Shown in pieces: positions 1-64,000 of a DNA stretch of 64,000 bases. The position numbers were made by a program, and so were the translations under genes. The notes under the pieces were generated by a model. That model was not told the DNA's origin. It saw nothing but the letters and a program-made list of their open reading frames with translations, and did no database searches. Each line of letters begins with the position of its first letter. Positions within the stretch are counted from its first letter, which is position 1. The DNA is from Cladopsammia gracilis (taxonomy: Eukaryota; Cnidaria; Anthozoa; Scleractinia; Dendrophylliidae). Location of the stretch: NCBI GenBank assembly GCA_022457155.1, contig JAJGOT010000503.1, positions 267,501 through 331,500 on the forward strand, written 5' to 3'.

Positions 1-1
1 C

Positions 2-568
2 CCGAAAACCGGTGTACCATGCCTAGAAACAGAAGACGAACAACTGCAAGATCCAGACTTTATTGAAAAACTCAGTTCTGCAAAGAAACTTCTTGAAACA
101 TGGAAAAAAGGTCAGAAACACCTTAACACTTTCTGGAAACTGTGGTTTGATGAATATGTGCTAAGTCTGCGTGAAAGAAGCCAGAAGTACTTAAAAGCCC
201 CTAGAGTTCAATCTAAAGTTCAACCCACAAAGGGAGATGTCGTGTTACTAAAAGAAAGCTCACCAAGAGGAACCTGGAAGTTAGGAATGATCGAAGAAAT
301 CATCACAAGCAAAGATAACGAAGTACGAGCGGCTACGGTCCGAACAGCATCAGGAAAGCTGCTGAACCGACCATTGAACTTTCTGTATCCTTTGGAGTGC
401 GCGCAAGTTAATCAAGAGTCTGACGAGTGTACCGAGCCTGGAAGTAGCAGCCAAAAGCAGAATGATGTACCCAAGCGGAAGAGTGGAAATGAAGCTGCTG
501 AGAAACGCCCTATTCGCAGAGCTGCAGCCGAAGCACGAAGAAAGCTGAACAAATTACTGAACACTTAG
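2..568 (+). pseudogene. BEL/Pao retrotransposon pol, C-terminal end (partial)
   Basis: The frame is open from the window edge to a TAG at 566-568, so the true start lies outside. The product is the tail of a BEL/Pao polyprotein, just after the integrase core: it has the TFWKLWFDEYVLSLRER motif and then the small beta-barrel-like block with VVLLKES, GTWKLGMIEEI, RAATVRTASG and LNRPLNFLYPLE, which is characteristic of this superfamily (DUF5641-type). The last 50 residues are charged and low-complexity. A purine-rich stretch (gcctggggag) and a TGTCACGG start of an LTR follow directly, as expected for a BEL element. Only the 3' end is visible, so whether the element is intact cannot be judged. 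Family call is from motif memory. Confidence 0.85.
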
Positions 569-595
569 GACATAAAACAAACCTTGCCTGGGGAG

Positions 596-1495
596 TGTCA
601 CGGAGAGCTTTCTCCGTGAATAAGGGAACAGTCACGCTTTAGTAACGCGGGACCCCTCGAGGGATTCCCGGTAACACGTGTAAGCCTAAGCGAAATAAAG
701 TCGCCATGTTGAAATGTTGGAGAATGTTGTTGTCTTCACTCGCCCATCGCGACAAGGACACCAAGAGATAACTGGCGACAACTTGAAAATAAGTGTAAAG
801 TTTAATCACACTTGCAAAGTTGAAAAGCCAAATCACTGAGTGTGTTTTCCTTATGTCGGGGCTCGCGGAACGGAAATACCATTTCCTGTTATTCACAGGA
901 CCAAGTATGATGAATTTGAGAACATTTTCCTTCTTGCATTTTGCAAAGGACAAGCTTTCGCGAGGCATTAAACTGCATGACAAAAACCACAGCAACTAAA
1001 CCAATCCACATGGTATAAAGTTTAAAGTGATTGTACAGTCAAATGGAGTTCAACGCTTTATAAACAGTAGTTGGAGAACTGTTGACATAATTTGCTATTT
1101 GTGGCAAATAAGTTTATTTGCAATCAAATAAAGATTTTCATGTCCTTTGCTCAGAATAATTTAATGTATTTAATGTATTTAATTTAGGGGTGTCTATTGC
1201 TTGATTGAAAAGCCAAATCACAGAGTGTGTTTTCCTTACATCGGGGCTTGCGGAACAGAAACATCATTTCCTGTTATTCACAGGACCAAGTATGATGAAT
1301 TTGAGAACGTTTTCCTACTTGCATTTTGCAAAGGACAATCTTTGCGAGGCATTAAACTGCATGACAAAAACCACAGCAACTAAACCAATCCACGTGGTAT
1401 AAAGTTTAAAGTGATTGTACAGTCAAATGGAGTTCAACGCTTTATAAACAGTAGTTGGAGAACTGTTGACATAATTTGCTATTTATGTGGCAAAT
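596..1495 (+). repeat. BEL LTR-like region with a ~290-bp direct duplication
   Basis: An LTR probably begins at TG in tgtcacgg (596), right after the purine tract of the BEL element. Inside it, 821-1107 is repeated almost exactly at 1206-1495 (offset 385 bp). The two copies are separated by about 100 bp with an AATAAA-like context and a reiterated taatgtatt motif. The right end of the LTR was not determined. The duplication could be internal LTR growth or two overlapping LTR remnants. Short ORFs here are not genes. Confidence 0.6.
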
Positions 1496-1519
1496 GTTAT
1501 TATTGTTCTGTTCACCATT

Positions 1520-1732
1520 CTAGTGCATATACAGACAATCAGGCCTCCCACTGACTGTCTCTAACCTACATTTTCTAATGTAACGAGTGTTCCAATTATT
1601 TTTTACTTCATCAAGCCCCACCTGAAGTACTTTTGCAAAGGAGAACCACAAACATTCCTTCTGGAGAGGATCAGCCAAATTGAGATCATCTGCGTCAGCC
1701 ATATCCTTGAAAAAAGTTACCGACCGCCTCAT
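1520..1732 (-). pseudogene. integrase-like (DDE) transposase, C-terminal fragment
   Basis: Reading from 1732 down to 1520, the frame gives LWFSFAKVLQVGLDEV followed by NNWNTRYIRKCRLETVSGRP. That arrangement (helix, then N-x-R-x-I-R and a G-x-P turn) matches the end of the integrase-core proteins that are frequent in coral genomes. No N-terminal part is next to it. An N-terminal piece of what looks like the same family lies at 17370-17517. The fragment is a relic with no start or flanking exons. Confidence 0.45.
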
Positions 1733-1739
1733 GTACCTC

Positions 1740-2690
1740 TCCAGTATTACAGCTCAATGCTGTATAGCCATACTCCTGCGGCAACCCATCACGTGCAGGC
1801 AAGGGGTAGCCAAGATAGCCACATTTTAGACAGATAGCCAGAATGATCAACCATCCATGACATGGTATCAGGTAATGAGGTAATTAAGGGGTGCTCATAT
1901 TTTATAGAGGAGTTGGTTGGTGGATTTTTGGGGGGATAAAAAGGGTCCTCTGCCACACTACTTCACTGCTGCATAATTCTCTAAAGTTAGGTGGAATGAT
2001 CTACAATTCTAGTGTTTTGAAACCTTAGACATGTTATTGTGTCCTTTGGTGGAGTTTAATGCAGCCTTGTGTATTATTACTTCCAGTGAAATTTAACAAT
2101 TGTCAATGACCCCTTTAGGGTTTAGATGGCCTTATTAAATGTTATTTTTCAGCCCTCCTTGAAATCAAATACCACCAACCTCCAGCCTCTCCTAAAAAAT
2201 GAATAGTCCCTTTAAATGCGCATTACCATTGGCATACGATTAATCATACTGGATTTCTTTCTCGTTGACTCTTATGTTATGTGATGTTGCACTGGACAGC
2301 TGTCTTTGGCATTTTTGCTGGAGCATATGAATTCTTAACGATTATGACAAAATGGATACCCTCAATCCCACAATTATGGGGAGTACTGTTCTCCATGCTG
2401 CCAAACAAGACTTAACATGCCTTTTAAAGCAAGCAGTTGTGTTTACTTGTTATCCATTTATGTTAGTCTTTTGTACCGGTTAGGGTACCAGAAGCTTCTT
2501 TTTATCACTTTGTCAAACAAACCAGTTTTACATAGTTTTCAAAACCAGAGCTTTACTACTTCTGTAAAATTGGATATGGGTTGTCATTATCTTTTACCAG
2601 TTTAGGTGGTTGATCGGTTGATCAACTGCTTTAGCTTAGTTCGCTACCAGATTAGTTGACTTAAGTTGAAATTGCAGTTACACACATGCT
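1740..2690. other. no gene recognised
   Basis: AT-rich sequence with short frames only. No inverted ends, tandem repeats or splice-bounded exon could be supported. Confidence 0.5.
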
Positions 2691-2930
2691 GAAAGGCAAG
2701 CAAAACTTCTTTGCGCCATTATTTGTGCCAGCAGAATCGCTGGATCAGTGTATGACGATCTTAGAGTGCCAGTTGCCACCGTCCATGCTTACTACTGTTT
2801 GCAAACGGCAGATCTCCCATGGAGCCTAATAATTCATCACGCCACTTCCCATAATCTTGTTAGTTTGGGACGAGGCCTCTATGTCAGGTCAGCAGATTTT
2901 CAAAATGGCAACTAGTATATTAATTATGTA

Positions 2931-3137
2931 TTGGGCGTAGATCGCTCAATGAAACCCTTTGTTGGGAAACAGATTATCGTTGTGGGCGAATTCCTGCAAC
3001 TTCCACCAGTCCCAAACATATTTGATGAAGGGAGACCCATGTATGAAACTTCAATCTGGCAAAATATAAATCCGCATCAATATGAGCTTGTAACCATTAT
3101 GCGACAGAACACCACAGAAAAGCATTTTATGCAATAG
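2931..3137 (+). pseudogene. PIF1-like helicase fragment (Walker B region)
   Basis: About 68 residues with PFVGKQIIVVGEFLQLPPVPN, a PIF1-family motif II region, followed by YELVTIMRQN, the next conserved block. The acidic residue here is Glu in VGEF where VGDF is the usual form. Upstream motif I is absent within this piece; a separate fragment at 24545-24800 carries a degenerate motif I. PIF1-type helicases in such genomes are usually from Helitrons or similar elements, so this is a mobile-element relic rather than the host PIF1. Confidence 0.75.
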
Positions 3138-3261
3138 GTGGTATTAACTAGTTAATAGAAGTTAGTTAATAGAAAATAGTATGTATTGTACATAGCGATC
3201 ACATTTCAGATGTTATACATCGTGTGTTTATATTGTTCAGTTCGCTCGCTCCATAGTTTAT

Positions 3262-4197
3262 TTGTATCTTGCCATGGTTAAACCTAAACGTTCTTCGCTC
3301 TGCCCCGGCTGCAAGACACCTAAAAGCAACCACAACTTTGCTGCACCGCAGAAACACTGTGCTGGGCCACCACCACAAGGTGAAATTCCTGCTACTTCAG
3401 AGGATGTTATCTCCAACGATGAGGAACCTCGGCCATGCCATGAGATCAATTCACAACCGGCAGCCAGCGTTTCACATGAGCAGACTCTCCTCAACGCTAT
3501 GCATAGTTTATCGCTTCAGTTGACGGCCTTGCAAAGGAGCAGACGGTTATGAAACAATGCATGGGTGAAATCTCCAGTGGGAACGCCCCCAAACCATCTC
3601 ACGAGACTAACCCACGGCCTTCAAGCTCTTCGAATGCCTTACTGCCCGTTGTCTGTACCAGCAAAAAGCAATATTTGCTGGAGAAATTTGCCGCAGCTGC
3701 CATAAATGGTGAGTTAGTGGATTTCTCCAATGTTTTATCCTCACTAAGTGTTTTGCGCTCAGTCAACAGCGACGAAGGAATGTTGCGGTCGCTATCGGGT
3801 GACCTGATTGCCATCGTGATGCCCCCACGCAAGCGTGTCATCAATTCCTTTGACATCTGGCTGCAAGTTTGGACAAAATTCGAAATAGAAATCATCTCCT
3901 CCTGACCAGAACGCTACCTGGAGCTGGCTGCCTATTGCGAACAGATGCAGCTTGCTAAAAGGAAATCAAGGCAACTCGATTCAAATGTTTTGGACACCCA
4001 CCAAACTCTACACTACAATCCTGTACGCCTCTGCTCTCCGTCCCAACCCAAAACAATGTACGTGCTGCAAGTCCTTCGACCACTTGGTTCGGGACTGTCC
4101 CTTTCTTGTGCAAGAGAGGTCACAAGAGGCAGCAGGAAATCTGTCCAAACCATTGCCCACCGGTGGCAATGCAACCGACGCGTGGAAATTCGATAAG
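3262..4197 (+). pseudogene. DIRS-like gag protein remnant with zinc knuckle
   Basis: Three frames must be joined to read a gag-like protein: 3262-3552 (Pro/Ser-rich N-terminus with a CPGC motif), 3549-3905 (ending in the SFDIWLQVWTKFE block) and about 3905-4190 (YLELAAYCEQMQLA, then a zinc knuckle C-x2-C-x4-H-x4-C in CTCCKSFDHLVRDC). The FDIWLQAW-type block followed by a knuckle is typical of gag-like proteins of DIRS/tyrosine-recombinase retrotransposons in cnidarians. Frameshifts at about 3550 and 3905 and the missing pol make it non-functional. Confidence 0.65.
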
Positions 4198-4261
4198 TGG
4201 TATATTAACTCAATTATATTAAGTAGTATATTAACTCAAGTGGTACATTAACTCAAAGAGA

Positions 4262-4760
4262 TGCACAGAAGATGGAAAAGAGTTTATCAAGGGTCTTTCA
4301 CAAAATTTGGATGAAAACTGGTACAGCAAAGCCACTCATATTTTTTAAGAAAGTAAGCGTGACACAAGGAATCCGTTACAGATGTAACATTTGTCCATAA
4401 GGGACAATGTACTTTTCGCCTTTTCCACGATTTCCATTCTGAGCTGCAGTTTGTCAATGCAACGTGTAAATTGTGGTGCCGATCCTTTGTTCTGGAAGAT
4501 GTTTTTCACACCTAACTTCACTGACCACTACCCTGCCATCACATGGTGTATTTTCAAACCATGCAAAGCTAACGGTACAATCTTCTTGGAGGACCTGCCA
4601 CTTGCCATTTCCATCTTCCTTGGTAATTTGTGAAAGAACTCAAAAGAGAGCAAGCCATGCACTATTAAAGTGCGATCAGCAGAGTTTGAAGTGCATTTTA
4701 ATGCGAGGTATTCATGCAAAATAGAAAAGAACGTTCAGGGCACATTGGTTATTCCAGAGT
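4262..4760. other. decayed coding-like stretch, family unknown
   Basis: The minus strand from about 4719 to 4400 reads a long low-stop stretch (HGLLSFEFFHKLPRKMEM, then KLGVKNIFQNKGSAPQF and CYICNGFLVS). The plus strand reads GKEFIKGLSQNLDENWYSKA at 4270-4330. I do not recognise either product. It sits between transposon fragments, so it is probably a further relic. Confidence 0.25.
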
Positions 4761-5023
4761 GCTGCTTCATTAAAAAGGTATTTTAACAGAAAGAAGTTGT
4801 GTAAACATCACATAGAAAATTATCTTAGTGACTCACTTATCTTGGGTCCTATGTGGCTTACATAAACTGATCTAAAATGACTATGTAGGCAATCAGAGCA
4901 TACGTTCTTTCAACAAGATTGAGTTTCTCTGGTCTTCACATCAAAAAATCACCCTATATATTTCTTAATTACTTTCGCCTTGATTATCCAAGTCTGCTTT
5001 TTCTTTTTTAAGGCAATTGTCAC

Positions 5024-5320
5024 TTGCACCAGCACCAATGCAAAACGTCAATCCAACTGTGTTTGAAAACAATGACAACCACTCTCTTTCAACGTAAAGT
5101 GCAAATGATCAAGAGCTTAGGGTCTTGGCCTCTATATTCCATCACAACAGCTTCAGATATTCCATCAACTGAAAGAGATATTATTCACAATTTATTGTTA
5201 GACAGCCCTCCATGCAACTTATTATATGTAACACCAGAAAATGATACCTCTAATATGTACGAAATTTTTTGTAAGATGGAAGCAAAAAAACAGTCTGTTT
5301 TGTTCAAAACTAACGCTAAT
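5024..5320 (+). pseudogene. RecQ-like helicase fragment
   Basis: The segment reads SIPSTER-like helix, then NLLLDSPPCNLLYVTPEN, which corresponds to the motif Ib/LLYVTPE block of RecQ-family helicases. Motif I and the DEAH box are missing. The reading frame ends in TAA a short distance after the conserved part. RecQ-like genes are captured by or hitchhike with many coral mobile elements; a host RecQ exon is unlikely because no splice sites bound it convincingly. Confidence 0.5.
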
Positions 5321-5699
5321 TAATTAATTACTGCATTCTAGACTTATCGTAATGATATACGTCATAATAGCTTATTTAAAATACTGTGAACATTTTCGTT
5401 GTGAACGGAACTAAACCGTCCGAGAAGCCACCAGGAAACTATACATTTGACATTGAGCTAGTTTCTACTTTATAACTATTACTCATGATAATGCCAATAC
5501 TTCTTAGATTTCGAACACACGCCTCCTCGCATATGCTACAGAATAACGAAACCAGCCCTGTGTTTGAAAATGATGGTATTAACTGCCGGACGGTGAACAA
5601 CGAAACATTCGAAATCCGATTGAGTAACTGAATACCCGAGATGTCAGCAGAAAATAAAAAATAGCCAACTGGTCTGCCTTCTGCCAGTTGGGATTTGTA

Positions 5700-5917
5700 A
5701 CATCTAATATTTGAGTGGTGTTATATTCGTATTATATGAAAAACTCGATCAGCTATCGAGGTGCTGTACTTTGGAACATCGCATCCAGGTACTACACTGA
5801 CAATTTCAAGCAATTTTATGCCAGAGCTAAAAAGGACGATTTTATTAAACTGGACTTCAATGCAACCTCGATTCAAACGCAAAGTAGGAATGTAACGGAT
5901 TTTAAGTTTAATTAATG
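5700..5917 (+). pseudogene. LINE reverse transcriptase, extreme C-terminus
   Basis: The frame ends in the motif NSISYRGAVLWN followed by a helix (NFKQFYARAKK) and a short basic tail, which is the usual end of CR1/L2-clade LINE ORF2 proteins. The catalytic domain is absent: this is a 5'-truncated copy. A 3' untranslated segment of AT-rich sequence follows. Confidence 0.7.
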
Positions 5918-6036
5918 TGACCAATCATGTATATAATCATTTTTAATTTTAATATATATAGAAACGTTTTTTATTTAGTGTAGCTAGAAACACGACCCCA
6001 CAAGCAAGATTTTTGCTTTAACTTTTATTGGGTATA

Positions 6037-8012
6037 CAGTACCTCTCAAAAGTAAGTTACCGTTGTCGCGCGCTACGCGATTCGCGTCCTGCGCTACGCG
6101 AATCGCGTAGCGCGCGAAGCTTAAACAGCTTGTACAACTTCTTGCGCGATTCCAATTTTCCTGGGGCGTTTGAAGATGAAGATGCGACCAAGTGAACCAC
6201 CGATCGCGCTAAGCGCATGCAAGGCGACCAAACTTTGGTTCGATAGACGGTGTTTGCTGAACTCTGTATATTTTAAAACAGATCGCGAACACAGCGAACA
6301 ATTATCCATTGCAAAGTTTATCACGAACTTTGCTTCCATTTGCTTGGTTTAAGCATCTTTTTACGGCTTTTTATTGCCGTTGCCAAGCACGTGATAAATA
6401 TCTTCCTCCGGTCAAATTTCACGTCGCGTAAACAAGTCTTCGGAAACATTTTGCCGACTCAGGAAATAATTGCGCTGGATGATCTTCCATAATAAAACAG
6501 CTAGTTTTTCTCTCCCAGAAATGTCATCGAGCATCTGTTTGGCCAAACACGAGCGAGATTCAAGCCAGACAACAGTCCCGTTCTTAAAACGAGCAAGAAT
6601 CAAGCGACGAATGTTTTTCTCACTTAGACGGAGATCACGTGGATGGATCGATGAAACGCTCGCGAAACCAAATTATGCGGCTTATGTTTATTCCCAGCCC
6701 GAAGACACTCCAAACTTTCTGTGATGTTTTAGCGCGGTGGAATACTTGGAAATGAAGAAAGAAAACAGAGAATTTGTGGAAGTTTATATAAATACTTGTG
6801 ACTTTCGCTTGTGCCAGCGTGTCTTCAGGTTTCAAATTACCGTTTTGACATATGCAAATTCGGTGCACTTTTACCACTTTTCCCAAGGGACCGCCAAGCA
6901 CTGTTTTTTACCGACAACTACAACAAACTTCAAAGGGTTTAATTTTTATTTTGCCACCAAACTTTCCCTACCATCTTTAATTTCGATTACAATTTTTAGT
7001 TCCATTCAAGATTTATTTTAATAATAAGTAAACATGAAGTGCAGAAATAATTTTACACATGAATTTTGCGTGACTACCGCACTTGGGACTTCGGGCCGCT
7101 TGTTTACATTCCGCTAACAAGCAGCGACAAAAGAATTAATGTTTTGCAGCCTGATAAAAGAAATCACGTTTATTATTCCCTGGCCTTGAAGTCAAAACCT
7201 TGCTCGATTCAAATAAATGGTAAAACGAGCGTGACTGGTACTATTACTTTATCTTCTCGCGGACTGCTGGCGTAGTCTGTCATTCAGCCATTCACCGCGA
7301 GCCGTTCGAAAGAATTATTTTGCCGTTCGATAGGATAATGAACGTATCAGTAAAGCGACTCTTCGTAGACTGTTTATAATTATGGATTATTGGACGAAAC
7401 TTCGCTCCGCTTTCAACGGGATGTTAGATTTATACCATGGAAATAGTTAGTGAAGGTTGCCGTCACTGAATTAATGCCAAAAGCTGAGCAAACGAAAAGC
7501 GCTAAAAGTGTTGCGTTTCCTGAATCTCGAAGAAATTATAGCGTAGCGCTTGCATCAAACGAAAAACTTCAAAACACATTCGCAATCGATCTCTTTACGG
7601 TTAAATGTCGCTCGCAAACAAAAAAACGCCATTTGATTCACATGTTTAGTTTAGAATTTAGTCGCTGTAATAAACAAATGACATAGTAATTTCGCATAAC
7701 GTGTCGCTTGCGCAAAAATTAACGAAAACTACGAGTACAAACACTTTCGAAACCTATCTGTTTTAATTCGCATGATTTGATGAGGACAGACTGAAACATT
7801 TCCGTCGAGGAAAACACGAAACGCATCGAATACCGAGATACTTTTTGCCTTCCGTTTTCCTGACAACCATCCAGTTGCAGTTACATGTAGATGCCGACCT
7901 TTGCGCGAAATTAATCGGTTTCGCGCAAAATAAACTTTTCGTACAGTGTAATTATTGCCGCTTCGGTGACTCTCGCGCTACGCGACAGGTAACTTACTTT
8001 TGAGAGGTACTG
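6037..8012. mobile_element. 1976-bp mariner-like element with 25-bp perfect TIRs
   Basis: The ends are perfect inverted repeats of 25 bp (6037-6061 and 7988-8012), starting CAGTACCTCTCAAAAG. TA dinucleotides flank both ends (6035-6036 and 8013-8014), which fits Tc1/mariner target duplication. The interior contains only short frames on both strands (for example 6412-6603 minus and 7450-7686 plus), none recognisable as a DDE transposase, so it is probably non-autonomous. It is long for a MITE. Confidence 0.8.
6066..6117. repeat. GC-rich perfect hairpin next to the left TIR
   Basis: Two 21-bp arms (6066-6086 and 6097-6117) are perfectly complementary around a 10-base loop. The arms are made of gcgctacgcga-type sequence, and the same cgctacgcga word recurs beside the right TIR near 7975. 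It may be a subterminal transposase-binding or replication-related structure. Confidence 0.85.
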
Positions 8013-8023
8013 TAAATAAAGGA

Positions 8024-8054
8024 TGTTGTTGTTGTTGTTGTTGTTGTTGTTGTG
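8024..8054. repeat. (TGT)n microsatellite
   Basis: About ten TGT units directly after the right end of the 6037-8012 element. It produces spurious poly-Asn reading on the minus strand. Confidence 0.9.
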
Positions 8055-10640
8055 TGCCTGTGAATTAGCTACATAGCTAAGTGCTCGTCCACTATAAACA
8101 ACATTTACATCTCTAAGACATGACCAAGGAAGGCGCCGAGTTGAAAGAGGCAGGATAAATAGAGCACAAAGAAATGTAGAAACTATGAGCAGACAAGTAA
8201 AACTTGCAGTTGCAGGTAAAAATACAAAGATTTGTAACATAAGTCGCCATATTAATGGCAGCGATTTCAGATTTGGAGGAAAATGTGGGTTAATTGACAG
8301 TTTAAATCACGTACATGAAGGAAAAGTCACCGAAAACGAGAATCTTCAGACAAAAAAATAGGATTCTCAGAGTCAGCCCAACTCACCCAAAACGAAAAAA
8401 GGTTCTCTTTTCACTTTGGGCGAGTTGTGCTTTCAAGTACTTTATTTTGATGTACTAAAAGGTTCTCCCATAAAGACATTGTACAAAGGAAGTTACAAAG
8501 ATGGAGAAGAGAAGAGAATTGGAAGAGAAAATATATCCTCAGCACAAGGGATTTGGGCTAAACACAAAAAACTAAACTGGAGAGAAGATTATTAATTTGT
8601 TTGTGATGAAAACGTCTAACTCAAAAGAAATGTCACTGCTCATCCTCAATTAATGAGAACTTGCTACATGAGTCGGCAAAACAAGCAAAGGTCAAAGTGA
8701 ACTGTCTGATAGGGTATTACATACAGCTGTAGGCACATCATGGACTTGATTGCTTATGGAAGAAATTGGATGAAATGAAATGAAGAGAGCCAGCAAAATA
8801 TCATGGATACAAGAGGCTTTTCTCATGCATGCTCAGATGCTAATGTCTTATATTCCTTAAAGATAACATCCTAAGAAACCTTCCAAAAGACCAGCTGGTA
8901 ACTTGAAGGTGCAATGAATGCAGCGAGTGCAAGAAAAACTATCGGAAATCGAAACCAAGCATACCAAATGTACTGGTACTATGTCATTGGAGCACCATTC
9001 AACTGATGGTTGGTAGCCTAATGATGAAAAGCAGGGAGATCCAAATGAAGTCTTCATTAGAAGTATACAAACTAACTCCAGTCCCCTATTTTTAGTGCTA
9101 GCGACAGCAACCCGCTTCCAAAACCTAGAGACATACATATTCCTACCTTATGAAGTGTCCAGTGTAATGACAATTGACCCAACAATTAATAATGGTGAAT
9201 ACAGTAACACCTGTCACATATTAGGATTCACATTTGGTTTCTAAAAGAATATGGGAGTATCTTATTTGTATATTTGGTTTTGCTCATCAGCCAAACCTTG
9301 ACTCAAGATGTATTTAGTGACTTTATCGTCTCTGTAAAAAAAAAGTCCCGCTCTAAAACAAGGCTTGTGGTCTTTTGGCACAGATGGATAAAGAGCCCCG
9401 TAAAAGGGCACTAGAAGAAGTAGTTGTTGTTAATTGATTTCCTAACAGTATTAAGCTTATAAGCTTAGGTCTTTGAGCCATTTTCAAACAACGTAAAGGA
9501 ACACCTGAAAGATGTTGGCACTGACAGCAAAAACAAACTTATTAATTATCGGTTCGGGCAAAGTGATGGTAATGGAATCAACAAAGAAGGCCTGTTGTTG
9601 TTGCTTTGTTTAATTGGAACATTTCCACCTTCACACTAGCCAATGCCAGAAAGGCAGTTAAGGCCTGGGCTCCACCAGTAACGTTTCACACACACAGCTG
9701 TAAAAGTAACAGTCATATGATCAAACACGAGGAAAGATATCATGAAGTTTCATTGCCCAAGTATGTGCACGATAAAAGAGTTAAGGAGAAACTATGATGG
9801 CGGTATTGATCTTCATTTCGCACCAAACATGAAGCAGTACAACGAAAGGCAGCACGATTTTGTACAAATTGTTGGGATTGAGAACCAGGAACTGTTTTAC
9901 TATTGCTCAAGGAATTAAATTGGGAAACACTCAAACTGAGTAGAGGCAAAGAGCAAGACTGACAATGTTTTATAAATCTGCCCATGACCTGTGTACCCTT
10001 GTACACATATACCCTTATTTTTATTTATCTTTTATTGTACTAATTTAGTTCGCGGCATTTCCTGTAAACTAGCTGGTGTGTCTCTTAGGTACACTACTTT
10101 TTGCTAAGCGTAACTGTACACATTAAATAAAGTTATTGTATTGCATTGGCAGCAATCCCGACACCAGACTACATTGTTCCGATGCCCACAATTGAAACCT
10201 GGCAGTACCATCCAAAGACATTTTATGGCTTGAACACAAAAAACTTACAGTTAAAAAGTAAACTGCCTCCTCCAAGAGCAGAGCCTCCTGCAAAGCTACC
10301 AGGGACAACAGTTGCTTGTCTTCCCAAAGGCAACAAATCAACATGTACCAAAACATTGGTATATAAGTCAAACAATAGTTCGGGAACAGGAACAGTTGAA
10401 GAATCTTATGATATCCATGCAGTTAATACCACGTCACAACTCATCAGGATCAATGGATGGCTCAAGCCAGTCAGGTAGGCCACACCACAACTCATGAGGA
10501 CTGCTACTTCTAGGCATGGGAAACAATGCAGGAACCAGGATTTTGTACAGATGAAAAATGTGTTGCAAAACGAAAGAAAAAGAAAGGGAAATAATGCATC
10601 TGAAAAAGACTACTGGAGATATCCCAATGAACTAAAACTT
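8055..10640. other. no secure gene; one long anonymous frame
   Basis: Mostly AT-rich with short frames. The one frame worth noting is 10146-10478 plus (110 residues, Pro/Thr-rich, beginning near PTPDYIVPMPTIETWQYHP). It shows no domain I know, has no clear Kozak ATG and could be a piece of a decayed exon. No inverted ends were found. Confidence 0.35.
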
Positions 10641-10654
10641 GCTAATTAAAGTAC

Positions 10655-11976
10655 TTGCAATTGAGCAAAAAATGCTTAGTATACAACCGTTCAGAATCAT
10701 CAGAAGAATCATCAGAAGACGAGAATCCAAACGAAAAGGCCAGCTTGGTGAAACTGTCATCCAGCCAGGAAAGCAGTGAAGATGAAAGCGCGCCCATGGC
10801 CAAGAGATCACGAGTAGTCTGTCAGCTGTCATCAAGCAAAAGCTCATCATCCAGTGACCAAGAAATGCCAGCTGCAGTTGTTGCCGTTTGCAGATCGGAA
10901 GACGAAAAAGTAGAACCCGCGTCGTCATCAGAGAAACCTTCCACACTCTCAATGGAAGAGCTCCCATCTCAGCTCAAGGAATTTCTGCTCGAGGCCCGTT
11001 CCTTTTTCACCTGTCCCCATTCACTGGAGAGGCTTGGACAACACGTGGCTTAATCAGCACGTTCGGAAAGGCCCAGGAATGCATTATAGGTAAGTACTCC
11101 ATTGCACTTAGTATTCCTTTAACTTTTTCTCGCCACTACAAGATGGTTCGTCCATTAGGTATTTCAGTACATGAATTTGGCTCGCTTTTTAGAATACGTT
11201 CACGCTCCAGACCGTTCTACTATTTTTCTGATTCTAGGAGTCTTCCTTTTGCGCGAAAAACACCTGGAGTATACGAACATTACTCGTTCTCAAAGCGCCG
11301 TTGCCCGAAAAGTACCTGACCTGACCTGAAAAGTACCTGGCACGATCTTTGAGAATTTTTTTCATGACTCCTTAGAATGTTTTATGAACAAAGATCGGGG
11401 GGAGGGGATGGGGAATGTTTATAACAGCCCAATCTTTCCCCGGTATGCAACCAGAATGTGCAGTCTACACATGTGTAATTATGCCCATTGCAATCCAGTT
11501 TACTCTGTGCTGAGACTAAAACGTAGGTTTTTGCGAAAATCGCAAATCAACAGGAAAGGAAAGTTGAAAAGAAAAAGTCTTCCCGTGCTATTTCCCATTT
11601 CCATGCCATTAACGATCTATTCCTTCACATAAGTTATTTTTTTAATTATTTTCTTTCCTCCCTTTGTCCAAAGGGACGAGGTACTCTAAGCGACGAGCCT
11701 CCAATGGTTGTGATTCGAAGTAGCCCGGAGGAAGCGACAAAGTGCCTGAGAAGCCGCGAACTTCTAATTTCGCTGTATTGCCACATTCCGCTGAGCAGAG
11801 GTTTTGAGATGTGGACCTTGGAAATTGTCCACGAAGCCGACCCTCGTGAACCCTTAGAGGCAAATCGGTTTCGTAAGAGGAACATTGCGCTTTTGCATAA
11901 CTGTGGGGGTGTGGCCATACACGTGCAACTCTTCAAGACCTGGCGTTTCACAGGGAACGACACAATCCCCATACAG
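10655..11976 (+). pseudogene. possible tyrosine-recombinase-like gene, two exons
   Basis: Exon A (about 10655-11088) encodes an acidic Ser-rich segment with a KRSR basic patch, then ELPSQLKEFLLEARSFFT; an in-frame stop lies near 11052. It ends at a good donor (ATAG|gtaagtac). Exon B (about 11679-11976) has a long polypyrimidine tract and AAG acceptor upstream, reads LLISLYCHIPLSRGFEMW then TLEIVHEADPREPLEANRF and FKTWRFTGNDTIPIQ, and ends at CAG|gtgcg. The SRG-x-E and FKT-x-R-x-TG-x-D arrangement resembles the Arg and beta-hairpin Lys regions of eukaryotic tyrosine recombinases (Crypton-like). This is a resemblance, not a proven match; the catalytic Tyr is not seen. Confidence 0.3.
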
Positions 11977-12254
11977 GTGCGTTGGTAGTTCTTAACATTT
12001 CTTTGCAAATCACAACTCGCATAAACGTCAACACAGCGTGCAACAAAACCACCACCAAAAAGGTTTACATGATCAAAAATTTTTACTTGATCAGTGATTA
12101 TGAATGAACGAATTCCAACAAGTAAACGGTAAGAGATAGTTTCAAAAGTTTAAATTCTACACATCAATGTGAGAAATTAAGAAATTATTTCTTACAATCC
12201 ATCAATTTTTAAACCAGAGTAGCATCAAACCATGTCTGATCTTACACCTGGTTA

Positions 12255-12655
12255 CAATAGGGTCCTGAAGTGTGATGTCACAAACATTTAAATTTTTGAA
12301 ATTATGGGATTTGATGAGATATTCGGAAAGAGCATCATGAAAAATGTCCACTTGCCAAAAATCAGCATCTTATAGTAATTTAGCAGCGAGATACTGGCAC
12401 TTTCATGCTCTGATGACTCTATACAAACCCTTCTAATTTTGCCTCAGTTCTAAACAGTTAGAACAGAGGCAAATTTAGAAGGGTTTGTATAGAGTCATCA
12501 GAGTATGAAATTGCCAGTATCTCACCCCCAAATTAGAATAGGAAGCTAATTTTTGGGAAGTGGGTATTTTTCACCATGGCCTTTTAGAACGTCTCATCAA
12601 ATCCCATAATTTCACAAATTTAGTTTTTGTGACGTCATCACTTTAGGACTATGTG
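12255..12655. mobile_element. fold-back MITE, ~190-bp arms
   Basis: The sequence from about 12255 to 12455 is repeated as its reverse complement from about 12463 to 12655, with a spacer of only about 8 bases. The inner 60 bp of the arms are nearly identical (tctatacaaacccttct and partner); the outer parts carry small indels and end near TGACGTCA-like sequence. A rearranged relative occurs at 42303-42375. The HECT-carrying element starts within a few bases of its right end. Confidence 0.8.
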
Positions 12656-12660
12656 AACCT

Positions 12661-13065
12661 ACGGTGGCCCATAAGGGTCACCGCTTTCTGGAATAAATTT
12701 TGCAAATATTTAAAACAAAAGCACTACAACTGAATAAATGCACTGCAAATAAAATAAATCCGCATACTACAAACAAAATAAATGAACCCGCACACTGCAA
12801 ACAAAATAAGTTCGCACGCTGCAAACAAAAAAAATCTGCACGCTGCAAACAAAATAAATCTGCACGCTGCAAACAAAATAAATTCGCACGCTGCAAACAA
12901 AATAAATATTCACACCGCAAACAAAATAAATTCGCACGCTGCAAACAAAAAACTGGCACGCTGCAAACAAAATAAATCTGCACGCTGCAAACAAAATAAA
13001 TCCGCGCACTGCAAACAAAATAAAAAGTTCTGCGTGCGCAGATAGATGTGAAGTACTGGGACCAA
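12661..13065 (+). repeat. left long TIR with 24-bp minisatellite
   Basis: Starts with an imperfect palindrome (CGGTGGCCC-ATAA-GGGTCACCG). From about 12741 to 13035 it holds roughly 11-12 units of a 24-bp repeat, consensus near AAACAAAATAAATCTGCACG plus CTGC. Because 24 is divisible by three the array is open in several frames on both strands (Cys/Phe-rich or Asn/Lys-rich peptides); these are not genes. The array is immediately upstream of the HECT start codon and so would lie in its promoter or leader. Confidence 0.9.
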
Positions 13066-13087
13066 GTCTCATGCTTTGGCAACCAAC

Positions 13088-15739
13088 ATGGCGTCGTTCC
13101 TGAAGAAGGAAATTCAATCAGCAGTAAAAGACGAAATTTCCCGTGTTCTTAGTTCAACAGCGACTAGTTTAATTTGTAATTCCGCTTCTACATCTACTGG
13201 GAACAGTCACAATTCTGCTTCAGCTTCGAGCTCTGCCGAAGATAACTCAGAATTCTATGCTCTTCGTGAGGAAGAGCGTCCAGGAACAATTTAAGCCTCC
13301 AAAAAAGAAAAAGAAGAAAAACCAACTAGCAAGTCGACGATTCCTACTACGAAGGTCGTAGATGTAGAAGTGAAGGTTGGCATTGCGTTTCAGACCGATG
13401 GTGTTTTCAAGGTTCGACGGGGCAAGACGCACTCCGTGACAGTTAAATCTGCCGCCGACAAGGAAGAGATCATCCGAAAGGCTATAGCAAAACACTCAAG
13501 CTTTGACCAGAGTTTTGATGGGAATAATTCCTACAGCTTGCTCTTCCCCGATTTCAGCGAAGTTAAGTTCGTTCCTGGGACGAAGGAACCATTTGTGTTG
13601 TCTTCATATAAGAAAGCTTTAGGGAAAGATTACAAGCGCATTTCGCTTTTCCTGATCCCAGTTGACGAGTTTGTAGATGGGTGCGATGATGATACCGACA
13701 ACAGTTCTTCGGAAGAATGTACAAACAAGGGAGGTATTGCCAAGTATTTTACTGGGCCTGCAGGATGTGCTACCCCCCACCCTAAACAGGATATAGTCTT
13801 AAGTGATGGTGATGAAAACCTTCTTGGTGCCTCGACAAACCCGGAAGGTGAGTATTTGTAGGCTTGTTCATTCAATTTGCGGGAAATTTCGTCTTTGTGT
13901 AGCCTGTTCACAGACTTTTCTCTTTTTTAGCTTTTTTCTGTCACCTGTGAGTGACAGTGCAAAGCGTGAAATAGAGTGCAGGGCGCTTGAAAGAAAAAAA
14001 AAAGTCTGTGGTCTAAAGAAGCAAACAGATGTTTTTTGTCCTCTTCCACGTGTCAACATCTTTTTGTTAACAGTGTCATCCTCACAATATTCATTAAATT
14101 GGACCAATGAAAATCCAGAGATTAATTGCTCGCATAATTGGCTGAAGTCAAGTTTTGAGAAAGTCTTCTGAAAACTTCTATTTCTGAAACGATTCCGAAG
14201 AATGGTGATGACCTTTGCTTTGAGGAAGCTTAAAATTGCTTATTCTTTCTGTTCCTGTCGAGTGCCAAACTATTTGAAAATTTTTTCAGCTACTCATTAA
14301 GCAAATGCTCCATGATCTTTGTAATAAAATATCCTTTTCAGTTTCCAGGCACTTGAGAAATTTAACTGATATGTTAATTAAAACTGGTGTTTGAAATTTG
14401 AAAATGATTCTATGTTGATGCATTTCAGATACCGCCAGCAATGTTGAGGACTTCCTATTGAAATGTGCTATTGACCAGAGCCTGATGAATCAGGAAGCCA
14501 TTGTCCATAACACAGTGAAAGAAAGGTCTGAAGAAGTCCCTCCAAAATCCTTGGAAGAAGCATTGGAACAAACTTTGAATTGTTTTCCAAATGAGCAGTT
14601 CACGTTCATTGAAGTCACTAGAAAGAATATAGTAACAAGGACATTCGAATGCTTAGAAGAGGAAGATCTCAAAGCAAGAGTAACAGTTAAGTTAATAGGG
14701 GAGGAGGCAGTAGACTCGGGAGGGGTGACAAGGGAGTTTTTTTTCTGAACTTTTCCGTGGATTTGGTGTGTATAGTATACTGGTAAGGGGAACATACCCT
14801 CACATCACTTTCAGACACAACCAAGAGGCCTTAGATAAAGGCTTATTTGAGTTGTTTGGGAAACTTGTTGCTATTGCCATTGTAAATGGTTGCCCGGGGC
14901 CCCATTTCTTTACCCCTATGGTAGCAGGATTTATATTAGAGATCCCTCAAGAACCTCATTTGAATGAAGTTCCAGATGAATGTGAGTTCCTGGCTCAGCT
15001 TGAGGACATTTCATCTTGCTGTGATGAGGCATCATTTCTCAATGCTGTTCAATCATTTCCCGAACGATTTGATATGGGCTTCACAAAAGCAACTGTGAGA
15101 TTAGAAGACAAGAATGATCTTTTGAATGCATGTGTCAAACATATAGTGTTGTATAGTGTTGCCGAGGAAATCTATAGCTTCAGGAAAGGGCTAGCTTCTT
15201 TTGGTGTTTCAGAGATGCTGTGTAAATTTCCCAGTGATGGCATAAAGAAGCTAATGCATGTGGACATTTCTGTAGAGGATGTGAAAAGCTGTTTTTTCCC
15301 TTGTTTTTCAACTCCAGGATTTCAACAGCATGAGAAGGAAACAGATATTGTCTACAACTGGCACAGTTTCCTGCGCAGTGCCAGCAAGGGGAAATTGAAA
15401 TGTAATGTTTACCCTTTCCCTGAAACAACTTCCCCTGATACTGGTGAACAGAATGATGCAGAGAATGGTGCACAGAATGGTGCACAGAATTATGCAGAAC
15501 TCAAAGTTCTCACATTGGGTGATGTACTACAATTTGGCAGTGGGTCCCGTTTCCCTAATTTCTCAGGAAAATTGAAGTTTGATCATGACAGTACATCGAC
15601 TGAAAAAAGAATTAGTGGAAACACATGTTCCCTTACCATCACAATACCAGTGAACAAGTGGTATACTTGTAACAGTAACGAATTTGTCTTTAATTTCATG
15701 GAAGACATTTTTGAGGATTATGGGTTTGGGTTACCATAA
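13088..15739 (+). pseudogene. HECT-domain E3 ubiquitin ligase (G2E3-like), broken
   Basis: Ubiquitin ligase that would accept ubiquitin on a cysteine and pass it to substrates. Exon 1 is 13088-13847 (ATG in aacATGG; donor G|gtgagt), exon 2 is 14429-15739 (acceptor tttcag|AT); the phases join to give GAT. The N-terminus has a short helix (FLKKEIQSAVKDEI), Ser/Thr-rich and Lys-rich parts, a globular segment and an acidic stretch. Exon 2 holds the HECT domain: DSGGVTREFF, a LFGKLVAIAIVNG helix, and near the end SGNTCSLTITIP, where Cys at 15626-15628 fits the catalytic cysteine; GFGLP ends the protein. Two lesions: a TAA at 13292-13294 and an eight-T run (14739-14746) one base too long, which shifts frame between REFF and SELFRGFG. 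Similar proteins are strongly expanded in corals. Confidence 0.8.
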
Positions 15740-16490
15740 ACGTGGTTATCAATATGTTCTGCTTATACATGTATGTTTAAGTTGAGAAAAATTCTCAATT
15801 TACAATATGACTTCAGAGATTACGTAGTTTGGTTTTAGTTCAACTCGGCCAAGAAATGAGCATGTGGACCATCTGTTTTTAAAACGTTAAAATGTTGTAT
15901 TGTTTTTTTTAGATTTCCTTTTCAGCACATTTTGAGTTTGCACCCTTGTCAGAAACAGAAAAACAAATCAGTGGAAACAGAAGTAATGTTTTTTACCATT
16001 ATGAATAAATGAGGGTTATTTTTAGTTATTTTTTACAACTAACTACTACTGTTAAGCAGTTTTCTAATCCAGTTTTGACGATAATGGGAACCTTTTCAGT
16101 CTGTCATGTTGAAGTTAATATATTGGGTTTCTTTTCCCGTGTCCAAACACTTAGTAATATTAATCCTCATCTGACGCAATAACGATGTCAAGGCACGACT
16201 AATATAGGTGTTTTAAATTACTTTTGAAAATGAATAACTGAACATCCATTCAACAAATCTTGCATGGTATAGCTTTCCCTGCATGGCAATGGAGCCGGCT
16301 AAAAATTGCTTTGGTCAGATGAGGATGTAAGCAGTTTGTTAGCCTTTGTGTAGATTCTCCTAACATGTTCAGAGATATCAAGTTACATCAGCTTGGGGAG
16401 TGGTGTGGTTGAATGTAAAAAAAATATGATCTAATAAAAAGATATGTTGGCGTTTTAACTCGAATTTTAATATGGCTTTGAATGTTGAAT
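15740..16490. other. no gene; probable 3' region of the HECT gene
   Basis: AT-rich sequence without long frames. An AATAAA lies at about 16004-16009 and could be a polyadenylation signal for the HECT gene. Nothing else is supported. Confidence 0.4.
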
Positions 16491-16494
16491 GACC

Positions 16495-16679
16495 ATACAC
16501 CACTTTCATAATGGCGGCCAATTTATTTATTCTTTTATATGTATGTTAATTAGCCTTTCTGGCCTCATTGGCGTGTGCAAAATTCAAAAGAATTTGTATT
16601 CTAAAACGAGGCCAGTGAGGCTAATTAACATACATATAAAAGAATAAATAAATCGGCGGTAATTATGAAAGTGGTGTAT
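16495..16679. mobile_element. short palindromic MITE
   Basis: Arms of about 72 bp (from atacaccactttcataat) face each other around a ~40-base loop. Both arms contain ttatatgtatgttaattagcc. It is nested inside the HECT-carrying element, so it inserted later or is part of a longer-diverged version of it. Target duplication not resolved. Confidence 0.8.
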
Positions 16680-16910
16680 ACATGTGCATGTATAAAGTAC
16701 TTGTAAGCAGGCCCCAATACAATAATTTATTCCGAGCAAGCCCACTAGGGAGTCTGCATGGAAATAACATCATCATCATCAAATCAAAGGCCTTCCGTCT
16801 TCCCGCCAGTTGAAGAAATTAATAGAGTCAGAACTAGAGTCAGAACTAAAAGTATTTTGGAAAGTTTGTCTGGTTAGTATCTCGTATAAACTTTCCTTGG
16901 TGTGCTCAAT

Positions 16911-16934
16911 ACGGTGGTCCATAAGGGAGACCGT
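16911..16934 (+). repeat. third copy of the element-end palindrome
   Basis: ACGGTGGTCCATAAGGG followed by AGACCGT closely resembles the first 24 bases of the long TIRs at 12661 and 18034, but no minisatellite follows it. It may mark the end of a second, truncated family member inside the first. Confidence 0.6.
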
Positions 16935-17184
16935 AGCTCAAGTCCATCCCCCTTCCCACTCCCCCACCCTTAAATCAGCCTACTGGCAAATATTAGTGGC
17001 CAGAGCCTCAATTTACCATAGAAGACTTCAAGTACTGTTTAGCAAGTGAAAATTCAAGACATTAAAACAAAACGCTTTAAAATACTTGTCTCTGAATCTT
17101 CCTTAGCCCTTTGCAAACCGAGCAACGTTCTGAAAGAGATTGCCTGCCTCAGAAATAGAGGTGGGGTGTGAAAAAAAACATTTT

Positions 17185-17517
17185 TCCATCACGTATTCAA
17201 ATTGGAAGTACTCCTCCCAGATTGGGTCAATGTCTTCAACACCCAATTCTTGCAACCTATCTTCCATTTCTCTTAGCTTGTCTGAAACTTGAAATAGTCA
17301 ATTCCCCCAAATTCTTCTGGAAGAAAGTACATGTACATCATATCAGGCACACCTGACACGGTAGCATGCTTACACTTCCTGATGCGATGGGAATTCCAAT
17401 ATTCCTTTACATACGCGTTCAACTAGATCAGCATTCACAGCATCCCCTCTTTTGAGGCCATAGTCTTTCAGCCTTCGTTTCAGTGTTCGTTCATTCATAT
17501 CTATGATGATGTTTGCC
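17185..17517 (-). pseudogene. integrase-like transposase, N-terminal HTH fragment
   Basis: Read from 17517 downward, the frame gives IIIDMNERTLKRRLKDYGLK then DAVNADLVERVCKGILEFPSHQ before a TAA at 17370-17372. The S/NERTL-RRL-xYGL pattern is the helix-turn-helix at the start of the integrase-core proteins common in coral genomes, whose C-terminal type is seen at 1520-1732. A second short run in the same strand (REMEDRLQELGVEDIDPIWE, about 17190-17290) may be from the same gene. The DDE core is missing. Confidence 0.5.
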
Positions 17518-17611
17518 TAACATCAGCATTATGCCTGTACGTAAGCGTAAGGCCCCAGTTGAAATAATATTCGGCATAACTACAGAATACAGGGCAATTT
17601 CCTTCGAAGGA

Positions 17612-18034
17612 CTCGTTCCCACTACTTCACGTCTCCCAGCGCGCGCAGAACTTTTTATTTTGTTTGCAGCGTGCAGATTTATTTTGTTTGCAGCGTGCCA
17701 GTTTTTTGTTTGCAGCGTGCGAATTTATTTTGTTTGCGGTGTGAATATTTATTTCGTTTGCAGCGTGCGAATTTATTTTGTTTCAAGATTTATTTTGTTT
17801 GCAGCATGCAGATTTATTTTGTTTGCAACGTGCAGATTTATTTTGTTTGCAGCGTGCAGATTTTGTTTGTTTGCAGCGTGCGAATTTATTTTGTTTGCAG
17901 TGTGCGGGTTCATTTATTTTGTTTGTAGTATGCGGATTTATTTTATTTGCAGTGCATTTATTCAGTTGTAGTGCTTTTGTTTTAAATATTTGCAAAATTT
18001 ATTCCAGAAAGCGGTGACCCTTATGGGCCACCGT
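17612..18034 (-). repeat. right long TIR with 24-bp minisatellite
   Basis: Reverse-complement copy of 12661-13065, including the non-repetitive inner edge (aaaagttctgcg and gtgaagta-tggga) and the palindromic outer end. The 24-bp array spans about 17660-17955. Unit number and unit variants differ from the left copy, so the two have diverged or re-expanded since insertion. Confidence 0.9.
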
Positions 18035-18220
18035 ATGAACCTTAATCTACCAAATTATTTCTCTTCAAGTGATTTATGGAGTCTTGTTAACAGTAAATGG
18101 ACACTTATTGAAGGCCCCTGTAATTGTTGATGACGATGATAATAATAATAATAATAAAAACAACAATGGATTCGGGACTGGCATGGTGCAAATGAACATT
18201 CATTCTCTCTCTCCCTAAAG

Positions 18221-18313
18221 GTGGACAGTGAATTGTGCAGACTTTTCAAGCAGTATGTGAACGACTTCCGGTGTGAACTTTGCACTGGACAGACCAATGA
18301 CTACCTGTTTGTG
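18221..18313 (+). CDS. possible orphan exon, 31 codons
   Basis: A 93-bp block is bounded by a pyrimidine-rich acceptor (ctctctctccctaaag) and a donor (TTTGTG|gtaggt). It is fully open, in phase 0 at both ends, and encodes LCRLFKQYVNDFRCELCTGQ with a C-x2-C pair. I do not recognise the protein. It could be an exon of a host gene whose introns hold the neighbouring transposons, or a relic of one of them. Confidence 0.3.
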
Positions 18314-18340
18314 GTAGGTATCCGTGTAAAAAGCTAGGGT

Positions 18341-18342
<2 letters not shown>

Positions 18343-18407
<65 letters not shown>
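18343..18407. repeat. (AC)n microsatellite
   Basis: About 32 AC dinucleotides without interruption. It yields a spurious Cys/Val ORF on the minus strand. Confidence 0.97.
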
Positions 18408-18411
<4 letters not shown>

Positions 18412-18421
18412 CACAGAGATA

Positions 18422-18840
18422 CAGTAAAAGCTCACTCATAAGAACCTAGTTATTAAGAACCTGTAGGCTTAAATTTTAAAATTACAATCCTCATTATACA
18501 AGAACCTGTTGGAAAATCACAAAAAAAAGAACAATAAGAACGTTTTATATGGCAATCAGGATGAGCAGAATCTCTTGTAATTTCAATACAAGAAATTGAT
18601 AATCATACACTGTACAGTCAGTACACAAGTTCATAACTGCGATTTCTGCTTCTGCTCTACTCAAGTTGTGTAACCACACACAAGGGACCACCCCCATTTG
18701 GACCAGCTACAAGCATCTTTTCAACTTAAGGAAATAAGAGCCTGTTTAAGAACCTAAATAGCCTAGATTCTCAGCAGACACCACATATGCAAGAACCGTT
18801 TAAGGCTAACCTGGAAAATCTAGGTTCTTGTAGGTGGATA
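18422..18840. mobile_element. AAGAACCT-rich MITE, decayed copy
   Basis: Begins CAGTAAAAGCTCACTCATAAG with TA before it, contains several AAGAACCT words, and ends near ctaggttcttgtaggtgga. It matches a better preserved relative at 33982-35214. It lies within the putative intron before the ISL2EU transposase exon. Confidence 0.7.
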
Positions 18841-18877
18841 CATGTAATGTCTGTTAGACTTAAATTTTTATTACAGT

Positions 18878-19509
18878 GGCCAGAGCATGAGGAACTCCAA
18901 GCCACCATGCCTGTGGTTTTCCAACACAACTTTGGCAAAAAAGTTGCATTCATCATTGACTGCGTTGAGATATTTACAGAAAGACCATCTAGCCTAATTG
19001 CTAGGGCAATGACATGGTCTAACTATAAACATCACAATACTGTTAACTTTCTCATAGGTGTAACACCACGAGGTGTTATCTCATTTATATCAAAGGCATA
19101 GGGTGGGAGAGTCAGTGACAAATATCTTACTGAAAATTCTGGTTTGTTGAGGAAACTTTTACCTGGGGACATAGTGCTTGCTGATAGGGGCTTTGATATA
19201 GCTGACAGTGTGGGTTTTTATCAAGCTCGCCTTCATATACTGGCATTTACCAGAGGCAAAAAACAGCTGGCTGCAGAGGAAGTAGAGGCGACAAAGAAAA
19301 TTGTTAATGTAAGAATCCATGTAGAAAGAGTAATTGGTCTTGTATGCAGAAAGTACACTATATTACAAGGAATACTCCCTATTCAGCTAGGGACAGCTTG
19401 GCAAGGAAATGATTTGGCTCCAATAGACAAAATTGCAATAATCTGCTGTGCACTTACTAATCTGTCAGAGTACCTTTTGATTAAATATTTTAGACCTTTT
19501 CTAGCATGA
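18878..19509 (+). pseudogene. ISL2EU-type DDE transposase, one in-frame stop
   Basis: Transposase of the ISL2EU (IS4EU) group with a DDE_Tnp_4-like catalytic core. The exon opens after a polypyrimidine acceptor (tttttattacag|TGG) and reads WPEHEELQATMP, then FIIDCVEIFTERPS (first Asp), [31 protein letters not shown] (second Asp) and [10 protein letters not shown] (Glu), followed by a C-terminal helix with CCALTNL. The three catalytic residues are all present. A TAG at 19099-19101 replaces the Trp expected in the SKA-W-GGRVSDK motif (one-base change from TGG). The N-terminal THAP-type DNA-binding part expected for this group was not found upstream. It faces a YqaJ gene on the other strand. Confidence 0.85.
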
Positions 19510-20380
19510 TGAATAAAAATTATGATTTATGAAGAATCAACTTCCTATTATTATCCACAAGGAGGTTTGAAACAAATACATGCCAAAAATTTAGAATTAC
19601 AATTAACTTGTGTTTCACTGCCCTCACATGTACAGAAGTTTATTTTACATTAAAGCTGCAGTATCTGTTGGCAATAGCCCTCTTATTGTCTTAATATTTT
19701 TGCGTTAATTTTTAGTTGAAATAACTAAAAAATTTTTTTTACAATTCTAAACAGAACAGTTATGAAAGGCTTAGCACTGTTCGGATAATAAAATGTTATT
19801 TTACTGTAATAAGCTGTCTTAATTCTGCTCTTATGATCATTACAATAATAACCAACTGACTATTGAAGAGTTACAGTGTAAGGACTATCTTCCTGAAAAT
19901 AAAACTGGAAAATCTTGTATTGTGTAAAAAAATACAATCGATTCGCCGCTTTAGAAATGACAAGGGAACTGAAGTCGAAATATGTCCAACAATTATTACT
20001 GGGATTGTTACTGGGGGCTAAAAAATGGTTATCCCACAAATTTTGTTAAAAGCTGTGTGAATTTTCCCTGTCCCCAGAATAAGTCCCACTACTCTTTGGG
20101 AAGAGTAACTCAGACTAGTTTCCTTCTCATTCTAAAGTGGAGAATGCAAAAGCAACAGAAAATTGTTTACTGTGTATTTTTTTCCAAAACCACTTTGGGA
20201 AACAATTTTACACACAGGGGGGCAAAACCATTCACCATCGGGCTCTGTTGTAAGTCCAACACATGGCATGTGAAACCACTAGATTTTTTAGCCAACCTTG
20301 TCACACCCAATTAGTCGGCTATCCTCAATGTGCTGTTGGCAGAAGCACCAGGGTCCATCTTCGTCGCTGTCTGTTGATGG
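19510..20380. other. space between convergent ISL2EU genes; no gene seen
   Basis: AT-rich with poly-A runs and possible polyadenylation signals for both flanking genes. A 110-residue frame at 19982-20314 shows no recognisable motif. Confidence 0.4.
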
Positions 20381-20384
20381 TAAT

Positions 20385-21918
20385 TCAGTGAGCACTGGAA
20401 CATGTGTACCATTGTCCTAAAATCTCTGGGAGAACTCCTTTCTTGTAGAAGAGTATTGCCCTTGTCAACGCTCTGTCCCAAATCTCGGTGTCAGGCAACA
20501 CTCGCCGAACAAACATGTCTTTTGTAGTCCAGACAACAAAATCACAGTACTCCACTCCGGTTACAAACAACTGGCACTGTACTTGGTAGTAATAAGGATG
20601 CACAGTATCCAAAGCACAAATCAACCCCACTGTCATATTTCAGAAAGAAACTGCTGTCCGCTGCAGCAGTAACCAGCATGGTATCCTTGTACTTGTAAGG
20701 ACATTTAATTTCACAGAGTCCTATTCCACAAAACCCACAAAAAACAAGACGATCAGGTGAAGCACCTAAAAAGGGCCAGTTCTCGTTTATGTGTAGCCCA
20801 CTGTCCGCTACAGACAAATTGAGGTGCTGAACTGCAATTAAAAACTCATATGCTTCTCGTGCTTTGCTCTCATTTGATATGTCCCATTTCGTTGTTGCAT
20901 TTGAGAAGCGATGAGCACTAGGGTAACAAACAATCTTAATCAGGCTTTTTGATGGCTTGCGGGATTGGTTGAGCAAGCAGCTTTAAACTTTGAAGCAGTC
21001 ACTCGCCCCGCTCTCTGCTCAAACCACACTTTGCTGTCTGCCTGGTCTCTTGTTGCTTCCTCGACAGTTTCTGCTTCTTTGATACTTATCTTGAGCTCAT
21101 TAAAAGCTGTTTCAGACTTTTGCTGTAACTCCTGCACGGTGTCTTCCAAATTCTCTTCACTGAACATGGCTTTGGCATTGTTTTGTTCTCAACAGGTACA
21201 AAAGCAGCATTATAAGGTGCACGATGGATAGAATGGCTGGTTTGATCCCACAGTCTGAAATGCTTTCGAAAACGTTGGCCTGTTCTGCTGTGGTTGCTTG
21301 GACATTTGCCCTCTCTCTGGGGTCTGGGGTAGCAGATCCCTGTTCACCCAATGTACTATGCCGTTTACATGCAGAGGAAAGGTCCATTTCACAAACAGGA
21401 AGGTAGGGAATTTCCTTCACATATGAAGGCATTACCCACCTGCTTTTTTCCTGCATACATGTAACCAACTCTCGCATTCTAGCGCCAGCTTCAATGGCAA
21501 AAAGAGCCCCGACGTGTGAGCAGGCCTCGCAAAGCCCTGCCATGCACACGTTTCCATCCTTTTCAGCAAGGTGACATGTCTTCAGAGGCGTCTCTCTAGC
21601 TCGTTGCGAGTGATTTACAACCATTTTGTTGATTCCAGCCACTGGTTTGGTAAAAATTGTATTTACCCACCCTGAAATGAAGAAGTTGTAAGCATCCATA
21701 GACTTGTATGCTTTCATTTGCTGTCCAGTAATCCACAAAGTCTGTAGCACCAAATAGTTGACGATGTCAGGATGTTCCACGCTAGGGTAACCCGCTAAAT
21801 CCTCGCTACACTCCGATTTTTTTAACATGTGCGGATCAAATCCACACGTAAAAACCTTTTCACGACATCTCGTCTTCGCTGGACCGGTGAGACCGGTGTA
21901 ATATTCTGAAAAAGCCAC
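20385..21918 (-). pseudogene. YqaJ-type nuclease protein with SWIM-like finger, frameshifted
   Basis: Read from 21918 to 20385. The N-terminal part (21918-21157) has a SWIM-like motif CMAGLCEACSHVGALFAIEA and PSYVKEIPYLPV. The middle (about 21167-20942) ends with RAGRVTASKFKAAC. The nuclease core (20976-20640) has PFLGASPDRLV, CGIGLCEIKCPYKYKD (the PD-(D/E)xK-like acidic and E-x-K residues) and SSFFLKYDSG; the last part (20636-20385) reads HPYYYQVQCQLFVTG. At least three frame changes (about 21230, 21160 and 20632) must be bridged, so the copy is dead. Proteins of this build accompany the transposase in ISL2EU elements; the convergent arrangement here fits that. Family assignment from motif memory. 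Confidence 0.75.
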
Positions 21919-21919
21919 A

Positions 21920-22560
21920 CTAGCGCTCTAACACGCGTCCGCGGAAGCCATATTGACTGTATGGATGTCCACCAGCATGGCGGACACAAGTTACATAACA
22001 AAATTTGGTTGTGGTTGAAAACAAAGAGTTAACACAATCCTTCCCTTTTATACAATCCCTTTCTTAAAATTTCAATAAATTAGCTTTTTCCCACAAACCA
22101 GCTTTTTCCCATTAACCAATTATCATTAAATGTCAATCTTTTAAACACTACTTTTTCAATTTCAAAGCTACAGAAATATTAAATTTTTCTACAAGTTTTT
22201 TATTTTGTTTTCCTTTTCTTTTATCCCATTAGAATTTGATTGCCTTGTCACATTTTTACACTTTTATTAACAAAACTTAACATCTACCATATCTTCTCCT
22301 TCCTTATTTTCTCTTTTCTCTGTTTGTTTTGTTTATTTTCATTTTCTATATTTACTACTATTATTTTCATTGTAATATATTTATATATATATTAATATTA
22401 TCTCATTTTTATTTTCGTCTCTTTAATGTTATTACTAAAAATACTTCCTTTCCTTTCGTTTGTTTTTTGTTTTTCTTATTTAAATTTCTTATTTTTTTTT
22501 AATCTCACAACCCCACCTATACATACACAATTGCACCCCACATAAAGAAGGATATAGGTA
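21920..22560. other. AT-rich spacer, no gene
   Basis: Long T- and A-rich tracts, no open frame of note. A possible outer end of the ISL2EU element would lie here, but no TIR matching the left side could be identified. Confidence 0.5.
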
Positions 22561-22689
22561 TCTACAAGCGAGAAAGAAGGGAGGTCATGGCTAAAACATA
22601 TGGCAACAGGAACCTTGACGGTTTCTGCATGCATCAAACATCAATAAAAAGCACTCAAGACAAAATGGAACCAAGCTGAGTGGACTTCT

Positions 22690-22930
22690 CATCGATGGTG
22701 GAACAAAAGTTCTAACTTACTGATCTCAATGCCTGTTATGGAATTCTTAACAATCTCTTGCATCAGCAAACCCTGAATAGACACCAATGGGACAAGCTGT
22801 TCCATCTGGTGGAACCACACCCACCTTTGATATCACTCTTCTATTTCTCCTTCAGACCAACATTTGTGAAGCAGTTATATCAGCATGTAATCTGCCTTAT
22901 AACAAATTTTTGATTGAAATTATCTCCATA
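22690..22930 (+). pseudogene. DZIP3-like HEPN domain remnant
   Basis: Several short in-frame pieces follow the order of the DZIP3/hRUL138-type HEPN domain that is repeated widely in coral genomes: LLIDGGTKVLT (about 22685-22720), YGILNNLLHQQTLNRHQWDK (about 22730-22800) and, in another frame, PSGGTTPTFDITLLFLL then NIC (22800-22870). Frame changes and missing downstream exons show it is a decayed fragment. Confidence 0.55.
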
Positions 22931-23199
22931 ACTGTTATGACTACAGTAAACGTCTCAGAATTTCCATAACTTTAGCTAGTAGGCGTCCTTTATTTAGGCT
23001 TAGTTTGTGAAGGATTGTTAGGGATAAACAAATAAATCAAAGGGCTCTAAATGCCATCTCGTCAATACAATACAACGTAAGGTTAATTTTATTGTTCTTA
23101 ATGTTTTGTAATTAAAAATGGGATAAAGTGAGAATGGGATGGTCGAAAGAAGAGCTTCAACTGTACACAGATTTGATTTGAACTTATGACGCCAGGAAA

Positions 23200-23325
23200 A
23201 GATGCGGGCAAAAGCAAAAAAGAACGTTGAAGAAGCAATTTTTGGAGGTAAACAATATTGCCGACGGGTCCTCGCTAAACAGGTCGTCAATGAAGTGTTG
23301 AAAGGCATAGAAGAAAAAAATGAAG
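23200..23325 (+). other. possible short exon, unknown product
   Basis: An ATG-led basic segment (MRAKAKKNVEEAI, GGKQYCRRVLAKQVVNEVLK) ends near a weak donor (AAG|gtatga). No family recognised; probably chance or part of a repeat. Confidence 0.2.
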
Positions 23326-23350
23326 GTATGAGACAAGCTTACTTTCCTAT

Positions 23351-23515
23351 CAGTGAGATTTTCACTGATAGGTCGAGACAGTGCAGTTTTGCTTGGGTTT
23401 GTCTTTTTTTTTTCATAAATTCGAGATGGCGCCATTTTGTGTGGCTGCTTTTTCATAACTTCCAGACAGCAGCATTTTGTCTGTCTAAATTGAGACAGCT
23501 CTTTTTAAGGTTGCC
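23351..23515 (+). repeat. 165-bp dispersed repeat, copy 1
   Basis: Starts with a hairpin (cagtgagattttcactg) and continues through gagatggcgccattttgtg to aaggttgcc. Nearly identical to 26103-26266 in the same orientation, with only a few substitutions. Confidence 0.9.
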
Positions 23516-24540
23516 CCATATTTCATATTTCTATTTCATATTCTACTTTCTTTAACATAAGGAGTTGATTAATTTCCTCTGCCATTATCAAAAGTGCCTG
23601 CCCTTTGATATGGAATAAAATGGGAATAGTAATTCCAGCAGGTTTCAGCATGTGTATATCATTTTTGTTTCTTACCAAATAAAACAAGCTCTAAAAACAA
23701 ATCAAATCATAGGGAACCCACGCGTTTATTTAAAATGAACATAGAATGAAGTCACAAATGGACTTACGTGATGTTGTGTTTCAATCCAAATGTGCTGTTC
23801 CTTTAGTGCTGATGAATGACCGGTGTTGAATAACTGAAATTTATAGCAGCCACAACCTTCCGATCAAACCCGTTGATACGATTTCGAAACGATCGTGTGT
23901 TATTTTTGAAATGGTCTCGCTATCAAATTTTAACTTGTCAGCCGTCATGTTACATGGTGTCGTATTTCAGCGTCTGGAAATGGGGAGAAGAGAAAATTGA
24001 CAAGGGACGAAACTCATTTGAGAACAAATTTCTTCGGAAGCCATTCCGTCTCTTAACCGTCAAAATTAAGCTCAGAAACCACACTGAGTAGTATCTGAAA
24101 GGTTGAAGTTGATGTCAGACCATTTATTTCCTGTGGAAAACTCATTGTTCATTCGTGAAATAAACAGAAATCTTTAGCTCGGACTGGAAGTTGCCATACA
24201 CATCGTGACGTTGTGTGTATCAATCAATATCTTTTGTTTAAGTGATGTATGTTTTCCACACGCTAAATACATGCTAGAATATTATTTGTCGCGCTATGTT
24301 CCTAGTTTTCTCGCATGTAATTTATTTGCTTTCGCTGAGTTTCCTTTTCCTTCTTGGTGCGTGCTCTGCGTTATTCGATTTTAAATCATCTATAACCGAA
24401 TGTCCAAGTTACAGTTTGCCATTGTTTTTTAAATGTGACTACAAATACACAATCGGGAGTAAAAATGTAAGTGGCATTTTTTAATAATGCTGTCACGTTC
24501 CAAATCTATCAAATGCAGGCTTGAAGATTTTTTGTGTTAT
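23516..24540. other. no gene recognised
   Basis: AT-rich; a 62-codon hydrophobic frame at 24296-24484 (signal-peptide-like leucine-rich start) has no recognisable continuation. No repeat structure seen. Confidence 0.35.
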
Positions 24541-24544
24541 CACA

Positions 24545-24800
24545 GGATCCTAAATCTGTGCCAACAGAATGCTCTAGATCTGATTCATCAGGGGCATAAT
24601 GCCTTCATCACTGGAGAAGCTGGTACAGGGCAAGTCGTACTTGTTAGCATGAGTATTTGACGACATTAGCCTACAAGAGAAAAAACGTTTCTGTAACATG
24701 TGCGACTGGAATTGCATGCAAAAACTTGCCACCCCATCTTCGACCAGTGACTTTACATTCCATTTCCATTTCCATTGTACTGTATTTACGTTGACTAAGT
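24545..24800 (+). pseudogene. PIF1-like helicase fragment (Walker A region)
   Basis: The plus strand reads NLCQQNALDLIHQGHNAFIT followed by GEAGTG, a PIF1 motif I start whose conserved Lys-Ser is lost (a frame change follows). After the change it reads KRKNVSVTCATGIACKNL, the next conserved PIF1 block. It complements the motif II fragment at 2931-3137 but is in a different place, so they are separate relics. Confidence 0.7.
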
Positions 24801-25610
24801 ACATTTTTGGCTATTGAATTCAACAAGACAAAAAATATTTCTTTGTTCTGTTACCTGACCTAAATAAACCTCATGCCCAGGTATCAAATAAAAGTATTTT
24901 TTATTTTCTCTTTTATTTTCTCTTATTTATAAAGGAAGGTTAATTTTTGCTGATGATACAAATATGTGATATACAAGTGATAATTTGCAACACCCTGAGT
25001 CTTTCATGAATGACTGGAATTGAAGTTATTCTTCAACTTGCATTGTTTCACTTGGCCCACATTTACCCGGATAACTTGAACTCTGTTTTTATAACTTCTC
25101 AAAATACAATATCAAGAAAATAGGCTGCTTTTTATCTGATTGTAACTTCAGACTGATCATATATTTAACATTCATTTCATGATCTTATCAGTCACTACAG
25201 GATGCAGTGTCTTTTGCCTCGGCAGCGAAAATAGGAAATTAACGGACATGGTTACTTCTTTATCTTCTTCTTCTTCTTCCATTAAACTTGCCTCCCTCAC
25301 TTCACTTTGTTGTTTTCTATTTAGTTGGACTGCAGTAATACACTAAAAACTTTGTTTGTATTACAAAAACATGAACCCAAATGTTAAAGTTACACTAAGC
25401 TCAAAGTCATAATCTTTGGCATTTCTTGTTACCATACCCAATTTGAGCAATGTTTATCATAGGAGTACATAATAAAACTGTGTTAATGCTATATATCGTC
25501 ACTATTATTAATAATTAATTAATTATAACATTAGGTCTTCCTGAATAAAAATACTTTTGGTATAATGTTGTGATATCTTAATACATTATATATTTTTTTC
25601 AACATTGTAG
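24801..25610. other. no gene recognised
   Basis: AT-rich sequence with short (TTC)n and (TAAT)n stretches only. Confidence 0.45.
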
Positions 25611-25612
25611 TG

Positions 25613-26010
25613 AAGGACCTAAGGTTGCATCATTGAAAGAATCTGGTGCATTTCATGGCCGTGACCTATCTGGTATTCCTTCACCAGTATAGAGTTACTC
25701 CCCATTCTACAACCAGGTCACCGGCAGAGCTGCTATTTGGCCGACCAATTCACACAAAGCTTCCAGAGACTTACCCAACCCATACCCACCTGGATGAAGA
25801 ACTACAACAGCGTAACTAAGCTGCAAAACAGCGAATGAAAGACTACTCAGACCAGGATGCCATCATGTACCCTTCAAGGTCAAAGTAGGAGACACAGAAC
25901 TACTTAAACAGTAAAGAACAAGCAAGCTATCTACACCCTTTAATCCAGATCCAATCAAGGTGGTGCCAAAGAATGGCTCAATTATTATCCTCAGATCATT
26001 CTAGAAATAG
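25613..26010 (+). pseudogene. Ty3/Gypsy integrase fragment
   Basis: The frame reads YRVTPHSTTRSPAELLFGRP, the end of the Gypsy integrase core with its YR-TPH-T motif, then HLDEELQQRN, MKDYSDQDA and (in another frame) LSTPFNPDPIKVV-like sequence of the integrase C-terminal domain. Stops and a frame change break it. The 165-bp repeat at 26103 begins soon after. Confidence 0.75.
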
Positions 26011-26102
26011 TAATGTCAACTTGGCCATGTTATTTTGCAGCAAGTTCTTTGTTCAGTTTTCTCTTAGAAGGAATTTCCAACGAACTATCGATAAAATCTT
26101 TT

Positions 26103-26266
26103 CAGTGAGATTTTCACTGATAGGTCGAGACAGTGCAGTTTTGCTTGGGTTTGTCTTTTTTTTTCATAAATTCGAGATGGCGCCATTTTGTGTGGCTGTT
26201 TTTTCATAACTTCCAGACAGCAGCATTTTGTCTATCTCAATTGAGACAGCTCTTTTTAAGGTTGCC
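26103..26266 (+). repeat. 165-bp dispersed repeat, copy 2
   Basis: Second copy of 23351-23515. It runs directly into gctaatgaggaaacattgttgcag, which resembles the left end of the Harbinger-like MITE at 33567, so this copy may sit beside a truncated member of that family. Confidence 0.9.
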
Positions 26267-26483
26267 GCTAATGAGGAAACATTGTTGCAGAATATGGAAA
26301 CAGGTTTCCTTTCGGCGCACATGGGGACTGGTTTAATCAATTCTCATTTATGATTTCGCGAATGAAAATTGAACATGAGGGTATTAAATTTTGCGAAAGC
26401 ATAACCCTGCTGACCTTCAATTGATGTCATATTATATTAAATACCTGTGTTTTTTTAATAAATGCACTTCTTCATTTTTAACA

Positions 26484-27054
26484 GTAACCAATGCTTTAAG
26501 TGAACATGACCCCTCAAATTTCTCTGAAGACCAAGGTGAAAGAATTGCCTCTTGTGACATCTCTGTAGCTGCAGACACTCGCCCAGAGTCCACCACAAGG
26601 CCAAAAACCAGTGCCCATGTAGTAGATTTTACAAAGAAACTGACGGAGCAAGCTGAGCACACTAACGAGGTGTACCACCTTTTTCCTGATGTTGATACTC
26701 AACAACTTCATCAGTTCGATGTGTGCTCCATTCACAATTGTTCTTCTCTAACCGACAAGGAAAGTACCGGTACCCAAAAGTCCCAAAACAAATTCTCTCA
26801 TGAATTGCTCTTTGACAAGTCTCTTGGATTCTGTTTGTCCACTGAATGGAACTGGTGCATTTATGTGGAAGGACAAGGCATGTTACTGTGTCCTGTGCCG
26901 GAAACATAAGGTACAAAACAAGCAGAATAAAAGCAAGAATTTTGTTGAAGAGCCCAGCTGCCACGTTCATAAAGTGACCTTCAAACACCATGCAAATTCT
27001 CAACAGCACAAAGATACTATAGAAGCTGAACTAAAGTGGGAGATGTGGTGATTG
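26484..27054 (+). pseudogene. hAT-type/C17orf113-like zinc finger protein fragment
   Basis: After a pyrimidine-rich acceptor near 26483, a 140-residue acidic N-terminal frame reads to WCIYVEGQGM; then a frame change near 26883 leads to CVLCRKHKVQNKQNK, EEPSCHVHKVTFKHHANSQQ and HKDTIEAEL. The C-x2-C ... H-x5-H spacing is a TTF/BED-like zinc finger as found at the start of hAT-derived proteins. The stop at 27049-27051 ends the piece; the catalytic part is not present downstream, where a hAT MITE has inserted. Confidence 0.55.
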
Positions 27055-27129
27055 TTAAATCAGCTAAATACAATCGGAATTGCTGACCCCTTGGCATTAT
27101 CGAGACCAATCGCTGTTTGTAGGCCAAGA

Positions 27130-27296
27130 CAGGGTTCTCCCTAAATTTTAGCTCAGCAGGTAAGGGATTTTTGCTAAGCGGTAAAGGGAAAACTGTGCGT
27201 CTTAAAAAATTTCCGGGGGCAAGCGGTAACAGGCGGTAATAAGTGCTGCTTCAAGCGGTAAATTTTACCGGTTACCGCCTGATAAGGAGAACCCTG
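27130..27296. mobile_element. 167-bp hAT MITE with perfect 8-bp duplication
   Basis: Ends CAGGGTTCTCC and GGAGAACCCTG are inverted repeats, and both flanks read GGCCAAGA (27122-27129 and 27297-27304). The interior is rich in aagcggtaa words. All features fit a hAT-superfamily non-autonomous element; the clean duplication suggests a fairly recent insertion. Confidence 0.95.
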
Positions 27297-27559
27297 GGCC
27301 AAGACCAGGTCGTTTGTGGTGCCAAATTGCGAGAAGGCAAAACTGTCTTGGTATTTTCCTGTGACAAACCAGTCCCTGTCAACCCAGCACTGCTCGACCC
27401 CAGCGCACTGATATTCTGACCCAGGCAAGATGCAGCAGCGGTGGCTAATCTACACATACAAGATGTTGCTCACTTCGAAGATGAGCAATAAGCCGGAACA
27501 CTGAACTTTGAACATTTCATTTATCACATTTGGGGATAGACCAGAATTGTAACTGTTTA

Positions 27560-28075
27560 CCTTTAACCAGTCATATGTGGGGAGTGTGTCTAAAACTGTG
27601 GTTTTGGTAGAAAAATTTCAAGGGTGCGCAGCTAAGATAGTAAGTAAGATAGGTAACAGTCAAGAAGCATTAGACAAGCTGAAATGGGATGACCTAGAAA
27701 GTAGGGGAGATGGGAATACTTTTACACTTGTAAAAAGATGTTTGGCAAATAGATATCCGCAATTTTTTAAATATTATTTTCTAATAAAAAGAGATATGAT
27801 CACCCACAAAACTAGACAGAGTAACTTGCTTATCTGCCCTAAGAGAGAATTGAGGTAGCCAAGCGATCATTTTATTATAATGGCTGCTCTATTTTTAATA
27901 GACTCAGCAAATAGTTTAATATTACTGTTTTAATGTATTACTACTATATATTACTATATTTTTACTACATATACGTTTTTTTTTGTATGTAAAATTTTAT
28001 ATTAGGGCTCCCATTGATAGCAGTATATACACTGAAGGGATCACCCTGTTTAAATAAAGGTGCCTATCTATCTAT
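27560..28075 (+). pseudogene. LINE (CR1/L2-like) 3' end with 3' UTR
   Basis: The coding part (to a TAG at 27856-27858) reads VLVEKFQGCAAKIVSKIG, ALDKLKWDDLESR and TLVKRCLANRYPQFF, the usual region after the RT domain in CR1/L2-type ORF2. The 3' UTR contains gggctcccattgatagcagt and atcaccctg...aataaa, a 3'-end signature also present at 29780-29860. Catalytic RT motifs are absent (5'-truncated). Confidence 0.7.
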
Positions 28076-28289
28076 ATTCGTACATTGTCGTGATTGCCAG
28101 TGATTTTCAAGTACAAGTGTAATTAGGTGCGAAGTCAATTAGTAGGGATATAAAGAGTTGTATTTGACATGATTCCTGCCCAAGGCGTGTTGACACATGT
28201 TTGCTAGAGATAAGAGAACAATGCGAGTGTTATGAAATATTGAGAAATCCTAGATTATAGTTTTTTTTAGAGTGAACCTGAAAGTTGTA

Positions 28290-29425
28290 GCAGACGCTTT
28301 GAAACAAACGAGAAATTGATCGAAAACCTCCGTACCATTTCCAAAAAGCTGAAGGTTATGAGCAAAGAGATACCCTACATGGGACACCTGATCACAGCAG
28401 ATGGCCTTAAACTAGACCCCAATAAAGTTGATGCTGTGCGCAACATCTCTCGGAGGTGTTGGAACCCATACAGCACTAGACATGGAAAGAAGTGCAGTGG
28501 CAATGGCAACATAAGCACAATGCAGCATTTGAGAAGGTCACAGAGTCACCCCTGCTGAAATACCTCAACCCAGAGAAAGAACTGACTATTCAGTTAGACA
28601 CGAGTGAAAAGGGACTTGGTACTGCCTTGATGTAGAAGGGGCAGCCCATTGTATTTGCAAGCCGTGCCGACAGACCCCGAGACATGCTACGCACAGACTG
28701 AAAAGGAGATGCTAGCAGTAGTCTTTGCGCTCACCAAATTTGACCAGTACATGTATGGTCTACCAGTTACAGTCCAGAGTGATCACAAACCCCGGTTGAG
28801 ATTGCCACCAAACCACTTGGAAGTGCACCGAAGAGGCTTCAAGGGATGCTCTTGAAAGTACAGAAGTATAACTTCGTGGTGAAATGCATCTAGCTGGTAT
28901 CTTGAGCAGAGCAAGAGAATTTGAGTGTGTGAATGCTGTAAAGTTACTGCCAATGACAGACTAGAGACTGGATGAGATAAAGCGTAGCACTCATGATGAC
29001 AATGTCCTGCAGCAGTTTAAAGATGTGATTCAGACAGGCTGGCCAGAAGACAAGCAACAACTTCCTGTTGTGTTAGCACCTTACTTCAGTTACCGGAATG
29101 AACTGAGAGTGAATGACAGACTTGTCTTCAAAGGCAGATGTCTACTCATCCCGCAGTAGACACGACAGAAGATGAAAGAACGCTTGCACAGCTCCCATAC
29201 TGGCATTAATGGTTGCCTCAAGAGAGCACAGGAGTGCATGTTCTGGCCTGGCATGACAGCCAAACTGAAAGAATATGTCTCACAATGCAAGGCATGCAGT
29301 AAATACAAGACAAGACAACAGAAAAGACATTAATGAGTCATGAAGTAGCCGAGCGCCCATGGGAAAAGATCGGAGCAGACTTATACACAATTGACGACAA
29401 TTATTACCTGATAATATTATTTTAA
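28290..29425 (+). pseudogene. Ty3/Gypsy pol fragment: RT end, RNase H, zinc-binding integrase start
   Basis: Reads IPYMGHLITADGLKLDPNKV (end of RT), then after a deletion CYAQTEKEMLAVVFALTKFD and VQSDHKP (RNase H), then LPPNHLEVHRR, HSSHTGINGCLKRAQECMFW and YVSQCKACSKYK (H2C2 integrase zinc finger), and finally ERPWEKIGADLYTIDDN (start of the integrase core), where the match stops. Many stops and frame changes. The integrase C-terminal piece at 32870-33180 could be the other end of the same element, split by later insertions. Confidence 0.8.
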
Positions 29426-29471
29426 CAGGATACTCCTCTCCCCAAAGTGGTTTTCAGGAAGGTCCTAAGTT

Positions 29472-30055
29472 AAGGGCCACTTTTTATTGTATATCAAACG
29501 AGCTGGCTCGTTTGGCTCGCTTGCTCTCCACTGCTGAGCCAAACGAGCCACCAATTACATACCCCAATATCTTAGAGAGTATATAATTTATTTCTCGTTC
29601 TTTAATCCACTGCCGAGCCAAATGAGCCACCAAATCCATGGACCCAATAATTTAGCAAGTATATCATTTATTTCTTGATCTTTAATCCACTGCTTATTTA
29701 TGTAACATAATTATGTTATATTTTACTTTTCTATTAACTCTGTACAGTTTATATTTTTAGGCTAAATCTTTTATTTTATATTTTTATTGTAACAGGACCC
29801 CATTGATAACAGTGCTTTTTTTGCACTGATGGGTTATCCTGATAAAATATTCATATTGTTATTATTATTATTATCATCATTATGAGCCAAACAAGCCACT
29901 AAATACATAGACCCAAAACTTCAGTGAGTATATCATTTATTTCTCATTCTTAATCCACTGCTAAGCCAAACAAGCCAATAAATAGGGAGCATATCAATTA
30001 TTTCTCATTCTTTACTCCACTGCCAGCTCATTTGGTATATGATAAAAAGTGGTCC
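29472..30055. mobile_element. TIR element built of ~80-bp tandem units, with LINE end inserted
   Basis: Ends are inverted repeats (agggccactttttattgtat, and aaaagtggtcct on the right). The interior is a tandem array of about five units around ccactgccgagccaaacgag followed by tatatcatttatttctc. Between about 29700 and 29875 the array is interrupted by a LINE 3' end (ccattgataacagtgctt ... gatgggttatcctgataaa, then (ATT)n). Confidence 0.75.
29700..29885 (+). mobile_element. LINE 3'-end insertion
   Basis: Carries the same 3' signature as the LINE at 27.6-28.1 kb (cccattgataacagtgctt, gggttatcctgataaa) and a trailing (TTA)n tail. No coding sequence remains. Confidence 0.65.
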
Positions 30056-30619
30056 TGCATTCTGCAGTTGCTCCCAAAATTTTTATTTTCCTCTCAATGA
30101 CTACTTGAATGCATCTAGTTTCATAACTCAAAGACATTGTCATGGTACTTTTACTGCATGTAACATTGTTTAGAACTGTTTCTTTTGGCTATTATGGTTG
30201 ACACATAAACATTGTGCAAAGTACAATTTGCCTCATGGCCAGCACTGTAGTCAATTCTAGCTTTCAACAAATTTTCCGTACTTTTGCTATCATGGCACGC
30301 CCAAAAAGAAGCTCCAAACCTGCTAGCCAACGAAAGGATGACCCCTGCATCACTTACCACCGAGGTGCTACAGCTTCTCCTACAAGCCCTAAACCTTCGA
30401 TCACGGGTTCACAGGCTCACAAGATAGTTGATTGCTGCCCTACGGTCTGCTCTCTGCATCAAGGGTTCCACTCCTGCAAGCCAAACAGCCGCTAAAGCCA
30501 ACCTGTAAAGCAACTGGGTGAGTTTCCAAGCAGGCAAAATCGGCAATGTAGCATGCCAAATCCAATAGAACCACAAGGTCACACAACCCACGCCGGCAAC
30601 AGCATGCCGTGTCCAAAAA

Positions 30620-31410
30620 AGGCTTGGCAAAGCCCTTTATGAGTTTCAGAGCTCCTCTACCAAGCTTTCAGATGGCAAGCCAATGAAAGGTACAGATGGT
30701 AGATTAACAAGGAAGGCAATAGAAAAGCTAAAAAAAAATACGGGAAAGCCGTCCACTGTAATCAATATAAATAGAAACATAACTTCCACAAGTATAGGAG
30801 ACAGTGCAGTTAAAAAAATGCAAGTGGAAATAAAAGCCGGTCTTTATTACTCCTTTAAAATTCAAAACAAAGAAAGGCATCAATACTGACCTAGCAATTC
30901 ACGGTGCAAATATAAGAAAGGGTTGGCATGTCCAGATAAGCCACATCACTTGGACAGTGCTTTCAAGGAGCCCCTTGAAAACATTTACAATCGTTTGAGT
31001 GAACCAGCACTTCTGATCAGATGATGCTTGCCTGGGTACACACCAAATTCCAATGAGTCTATTGACTCACTGGCATGGAACAAGTGTCCCAAACATAAAT
31101 GGCAAGGGAGGAAGAGAATAGTCATGGCTGCATCATTTGCTTCTCTGCACTTTAGTTGTGGTACCTCAAAAAATGTCATGGGAAAAGCTGGAATTTTGGT
31201 TGGAAACCACTTAGAAAGGAAGCAGAGAGAAGGGACAGTGCCAGAATTAATCAAGCGGAGCTGAGGGCTCAGGAGAAACACAGAAAGTACTGCCTTACAC
31301 GATGACAAGCAAAGCAGAGAGATGAGGAGCTACGTGTTTCCAAGGAGGGTATAACCTACAGCTGTATGAAGCTGCGGATTTGATGAGGTGCAGCTGTGCA
31401 GAGCGGGGAA
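30620..31410 (+). pseudogene. Mutator-like transposase, C-terminal part
   Basis: Pieces in changing frames: SDGKPMKGTDGRLTRKAIEK and LKKNTGKPSTV (30660-30760), EPLENIYNRLSEPALLIR (30970-31020), GYTPNSNESIDSLAWNKCPK (31030-31090) and a basic tail (31200-31400). The GRLT...I..L...YGKA and TQNANES-x-xS-xxW motifs belong to a transposase family common in Hydra and corals that I place with Mutator-like elements; the family name is less certain than the relationship. No DDE core remains. Confidence 0.55.
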
Positions 31411-31685
31411 AAACTAAAAAGCAAAAAATTAATGAACTTAATCATCCTTTTGAAAAGGTATCCTTTGATGCATAACTAAGCATTTTAGGAACTTTTCTGC
31501 CTTTGTTGTGACACTTTGCATTGAACTTAAGTTTTAATTGCATTTTCCCAAAAAGGGCTATTTTCACATAAATTTTGGTGGCCCCTCATATTTCTTAAAG
31601 ACTATTTAAGCTATTGTCACCAAATTTGGTACAATAATTCTTTATGCCCTTATCTTTTAACAGATTTGGTATATTAATTCATGTA

Positions 31686-31689
<4 letters not shown>

Positions 31690-31723
<34 letters not shown>

Positions 31724-31855
31724 TAATTATTCAATATATTTAAATATTTTAGTGGCTTTGGTATTTATAGTTTTATTGCAATGCGCATTTGATCATGTAA
31801 TTGTATGTTAATTTGCGCATTATCAAACAATAAATATTATTATTATTATTATTAT
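31690..31855 (+). repeat. retroposon 3' end with (ATT)n tails
   Basis: The segment ctttggtatttatagtttta ... gtatgttaatttgcgcattatcaaac followed by aataaatatt and an (ATT)n tail recurs in reverse complement at 62685-62765. It is the 3' end of a LINE or SINE. A second (ATT)n run precedes it at 31686-31722. Confidence 0.75.
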
Positions 31856-31859
31856 TTGC

Positions 31860-32865
31860 GAACTAATGGAGCAAAATTTCATTTTGTCAAATAAAACTGG
31901 TTTTATAAGAAATTTACCTTCTATAGAATTTGATTGGTATTAAACCAAAGTAACAATGGTTTAACGGTGGAAACGCTCAATTAGTTTGCATTCTATCCAA
32001 TAATGATACATTGTACCAAAAATCAAGTATTTTTATTACAGCAACTGGCTAAAAAATGAGGGGCCACTAAACAACCCCAAAAACAACTTTTCTCAGAAAA
32101 TAATTATTGTTATCATTTACTTACAATAAACAAAACATAAACACTGAATGGTCATGTGATAGACAACAACCTTTATGTGCTTTGTGCAAAGTTTGAGCCA
32201 ATTTCAATGAATCTTTAAATAAATATGAATTTTTTAGTAACCTGTCCAAATTTTACCAAAAACCTAAGAGATAAATACTACATAAAAAGAGTAACTAGAA
32301 AAAAAATTCTAAAGATTAAAATGCAGTTATATAAAAAGGTATCTCTAACCAAATAAGTACTAGTAAGTTAAATTTCATCATTTGTAAAGAAAAAACAGCT
32401 ATATTAAAAAACTGTCTAACCTAAAATGTTTGATTTAAAAGTATCCGCTGAGCTTGACATCCTAATGTTAAGATCTAAAGAGTTCCAGTCCTTAAATGCA
32501 TGAAAAATAAACATTTGTTTTAAATATGACAGAATATGACATGTGTTGTTTTAGAATTGGCACCTCTTAGGGGTAAAAATTCTTTTGTGCCACCATTCTC
32601 TTCTGTCAAGCTGCTGATTCAAACAAAATGTAGATAAAGTGTGCACAGGTTCTGTGTAAAACCATGCCTATTTTCTCCCGTAGATGACATTGATGATGTC
32701 TGAATTTTTGCCACAAAATTCTCCAGGAATGTTCACTTTTTCCCTCCAACATTTATTAGAGAAATGCTTAATACTCACTAAAGTTTGCTAAGATATTTTT
32801 CAGACTCGCAACTTCCAAAAACCACTCGCATTTTGCGAGTTTGCAAGTGTTAATTTCGAACCCTG
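31860..32865. other. no gene recognised
   Basis: AT-rich sequence, probably untranslated retroelement or intergenic remnants. The short word gaggggccactaa at 32058 resembles the end of the 29472 element. Confidence 0.35.
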
Positions 32866-32869
32866 TGTG

Positions 32870-33180
32870 GTGAGGATGAGGCCACTTAGACTTGGGACAG
32901 AAAGCATAGGACAAGGGGACAGTGGTTAGGCAGTAGGAAGAGCCGTCTTATGAAGTGGAAACGGACAACAGAACCTACCGTTGGAACAGGGTCAACCTAA
33001 AAGAGCAGCCAATCCCAGTCAGCCAACATCAACCACCTGAACCACAGCCGACACTGACCCGGAACAAGGACCATGAACCAATCCCAACTGAGACAAGCAG
33101 AGAACCTATGACACCTCAGGCTGACAAGCAGTCACAGGACAAGCAGATAGAGAATCATCACAAGGAATTGTGAAAAACTA
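32870..33180 (+). pseudogene. Ty3/Gypsy integrase C-terminal domain and LTR start
   Basis: Reads VRMRPLRLG-type sequence, GRRSYEVETDNRTYRWNRVN then LKEQPIPVS and a Pro/Gln-rich tail to a TGA at 33171-33173. The SYEVET-x-x-G/RxYRRNR motif is the standard end of Gypsy pol. A purine-rich tract (aaaggaagttgga) and a TGTTACATGATTGAC start of an LTR follow at about 33298. The right LTR end was not fixed. Confidence 0.7.
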
Positions 33181-33566
33181 GGTTTTCAGTTATTCAGTTT
33201 TAAGGAACCGGACTTGACATTTAGTGATTTTTCTTTTTTTGAGTTTTTCTCACAATTATAAAACTTTTAAACTTTTGTTATCCCAAAGGAAGTTGGATGT
33301 TACATGATTGACAAATTATAAGGTTAAGATATCCTTTAGCATCTCTATCAAAAGTATTGTGACAAGCACGTGAGCATTATGAAACATATCTTGTATCTGT
33401 TCTAAGCACTGTACAATCACTGGCATAGAAGTACTCATACAGTACACATCTAGTATTGAAGTACATTACATAAAGATGTAAATACAGAGTGTTTTTCTTG
33501 TGCTTTCGCTTTTTTGGGGTCCAATAGGATCAAAACATTGATGTAAATAGAACTTTGTTTCTTTTA

Positions 33567-33962
33567 AGGTCCCCGCAAATGAGGAAACGTTGCGGAAACA
33601 CTGTTTCCCTAAATGTTTCATCCGTTTGCGCAGACAGGAAACATTTGTTGCTTCTAAGAAACAAAAAATGTTTCTGACTTTTTTCAGAAACATTTTGTTT
33701 CTTCAACAAATGTTTCCCCGTTTACACGCCAAGGAAACAATGTTCCCTAGATTCCAGGGTCGCGACGGACTGCTCCGGACTGCACTTCATAAATTGAGCA
33801 TGTGCAGTGCCGTATCCCATATATCAGCGAGCATTTGTTTCCCAGTATAACATTTTTTCGTTTGCGCGGCTAGGAAACATTGCTTCTCGCTCGTTTCTGC
33901 ACGCAAGAAACATTCTGAGAATAAATGTTTCCGCAACAATGTTTCCTTGTTTGCAGGGGCCT
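33567..33962. mobile_element. Harbinger-like MITE with TTA duplication
   Basis: The ends (AGGTCCCCGCAAATGAGG and the reverse of CAAACAAGG...GGGGCCT) are inverted repeats, and TTA flanks both sides (33564-33566 and 33963-33965), matching PIF/Harbinger target preference (TWA). The interior is dense in ggaaaca and gtttcc words. Confidence 0.85.
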
Positions 33963-33981
33963 TTAGTGTGGCATAGAGATA

Positions 33982-35075
33982 CAGTAAAAACCCGCAAGTT
34001 AGAACCTGAAAATTAAGAACCTGTTAGCCTCAAATTTGTCATTTATACCCCCTATAAACAAGAACCTAGAAAATGAAAAACAGGTTCTTATTTTCAAAAA
34101 TCATCATTTAGTGATGCAGAGCTGGGTAAGAATCCTGTTTGGAAAAATAGGAGCTTGCCATTGCTGTGCAGATAAATCAATTAATGTAATAGGGTGTTGT
34201 TGAGGGGGGAGGGGTGGGTGGGGTGACTGAAAAATAGGCTGATTACCATTTTATCTTGTACCTGGATTTTATTTGTTGTCACACAGAAATAAGAACCCAT
34301 TTAAGAACCACTAGTAGATAGTATTTAAGAACCACTAGTAGATAGTACATTTTAGTACTATCTGTAAAAAAACTAGTCAGCATGTGGGGGTTATTATGAG
34401 GCTGCATAATATGATACCAACTAGTGCCAAGCTGCAGCTATTTAAAGCTGCAATTTTACCTTACATGTCATATTGTGATACTATTTGGCATTTCTGCAAG
34501 GCTAGTGATTCTAGGAAGTTGGAGAGAGTTCAGTAAAGAGGCTTAAGGGCTGTTTATTGTGATCGAAGTTCATCATACGAACAACTTTTGACATGGGCTA
34601 ATTTGCCCACTCTAATCAATAGACGATCTCCAAAATATATCTATCCTTATGTTTAAAGTCAAGAATGGTCTGTGCCCCAAGTATATCCAAGATATTTTCC
34701 AAATTAATAACATAAAGTATAACTTAAGGGTTAAAGAATTTGTGATCCCTAGGTTTAATACTATAAGTTATGGGAAACACTCCTTAAGATATTTGGGACC
34801 ACTTCTTTGGTCCAGGATAGACACTAAGATAAGGAACTCATCAACATTAGAAGCCCTTAAAAGAAAAGTTAGAAAGCTAGATCTAGAAGAAGTGATCAGT
34901 GATGATTGTAAGAACTGTATTTTATGTAACTCTTAAGTATTTTAAATTGTAAGAACTGTATTTTATGTAAATTTTAATTATTTTAAATTTTAAATAATTA
35001 GTAATATATATTATAATTTAGGATAGTGTCCTTATTTAGTGGGAGACTGCTACATTTCTTGACACTGAAATAAAG

Positions 35076-35119
<44 letters not shown>

Positions 35120-35214
35120 CTAGATAGCCTAAAATTGTGTTAACTACCATTTAAACAAGAACCTGTTTAGGCTAACTCTAAAAAATGTAGGTTCTTACTT
35201 GCGGGTTTTTACTG
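33982..35214. mobile_element. TA-flanked TIR element (AAGAACCT family) with nested LINE
   Basis: TIRs of 26 bp with one mismatch start CAGTAAAAACCCGCAAGT; TA lies on both sides. Internal AAGAACCT words match the copy at 18422-18840. A LINE 3' end (34340-35115) has inserted into it; AACC occurs on both sides of the LINE and may be its target duplication. Confidence 0.85.
34385..35110 (+). pseudogene. LINE (CR1/L2-like) RT C-terminal end, nested
   Basis: Reads MIPTSAKLQLFKAAILPYMS, YCDTIWHFCKASDSRKLERV, a stop, then YEQLLTWANLPTLINRRS, FKVKNGLCPKYIQDIF and YGKHSLRYLGPLLWS to a TAA at 34934-34936. The order is that of the thumb-to-C-terminus region of cnidarian CR1/L2 LINE proteins. An AATAAA and a long (ATT)n tail follow. 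One stop and one frame change interrupt it. Confidence 0.85.
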
Positions 35215-35219
35215 TATTG

Positions 35220-36137
35220 GAAATACATGTAACCAGTCCGAGACACTGTTGATCCAAAAACATGTTTATAATTTATTAGTCACTTTACTCTGTATATTTG
35301 ATAGTATAAATAACATCATTAAACAGTTTGATCATTTTGACAACAACTTTTGTTTGAATGTATCATTTTGCTGTAAAATGCTGACTGACCAATTCAAGTT
35401 CTGGACGTCGTCTCAAGCGCCTCATGAGTCCATTCATGAATGGGAAGTGAAAGTTAGACAGGCAGGCAGACACTACACTACAGAACCAAGCCAGCGACCA
35501 TGTTTGTTTTTGTTAAACTGAGTCAAAGCTTTACTTTTGCGGTTCCAATGGTAAAATAACCAACAAAGCAAGTTGCACGTTTGTCTTACCGTTCAATGCA
35601 CTCTTTGAAGGCATAACACCTTCGCCTCAGCTTGCAACGACCACTGATTAAACCACGAGCGAGCAAACTCTCCGCTGAATCCCTACAAAAAGATAAATAT
35701 ACAATTTTCTGTGAGAGAAGTAAACGCAGCTGCAAGTGAACAGAATTGTTACTGACCTTCTGAAGCTCTGAAAAACGGTTGTATATTTGCACAAAACTGT
35801 CTCACAGGACCATACAGCAAAACAGCGGAAAACGCGGAAAACAGCATCCAAACTGCGAGCCGCGCCGCTGCACTGCACAGGATCCAAGGCGAGGCTCTGC
35901 GAGGCTGCGAGGCTTCTTTTCCCGCCTGAACTTCTCGAGCCCGCGAGCGTACTCGTTCGAGTAATACTTCATGTATCCTAATTTTAGTGTATTTACTTGT
36001 CGTTCTGTCGAAACAAGATGGCTGTGTTCTCGTCTTGACTTACTTTTAAAAGAGAAAAACTCGTGAATGAAAAAAATATTAGCTTCTGCTTGGCTTAAAT
36101 TAGTAGTTTCTGTGGAATAAAAAGAAAAAAATATCAG
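35220..36137. other. mixed: possible Gypsy gag piece and a CpG-rich segment
   Basis: At 35390-35480 the plus strand reads QFKFWTSSQAPHESIHEWEV, resembling a Gypsy gag capsid helix. At 35684-35592 on the minus strand a block bounded by a gtag acceptor and a CG|gtaaga donor reads SAESLLARGLISGRCKLRRR; product unknown. The stretch 35830-35960 is CpG-rich and could be a promoter. None of these is secure. Confidence 0.3.
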
Positions 36138-36210
36138 TGGTTTCGGCCGGGCTCGAACCGGCGACCTTCTGCGTGTAAAGCAGACGTGATAACCACTACA
36201 CTACGAAACC
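36138..36210 (-). tRNA. trnV-UAC: tRNA-Val (anticodon UAC)
   Basis: Read from 36210 to 36138 the 73 bases fold as a cloverleaf: acceptor GGTTTCG/CGAAACC (perfect), D arm with GTGTAGTGGTTATCAC (A box), anticodon stem TCTGC/GCAGA with loop TTTACAC (anticodon TAC), variable AGGTC and a T arm GCCGG-TTCGAGC-CCGGC (B box GGTTCGAGCCC). No intron and no encoded CCA, as usual in animals. A run of seven T on the coding strand follows about ten bases downstream (36121-36131 on plus), which fits a Pol III terminator. It appears functional. Confidence 0.96.
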
Positions 36211-36359
36211 GACCACGACCAGAAAGTGTCATATTTTAATTACATAAATCTGCTGCCTTAGTAACAGTGACGTCACACTCAATCTTCGATCGTTTCACAA
36301 ATTTCAGGACTTTCTATTAAATGTCGTTCTGTCCGTTAATTTACTACAAAATTTATGCA

Positions 36360-36455
36360 TTGGGGGGTAGCCCATACCGCAATATCGCAGCATAAAATAA
36401 AAAATACCGCAATACCGCAAGGAAAATCAACAAAATACCGATACCGCAGGTATGG
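36360..36455 (+). repeat. ATACCGCA-word cluster, left part
   Basis: Irregular direct repeats of ataccgca and aataccg. A matching cluster in the same orientation lies at 38090-38265. The two may be the halves of one element split by other insertions. Confidence 0.6.
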
Positions 36456-36841
36456 ATATCAGGAAGGTACAAATATTTTTGGAGGGATGTAGGATAAGCG
36501 ATCTAGTTACGGTCAGTTGCGCGTTTTACGTAGTCGTAGTAAGACTTACCTCGTAGAAGGAACTAAAGCTTTCGCAGCAAATGACCACGTGACATTCGTA
36601 ACAGTTCCAGGTTGCACACCGAAAATGTTAATTGCTCTCTCCAATTATATCCCTTTGTCCTTTTAACACTCCGAATGTGTGGTTCCAGAAAATATCCATT
36701 CCCCTTCACGGATGGTCTTCCAATTTAGACCATCCCCCAACCCACTCGACTTTTCTTTTTATCCTTTTCAAATTCACAACTGTGTCATGCTTTGAAAAAA
36801 CGTTCACTTGGTTTACACACAACATTTGTGACCTCTTACGC

Positions 36842-37090
36842 GAAAACGATACTGACGGCTATCCGTTCGAGCCGTTCAAGCCGTTCACTTGCTGTTCACG
36901 AACGGCGGTGATTTCGTGATTTGCCGTTCAAAAAATTTATTCAGCCGTTCGAACGGCTGCTGCTAGCCGTTCAAAAAAAAACCTTCAGCCGTTCGAACGG
37001 CTGTTGCTATAGCGTTAAAAAAAACTTCAGCCGTTCGAACGGCTAGGGCTATCCGTTCAGAAAAAATATTCAGCCATTCGAACGGCTAAT
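36842..37090. repeat. 43-bp tandem array of 18-bp palindromes
   Basis: CAGCCGTTCGAACGGCTG, a perfect palindrome, occurs at 36942-36959 and 36986-37003, with near-perfect copies at 37028-37045 and 37071-37088; the spacing is 42-44 bp. Less regular gccgttc words precede from 36850. A-rich linkers separate the units. Confidence 0.9.
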
Positions 37091-37258
37091 GGTTTACCTA
37101 TTCCCCGGAATCCGGAATCCGGAATCTTGAGCGTGAAATCCTAAAAGCCGGAATGAATCAAAAAATGAAAAATAAATAAATATCCGTTTAATACCCGTTT
37201 AATTTTGCGTACATGACATCGCGTGGCGCAGTTTTCCGATTCCTTACTTTACCTTTTT

Positions 37259-37288
37259 ACGCTATAGTCAAAATTTTGACTACAGCGT
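37259..37288. repeat. palindrome acgctatagtcaaaa / ttttgactacagcgt
   Basis: A 15-base arm repeats as its reverse complement with one mismatch and no spacer. It could be the end of a small MITE; the partner end was not found. Confidence 0.6.
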
Positions 37289-37534
37289 GACCTGATTGTA
37301 TAACGCACGCTGTGGTCTAAACTGAGTATAGTGCGATACATCGCACTTCGTTGTCAAGCACATTCACAGGCTTAGCCAATCTATAAACAGGATAGATGAG
37401 AGTGAAATCGTGGCGGTCCAAGCGGCCCGTTGAAACGAAGTGGTCGCAATTTAAAATTTGTCACATTCCATCATGAGTTTATGAATGACGCTATTGTTAT
37501 ACGGTAAAGATTACAGTACATGTCATCTAGGTAT

Positions 37535-37960
37535 CTCTTAGGCTCGGTATGTACTTGGTGTATCCCTTATTATTTTGTATTTAAACACTTAGTTTTTATT
37601 TCAGTAGAAATAAAAGGTAAAAAAAAAAACAGTAGAATAGGGAATCGAACCCAGCCGTATGATCTGCTCCATGCACACTATCCACTACACCACCAAGGAC
37701 TAGCTGCCGGAAACTGTAATTTTTAAGGGATATAAGATAATATGCTGCTAGCCCAGACCATATATAAGAACTAACCCTTTCGATACACTGGAAACACTGG
37801 AATCAGTGCTTAACCCTAAATACTAAAATCAGTGCTTCAACCCTAGATACTGTAATCCTACCCTAAATTACACTGCAATATATCTAAATACATTACAATG
37901 AGGGATACATGAAGAACCATACATTATGATCAGGGATACACCAAGTATCTCGAGAGTACC
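37535..37960. mobile_element. small TIR element containing a tRNA-like segment
   Basis: The word tacttggtgtatccct at about 37550 recurs as its reverse complement at about 37930. Between them the minus strand (37705-37628) holds a tRNA-like A box (GGTGTAGTGGATAGTG) and B box (GGTTCGATTCCC), so the element may be a SINE or have captured a tRNA pseudogene. Confidence 0.45.
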
Positions 37961-38089
37961 TAGGCAAGTGGTGTGCGCGAAGGAACGCGGTCGCACAAAA
38001 CGGCGGGAAATCGAGCCTAGGGATCTCTAGGAGTGTTATTTCATAATACTATTTGAGGAATGACAGCAAAGGTCAGCAAATCATCAGCC

Positions 38090-38270
38090 TGTCAAATATC
38101 GAAATACCGCGCAAAAAAACGTGTTTCACCGAATACCGCAGTCCGAAATAATCAAATACCGCATACCGCAGTCTCAGACAATACCGAAATACCGCGTTCA
38201 AAAATAAAATTTACCGAAATACCGCACGAAAAATGGACCAATACCGCGATACCGCGAACCCCAATGTCCC
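38090..38270 (+). repeat. ATACCGC-word cluster, right part
   Basis: More than ten ataccgc or aataccg words at irregular spacing, same orientation as 36360-36455. Confidence 0.65.
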
Positions 38271-38609
38271 CCTCTTAATTGTTAAGCTATGTTTTGTACT
38301 ACTTCTTATCAAGAAAAGGTAAATCGAAAAACATAACAAAAAACAACTTCATTTACTTATATTAAACCAGGCCAACCTGGCGTCAGTAAGACTATAGATA
38401 GAAAATTCGAATATGTTTTTTGTTTGTTTTGTTTTGTTTCGTTTTTTTTTTTTTTTTTTGCGTTGTTCTGCGGATTCAACAGGTCTTTCATTTTTATTAC
38501 AAACTTGCTGGTCGGATCAGTCCTCATTGATCATCATCACTCTTGACTGACAGACTCTGCTAGTAAATTCGTCTGTTGTGATAACCGATTTGCACATTCA
38601 ATTGTTGTA

Positions 38610-39534
38610 AGGGACGGACCATTATTTTTCTGAGGGGGGGGGGGGGGGGTGGGATGAGAAATATTGAAAAAAATTGTTTGCAGGGCCTGAAAAGACAAAA
38701 TAAATTGTTTGCAAACACGATATGTGTATAAAAAATGTTTGCAGAGAAGTCAGATAAACTATTAAAAAAATTTAGTTCCAAAACTGAAATATTGCTCAGT
38801 GGTGCAAAAGCAAATACAGCTGAAAATAGCTCCAAGATGTCTCTTTCCATTTGGCTGCACAAGACAACTCCTTCACCTTGCCTTCGCAAAAAGCAGCCAA
38901 AAAGCTCCAAGGAATGCCGCTTGCCTTGCCATTTAACGTTGACATTCTGTCGAGAAATGGGCGAGTTTCAGAAGTCTGTCACCTTCCTTACGATATCACC
39001 ATCAAAGCTAATGGGTCACCACTGTTTACAAGTTATTTGGAGTAACCTATGGCGATGGGAATCATTTTAAATCAGCAATGTGCCTGCCTTTGACCGCTGG
39101 CCTGTGGGAACAACGTCAACGAGGATCAGGACTTCGGTACTGTGGAATCGCGAAAAAGCCTGCTTCTCCCTTTGCATATTTCCTGTCGTATGCCCTTTAT
39201 TTGTGCCAGTTGTTGCGTAGGAATTAAATCGGTGAGTGATGTATAAAGGAACAACAAACTATAAATTACAAGGAGCGTATGTGGCCAAAATAATTGGCTA
39301 TATATAGCACTATCGATTTTTTTTTCGAAAAATAGCTTATGAACTCAGGTATTTTTAACACTAGAACCGGAAGATAGCACTGTAAAAAAAAAATTTAAAA
39401 AAAAATTTTTGCAGGAAGGTGCTCTTGGTAAAAAAATGATTGCAGAGGCGCAATAATAATAAAAAATTGTTTGCAGAGGAAAATTTCTCATCCCCCCCCC
39501 CCCCCCCCTTCCAGAAAAATAATGGTCCGTCCCT
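38610..39534. mobile_element. 925-bp TIR element with G-tract ends and decayed gene
   Basis: Inverted ends AGGGACGGACCATTATTTTTC match GAAAAATAATGGTCCGTCCCT, each followed inward by a long G (or C) homopolymer and by aattgtttgcag words. The interior 38735-39180 was once coding: SGAKANTAENSSKMSLSIWL, then in other frames LPYDITIKANGSPLF, VTYGDGNHFKSAMCL and ASPFAYFLSYALYL. I know similar C-terminal segments from coral transposon proteins but cannot name the domain. Confidence 0.7.
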
Positions 39535-39569
39535 AAAAGCCAAGTGTTCAATCTTCAATAGGTCGATTT

Positions 39570-39615
39570 TCAACCTCGTTCCCAGGGTGTCTCCTCTTCC
39601 CGCCCCGAACGAGGT
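39570..39615. repeat. hairpin aacctcgtt / aacgaggtt
   Basis: Short inverted repeat around a pyrimidine-rich loop, typical of ends of small MITEs; the rest of the element was not delimited. Confidence 0.4.
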
Positions 39616-39639
39616 TGGTCGATTTTGCCCTCGCCGGGT

Positions 39640-41280
39640 AGCCTACAGTCGACAGAAAAACGCTTTACATGGTACCTCTGTACGAAATAACTTTGTTGTT
39701 TGTCGATTAGTTTGATTTGCATTCACCATGGTGATGCTTGGAAATGTTAGTGGCGAAGTAAATTTTTGAGGTTGTAAATCTTTGTAGAACTTTTAGGTCG
39801 TTTTAATATTGTGATCCGTAAAAATATCATGCGGTAAGTCAACTCAGCTGAAAGCAGATTTTCAACACGGACGGACGGAGCAGAACATGGTTTTGTGTTG
39901 TATTTTACTCTCTTCATTGCCCGTGAAGCAAAGACCTTAATGCCGAATTTAGCGGCAAACCCCTAGCCGGCTCGCTCCGCCTCTTAAAACTCGGGGACTG
40001 GATGTCAATGCAGAGGTGCGTAACAAGGGCGGCGGGGCGGGGGGGGGGGGGGGGGAGGGGGGTTAGGGGGTCAGAACCTCCCGCTTCCCATACCTTTTTC
40101 TCTTGACTCCTGCCGTTTCACGCGTTGCTCCCGCCCCAAGTTAAGCGCCTCCCGCTTCCCGCTCTGTTAGAACTCCCACTTTCCGCCCTTTCCTTTCCCG
40201 CCTCCCGTACTCCTTCCGCCTCCTATTCTCGGGGGTAACCGCCCCCTGCTCCCGCGCTCCCTTACAAGGCGATACCTACTTCTCAGATGAGAACCAATGG
40301 AGTGAGTTACGTGTAAAGGAGTGTACAGAAAAATCCCCCCCCCCCCCCCGCAATTATGACAAAAAGCCATATTTCGTTGGCTAAGATTCCATTGATTTCT
40401 CTTTGTCCAACGTTTATTCTGTAAAAAGGCTTCGTAGATGTGGTGGAGGGTTAAAGAAATAAGCGAGCAGAGCTAGCTCAAGCACGGACTAGGAGCTGTT
40501 GAAAGGCTACCAAGTTTTAATAACCTCGCAGGTTATACCACGTGTACCAGTGCAGTTTTAAAGAACTTTATCCATTTTCACACGAAACTTTACCCTAAAA
40601 TTTGGTTTTACCAACCGAATTGATAAAATCATATATCGGCCACCGTAAAGAACTGCCGTTTAAAAATAGACACGAAGAGAGCGCGAGTAACTGCTTTAGA
40701 AACCAGGACAGGGTTGCAAGACCTTCCTAACAGTTCACAGGGGGTTGTTACCGGTATATACAAGGCGTTAAACATGCAATCGTTAAATTTTGTGTCCACC
40801 TTTGAATTTTTACGCAAAATGCAGTAGAGGCAAAACCGTTTCTACTTCTGCAGCATTACGAGTAACAACTTCTAGGATCGATACACGGTGCACTGCAGTG
40901 TTGCAAAACGAGACCGCGGATACCTTTTTGGAGGGGGTGGGAAATTACGGGAATTAACATCAAACACTCAAAGCAACATCCATTGAACATAAGATTTATT
41001 CATCATTTATAGTTCCAATTAACCCAAAATAAAGTTAGGTCCGTGTTTCAAGAGTCCTCTGTTGTCCAGAGTTCAACAATGTCGAAGTTATGTAGTAATC
41101 CCTGTAAAATAAGAGTACCGCATGAGAGAAAGCACAAAGTTAAAGCAAACGTTAGCTGTGAACAAAGTCTATTATTTTTATCTACTTTTCAGTGCCGTTG
41201 TTTCGTTTCGCGTTTTCAAAACACGACAAAATAACAGAACATGAGAAAGATGTAACGTTCATCAACTCACGAACGTGGGA
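39640..41280. other. no gene; G/C homopolymer-bounded pyrimidine-rich block
   Basis: From 40027 to 40350 a block starts with a long G run (about 40035-40070), is rich in tcccgcttcccg on the plus strand and ends with a C run (40338-40350). It could form G-quadruplexes and may be a low-complexity MITE. Elsewhere in this interval only short frames occur. Confidence 0.5.
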
Positions 41281-41284
41281 CAAA

Positions 41285-41550
41285 AAACGAAGTCCGAGTC
41301 CCCGACAAGAATCGAACCTATGACCTTCCGTACAACGGTCGGATACTTCCGTACACTGATCGGATACTTCCGTACAACGATCGGATACTTCCGTACACCG
41401 ATCGGATACTTCAGTACAAAGATCGGATACATCCGTACAACGATCGGATACTTCCGTACACCGATCGGATACTTCCGTACAAAGATCGGATACTTCCGTA
41501 CAACGGTCGGATGCTCTAACCACTGAGCTGCGAGGGATTCGTGGCGAGCT
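41285..41550 (-). repeat. tRNA-like locus with nine 21-bp units in its anticodon region
   Basis: Read from 41545 to 41290: an A-box half (CAGCTCAGTGGTTAGAGCAT), then nine exact-length 21-bp units (41328-41516, consensus AAGTATCCGATCGTTGTACGG on the minus strand), then a B-box half (GGTCATAGGTTCGATTCTTG). In an ordinary tRNA-derived SINE head the two halves are separated by one copy of the CCGAC...GTACGG segment, which is the anticodon arm. Here that arm has been amplified in tandem. Units vary at a few positions (ttgt, ggtg, ttg). Long frames over the array (GYFRTTI repeats) are a consequence of the 21-bp period. Confidence 0.85.
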
Positions 41551-41778
41551 AGGCCATATAATACGTTCTATATGACACGCGTCCTGTATACTGCTAGGAT
41601 CTGCAATGTCGAAAGCGTCACGTCAGGAGATAAATGAAGAAAAATGGTAAATTTTAGGCTCGGTAATGACATGATGAACACAGCATCTTTCTCATTTACC
41701 ATTATTCTTTATATATCATGAACATGTTCTACATCACATCACAAAAGCAAACTGTTCAACTATACTCACCACTAACAT

Positions 41779-41814
41779 TTAAACCGCTGTTCGGCTCCAC
41801 GATTTCCACCCCTG
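41779..41814 (-). CDS. possible alternative last coding exon of the ANKHD1-like gene
   Basis: A strong polypyrimidine acceptor (14 T, then cag) precedes QGWKSWSRTAV and a TAA. It would join in phase 0 to a perfect donor (AGA|gtaagt) at 42441/42440. A donor-like gtgagt also follows the stop at about 41768. Use of this exon is unproven. Confidence 0.3.
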   Translation of the reverse strand, partial: QGWKSWSRTAV

Positions 41815-42302
41815 CTGAAAAAAAAAAAAAAACAAGGAAAAATCAGAACATAAAAAACAGAACTGGCGACCAACTAGCAAAATTTGGACAATTGGATGGG
41901 TGACTGGATATGCAATAAATTTTACGACATTGTTCCATATGCGTGAAAAAAGTGCAATTATTAGGTTTCCTTGTTATCAGCGAGTTCGCTGTAAGTCCTG
42001 TTTTGCTTTCTTTTGATTTCCAGTTAAATTCAACAACAATTATTTTATTTATTTAACTATTCATTCATTTCCTCTCAATTCTGAACTTTCTAATAAGCTA
42101 ATTCGGAGTTCTAAAAAACATGTGCGCGCGTCGGTATAAAATCAAGCATTAATCAAAAAATACAACAGAATTCAAATCCAACTATTTTAAATAACAAAAG
42201 AAGAGAATAATCTCGGGATAAAAACACATGCCCACTGAAGCTATTCTCCAAACTCCGAACTCGCTTATTGTAAAAAGTTAACTTTCTCCGTGTACCCCCA
42301 AA

Positions 42303-42375
42303 TGGCTATAAGATGCTGATTTTTGGCAAGCGGGAATTTTCTGTCGTTTTTGTGACGTCATCACTAGTTCTCTAT
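42303..42375. repeat. relative of the 12.3-kb fold-back element
   Basis: ataagatgctgatttttggc and ttttgtgacgtcatcac occur in the same order as in an arm of the element at 12255-12655, with an internal deletion. Confidence 0.6.
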
Positions 42376-42392
42376 ACCCTTCTTTGTCCATT

Positions 42393-43870
42393 TTAGCGAG
42401 ATTTCCTTGAATTGAAATAACTTTTCTGTCCTTTACTTACTCTTTTGTTCGGATCGACCTTCCGTCCCGGCACCCTTTTCGCCCCGTACGGAACCCCTGC
42501 ATCCACAGTAGTTGGTTGCGTTGACGTCGCGATTATCCCCCCTTGAGGACTCCACGCGGTACTTCGACCCACGGGCCGTGAACCGGGGGAGGGACCAGGC
42601 GGGACGGGAGTGAACTCTTGGGTGTCGCTGGTGTAAAGCTGTCGAGTACTGTTCAACAGTTTCACCCGAGGTCCCTAAAACGAGATAGACAAACTTTGTC
42701 AGTAGGGGTAGCGAATAACTGACTCTGTACGAAACAGTGCTTGTTGCGACTAACAGGTTCCAATTTAACCCGTGACACTGCTGGTCAGCGGCCTCCCACA
42801 TGCCCGCTCAGCTCTGGCGCGGGGCGGCCTCTGTGGATTGCAGGGCCATAGGGCTTAATAGCTCGTCGCGATTTCGTCAACTTCGAAGCTTTGTAGCTGT
42901 GATTACTGCTCACGGGGTTGCCATGGACATCTTATGTACCCAGCTCCAAGTCACGCGGCTCCACGATGTTAACAACCACCACCTTACCCAACCTCGTCTT
43001 TTGGTGATACTTTAATAGGTCATCACCTCTCTATTGGAAGTCCGATGAGAGGGGAGTTTCGCGCGAGCTAGTGCAGCAGTGGTAATATAATAATCTGTGT
43101 TTTCTTACCTTGGGTAAGCCGATATCCGCATAATCTTTTTCTGACATCAACAGAAGGGCATCCAGGTCTATTTCGTTTTTCTACAAAACAAGAACAATGA
43201 AATAAACTTAGAAATGTATTTCATCGACTCCCTAAAACAAACATCCTTTAAAATGTTTGACACTGATACATTTGGCAATTACTCTTTCCCATTAAGTTGA
43301 GGGTTTTTATCAAAACGCTGTAAACTATGCACTAAAACTATTGAGGTGAAACGTGTTACCTAGATCAAGTTTAGATGTAAACTGCATGCAGTCATTCCAC
43401 AGATGAGCGATAAAATTGTCCATATTTAATTTAACCACGCCTATTCTAAACATTCTCGTCATAGAGAAGACGGTGTGATGTCACAAGTAAAATGCGGCGC
43501 GCGCGCAAGGACATGAAATCATGGAGAATGAATAAGACTGAAACGGATCATCCGTTTATGTCAAAATTAAGGTACATGTAACCTGCGCTAAAAGTATCAC
43601 AAATAAAACGGGGGGAAATAACTCCAAATAAAAAATCTACCTGAAAGAGACCTAGATGACTCGAGAGCGAAAGTCGTTCCAAGAATGTTTGAAGCGTATC
43701 ACCCGGATTCACCCCAAAGTGCTCCTCATCTGCGCCTGGTAACGAATTACTACCGCTGATAAGAGGTGGAGAGGGCGTTGTAGAAACAGAAGGGGCGGAT
43801 GACCAGCCTGCTGACAGCGCTGGGTCTGGGGCATAGGAGTAACTCCAAACTCCAGCTACTTGAGTTCCCT
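42393..43870 (-). CDS. ANKHD1: ANKHD1 exons 16-18: GVWSY motif and C-terminal SAM domain
   Basis: Exons 43870-43641, 43180-43109 and 42674-42393. Exon 16 begins in phase 1 (GAG GGA), reads GTQVAGVWSYSYAPDPALSA, matching the SGIWSFG...LSGWS motif of vertebrate ANKHD1, and continues into GDTLQTFLERLSLSSHLGLF. Exon 17 is KNEIDLDALLLMSEKDYADI then GLPK; exon 18 opens GPRVKLLNSTRQLYT. Together these give a complete five-helix SAM domain (helix 1 TFLERLSL, helix 2 LGLF, DLDALLLM, the DLGIP-like turn DIGLP, helix 5 GPRVKLL). Both junctions are phase 0. The tail is Pro/Gly-rich, ending at a TGA or TAA near 42393; a strong donor at 42440 offers an alternative end. Confidence 0.85.
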
Positions 43871-46800
43871 CTGGATAAAGATGAAAAAGAACATTTTGTT
43901 ATAACACGGAAAACACTGACAATTTCAAGCGCATACATGCTTCGCTTCAAGGCTGATTCAAATCATGGGCTGCTGGGGACGATTGTTACCTTTTACCTAC
44001 AATTCTGGACAAAAGTCTTCGGACAAACTCTAATTCCCGTTACCTTTGTTCTCGCGCAACAGAAAGACGCTCGTCTACCCCATGCCACGCTACAATGTTG
44101 GGCTCGTGCAGCGAGAATGCTTTCGTAGCTCTCAACATTGTTTTGGGGTAGCGGCAGAATTTCATGTTGTATTCGTACTTTTGTCCAGCAATGTAGCTCC
44201 TTCTGCCTAACTGACAATCGACACTTACACATGCGTGCCTGTTTCCAGCCACCATAAAGGGAGGTGAGGTATAATTTGAGGAACTCACTGCCGTATGTTT
44301 AAGATTCTATTAGACTTATTAGCATGAAGAACTCGTAGGATTCAGCTTTTGGCTCCAACACCCACGTTGGTCTGATTTAAGTTAAAAGCGTTCAATTATC
44401 AAAGTAATCATCTCAGTTAATTTAATAGGTAACAACAAGAATGTTGGAATCTGTTTGTATTGAGGCAGTAAAACTGATGCAAACGTCTACAAAGTTTTTT
44501 CGCCAATATAATTAGTACAACAAATGACAAAAACACCTGTTCCTATTAGCGGTGATATCCCCGGTACTGACGGAAGTGGACTAGCGCACACCCTTCTCGA
44601 TGCCCTCTCAGTTCCAATCGGCCTCAAGGATGGTTTATCTGCCGATTCCACTAGCGACGTACTCCCAGGGGCAAGAGAGGTCCCTAGGGGGGAAGAGTTG
44701 GGTGATGTTGATGTAGAAGGTGTTGTAGTCGGGACTGGTGAGCCAGAGGTGTTAGGTGGGGACGATGATGGTGCCTCGTGAGGAAGGGGAGTAAACAGGG
44801 CTCCTGGGGTGGTGATGTACAGGGGCTGCGTGATTGGATCAGCTGGCGACACGGACGAGGAATGATCTAACTCCGAAATAGCGCCAACGCTTGGTCGGAT
44901 GCTGGGATGAGCGATATCATTCCAAACACTGGGACTAAGCGTCTGGCCAACATGCGACAGAATGTTGCTGATCACAGGTGGAAGGTTTGAAGAACCCAAG
45001 GATGTTGTTACAGAGCTCGTCACAGTGGAAGATGAAGTTGTAATTGGAGTCAGTCCATCAAGTGAACCGACTCCTCCACTGGATCCCGTGACCCCCATAG
45101 CAACCGATGAATATGACGGAGAGCCCTTCACCACTCTGGCTGTTTTACTTGTCGACGTTTGCCTCGATAACTCAGACGATGATGCTTCGGGAAACAACTG
45201 CCGCTTGGCAGGAGTTGGCGGTTTGACAACACCAGATGAACCACCGACATTTGCTTTTCCTCCAGATGTCTTCCTCGCAGTTGTTGAAACCACAGGAGCA
45301 ACAGTTGAATGGGAGCTTGTCGCTGGAACCTGAGCAGCTGCTAATGGTGCCTTCTTGCTGATACTGGATGTAGTTTGCGTTGTTGTCGCCCAACGTGCGG
45401 TACTCGGCATGTGGGTTGAAGACGTAATAACAGTCCCCTTAGCAGTGGTGCAGCTTACAGATGTGGTTATCTGGGGTTGCACCAAAGCAGGTGTGGTGTT
45501 CGTAGATGGCCAAGAGCTCGACAAACTCTGAGGACCGACAGCTGTGGTGGCTTTTGTGGTGGTTCGTGTTTGTGTGGTGTGTGTTGTTGAAGGTGTTTTA
45601 AAGGGCGTGACTGTGGGTTTGGGTTCTGAGAGGGTTCTGTGATGGGAGACAGTGGATGTGACTGAAGTGGTGATCGTTGTAGCGATTCCTGAACGGCTGG
45701 TTGGAGAATGAAGGTGCTTTTTTCGAGGAAGAACGTCATTGATGTCGCACTCAGGATCTTTGACAAGGGCCTGGATAAGCTGGTGTGCCTGTCGTGTCGC
45801 ATCAGCAGGTCCCCTAAAGACAAACATGATAAAAGGTCCAGAATGAAGGTACTGTAAAAGATGACACAGAAAAAAATAGCAACTTCTGTTATTGGGCTTA
45901 CCAGTAATGTAAGGTTGTTAACCCCTGAGATTTTTAAGAGCTTTTTACAGCTTTGTACTATCTATTAGGTGTAATGAGATAATAAATTATTTTAAACTTC
46001 ACGTGCCATTTATCAGCATATGGACTACTCCGACTTCTTTCCTAAATTAGTTTTGTACTTCTTGAAAGAAAACCAACAAAAAAGATGAAAAGCTGCTTTG
46101 AATGCATTTCAACCACAAGTTAACTACTCAAAAGCCAGTACAAATGCGCATAAAAGAACTCTTACTTGATTGTGACTATACAACTGCCAGTTGTTTTCTG
46201 CCGATTGGTGTCAATATCAATGTGGGCTCCTGTTGTTTCACGAATAGCATTGATGTTACATCCTCCTCGTCCAATCACACGACTGATTACAGAAGATGAG
46301 ACAGACATTTTCTTGGACCTAGGGCATCATCAAAACTCAGAGTCATCAAACAATTGATTTAACACTAACACTACAACTTAAGGCAAATCGATACTTAAAA
46401 ATGAAATGTTATCATACGTGCAATGCACTTGCAAAGGAAAAGGGAGACTGTGAGATAGAAAATAATAGACAAGGATGCACACAACTCTGAACTTGCAAAT
46501 AGTGATTAGCCGATTTTTCTTGTACACAAGATAGTAGTCTTTACTATCTTGACTATTTTAAACACGTTTACTTATCAGCTCAGAAAAAGGTCTTTTACCT
46601 TCTAACGACTTCTTTCCAGCCATCCTCGTGCCGTTTCCCTTTCTTAGGACTGGGTAAGGTGGACATCTTAGTGGTAGCTGTTGTTGTAGTGAGGGTCACA
46701 GCAAGACATTGGGCTGCTGCAGTAGCCACGGTGATCGGTGAAAGTGCACTGTGAGGGGTGGTCTGGGTCATTATGGTACTGGCTACAACCTTGGTGATTT

Positions 46801-49800
46801 CAGCAGTTTTCATAACACTGATGACATCATTAGACCTAAAAAAAAATAGCGAAAGTCTCAAGACGGTGCGAAGTACAATGTACGTTGTAGTAAATTCCAA
46901 TCTAGTACTCGTAAATCATAATTTTAGCTGCATACAAAGGTACCATATTACAGGAAAATTTTGGGACATCAAATTTCCAAAATGAGATGTCCATAAATTC
47001 TCCAAATTCGTGAAAATTTGGTGTCACGAAATACCAGTCTTTCAAAATTGTTAAATTAAGGTGTTGCAAAAATGTCCTGTTCTATGTTTAATCAGCAAGC
47101 TAAATTCCAGTAAAAACAAATACACAGGGATACCAATACTTGCAAGTGATAACCATCATCAAAATGGAAGGATTGTTGCGGATGTTGCGATCACCAAATG
47201 CCGTAAACAGCTAACAAAGAAAAACCCATCAAACTAAGGGTAATTAAAAATTGCAAAGCAACAGAGATCTATAGGCCTTATTCACGATAGCCACCATGTT
47301 GATTTATATATTATTATTATGCAAATTTACCACGTGATTTCTGAGGGGGCAAACTGAACTCAAACTCGGGAGATTTCAAACCAGCTGTTTATTATGCTGA
47401 TATTTTTTCGGAGCTAGTGCATTTTTACAGCGTTACAGTAGTTAAAATAGTTAAATTTAATATTTTTGTCGCTTTAGTAAGAAGCAAACAGTCTGTGTAG
47501 TTAACAAAACTAATACAAGTCAGATATAGAGCAGCCATTCCAAACTTCTAATACAAAAAATCATAACTGCCAACTCTCTAGCTCTCAAATATGATTTCTA
47601 CAAGGATACTTCACTGTTAGAAAGAACCGATCTTCAAAATTGTTCTTTTATCCATTGTTTGCCCCCCTGGCAGAGCACATGGCTAATTTGCATCATAATG
47701 TTGCCACCAACATGGTGGCTATCGTGAATAAGGCCTATTGCCGTACTTTACAGAAGATGTTGTGGTGACTGCAGCAGTGATGGCAATACTTGTGAGAGTG
47801 TCCAGTGAACCAGTGGATGACTTCCTTGTTCTGACACCACTGACACTGTTGCTGTCAATCACTGTAGAGGTGCTCAGTGGAGGTGATAAGACACTAGCAT
47901 CAACTGTAAAGAATCACAGTCATTGTTAATTTCCTGATTGCTTTGGTTTTACACTGCTTTGCATGGTGATTGGCTAAAAAATCTCGCACCACTTTCTCAA
48001 CCAATAAGAAGTAAAACCAAAACCAATCGTGACTTGCTCTCAAGCATTTTCCCGCGCTTGGCATCAGCTGCATGTATTTGCTATGAGGTTCTGATTGGTT
48101 CATAGGATTGTCTGCATCTGCTATGATTGGTCCAAGTAATTAATTTGGTTTGGGTTTTACGACACTCGTGTTATGGACAACAAAAATGAAAACTGCGCTA
48201 ACTGACAGAAATAACAAATTGATAATTTGAATGTAGTCTGTTCATAGACACTTTCCCTTCCTTATAAGATAGTAGGAGTAATTGAAAATGTCCCTGCATA
48301 GAGTATTTTCAGTTTCCAATGAACACTGCCCTTTAGTTACATTTAAATCTCAGATGTCCTGTTTAAATCACACACCTATAGAGTGTTTTCACATGCGTCA
48401 TAAAAATTCAAAAATCTAAAGTATACATCCTACAAAGCTGTTTCTAACATGGTATGTGGATACCAGTGTTATAATCTTTCACAAAAAGTTTCAGGTTTTA
48501 ACGATGTTTCGTTTTCGATTTATAAAGGTTGTAAATCTGTCACGCAATTCGTCATGCTATTTCAGATAAGCCAAGAAAATAAACAAAATTGAACCAGTTG
48601 AAAGTTATTTTTGAATTATAGATGCTTATAAGCCGATTTCATGCTTCTTATAGTGAATACAATATTTTGTGATGAGATTTTTCGAGATTTTTGGTGTTAT
48701 TAAGACTTTGAATTTTTGGCCGCCGTGTTGGTGTCGCTAAGTGGGACACCAAGATGGCCGCTTCATACATTTCTTACTAAAAATGTTTACACTCATTCGC
48801 CGATAACTCTTGAATGAAATGCTTTTGCGCTTCAAAATTTGGCCCAGATGTGTAGTTTTAAACTCTCTACAATTCCATAAACATTTTAGAATCGAAAACT
48901 GCTTCTGAATTTTGATATGACGTCAGTGAAAACACTCTATAGCTTAGTTGCTTTATTTTGTTAATTTTCCTTATTGATGACCCCAGCAAACAATCCTCAA
49001 CTTGAGAGGTACATGTAGGATTGCTTGGTAAATAAATAAATAAATAAATAAATAAATAGATTTTGGATGCTAATGAACTTTCTGACACTATGCGTGTCTG
49101 TACAGACAACTAACAAACATTTTACATTCATTAAAGTCAAGTCAACATACCACCATTCTCAGATATCTTCCTTTCAGGTTCACTACTATCGTCACTGTAT
49201 TCTTTCTCAGCCATGTTTTTAACGTTTGTTTCTGCTTCCTTCTCTGCCTGTAATTTCTTCTTCTTCTTCTGTTTCTTCTTGTCTCTCTTCCTAGCAGCAG
49301 CTGCTTTCTTCAATTCTTCACGTTCTTTTTCCAAGTCTATCTGCTCAAGGAGGATTGATGCATTCTTGTTGGCTTCTGCAGCTTGACGGTCTTTGGCTGT
49401 TATGATTATTTCCATGTTCTTGTGACACTTATTCAACAACTCCTGAAACCAACAAAAACAATTTAATCCTTTCACTCCCAAAAGTGCCAAATATCAAAAT
49501 TCAAGAAAAATCCAAAATTTTCTTTTGTAAAATATTGAAAACCAAATAGTACCATGCAAAAGTACTGCTGAAGACGTTTCATTTGAATGGTCACACCATA
49601 GGATTTCATTGACAGACTCAAAAGTTAGAACAAATGGTACACTGTACCATGCAAAAGTACTGCCGACGAGGTTTCATTTGAATGGTCACACCATAGGGTT
49701 TTGTCAGCGGACTCAAAAGTTAGAACTACATGACAAGTCTCCATAATCAACTCTTGGAGTGAAAGTGTTACCATTCTCAAGGGTTTCAATAGGTTTGAGA

Positions 49801-52800
49801 ATATATTATGGCAAAACTGTGAAGCACATTGTACATACTTGGTAGCTGATAAAGTTTTGTGTTTGTCATCAATATTAAAGAAAGGAGGTGGTAAATTCAG
49901 CCTAACTAACTTCAATGACATAGCTGGTAATACTTTCTCTTAGTTGATTTTTGCTACAGAAAACAAAGTCAAACAACTTGTGACCAGTGTGACTGCCTTA
50001 TTGGGTTTATCTCAGTGGTTTCAATTAAAATATTTGTGTTAAAACCTAACAACATAAAGTAAATATAGAACCAAAGGACACTGTTGTCACCTTGTCTGAG
50101 AGAGTGGACACAAATCTTGTACATTCAGAGTCAGAAGGAAACTGATGGACATGTTTAACAAGCCACTTGACAACTTTGATGTGACCCTTTCTGAATGCTG
50201 CCATTAACACTGACACCTTTCTATTGTCCTGGCTGTCAACATCTGCACCATAGCTGAACAAAAGCTGGCAGACTTCCAGATGGCCCCCTTAAAATAGAAA
50301 TTAAAAAATATTTTTTTAAATGGGCAGTGCCATGGTGATTTTGCTGATTTTTAGACAAAACTATTAAACAGTGTTCCTAGAACACCAATAGGAAAATATC
50401 AAATGATTCTTTGAAGGAAGAACAAACCATAATCAGTTTTAAATCTATTATTCCAAGACACCAGGAAAGAACTTTTAAAAAAATGAGCAATTTTTTCAAG
50501 TTGTAATCCATTTCTATCCAGGCCATCCACAGCCAAAGACACCTCTTTTCAGTTTCAATGCAACAAGATAAAGATTGTTAACAGAACTGGTCCATTAGTT
50601 TTGGTATACATGTATGTTGATACAAATCTGTTTCTTGGCTTTTCAAAGTGATGCTAAAATATGTGACATTACCCCCTTAAAGTACAGTGAATCAGCAGAC
50701 TTTGAAGTCCTCTGTAGGCTTACCAAGGACATGATTATTACTATTATTTTTATCATTATTATTATTATTATTTTGTACTCAACCCGATGGAACATTATTT
50801 TCAAGATCACGGCACCCCATAAGCTACCTACCATTAGCTGCCAACCAAAGTGGCGAGTTCCCTTTCTTGTTCTTCACATCAACCATGGCTCCACGGGACA
50901 ACAGAAGATCACAAAACTTGTAATGTCCCTTGTCTGCAGCTATGGTAAGTGCTGTATCCCTTGATGATGGAACCGGAGGTGCATTAACATCACCACCTTT
51001 ATCAAGGAGGATTCTACCAACCTCAACATACCCACCAGAAGCTGCCTCCATCAGGGGAGTCAGGCCAGTCTAAAACACGCATAACAAAAAAAAAAACAAT
51101 CAAACCTCCCCTTCCAGACAACTCCATAATACAGACACCTCTCTATTAAGAACACTTCACTTGGTCCTGAAGATATGAAAAGTTATACAATTCCTACCTC
51201 TATAATACAGACACCTCTACTAGAAATACGTGTCTCGCAGAACCTCGCGAAGCTCGGGGGGGAGGATGCACTGCAAAATTTTAGAGATGTGGGAGGGAGA
51301 GATGGAATTTCTGATTTAAATGGAGAGGTTGGGTTGCTTGCTGGCAATGACCTCATTTAAAGTTGAGACATTTTCGTTCTGTCTCTTCAATTTAACTTGT
51401 ACTTTGTGCCCTGTCTTCCTAAAATAAAATAAATGGGAGCTGGTGTTGGTCAGTGTTGAGTTTTCAGCTGTGGGTCGATATTACTGCCATGGGAAGGAAG
51501 GAAAATTAGTCTGAAAGTGGATGTATTAAGTACTGTTGTGGATATGGGTGTAGGACAATATGCAGCGGTGTTCTGTTTATTTTGATTGTCTCAATTAAAT
51601 TTCATTTTTGAAACTTGTGAGCTAGTGCTATCTCCTGTTTCCTTTACATACTGCTATAGTTTTTGTTCTATATACTGGGAATCAAACAATTGGTAATGCA
51701 ATTCTCTATTCGTTTGAATGGTTGAGATCACAGGAGGTTACTGCTGCTGAAAAGTGATGTTGTCCAAAAAATAACAACTCAATGGTGAAAGTGGCATGAG
51801 ATTCTCCCAGCAGTAACGATACTATATTTTGGATACAGGTCATGGAAATTACAAAATTGATTACAAAACATGAATATTCAAGATGAAGGAACAGATTCTC
51901 TGCAAATACCATAAGCAATGTATAGAGACCCGGATGGAGAATTTGTAGGTTAAGACCAGGACTTAGGCCTTCATGACCAGTTAGCGCCATTAAAAATCTT
52001 GAAATGAAAATTAATTTGTTGATGTACATTCTTCTTACTGGTGTCAATGCAGTTCACATAGCCATATAACTACAGTGAATTTGTATTCAATTTCCACAGA
52101 CAACTTATGTTAAGGGTGATCAGGTTCTCAATTTGTATAATCTATGTACTTGCTGGTACACTGATATTGTGAGGAGATTTAAGATACTGATCGCCGTTCC
52201 TGAATAATAAATGTGAAGCAGTAATGTTGATGTGTCATGTGTTTAGCTACATGTATACGGTTGCTACACATTGACATTAGCTGGTCATGATTGCTAACAG
52301 AAAATTGTTTTTTCCTAACAAAATGTTTTTATCCAAATTGTAAACAGAAATTCTCCTTACCAAACCATTCGAATGTTATTTCTTATTGAACTATTTTATG
52401 AAGAATGCTGTAAACTGAAGATACTGTATACGTATACAATTCGATCACTGTTTCATTCACAAACAATGCTACATCATGTAAATGTTGTATATTTGGGAAC
52501 TAATTTCCACCTGTAGTTTTGATTACTTATCTCTAGTTTTGATCACTTAAAAAGTTCCTTAGTGACGTTAGTGAGAATATTAATAAATATCAAATTACAG
52601 TGTGTAGTAAGAGAATTATTTTTCAGTGTTTGATTATCCTCTCAGTAGTTTAGCCGGTGATTTGAGCTACATTTGTTCAGCTGAAAATTTCTTAATCGGT
52701 CTTCTTCTCTGAGCTTTTCTAGTAATCAGTGTTTGCTTTTCCCTATGGTATCAGGTATGAAAGATATTCGTCAGGAGTATTTAGTTGATCGTGTAATTCT

Positions 52801-55800
52801 TGCCGCCTCTCGCTGCGTCTATACAAACAGAATCATTTTGTCCAACACTTCCAGTCGGTGTTGCCTCTTCTGATCGGTTTTGTTCAGGACTCTAATGGCG
52901 GCATTTTGTCAAGGCGTTTGAATCTAGTCAAACGATGTGCCTAGGCTGTTCGAAGTCTTTGTAATCTATGCTCTCGTTGTCTCTTCGTTGCTCGATCGCG
53001 ATCACGCTGAAGTCACCGTTCAGTGGAGTTTCGGTGGTTAATTTTCACGGACAAGGATTTCCAACCACCTGTGGAATCCAGATTTGTTGTCTTTGCTGTT
53101 CTTTCTCATTTGCATCAGAAATTGGTTGTGTTTCACCGAGAGTAAACATTTTTTCACAGACTATAAGCAAGGTTGAACGGCCGCCGGCACGGCCGCCATG
53201 AATAAACATGAATACGCCATTGTCAGCGGTCGCGATTTTTGTTGCCAGGCAACTGCCGGACACCATCAAGTATATATATATACATATAAATATATTTTTC
53301 GCTCGAATTCACGCGGCTCAGCTCCCGAGGGACGACAAATTTATTAACCTCGCTACGCTCGGGCCTTCGGCCCTCACTTCGCGAGGAACAATGCGGGCAC
53401 TTTGTTCTGTCCCTTTGGTGCCCGTATTAACGAGGCATATAAATATAACAAATACAAGTTGACCTGATCAATTTGTCTCACTTTTATAATAACAACTTTT
53501 CTAATTATACTAAGAAAAGGTGATCTTGTACTACGAAAAGGTGTTCTTTTATAAAAGAAAGCAGCAACCCACAAACATTTCATTTATAAGAGTGAATCAT
53601 TTTCATGAACCTGATACAAATGCTCAGCAGAGTTTGGGGGAATCTGATAATGCTTTTTAAAACCCTCGCCTATCTCCCATGTCTTCTGTCTTGTGCATTG
53701 GACTAGGTAACGATGTGCATCATTTCCCATTCCTTCCAGACAGTATTTTCCAACACAGCATTCATGTTATGGACAATCCTTTATTTGTATTCTATAATAA
53801 TACCGTGTATGAGAAAATTTTTGCAGGAGGAAAATTTTGCGGATTGCCTACTGAATTTTTTTTGTGGGAGGAAATTTTTGCGGATCGAGACGGCTAAAAT
53901 TTCTGCTGGGAGGAAATGTTTGTGGATTAATTTCTGGTCAAGTATAAATAAAATTCAAGGCAGTATCGGTTTTAATTTTACTTCCTGACCAGAGTTTCTG
54001 TAGTTCCCATAGTTATGATTCTTGTTCTAGCACCAACATGAACATAAACAATGAGAAAACCTGAGCGAATTATTGTACGTTCTTGTAAAAACATATCAGT
54101 CGATTATGATGACAGTCTCTGGTTCTTTTGAGGACATGTCTGGAGTTGAATCGGGAATACAGATGACTGTTGTTCCGGTCGCCTTGGAGTTATGAGAGCA
54201 ATATGTTCACTGTTAAAAAGTTCCTGTTAAGCCAATATAAACCATTAAAACAAGATTTACTAATTTTTCTGCAGGAGTATATTTCTGCAGTGGAAAATTT
54301 TGTGGGAGTATTTTTTCTGTGGGAGTTATTTTTGTGTGGATCAAAGGAAATCCACAAAAATTAAAACTCCTACACAGTAGCTATTTCACAGCTAAGTAGC
54401 GTCTTGAAGACTTTCTTGTTCCAAGACAGAGCATGTGAAATACACTACAATGTATCATCATTACCTTAGCACGATGTTCAATGTTTGCCTTTCTTTCCAC
54501 CAAAAGGTTGACAACCTCATGCCGTCCTTGAAAGCAGGCCAAAGTCAGAGCAGTGTTCCTATTGGTCTCAATCTGAGCATTGATATCACTTCCCATATCT
54601 AACAGAAGCTTCACAGCTGCTGTGTGACCATTCATTGATGCTAACATCAAGGGAGATATGCCCAGTTTGCTTCCAGTGCGAGAGTTGATCTCAGCTCCGT
54701 GACTGAGGAGAAGCTTGATGATACCAACATAGCCTCCAGATGCAGCAAGGCTCAGTGGAGTGTAATCTGACACATTGCGATGTTCAAAGTTGGCTCCTTT
54801 AGCAATTAGCAACTCAACAACCTGTTAGAAAACAGCCATGATTATTTTAATGGAATTGTAGTAGTTGTATTAGAATAGCAATTCTCATCTGATGCATAAA
54901 ATAAATGCACTTGGCATGTGACCCATTTCCCTTATGACCAACTAGTGAAGGTAAAAAACATCACTCATCAAGGTACAGCTACTGAACACTTTTTGCTACA
55001 CCTAACATCCCTCTTCCACACCCTGTTTTCATCCAAGACAAAAACTGGTATTTTTGCTCTAGTACATTTTACAAGTATCATTGTTTTTAAAAATGCTCTT
55101 TATAACAACTTATATGAAAATGGTAGCAAAAGCAAAAACTATTATTCATACACACTCTTGGAAGTGTCGTTCTTGTTTCAATTTTGCATTTGTCAAATAG
55201 AAAATAACAAAGTTGAATTTATCTGAAGCTAAAATAAGGGGAAATAATGCTATATGGAGCGCACTAACCTCTTGCCTTCCACCAGAGCATGCCAGGGAGA
55301 GTGCAGTGTCCTTGGTGCGATCTGACTGAGCCTCAATATCTGCTCCATGTTCCAGCAAGATCTCGACAGTGGATGCATGACCTGCTGTAGCTGCTAGAAT
55401 CAGAGGGGTGCAGCCTGAAAACACATGCACAGTGTTAGTATACAGAAGCTGTCATGGAACTAAATTTTAAAGAATGGAGAATTAAACATTCATTTCTCAA
55501 CTTTATTTACTGTAAGTTAACTTCTAATTATAAGTCGTGGCATACAAACAATTTTGATAGCTTTGATCAATTTCTAGCTTCTAATACTGATGAAAACTCT
55601 GATGTATTAGATTAGTTATCTGAAGAAAATTAGTTTGTCTGTCAGTTTTCGAATCCTGCCAAGTCACGCATCAGTAACTTCGAAAACAAAATTATGCAAA
55701 TTTATAGTTCAAGGAATTCAACTTCCTGTTAACCAAACAAAGGTTAGGAACAAAATATTTTGTTTCCTTTTTGGCAACTTTTGATTTAATACATTTAAGA

Positions 55801-58375
55801 ACTTTAAAACAATACGATGGGGTCGATAAATTGCAATCAGCAAACACCAAAACAGTGCTGAACTGCCGATAGACAATGCACATGACAATGTGTGAACCAG
55901 GCTTTTAGCCAGAAATTGAAAAGTGGCCGTCCAGAAGATATTTTCCATCATAATTTTTAAAGGATTAAGTGCAATTTTCATGAATTTCTTCAAAAAGTGG
56001 GCGTCCACAGGACGCCTGGACGCCCTGCTGGCTAAAAGCTTGGTGTGAACTTCTGAAAACTGAATAAATCTTTCACTGAAGTCCACGACCAAAACCGTTT
56101 CCGTTCCTTTTACAAAGAAGCATAATTTAGACAACTAGCTTTCTTTGAAATATTTCTTGAATCTGATAAAGGATTTCATACACAATAGATATATATTTGT
56201 ATACCGTATCATGTTTCCGGGCATGTTTCAAAAGGACTTCAGTTCTGTAATTTTCTGCTAATATGAATATGACCACCAGTTACGGTATTTTATAGTCACG
56301 CGCAAGATTATACTGAGGTTTGACAATATTGAGACACAATGTGACTCTAAAGTATTTGTTAATAATTGTTTTTACTTTGAGATATTTTGCCCCTGTATTG
56401 TAATACGTATGGACAACAAAGGAATAATTAACAGATGCCTATAAACATGAAATGTAATGTGATACTTGTGTTTAGTAGATTTCAATTCAGCTGAATCTGT
56501 TTGAAAACGGCTTTCGGTTCAGACAAATTTACCAGAAATTTTAAAACAAATTCGATCTCTTACATTACTTCTGTAATTTGAATTTCCTAAAAAATTTCCC
56601 CTCAAAAAACTTCACTTGCCCGTTGGGCAAGCGGAGGATAGAATCCACTAGCCCGACCGCAAAATCCACTAGCCCCGGGCTATCGGACACGACTTTCTTT
56701 GCACGCTGAAGTGGCTGTCTCTAGTTGCAGGACACTTTTTCTGCTTCCCAGGGATGTCCGCTTATGGGAGCTTTAACTGTAATCATATTTTACGGGCCAT
56801 AACTTTTTACTGAGCCTCGTTTACCTGTTATTTTATCCAGTTACATCAATAAATGGGAGATTTAAGTTTAGTGGGGGCAGAATAGGAAATTTGACTTTTA
56901 GGAGTCAGAGTAAAAACTAATCTTTACAAGTGCATTATGAAAGTTGGTAGTCCAGCTCCAATTTCTCTTAAAATTAATTTTGCAACCCTGAAACAACATG
57001 AGATAAATATGTGCACTATGTCCATTCAGTTTCTGCAAACACTACTTCAATTAGCCCACCTTTCTTGTCCCTGTGTTCAATATCAGAGCCTTTGACTAAC
57101 AGAAGAGTTACAAGCTCATCATGTCCTCCAGCAGCAGCCAGTGTGAGAGCAGTGTCCTGAGTTACTGTCTGTTTGCTGATCCACATCAATCATAGGTGGA
57201 AACTGTGGAGATGCTGGTGAGGGGGTTGGGGTCAGGGGCACTGATGAGGTACCAAGATCCGGAGGGGTAGGAGGACTGCTGTTATTGCTTGAGTCTGAAA
57301 TAAAGTAAATGTGTGTCAATACTGCAAAGTTCTGACACACAAGCTACTGTACAGTTGTTATTACTGTGCTTTTCAATAACATGCAAACTCTAAAGTTCAA
57401 ACTCGACAGAACAGTTTTGTTTTCACTACCGCAATTATCATAGTGGATGCGTCAGGTAACAAGAATGCTCAACTCAACAGGGTCAAAATATCATGTTTGT
57501 GGGTAGTGATTGGTGGATTTTGATCATTTTGTCAGTTCCTGTTTTCAGGTGTTGATTGACGGCAGTGTAAAATGCAAACATTAGCTGTGGGTTTGACAGG
57601 GGTTTCAACAGAAGCCGGCTACTGGCGGTGTACCGCCACCTACTTTGCCTCTCACCACTAGTTACTGAAACTGTAACTGAATCTCACATCACAAATAGAA
57701 CTCAAAATGTAACAACTTCAATCCCTACAAATTTCTACTGTCTTACGTTTCACTCAATTTCACGCTCGGAATGCTGGAAATTGCATTTCTGAGCCCCTAG
57801 ATTGCAAAATTTTGTGGGGGGTATGCCCCAGACCCCCCTAGTGGGACGGGCGCTTATGGCCCCTTATCTGTCATAGCCGCCAATTATACCTTGTCCAACC
57901 GCCTACTTCAATTCTTTTTGAAACCCCTGGTTTGAACTTTAGAGTTTGTGTGTTATTGAAAGGTGCAGTAAAGCAGTTACAGCAGAGGTCATATGACTCA
58001 AATGCCTGGTTTTACATGTAGAGTTGCTCTTTGGTTAAAGGTTGTTGTTTACAGGAGATGATTGCATAAAAGAGAATCTATATTACATGTACTGGTATAT
58101 ACAGTGATTTCATATGGTATACTAAAGTGATTTCAGATAAGGTGATTTGTTAAAGGAGACATTTTTTGCTTTCATCTTGGTTCTGCTTGAAAATGTTATC
58201 AATTCTCATCTTTCTTGTGCCACTGAGAGTCTAAAATAGTCATTTTGTTACATAATTGATTGTTCTTTTAAACAACTACTGGAGTAATGTTTATTCCTCC
58301 TGTAAATGCTTTGATTGTAATCTACTTTGTAACAGAATGTTTGTAGTCAATAAAGTTCATAAAATTATAAATATT

Positions 58376-58423
<48 letters not shown>

Positions 58424-61400
58424 TACTGGAGCCACTGAAATGCATACCTTCGGACAACATATCTCCAATAGTGTCATGAAGGGTTTGTGCTGGTTCTGCA
58501 ACCATCAGTCCTTCAATGCTGTCTTGGTCTCCAATCACCCCTCCAGTACCAACAGGCATAGAGAAAGGTGATGGAGGAACTGCAATCTCCTCTCCATCAA
58601 GATTTAGTGCTGATACCTCTTCATTGACACTCTGTAGCAGCTCAGGGGGGATGTTCTCCAGCGACAGGTTGGCATTTTTCAATGCCTTGGCCAATTTGCC
58701 TTGAATAAGTTGCAGCTTCTCACAAATCACAACCTTGTTATCAGTCTGAACTGCTGTTGATGTCATGTTGGTTGACATATCAGACATGGATTGGCTGACA
58801 GATGGCATGGTGGAAGACGTTGAACAAGATGTGATTGGCATTTCTGGCACAAGGAAGTTGGCAGGTGCATTCAACATCAGTGGAGACTGCGGCGACAAGG
58901 GAGCGTTTGACAACTGGTTCAGCATGAGCTGCTGGGTGTCCAACAAGGCATCAGCAGACATATCTGGCATATCAGGTAGTTCCATGACTGGAGGTTGAGT
59001 GGCATGAGCAGGGGGGACTCGTGGTGGTGGAACAGTAGGAGTTGGAAGGGAAGCAGGTATTGAATGAAGTGGAAGTTCAGGAGGATTGGAAACTATGGGA
59101 TTCTCGAGCAAAAAGCAGATGACTGCAGCATGGCCTCCTTTTGCAGCTTCAATCAAAATATTTGAATTATCCTATGGAGAAAAACAACAACAATAAGCAT
59201 TGTCAAAAAGAAAGCAACTTCATCATTCAAGAGCATCGCCTTAAAGCAGACAAAGTATGAAAAAAAAAAAATCGGTGAATTCAAAAGGCAATACTGTTTC
59301 CAGTAGAGTCAACTCTCTTAAGGTAGACACCTCTCTAATACGGACATCATTATTATTATTGGCTGATTCTGGCCAAATTTCACTTGCTCATCTGTAACTA
59401 AACTCACTATAAGCTAGCCTGCCTAGCAGGCGTCGGGGAGAGGGAAACTGGAGAGAGAGAGGGAAAGGACATCTGCAATAAAGACAACTTTTGTTCATTT
59501 CTGCAGCCACCAGTTGCCACAAATTCTGATTGGCTAATTCACGCTGGGTAGTCAGGGCTGGAAATAACGGCCGGTCAACGGACAATGTCCGGCCTGATTG
59601 GGGCTTTGACCGGTCAAACGTTCGTCTTGCCGGTCATGTTGACCGGTCATGTTGACCGGTCACATCCATAGTGATCCTTGCAAAACTTTAGAAATACAAT
59701 AAAATAACTGTTGTTCACTATACACTTTAATAAATATCGCAAAGTTATCCTAGAGTCATCTTAAAGCTACCCGTAAAGCTACCGTAAAATTATCGCAAAG
59801 CGGCTACAGCAACGTTAGATTAAACCGTAACGTCCCCGTGAAACTACCGTAAAGTTATAGCAAAGGTACCGTAACGTTATTGTAAAGTTCCCGTAAAACT
59901 ACCGTATAGTTATGAAAGCTACTGTATAGTTATCGTAAACGGTTACGGTAACTGTAACATTATCGTAAAGTTCCCGTAAAACTACCATATAGTTACGAAA
60001 GCTACCGTAAAATTATCGAAAAGCGGCTACCGTAACGTCTCTGTGAAACTACCGTAAAGTTATAGCAAAGGTACCATAACGTTATTGTAAAGTTCCCGTA
60101 AAACTAACGTATAGTTACGAAAGCTACCGTAAAATTATCGCAAAGCAGCTACAGTAACGTTAGATTTACCGTAACGTCGACGTCCCCGTGAAACTACCGT
60201 TACAGTTATAGCAAAGGTACCGTAACGTTATTGTAAAGTTCACGTAAAACTATCGTATAGTTATGAAAGCTACTGTAAAGTTATCGTAAACGGTTACGGT
60301 TACTGTAACGTTATCGTAAAGTTCCCCTAAAACTGCCGTATAGTTATGAAAGCTACCGTAAAGTTATCGTAAACGGTCACCGCAACGTTATCGTTAAGTC
60401 CCCGTAAAACTACCGTATAGCTATGAAAGCTACCGTATAGTTATCGCAAAGCTACCAAGCCGTTATCGTAAAGTTTCCGTAACGTTATATCATAAGCCTG
60501 GTTTCCATATAACCGTAACTACCCCGTAACTGCCGTAAGCGAGCCCCCGGTAGCACTGCGGCAGTGATCGGGATGCTACCGTATACATACCGCCGGCAGC
60601 CGCAGTTGTGTGTTTCCATTTGTGACCGCATGACCGTGACGAGCTTTTGGTGCGGAAATGGCTGCGATTTGATTGGACAGTTCTAATCATGTGTTGTCAT
60701 AAAAACAATGCAACTCCCCCGGGATGTCGCCGGTTCCCGCCGGCATGTGTTTCCATTAAAATCTTATCAAGCCTGCGGTGCCGTAAAGCCGGGAACTGAG
60801 TTGAACTCAACTCAACTTTCCGGCACAGGGGACATCGTGCCGCCGGTCATCCCAGATGCCGGAACAGAATGTTTCATTAAAAATAGAACTACCGCCGGTG
60901 TGCCCCAGTGCTACCGCCAGTTCGGCTTACGGCAGTTACGGGGTAGTTACGGTTCTATGGAAACCAGGCTATAAAGTTACCGTAAACTACCGTAAAGTTA
61001 TCGCAAAGCCATCGTAACGTTATCGTAAAGTGCTGGTAAAACTACCGTAAAGCTACGGTAAACCATTGGTTGGGGGAGTGGGGGTGGGGGGTCGTATTGT
61101 GTACTTGTGGAAAATTAAATTCGTTATACTTGACCGGCCAGAAATGAAGTATGACCGAGCTAAAATTTATTTGGCCGGTCATCTTGACCGGTGGACGTCC
61201 CAAAATTATTTCCAGCCCTGGTAGTAAACATAATAAATTCATGCATGAAGTCATCCATGTGTAACAACGCGTGCCAGTTTCTGATTGGCGAACGTATTGA
61301 CAGTTGACACAATTTGATCACAAGAAAATCAGTGGGCATAATATGAATGGCCCGGTTCTTATAGCAGGCATTCCTTCCCTTTTCCCCCTCTCCTTTTTCG

Positions 61401-63214
61401 CACCCCATCCCTCCTCCCCATTTGCGCCTGCCACGCAGGCTATATAAGCAGACACCTATCTAAGATCCCAAAGGTGTCAGGCTAAGACAGTTCACTGTAA
61501 GGGGGGAAATAAATTATTAGAGATTAGCTTGAAAGAAAGTGATATGCATGTAAATCTTGCAAATTAACAAAGTTCTCACCTTAAGCTTATGTAAAGGATC
61601 GGCACCATGAGCTAACAGTAGCTCAACAACTGCCAGATGCCCACCAGCACAAGCCAGAGACAGCACAGTGTGATCATTCATGGTGGTTTGACGACTCACA
61701 TCCGCTCCTATAATAAACAGATCATGGGCACCTTTTTGTTAAGTAACAATGCGTGTAAGAAGTAGGCAATGCTCTATTGTTCTGCGGCATTTTGCTTTCC
61801 CCACATAGATTGTTTAGGTTTTTTCACTGAGAATGCATCAACCTATGGACAACATGTTTTTTAAATAAAATGTACTGGAACTATATTTTAAAGTGATGTT
61901 TCTTTTGTGCTACAAGATTTCATCCAATCGTGAAACTCCAAAACAATGGCCAAGAAAGGCTTCTAATTTTACATGTTTCCCACATAGAATTTTGGTTGCA
62001 TTAAAACTCAGAATAGTTTTCACTAAAGGGAATCAATTAGTAAACTAGAGAGAAATAAATGCACTTTACCTGGTTAAGTTATGGTAGATTTTCACGTTTT
62101 AGCCAATGAGGTGGACAGTTTCAACAGTATCACAATTAACACCTTTCTGCATTCCCTGCTGTTAGGTTGCCTACTTCTTACTAGGACCATTACTTAATTC
62201 TTGTTTGATTTTGTTTGAAAATTTATCAAACTGATATGAAAATATGGGCTACAGTTGGCAATCATAAGGAAAACTAAGCATTATCAAAAATGAAATGCTA
62301 CATCATAACAGGAAGTGAACTTTATGTTTTGGTATTATATTTTTTTCAGGCCTCAATGGGCCCTCAGCTCCTCTCTGAGTATAGACCATGAGAAAAATAG
62401 TATTCTCTAGTGAACCCAGTTTTGGTTTTGCTAAGTACTGAAAATGTTACAAACGATACCTCTACTGATGAGGAACTGTACTGTGCAGAGATGGCCAGCT
62501 CTTGCTGCTTTCATAAGAGGTGTGCGCCCAGCTTCAGACTCATGCTCCTGTGAATAAGGACAAATAACTCTTTATTGTAAGAAATTTGATTGACATTCAA
62601 TATAATTATCACAAGTAAGATTTCTCATGTCCCAAAATAACTCTAAAAGCTACAACAAATAAGGGTGTATACTATTGTAATCTAATATTTATTATTTGAT
62701 AATGCGCAAATTAACATACAATTACATGCGCACAACAATAAAACTATAAATACCAAAGTTACTGCTTTGTTTCAATCAGTTAATACTTAGCAAATTTCTC
62801 ACAATTTTTTTTTTGAAATAATTATGTAATGTTCAACATGTCATGAGATGAGACAAAGAAAAAAGCCTGAGTCCCCAGTGGAAAAAAGAAGAACATGAAC
62901 TTCCAGAAACTGGTCAGACACTAATCAATTGAGCTAATAGTAGTCTCATGGCAAGCCACATGTAGAAAGCTCTGAAGAGAGTGTTCAACAATAAAACAAC
63001 CTTACCAGTTCAGCTCCAGCTGAAAGCAGAACGTCAGCAACATCAGTGTGACCATTTTCACAAGAAAAAGACAGTGGGGTGTCACCTGTGGCAGTTGTTG
63101 CATTCACATTTGCCCCTAGAATAAACAATTTACAAAGATCGTAACAACACATACACTGTAAGTAGCATTGTTTGCTTTGCACCTCACTCATTGTCTTTCT
63201 GACTATCTTAATTA

Positions 63215-63245
<31 letters not shown>

Positions 63246-64000
63246 GTACAATTTTATATTACAGAAATGACCCATAACAAGCAGATTTGAGTGGTCAATC
63301 AAAAACAAGCCATTGACAATTTTTACAATAATATTATTTATTCTAACTGGATTCTGAGCGACAAAACAAAATAATAAGCCATTGTACCGGCAAAGAATGT
63401 AAACCTTTCAAAACAACCTAATTCTATGCCAGTTACAGTTTTGAAAAGATAATAACATAATAAAAAGTTGGTGGTGCATATAGTAACAGCTTTAAGACCA
63501 ACTACCAGTCATGCATCACTGAGTTTCAATGCAGTGAAATGTATTAAAATGTATTATCTGTAAACAGTACCTTGTCTTTTAGTTTAGACTGGCTTGGAAA
63601 TTAATTGTGATAAAGTTTAAACTTCTCTTATAAGGTAAAATTGAGCCAAAATTTGTTGCCTTGAAATTGTGTCAAATTCAAAGTGATTTAAATGCCTTTT
63701 ATGTGATTGACATCAACGAAACTCAACTTTATCCACCTTGAATGAAGTGCTGCAGGTTATGTTATAAATGCTTGATTAATAATGTTCACATGAATAAGTG
63801 AGTGAGCAAGCAAGCAAGTGAGAAATCTAATTTACAATAGAGCAAGCAAGAGAATGAGGCAACAAGTGTAAGAGATGAAAAATGGAATGGAAGATTGTTT
63901 TGTTGATTGGCTTTATAATGTTCACTGAGTACCTTGCTCCAGCAGGAATTTCACCAGCTCTACATGACCTTCCTGGGCAGCTTCCATTAGAGGAGTTGAT
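42393..64000 (-). CDS. ANKHD1: ANKHD1/ANKRD17 (MASK) orthologue, 3' part, 18 exons
   Basis: Large ankyrin-repeat and KH protein; family members act as scaffolds and RNA-binding cofactors in Hippo/Yorkie and receptor tyrosine kinase signalling. Exons on the minus strand: >64000-63933, 63115-63006, 62547-62460, 61707-61580, 59171-58448, 57294-57060, 55414-55269, 54821-54465, 51069-50832, 50287-50091, 49442-49151, 47903-47752 (or 47747), 46835-46599, 46318-46166, 45813-44537, 43870-43641, 43180-43109, 42674-42393. All use GT-AG and the phases chain, except a one-base discrepancy in the 57-kb exon and the donor choice at 47.75 kb. The start codon is outside the window. The order of domains follows vertebrate ANKHD1 closely; the added SAM domain at the end does not. 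Confidence 0.93.
42780..43060. other. GC-richer intron segment, nature unknown
   Basis: Between exons 17 and 18. The plus strand reads VAMDILCTQLQVTRLHDVNN and HHLTQP without clear start; it resembles untranslated ends of coral retroelements, but no proof. Confidence 0.25.
44537..45813 (-). CDS. ANKHD1: ANKHD1 exon 15: end of KH domain and Ser/Thr/Pro-rich tail
   Basis: 1277 bp. Starts GPADATRQAHQLIQALVKDP, the last KH helix, then DINDVLPRKKH. The remaining ~400 residues are dominated by Ser, Thr and Pro (TTSVTSTVSHHRTLSEPK; PTPAKRQLFPEASSSE) and end LRPIGTERASRR and SVPGISPLIGT. The PIGTER motif is shared with vertebrate ANKHD1 near its C-terminus. Low-complexity tails of this sort mediate protein contacts in the family. 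Confidence 0.92.
46166..46835 (-). CDS. ANKHD1: ANKHD1 exons 13-14: linker and first part of KH domain
   Basis: Exons 46835-46599 and 46318-46166. The first is Thr/Ala-rich and ends KRHEDGWKEVVRR, a motif conserved just before the KH domain. The second reads KKMSVSSSVISRVIGRGGCN, INAIRETTGAHIDIDTNRQK and SCIVTIK: the type I KH fold start with its G-x-x-G loop (GRGG). The KH domain binds single-stranded RNA or DNA in related proteins. Confidence 0.93.
47271..47738. mobile_element. 468-bp MITE ending 8-13 bp from a splice donor
   Basis: Inverted ends ATAGGCCTTATTCACGATAG and its complement continue inward through ccaccatgttg. It occupies the intron right after exon 12. Confidence 0.9.
47747..47903 (-). 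CDS. ANKHD1: ANKHD1 exon 12: Ser/Thr-rich linker
   Basis: Reads DASVLSPPLSTSTVIDS, GVRTRKSSTGSLDTLTSIAI and ends VTTTSS. The obvious donor TCT|gtaaag (exon end 47752) leaves phase 0, but the next exon needs two bases; the weaker donor GTAAA|gtacgg five bases later (end 47747) gives the right phase (VK|S). Alternatively a small exon between 46.8 and 47.7 kb was missed. A MITE ends only 8-13 bp downstream. Confidence 0.75.
47930..48175. repeat. repeat rich in CCAAT/ATTGG words
   Basis: At least six gattgg or ccaatc words within 230 bp and inverted gctttggttttac / gtaaaaccaaaacc segments. Probably a small MITE; it offers many potential CCAAT-box sites. Confidence 0.5.
48377..48942. mobile_element. 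566-bp MITE
   Basis: Ends TATAGAGTGTTTTCAC and GTGAAAACACTCTATA face each other; inward of them cgtcata and tatgacg continue the repeat. It contains an internal hairpin (ggccgccgtgttggtgtc / gacaccaagatggccgc, about 48717-48761). Confidence 0.85.
49028..49060. repeat. (AAAT)n microsatellite
   Basis: Eight tandem TAAA units. Confidence 0.95.
49151..49442 (-). CDS. ANKHD1: ANKHD1 exon 11: charged coiled coil
   Basis: Reads ELLNKCHKNMEIIITAKDRQ, AAEANKNASILLEQIDLEKE, then a Lys/Glu/Ala helix (REELKKAAAARKRDKKKQKK) and an acidic Ser-rich end (YSDDSSEPERKIS). The AAEANKNASILL signature is diagnostic of ANKHD1/ANKRD17. A long coiled coil or single alpha helix is expected. Confidence 0.93.
49551..49740. 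repeat. 95-bp tandem duplication
   Basis: Two units (49551-49645 and 49646-49740) share gtttcatttgaatggtcaca and gactcaaaagttagaac; they differ at several bases. This word combination is widespread in coral intergenic DNA. Confidence 0.85.
50091..55414 (-). CDS. ANKHD1: ANKHD1 exons 7-10: second ankyrin block
   Basis: Exons 55414-55269, 54821-54465, 51069-50832 and 50287-50091. Repeats read CTPLILAATAGHASTVEILL, KDTALSLACSGGRQE, DYTPLSLAASGGYVGIIKLL, KLGISPLMLASMNGHTAAVK, NTALTLACFQGRHEVVNLLV, LTPLMEAASGGYVEVGRILL, DTALTIAADKGHYKFCDLLL, GNSPLWLAANGGHLEVCQLL and KVSVLMAAFRKGHIKVVKWL. Near-identity to the vertebrate second block is evident by eye. The intron between 51069 and 54465 is 3.4 kb and holds several repeats. 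Confidence 0.93.
51070..54464. other. 3.4-kb ANKHD1 intron with repeats
   Basis: Contains a segment with repeated acagacacctct (51130-51230), a CpG-richer stretch (52860-53410) including ctcgctacgctcgggccttc and ggccgccggcacggccgcc, a (TA)n run (53272-53296), and purine-rich words (gggaggaaatttttgcgga) at 53820-54330. No exon was supported. Confidence 0.5.
55899..56044. mobile_element. 146-bp MITE
   Basis: Ends aggcttttagccag and ctggctaaaagctt are inverted repeats; the interior holds gtggccgtccag / ctggacgccc. Sits in the intron between exons 6 and 7. Confidence 0.7.
57060..57294 (-). CDS. ANKHD1: ANKHD1 exon 6, with an apparent one-base frameshift
   Basis: Entry frame (phase 1) reads DSSNNSSPPTPPDLGTS, then QFPPMIDVDQQTDSN; the second-block ankyrin start QDTALTLAAAGGHDELVTLL and GSDIEHRDKKG is in another frame. 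The change falls near 57160-57165 (aactcagg), as if one base were extra. The downstream frame is the one that fits the next exon. No intron of realistic size can bridge it. Confidence 0.85.
57362..57970. mobile_element. MITE with ~41-bp TIRs, interrupted by a hAT MITE
   Basis: tactgtgcttttcaataaca and onward to gttcaaac at the left is matched in reverse complement at 57930-57970. Confidence 0.8.
57597..57929. mobile_element. hAT-like MITE nested in the previous element
   Basis: Ends CAGGGGTTTCAA and TTTGAAACCCCTG; the flanks share GGTTTGAC / GGTTTGAA (8 bp, one mismatch) depending on where the end is drawn. Confidence 0.75.
58371..58424. repeat. (TAA)n microsatellite
   Basis: About 16 units directly after the donor of ANKHD1 exon 5, preceded by aataaagttcataaaattataa, which looks like a retroposon 3' end. 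Confidence 0.95.
58448..59171 (-). CDS. ANKHD1: ANKHD1 exon 5: last repeat and Pro/Ser-rich linker
   Basis: 724 bp. Starts with NILIEAAKGGHAAVICFLLE (final repeat of the first block), then a long Pro/Met/Ser-rich linker (VPPPRVPPAHATQPP; MPDMSADALLDTQQLMLNQ), a helix with KLQLIQGKLAKALKNANLSL, and the conserved GLMVAEPAQTLHDTIGDML motif that ends this region in ANKHD1/ANKRD17. The donor is GAAG|gtatgc. A (TAA)n tract lies just downstream in the intron. Confidence 0.92.
59553..61220. mobile_element. 1668-bp hAT-like element full of TACCGTAA repeats
   Basis: Ends CAGGGCTGGAAATAA and TTATTTCCAGCCCTG; GTAGT flanks both sides (a full 8-bp duplication is not evident). Inside each end, gaccggtca words repeat. 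From about 59740 to 61055 runs a degenerate tandem array of ccgtaaagttatcg and ccgtaacgttat motifs. It fills the intron between exons 4 and 5. Confidence 0.85.
60495..60970. mobile_element. 476-bp MITE nested in the hAT-like element
   Basis: TIRs start AGCCTGGTTTCCATATAACC and extend through cgtaactaccccgtaactgc; the right copy has one or two changes. The interior is GC-richer (ccggtagcactg, ccgccggc). Confidence 0.9.
61580..64000 (-). CDS. ANKHD1: ANKHD1 exons 1-4 of the window: end of first ankyrin block
   Basis: Exons >64000-63933, 63115-63006, 62547-62460 and 61707-61580. They encode consecutive ankyrin repeats: TPLMEAAQEGHVELVKFLLE, ATTATGDTPLSFSCENGHTD, AGRTPLMKAARAGHLCTVQF and NDHTVLSLACAGGHLAVVEL then LLAHGADPLHKLK. 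Repeat consensus residues (TPL, A-x-x-GH, VxxLL) are intact. Exon phases 1, 0, 1, 0 agree across the introns. These correspond to the last repeats of the N-terminal ankyrin block in the vertebrate protein. Confidence 0.92.
62685..62765 (-). repeat. retroposon 3' end, second copy
   Basis: Reverse complement of the 31.75-31.85 kb segment (gcgcaaattaacatacaatt). Lies in the intron between ANKHD1 exons 2 and 3. Confidence 0.8.
63216..63245. repeat. (CAAT)n microsatellite
   Basis: Seven tandem AATC units in the intron upstream of exon 2. Confidence 0.95.

What the first reader, a model, noticed from the sequence alone, without database searches (positions are those of the whole stretch)
12661..18034. 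A HECT ubiquitin-ligase gene enclosed in a transposon-like unit with long minisatellite TIRs
Seen: ~410-bp inverted repeats at both ends with identical outermost bases, an 8-bp flanking duplication (GTGAACCT / ATGAACCT), a HECT gene starting 23 bp inside the left TIR, and an integrase HTH fragment starting just inside the right TIR, the two reading toward each other. Known: HECT (G2E3-like) and integrase-core genes are both strongly expanded in corals. Inference: the HECT gene is cargo or a working part of a DNA transposon, which would explain that expansion, perhaps by marking the host's defence or the transposase for degradation.
Basis: partly seen in the sequence, partly recalled or inferred. 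Interest (0 to 1): 0.88.

Follow-up and report, generated by a model that had tools for sequence, protein, structure and literature searches.

The report
IS3EU-type coral transposon carrying HECT ligase
A damaged jumping gene with complete ends, in what looks like a coral genome, holds both the remains of its own cut-and-paste enzyme and a ubiquitin-ligase gene, so some coral ubiquitin-ligase genes may belong to mobile DNA rather than to the host.

Summary
The transposon is real, but the finding misreads its ends. The unit is 12660-18035: it begins TACGG, ends CCGTA and is flanked by an exact 6-bp duplication, TGAACC, not an imperfect 8-bp one. These features match published IS3EU diagnostics. 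Inside lies a 26-bp palindromic micro-insert (16910-16935) with IS3EU-like ends and its own exact 6-bp duplication, GCTCAA. The minus-strand relic (17572-17106) belongs to a family of PF24764 integrase-core proteins (search E 2e-56); its catalytic core is deleted. The plus-strand gene is an intron-bearing HECT gene, about 80% identical to its nearest relatives, with a putative catalytic cysteine and coding breaks. Both genes start close to their TIR and converge. Fungal TET+ IS3EU families have an alpha-kinase gene oriented opposite to the transposase, so HECT plausibly fills an accessory slot. Whether HECT recurs in coral IS3EU elements could not be tested: the genome search answered none of 19 requests, and 6 viral and 2 GTDB scans found no relative DNA. 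One dead copy cannot separate an accessory gene from a one-off capture.

The parts
12654..12659 (.). left target-site duplication TGAACC
   Evidence: exact match to 18036-18041
12660..13068 (+). left TIR, begins TACGGTGGCCCATAAGGGTCACCG (hairpin-forming palindrome); inner edge judged by eye
   Evidence: hairpin z-score -5.99
12743..13024 (+). 24-bp minisatellite inside left TIR, 11.7 copies
13088..13847 (+). HECT gene exon 1 (N-terminal region), with an in-frame stop at 13292-13294, which a pair of compensating indels may explain
   Evidence: 46% identity to P0016 over 13094-13690; ORFs
13848..14428 (+). HECT intron, GTGAGT..TTTCAG
   Evidence: read; close relatives P0001-P0006 lack the exon-1 part
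14429..15739 (+). HECT gene exon 2 with the HECT domain; frameshift in the T run 14737-14744; putative catalytic Cys codon at 15626
   Evidence: Pfam HECT E 1.8e-6; 77% and 81% identity to P0002 in two pieces; Cys in 12 of 12 rows that reach it, of 15
16495..16679 (.). nested foldback, 75-nt arms, probably a Tc1/mariner-type MITE
   Evidence: I13; the MITE type is inference
16904..16941 (.). 26-bp micro-insert TACGGTGGTCCATAAGGGAGACCGTA (16910-16935) between exact 6-bp duplications GCTCAA
17106..17572 (-). transposase relic: residues 32-84 (HTH part) and 312-411 (C-terminus) of P0018 recognisable, residues 85-311 (whole DDE core) missing, several frameshifts; residues 1-31 not recognised
17610..18035 (-). 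right TIR, ends CCACCGTA; inner edge judged by eye
17654..17952 (-). 24-bp minisatellite inside right TIR, 12.7 copies
18036..18041 (.). right target-site duplication TGAACC

Best explanation
Shown: 12660-18035 is an inserted cut-and-paste DNA transposon with IS3EU-type termini and an exact 6-bp target-site duplication, holding a HECT gene and a convergent, core-deleted transposase. Inferred: in the active ancestor both genes were driven from promoters in or next to the minisatellite TIRs, the transposase cut at the TA ends, and the HECT protein was an element-encoded accessory enzyme. My most likely function for it is to ubiquitylate a host factor that silences the element (about 0.35). Next is ubiquitylation of the transposase itself, to set its dose or to clear it from the joined DNA so that gaps can be repaired (about 0.30). 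Plain cargo is the first rival. This copy has no catalytic core, so it moved with transposase supplied in trans, or lost the core after insertion. The micro-insert is best read as a related element collapsed to a single terminal palindrome.
For: Termini and 6-bp duplication match IS3EU as described in sections read of PMC10045372 and PMC12730594. An independent 26-bp insert has the same kind of ends and its own exact 6-bp duplication (no hit under 60 bp in 200 control sequences). The relic finds 31 proteins, 29 of them with PF24764, the best two 72% and 74% identical over the parts compared; D, D and E are conserved in 13 of 13 rows of the alignment of chosen intact relatives. HECT is confirmed by Pfam, and a profile of 11 relatives matches RSP5, E 3.9e-8. 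The putative catalytic Cys is kept in 12 of 12 rows that reach it, of 15. Both genes begin near their TIR and converge. Fungal TET+ IS3EU families have transposase and alpha-kinase genes in opposite orientations. The HECT gene has an intron, which argues against a retrocopy.
Against: Only one copy was seen, with both genes broken; no second element with HECT between IS3EU ends was found. No IS3EU reference transposase was at hand for a tree, so the superfamily call rests on ends, duplication and domain type. The Pfam and structure-profile matches cover mainly the N-terminal lobe of HECT; the C-terminal lobe and its Cys rest on a recalled motif. Four relatives tested score below Pfam's HECT cut-off. 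The control gave up to 3 hits in one random sequence. The paper does not say in the passage read whether the fungal genes point toward or away from each other. No expression or activity evidence.
Confidence: 0.62

Rival explanations
1. One-off capture: an IS3EU element picked up a cnidarian host HECT gene by chance, and it plays no part in transposition.
For: Only one HECT-bearing copy was seen; related HECT proteins occur in named cnidarians (Paramuricea clavata; Hydractinia symbiolongicarpus) and may be host genes.
Against: HECT lies directly behind the TIR, mirror-image to the transposase, rather than at a random place; fungal TET+ IS3EU have a comparable second gene; the HECT coding sequence is much less decayed than the transposase.
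Confidence: 0.28
2. A long-TIR element of another superfamily with 7-8-bp duplications (P/Galileo, hAT, Mutator-like), as the 8-bp reading would suggest.
For: Long TIRs with tandem repeats are recalled for Galileo and Foldback-type elements; the 8-bp comparison matches at 7 of 8 bases.
Against: The duplication is exact only as 6 bp with TA ends; a second insert shows the same; the relic is of the PF24764 integrase-core type.
Confidence: 0.04
3. A host HECT locus that happens to lie between two separate IS3EU ends, not one unit.
For: An extra terminal palindrome lies at 16910-16935, so more than one insertion of this kind occurred here.
Against: The outer ends are inverted, identical over 150 bp, and flanked by the same exact 6 bp, which separate insertions would not be expected to give.
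Confidence: 0.04

Closest known systems
IS3EU/GingerRoot superfamily of DNA transposons (PMC10045372, abstract, passages and section 3.3; PMC12730594, passages and sections 3.1.3 and 4.1)
   Same: TA..TA ends of the TAYGG..CCRTA form, TIRs over 30 bp, 6-bp duplications, integrase-like transposase without an HHCC motif, and in fungal TET+ families a second gene oriented opposite to the transposase.
   Different: The second gene is HECT, not alpha-kinase or TET/JBP; TIRs are about 409-426 bp and filled with a 24-bp minisatellite. The word HECT does not occur in the main text of either paper (0 occurrences).
RAG-like (RAGL) transposons (PMC7204232, passages)
   Same: Two convergent genes, transposase and partner, between TIRs; the paper notes E3 ubiquitin ligase activity for the dimerisation domain of RAG1.
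   Different: 5-bp duplications, different transposase and ends, and the ligase activity sits in the transposase itself.
Helentrons carrying VTD/OTU deubiquitinase domains (PMC9741609, passages)
   Same: A transposon encoding an enzyme of the ubiquitin system, cnidarians among the hosts.
   Different: Rolling-circle element; removes ubiquitin rather than adding it; the domain lies in the open reading frame of the Helitron itself.
G2E3-like HECT proteins, e.g. Paramuricea clavata P0007
   Same: 47% identity over the whole searched HECT protein.
   Different: The genomic setting of P0007 was not seen; whether it lies in a transposon is unknown.

Membership tests
IS3EU superfamily | TA..TA termini, TAYGG..CCRTA form | tested here: met
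   TACGG..CCGTA at 12660 and 18035; definitions read
IS3EU superfamily | 6-bp target-site duplication (usual length) | tested here: met
   TGAACC exact on both sides; micro-insert GCTCAA exact
IS3EU superfamily | TIRs longer than 30 bp (stated for the fungal TET+ families) | tested here: met
   about 409 and 426 bp
IS3EU superfamily | transposase falls in the IS3EU/GingerRoot clade | tested here: inconclusive
   relatives of the relic carry PF24764 (29 of 31). Of 3 intact relatives scanned, all pass PF24764, 1 passes HTH_21, and rve matches stay below cut-off. No IS3EU reference sequence was at hand for a tree
IS3EU superfamily | no HHCC zinc motif upstream of the core | tested here: met
   among invariant and nearly invariant columns of A3 before D159 there is only one Cys, C155, so no conserved HHCC set; scans of 3 relatives gave HTH but no integrase zinc-binding models
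IS3EU superfamily | intact DDE transposase in this copy (autonomy; not required for membership) | tested here: not met
   residues 85-311 of P0018 with D159, D218, E259 are missing
HECT E3 ligase | HECT domain above Pfam cut-off | tested here: met
   28.3 bits, cut-off 23.9, profile positions 27-201 of 306; relatives P0007, P0009, P0010 and P0065 score below it
HECT E3 ligase | catalytic cysteine near the C-terminus | tested here: met
   Cys at 15626 in NTCSLTITIP; 12 of 12 rows reaching the site, of 15; its assignment as catalytic is by recalled motif
HECT E3 ligase | ubiquitin transfer activity | not testable with these tools
   no assay; the fold prediction of P0007 failed (pLDDT 37)
P/Galileo or hAT | 7-8-bp target-site duplication (recalled) | tested here: not met
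   8-bp flanks differ at one base; the exact duplication with TA ends is 6 bp

The most novel reading that the evidence does not exclude
IS3EU elements have a standing slot opposite the transposase for an enzyme that modifies proteins: alpha-kinase in fungi, HECT ubiquitin ligase in cnidarians. Much of the cnidarian G2E3-like HECT expansion would then be transposon genes that fight silencing or control the transposase, not host immunity genes.
Probability: 0.45. Interest if true: 0.85.

Novelty: new variant of a known kind. Interest (0 to 1): 0.58.

Why it matters
If HECT is a regular gene of coral IS3EU elements, counts of ubiquitin-ligase genes in coral genomes would need re-reading, since some would be transposon genes. 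Transposons would also be seen to carry a ubiquitin-adding enzyme, the counterpart of the deubiquitinases in Helentrons. The exact ends and duplication given here make the question directly testable in any coral assembly.

Tried and rejected
The 8-bp duplication was rejected for the exact 6-bp one. The 53768-56208 hit of the same scan was set aside as chance because its ends are not inverted repeats. A processed-retrocopy origin of HECT was rejected because the gene has a GT..AG intron.

DNA relatives were sought and not found. Six scans of viral contigs: 2 of the terminal palindrome (0 matches), 2 of HECT (no pattern match; 34 stretches, none a relative) and 2 of the integrase (1 stretch; 21; none a relative). 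Two scans of GTDB: integrase (14 stretches) and HECT (137 stretches), none a relative.

Structure prediction gave poor models (pLDDT 37; 51). The fold search of the second had no match at E 0.001 or better and is not used. The integrase profile matched no solved structure at E 0.1.

Literature: searches returned 0 papers for combinations of HECT or IS3EU with transposon and coral terms. Searches (24 papers, 20 listed; 16 listed; 994 papers, 25 listed; 12 papers, 11 listed) were judged by title, counts and start of abstract; none was seen to describe HECT in such a transposon, but most were not opened, including two with several HECT mentions. Searches (35 papers with IS3EU, 20 listed; 4 papers with GingerRoot) led to the IS3EU papers. 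Passages or sections were seen of PMC9741609, PMC12314368, PMC10045372, PMC12730594, PMC8195603 and PMC7204232. The library lacks most subscription journals, and Repbase could not be searched.
Full report
What is there. The finding describes a transposon-like unit with long inverted repeats around a HECT gene. The inverted repeats are real: the left runs about 12660-13068, the right about 17610-18035 (inner edges judged by eye). Their outermost 150 bp have no mismatch, the first 200 bp have 2, the first 230 bp have 6. The inner part is a 24-bp minisatellite with 11.7 and 12.7 copies and differs by indels between the sides.

Ends and duplication. If the element is taken to begin TACGG and end CCGTA, the flanks are TGAACC on both sides, exact. 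I scanned the window for every TAYGG..CCRTA pair 20 bp to 12 kb apart with exact 6-bp flanking duplications. From 64 start and 117 end sites, three pairs qualified: the whole element, a 26-bp insert at 16910-16935, and 53768-56208. In 200 first-order Markov sequences the mean was 0.375 hits, the largest 3, and none held a hit shorter than 60 bp. So the control does not by itself set the long element apart, but its identical inverted ends do; the short insert is beyond the control. The third hit has no inverted ends and is taken as chance.

The 26-bp insert. TACGGTGGTCCATAAGGGAGACCGTA lies between GCTCAA and GCTCAA. It matches the outer end of the large element at 21 of 26 bases. The end of the large element is itself a strong hairpin (z-score -5.99) and the insert a weaker one (-3.05). 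The simplest reading is a related element reduced, by deletion between its two terminal palindromes, to one palindrome. This is inference, but it gives independent support for 6-bp duplications and TA ends.

Family. Kojima and Bao (PMC10045372, section 3.3 read) say complete IS3EU families always have TA..TA termini and usually 6-bp duplications, and place IS3EU with GingerRoot. Section 3.1.3 of PMC12730594 (read) gives TIRs over 30 bp and TAYGG..CCRTA ends for fungal TET+ IS3EU. All these are met. Clade membership of the transposase could not be tested for lack of reference sequences.

Transposase relic. On the minus strand, pieces matching residues 32-84 and 312-411 of P0018 lie at 17572-17412 and 17410-17106, in several frames. 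The search with the relic, its missing core filled with X, found 31 proteins: 29 carry Pfam PF24764 and 8 carry HTH_21; the best has E 2e-56 and 72% identity; two are named from Stylophora pistillata. Of 3 intact relatives scanned again, 3 pass PF24764 and 1 passes HTH_21. D159, D218 and E259 are conserved in 13 of 13 intact relatives chosen for alignment A3, and all three lie in the missing part. This copy cannot make a working transposase of this type. The near-identity of the outer TIRs and the exact duplication fit movement with transposase supplied in trans, or loss of the core after insertion.

HECT gene. The likely ATG is at 13088, about 20 bp inside the left TIR. The gene has an intron (13848-14428, GTGAGT..TTTCAG) and ends at 15739. 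It is broken by a frameshift in the T run 14737-14744 and by a stop at 13292-13294, which paired indels may explain. Pfam HECT is above cut-off over the N-terminal lobe. A profile of 11 relatives matches RSP5 and other HECT structures by sequence, again over the N-terminal lobe in the best match. A Cys in the place expected from the recalled HECT motif is present in 12 of 12 rows that reach it, of 15 (alignment A1 holds the window and 14 of the 17 proteins). One search found 17 relatives, the closest about 80% identical; search 73 with an alignment found 36. In both only the roughly 8000 candidates sharing most words were scored. Named sources are Paramuricea clavata and Hydractinia, so I take the host to be an anthozoan, which is inference. 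The closest relatives P0001-P0006 lack the exon-1 part, which fits a shared intron; P0007, P0009 and P0010 contain both parts.

Why the HECT gene may belong to the element. HECT starts immediately behind its TIR; the recognisable transposase starts about 40 bp behind the other, its first 31 residues not recognised; both point inward, as if each TIR held the promoter. PMC12730594 section 4.1 (read) reports that all fungal TET+ IS3EU families carry transposase and alpha-kinase genes in opposite orientations, with the TET/JBP gene between them. RAG-like transposons also pair a transposase with a convergent partner gene, and the RAG1 dimerisation domain has E3 ligase activity (PMC7204232, passages). 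Helentrons carry deubiquitinases (PMC9741609, passages). These are resemblances, not tests.

What could not be done. The decisive test is to count TIR-bounded copies with and without HECT in coral genomes. The genome search did not answer any of 19 requests, and 6 viral-contig scans and 2 GTDB scans gave no relative DNA. The claim that HECT is a regular part therefore rests on one dead copy plus anatomy.

Verdict. IS3EU-type transposon with a HECT gene inside: about 0.93. HECT as an element-encoded accessory gene rather than a one-off capture: about 0.62. Its function is open; the favoured guess is action on host silencing.

Noticed in passing
window 1526-1720: A second integrase-core relic on the minus strand, 50% identical to P0019 residues 292-355, with no IS3EU-type inverted repeat in the list for 1-9000.
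   Followed up: partly
window 12262-12649: A long foldback (165-nt arms 12289-12453 and 12458-12622, 85% complementary, by eye extending to GTCCT..AGGAC) ends 4 bp before the left duplication of the element.
   Followed up: partly
window 18730-19509: A DDE_Tnp_4 transposase (Pfam E 1.5e-14 and 1e-27 in two adjoining ORFs separated by a stop) lies beside the element, a different transposon.
   Followed up: no
window 18343-18407: A perfect (AC)n microsatellite of 32.5 units just outside the element.
   Followed up: no
window 44487-45917 and 58377-59171: Minus-strand ORFs that look like parts of an ANKHD1/ANKRD17-type host gene; the name is recalled, and Pfam gave no match above cut-off.
   Followed up: partly
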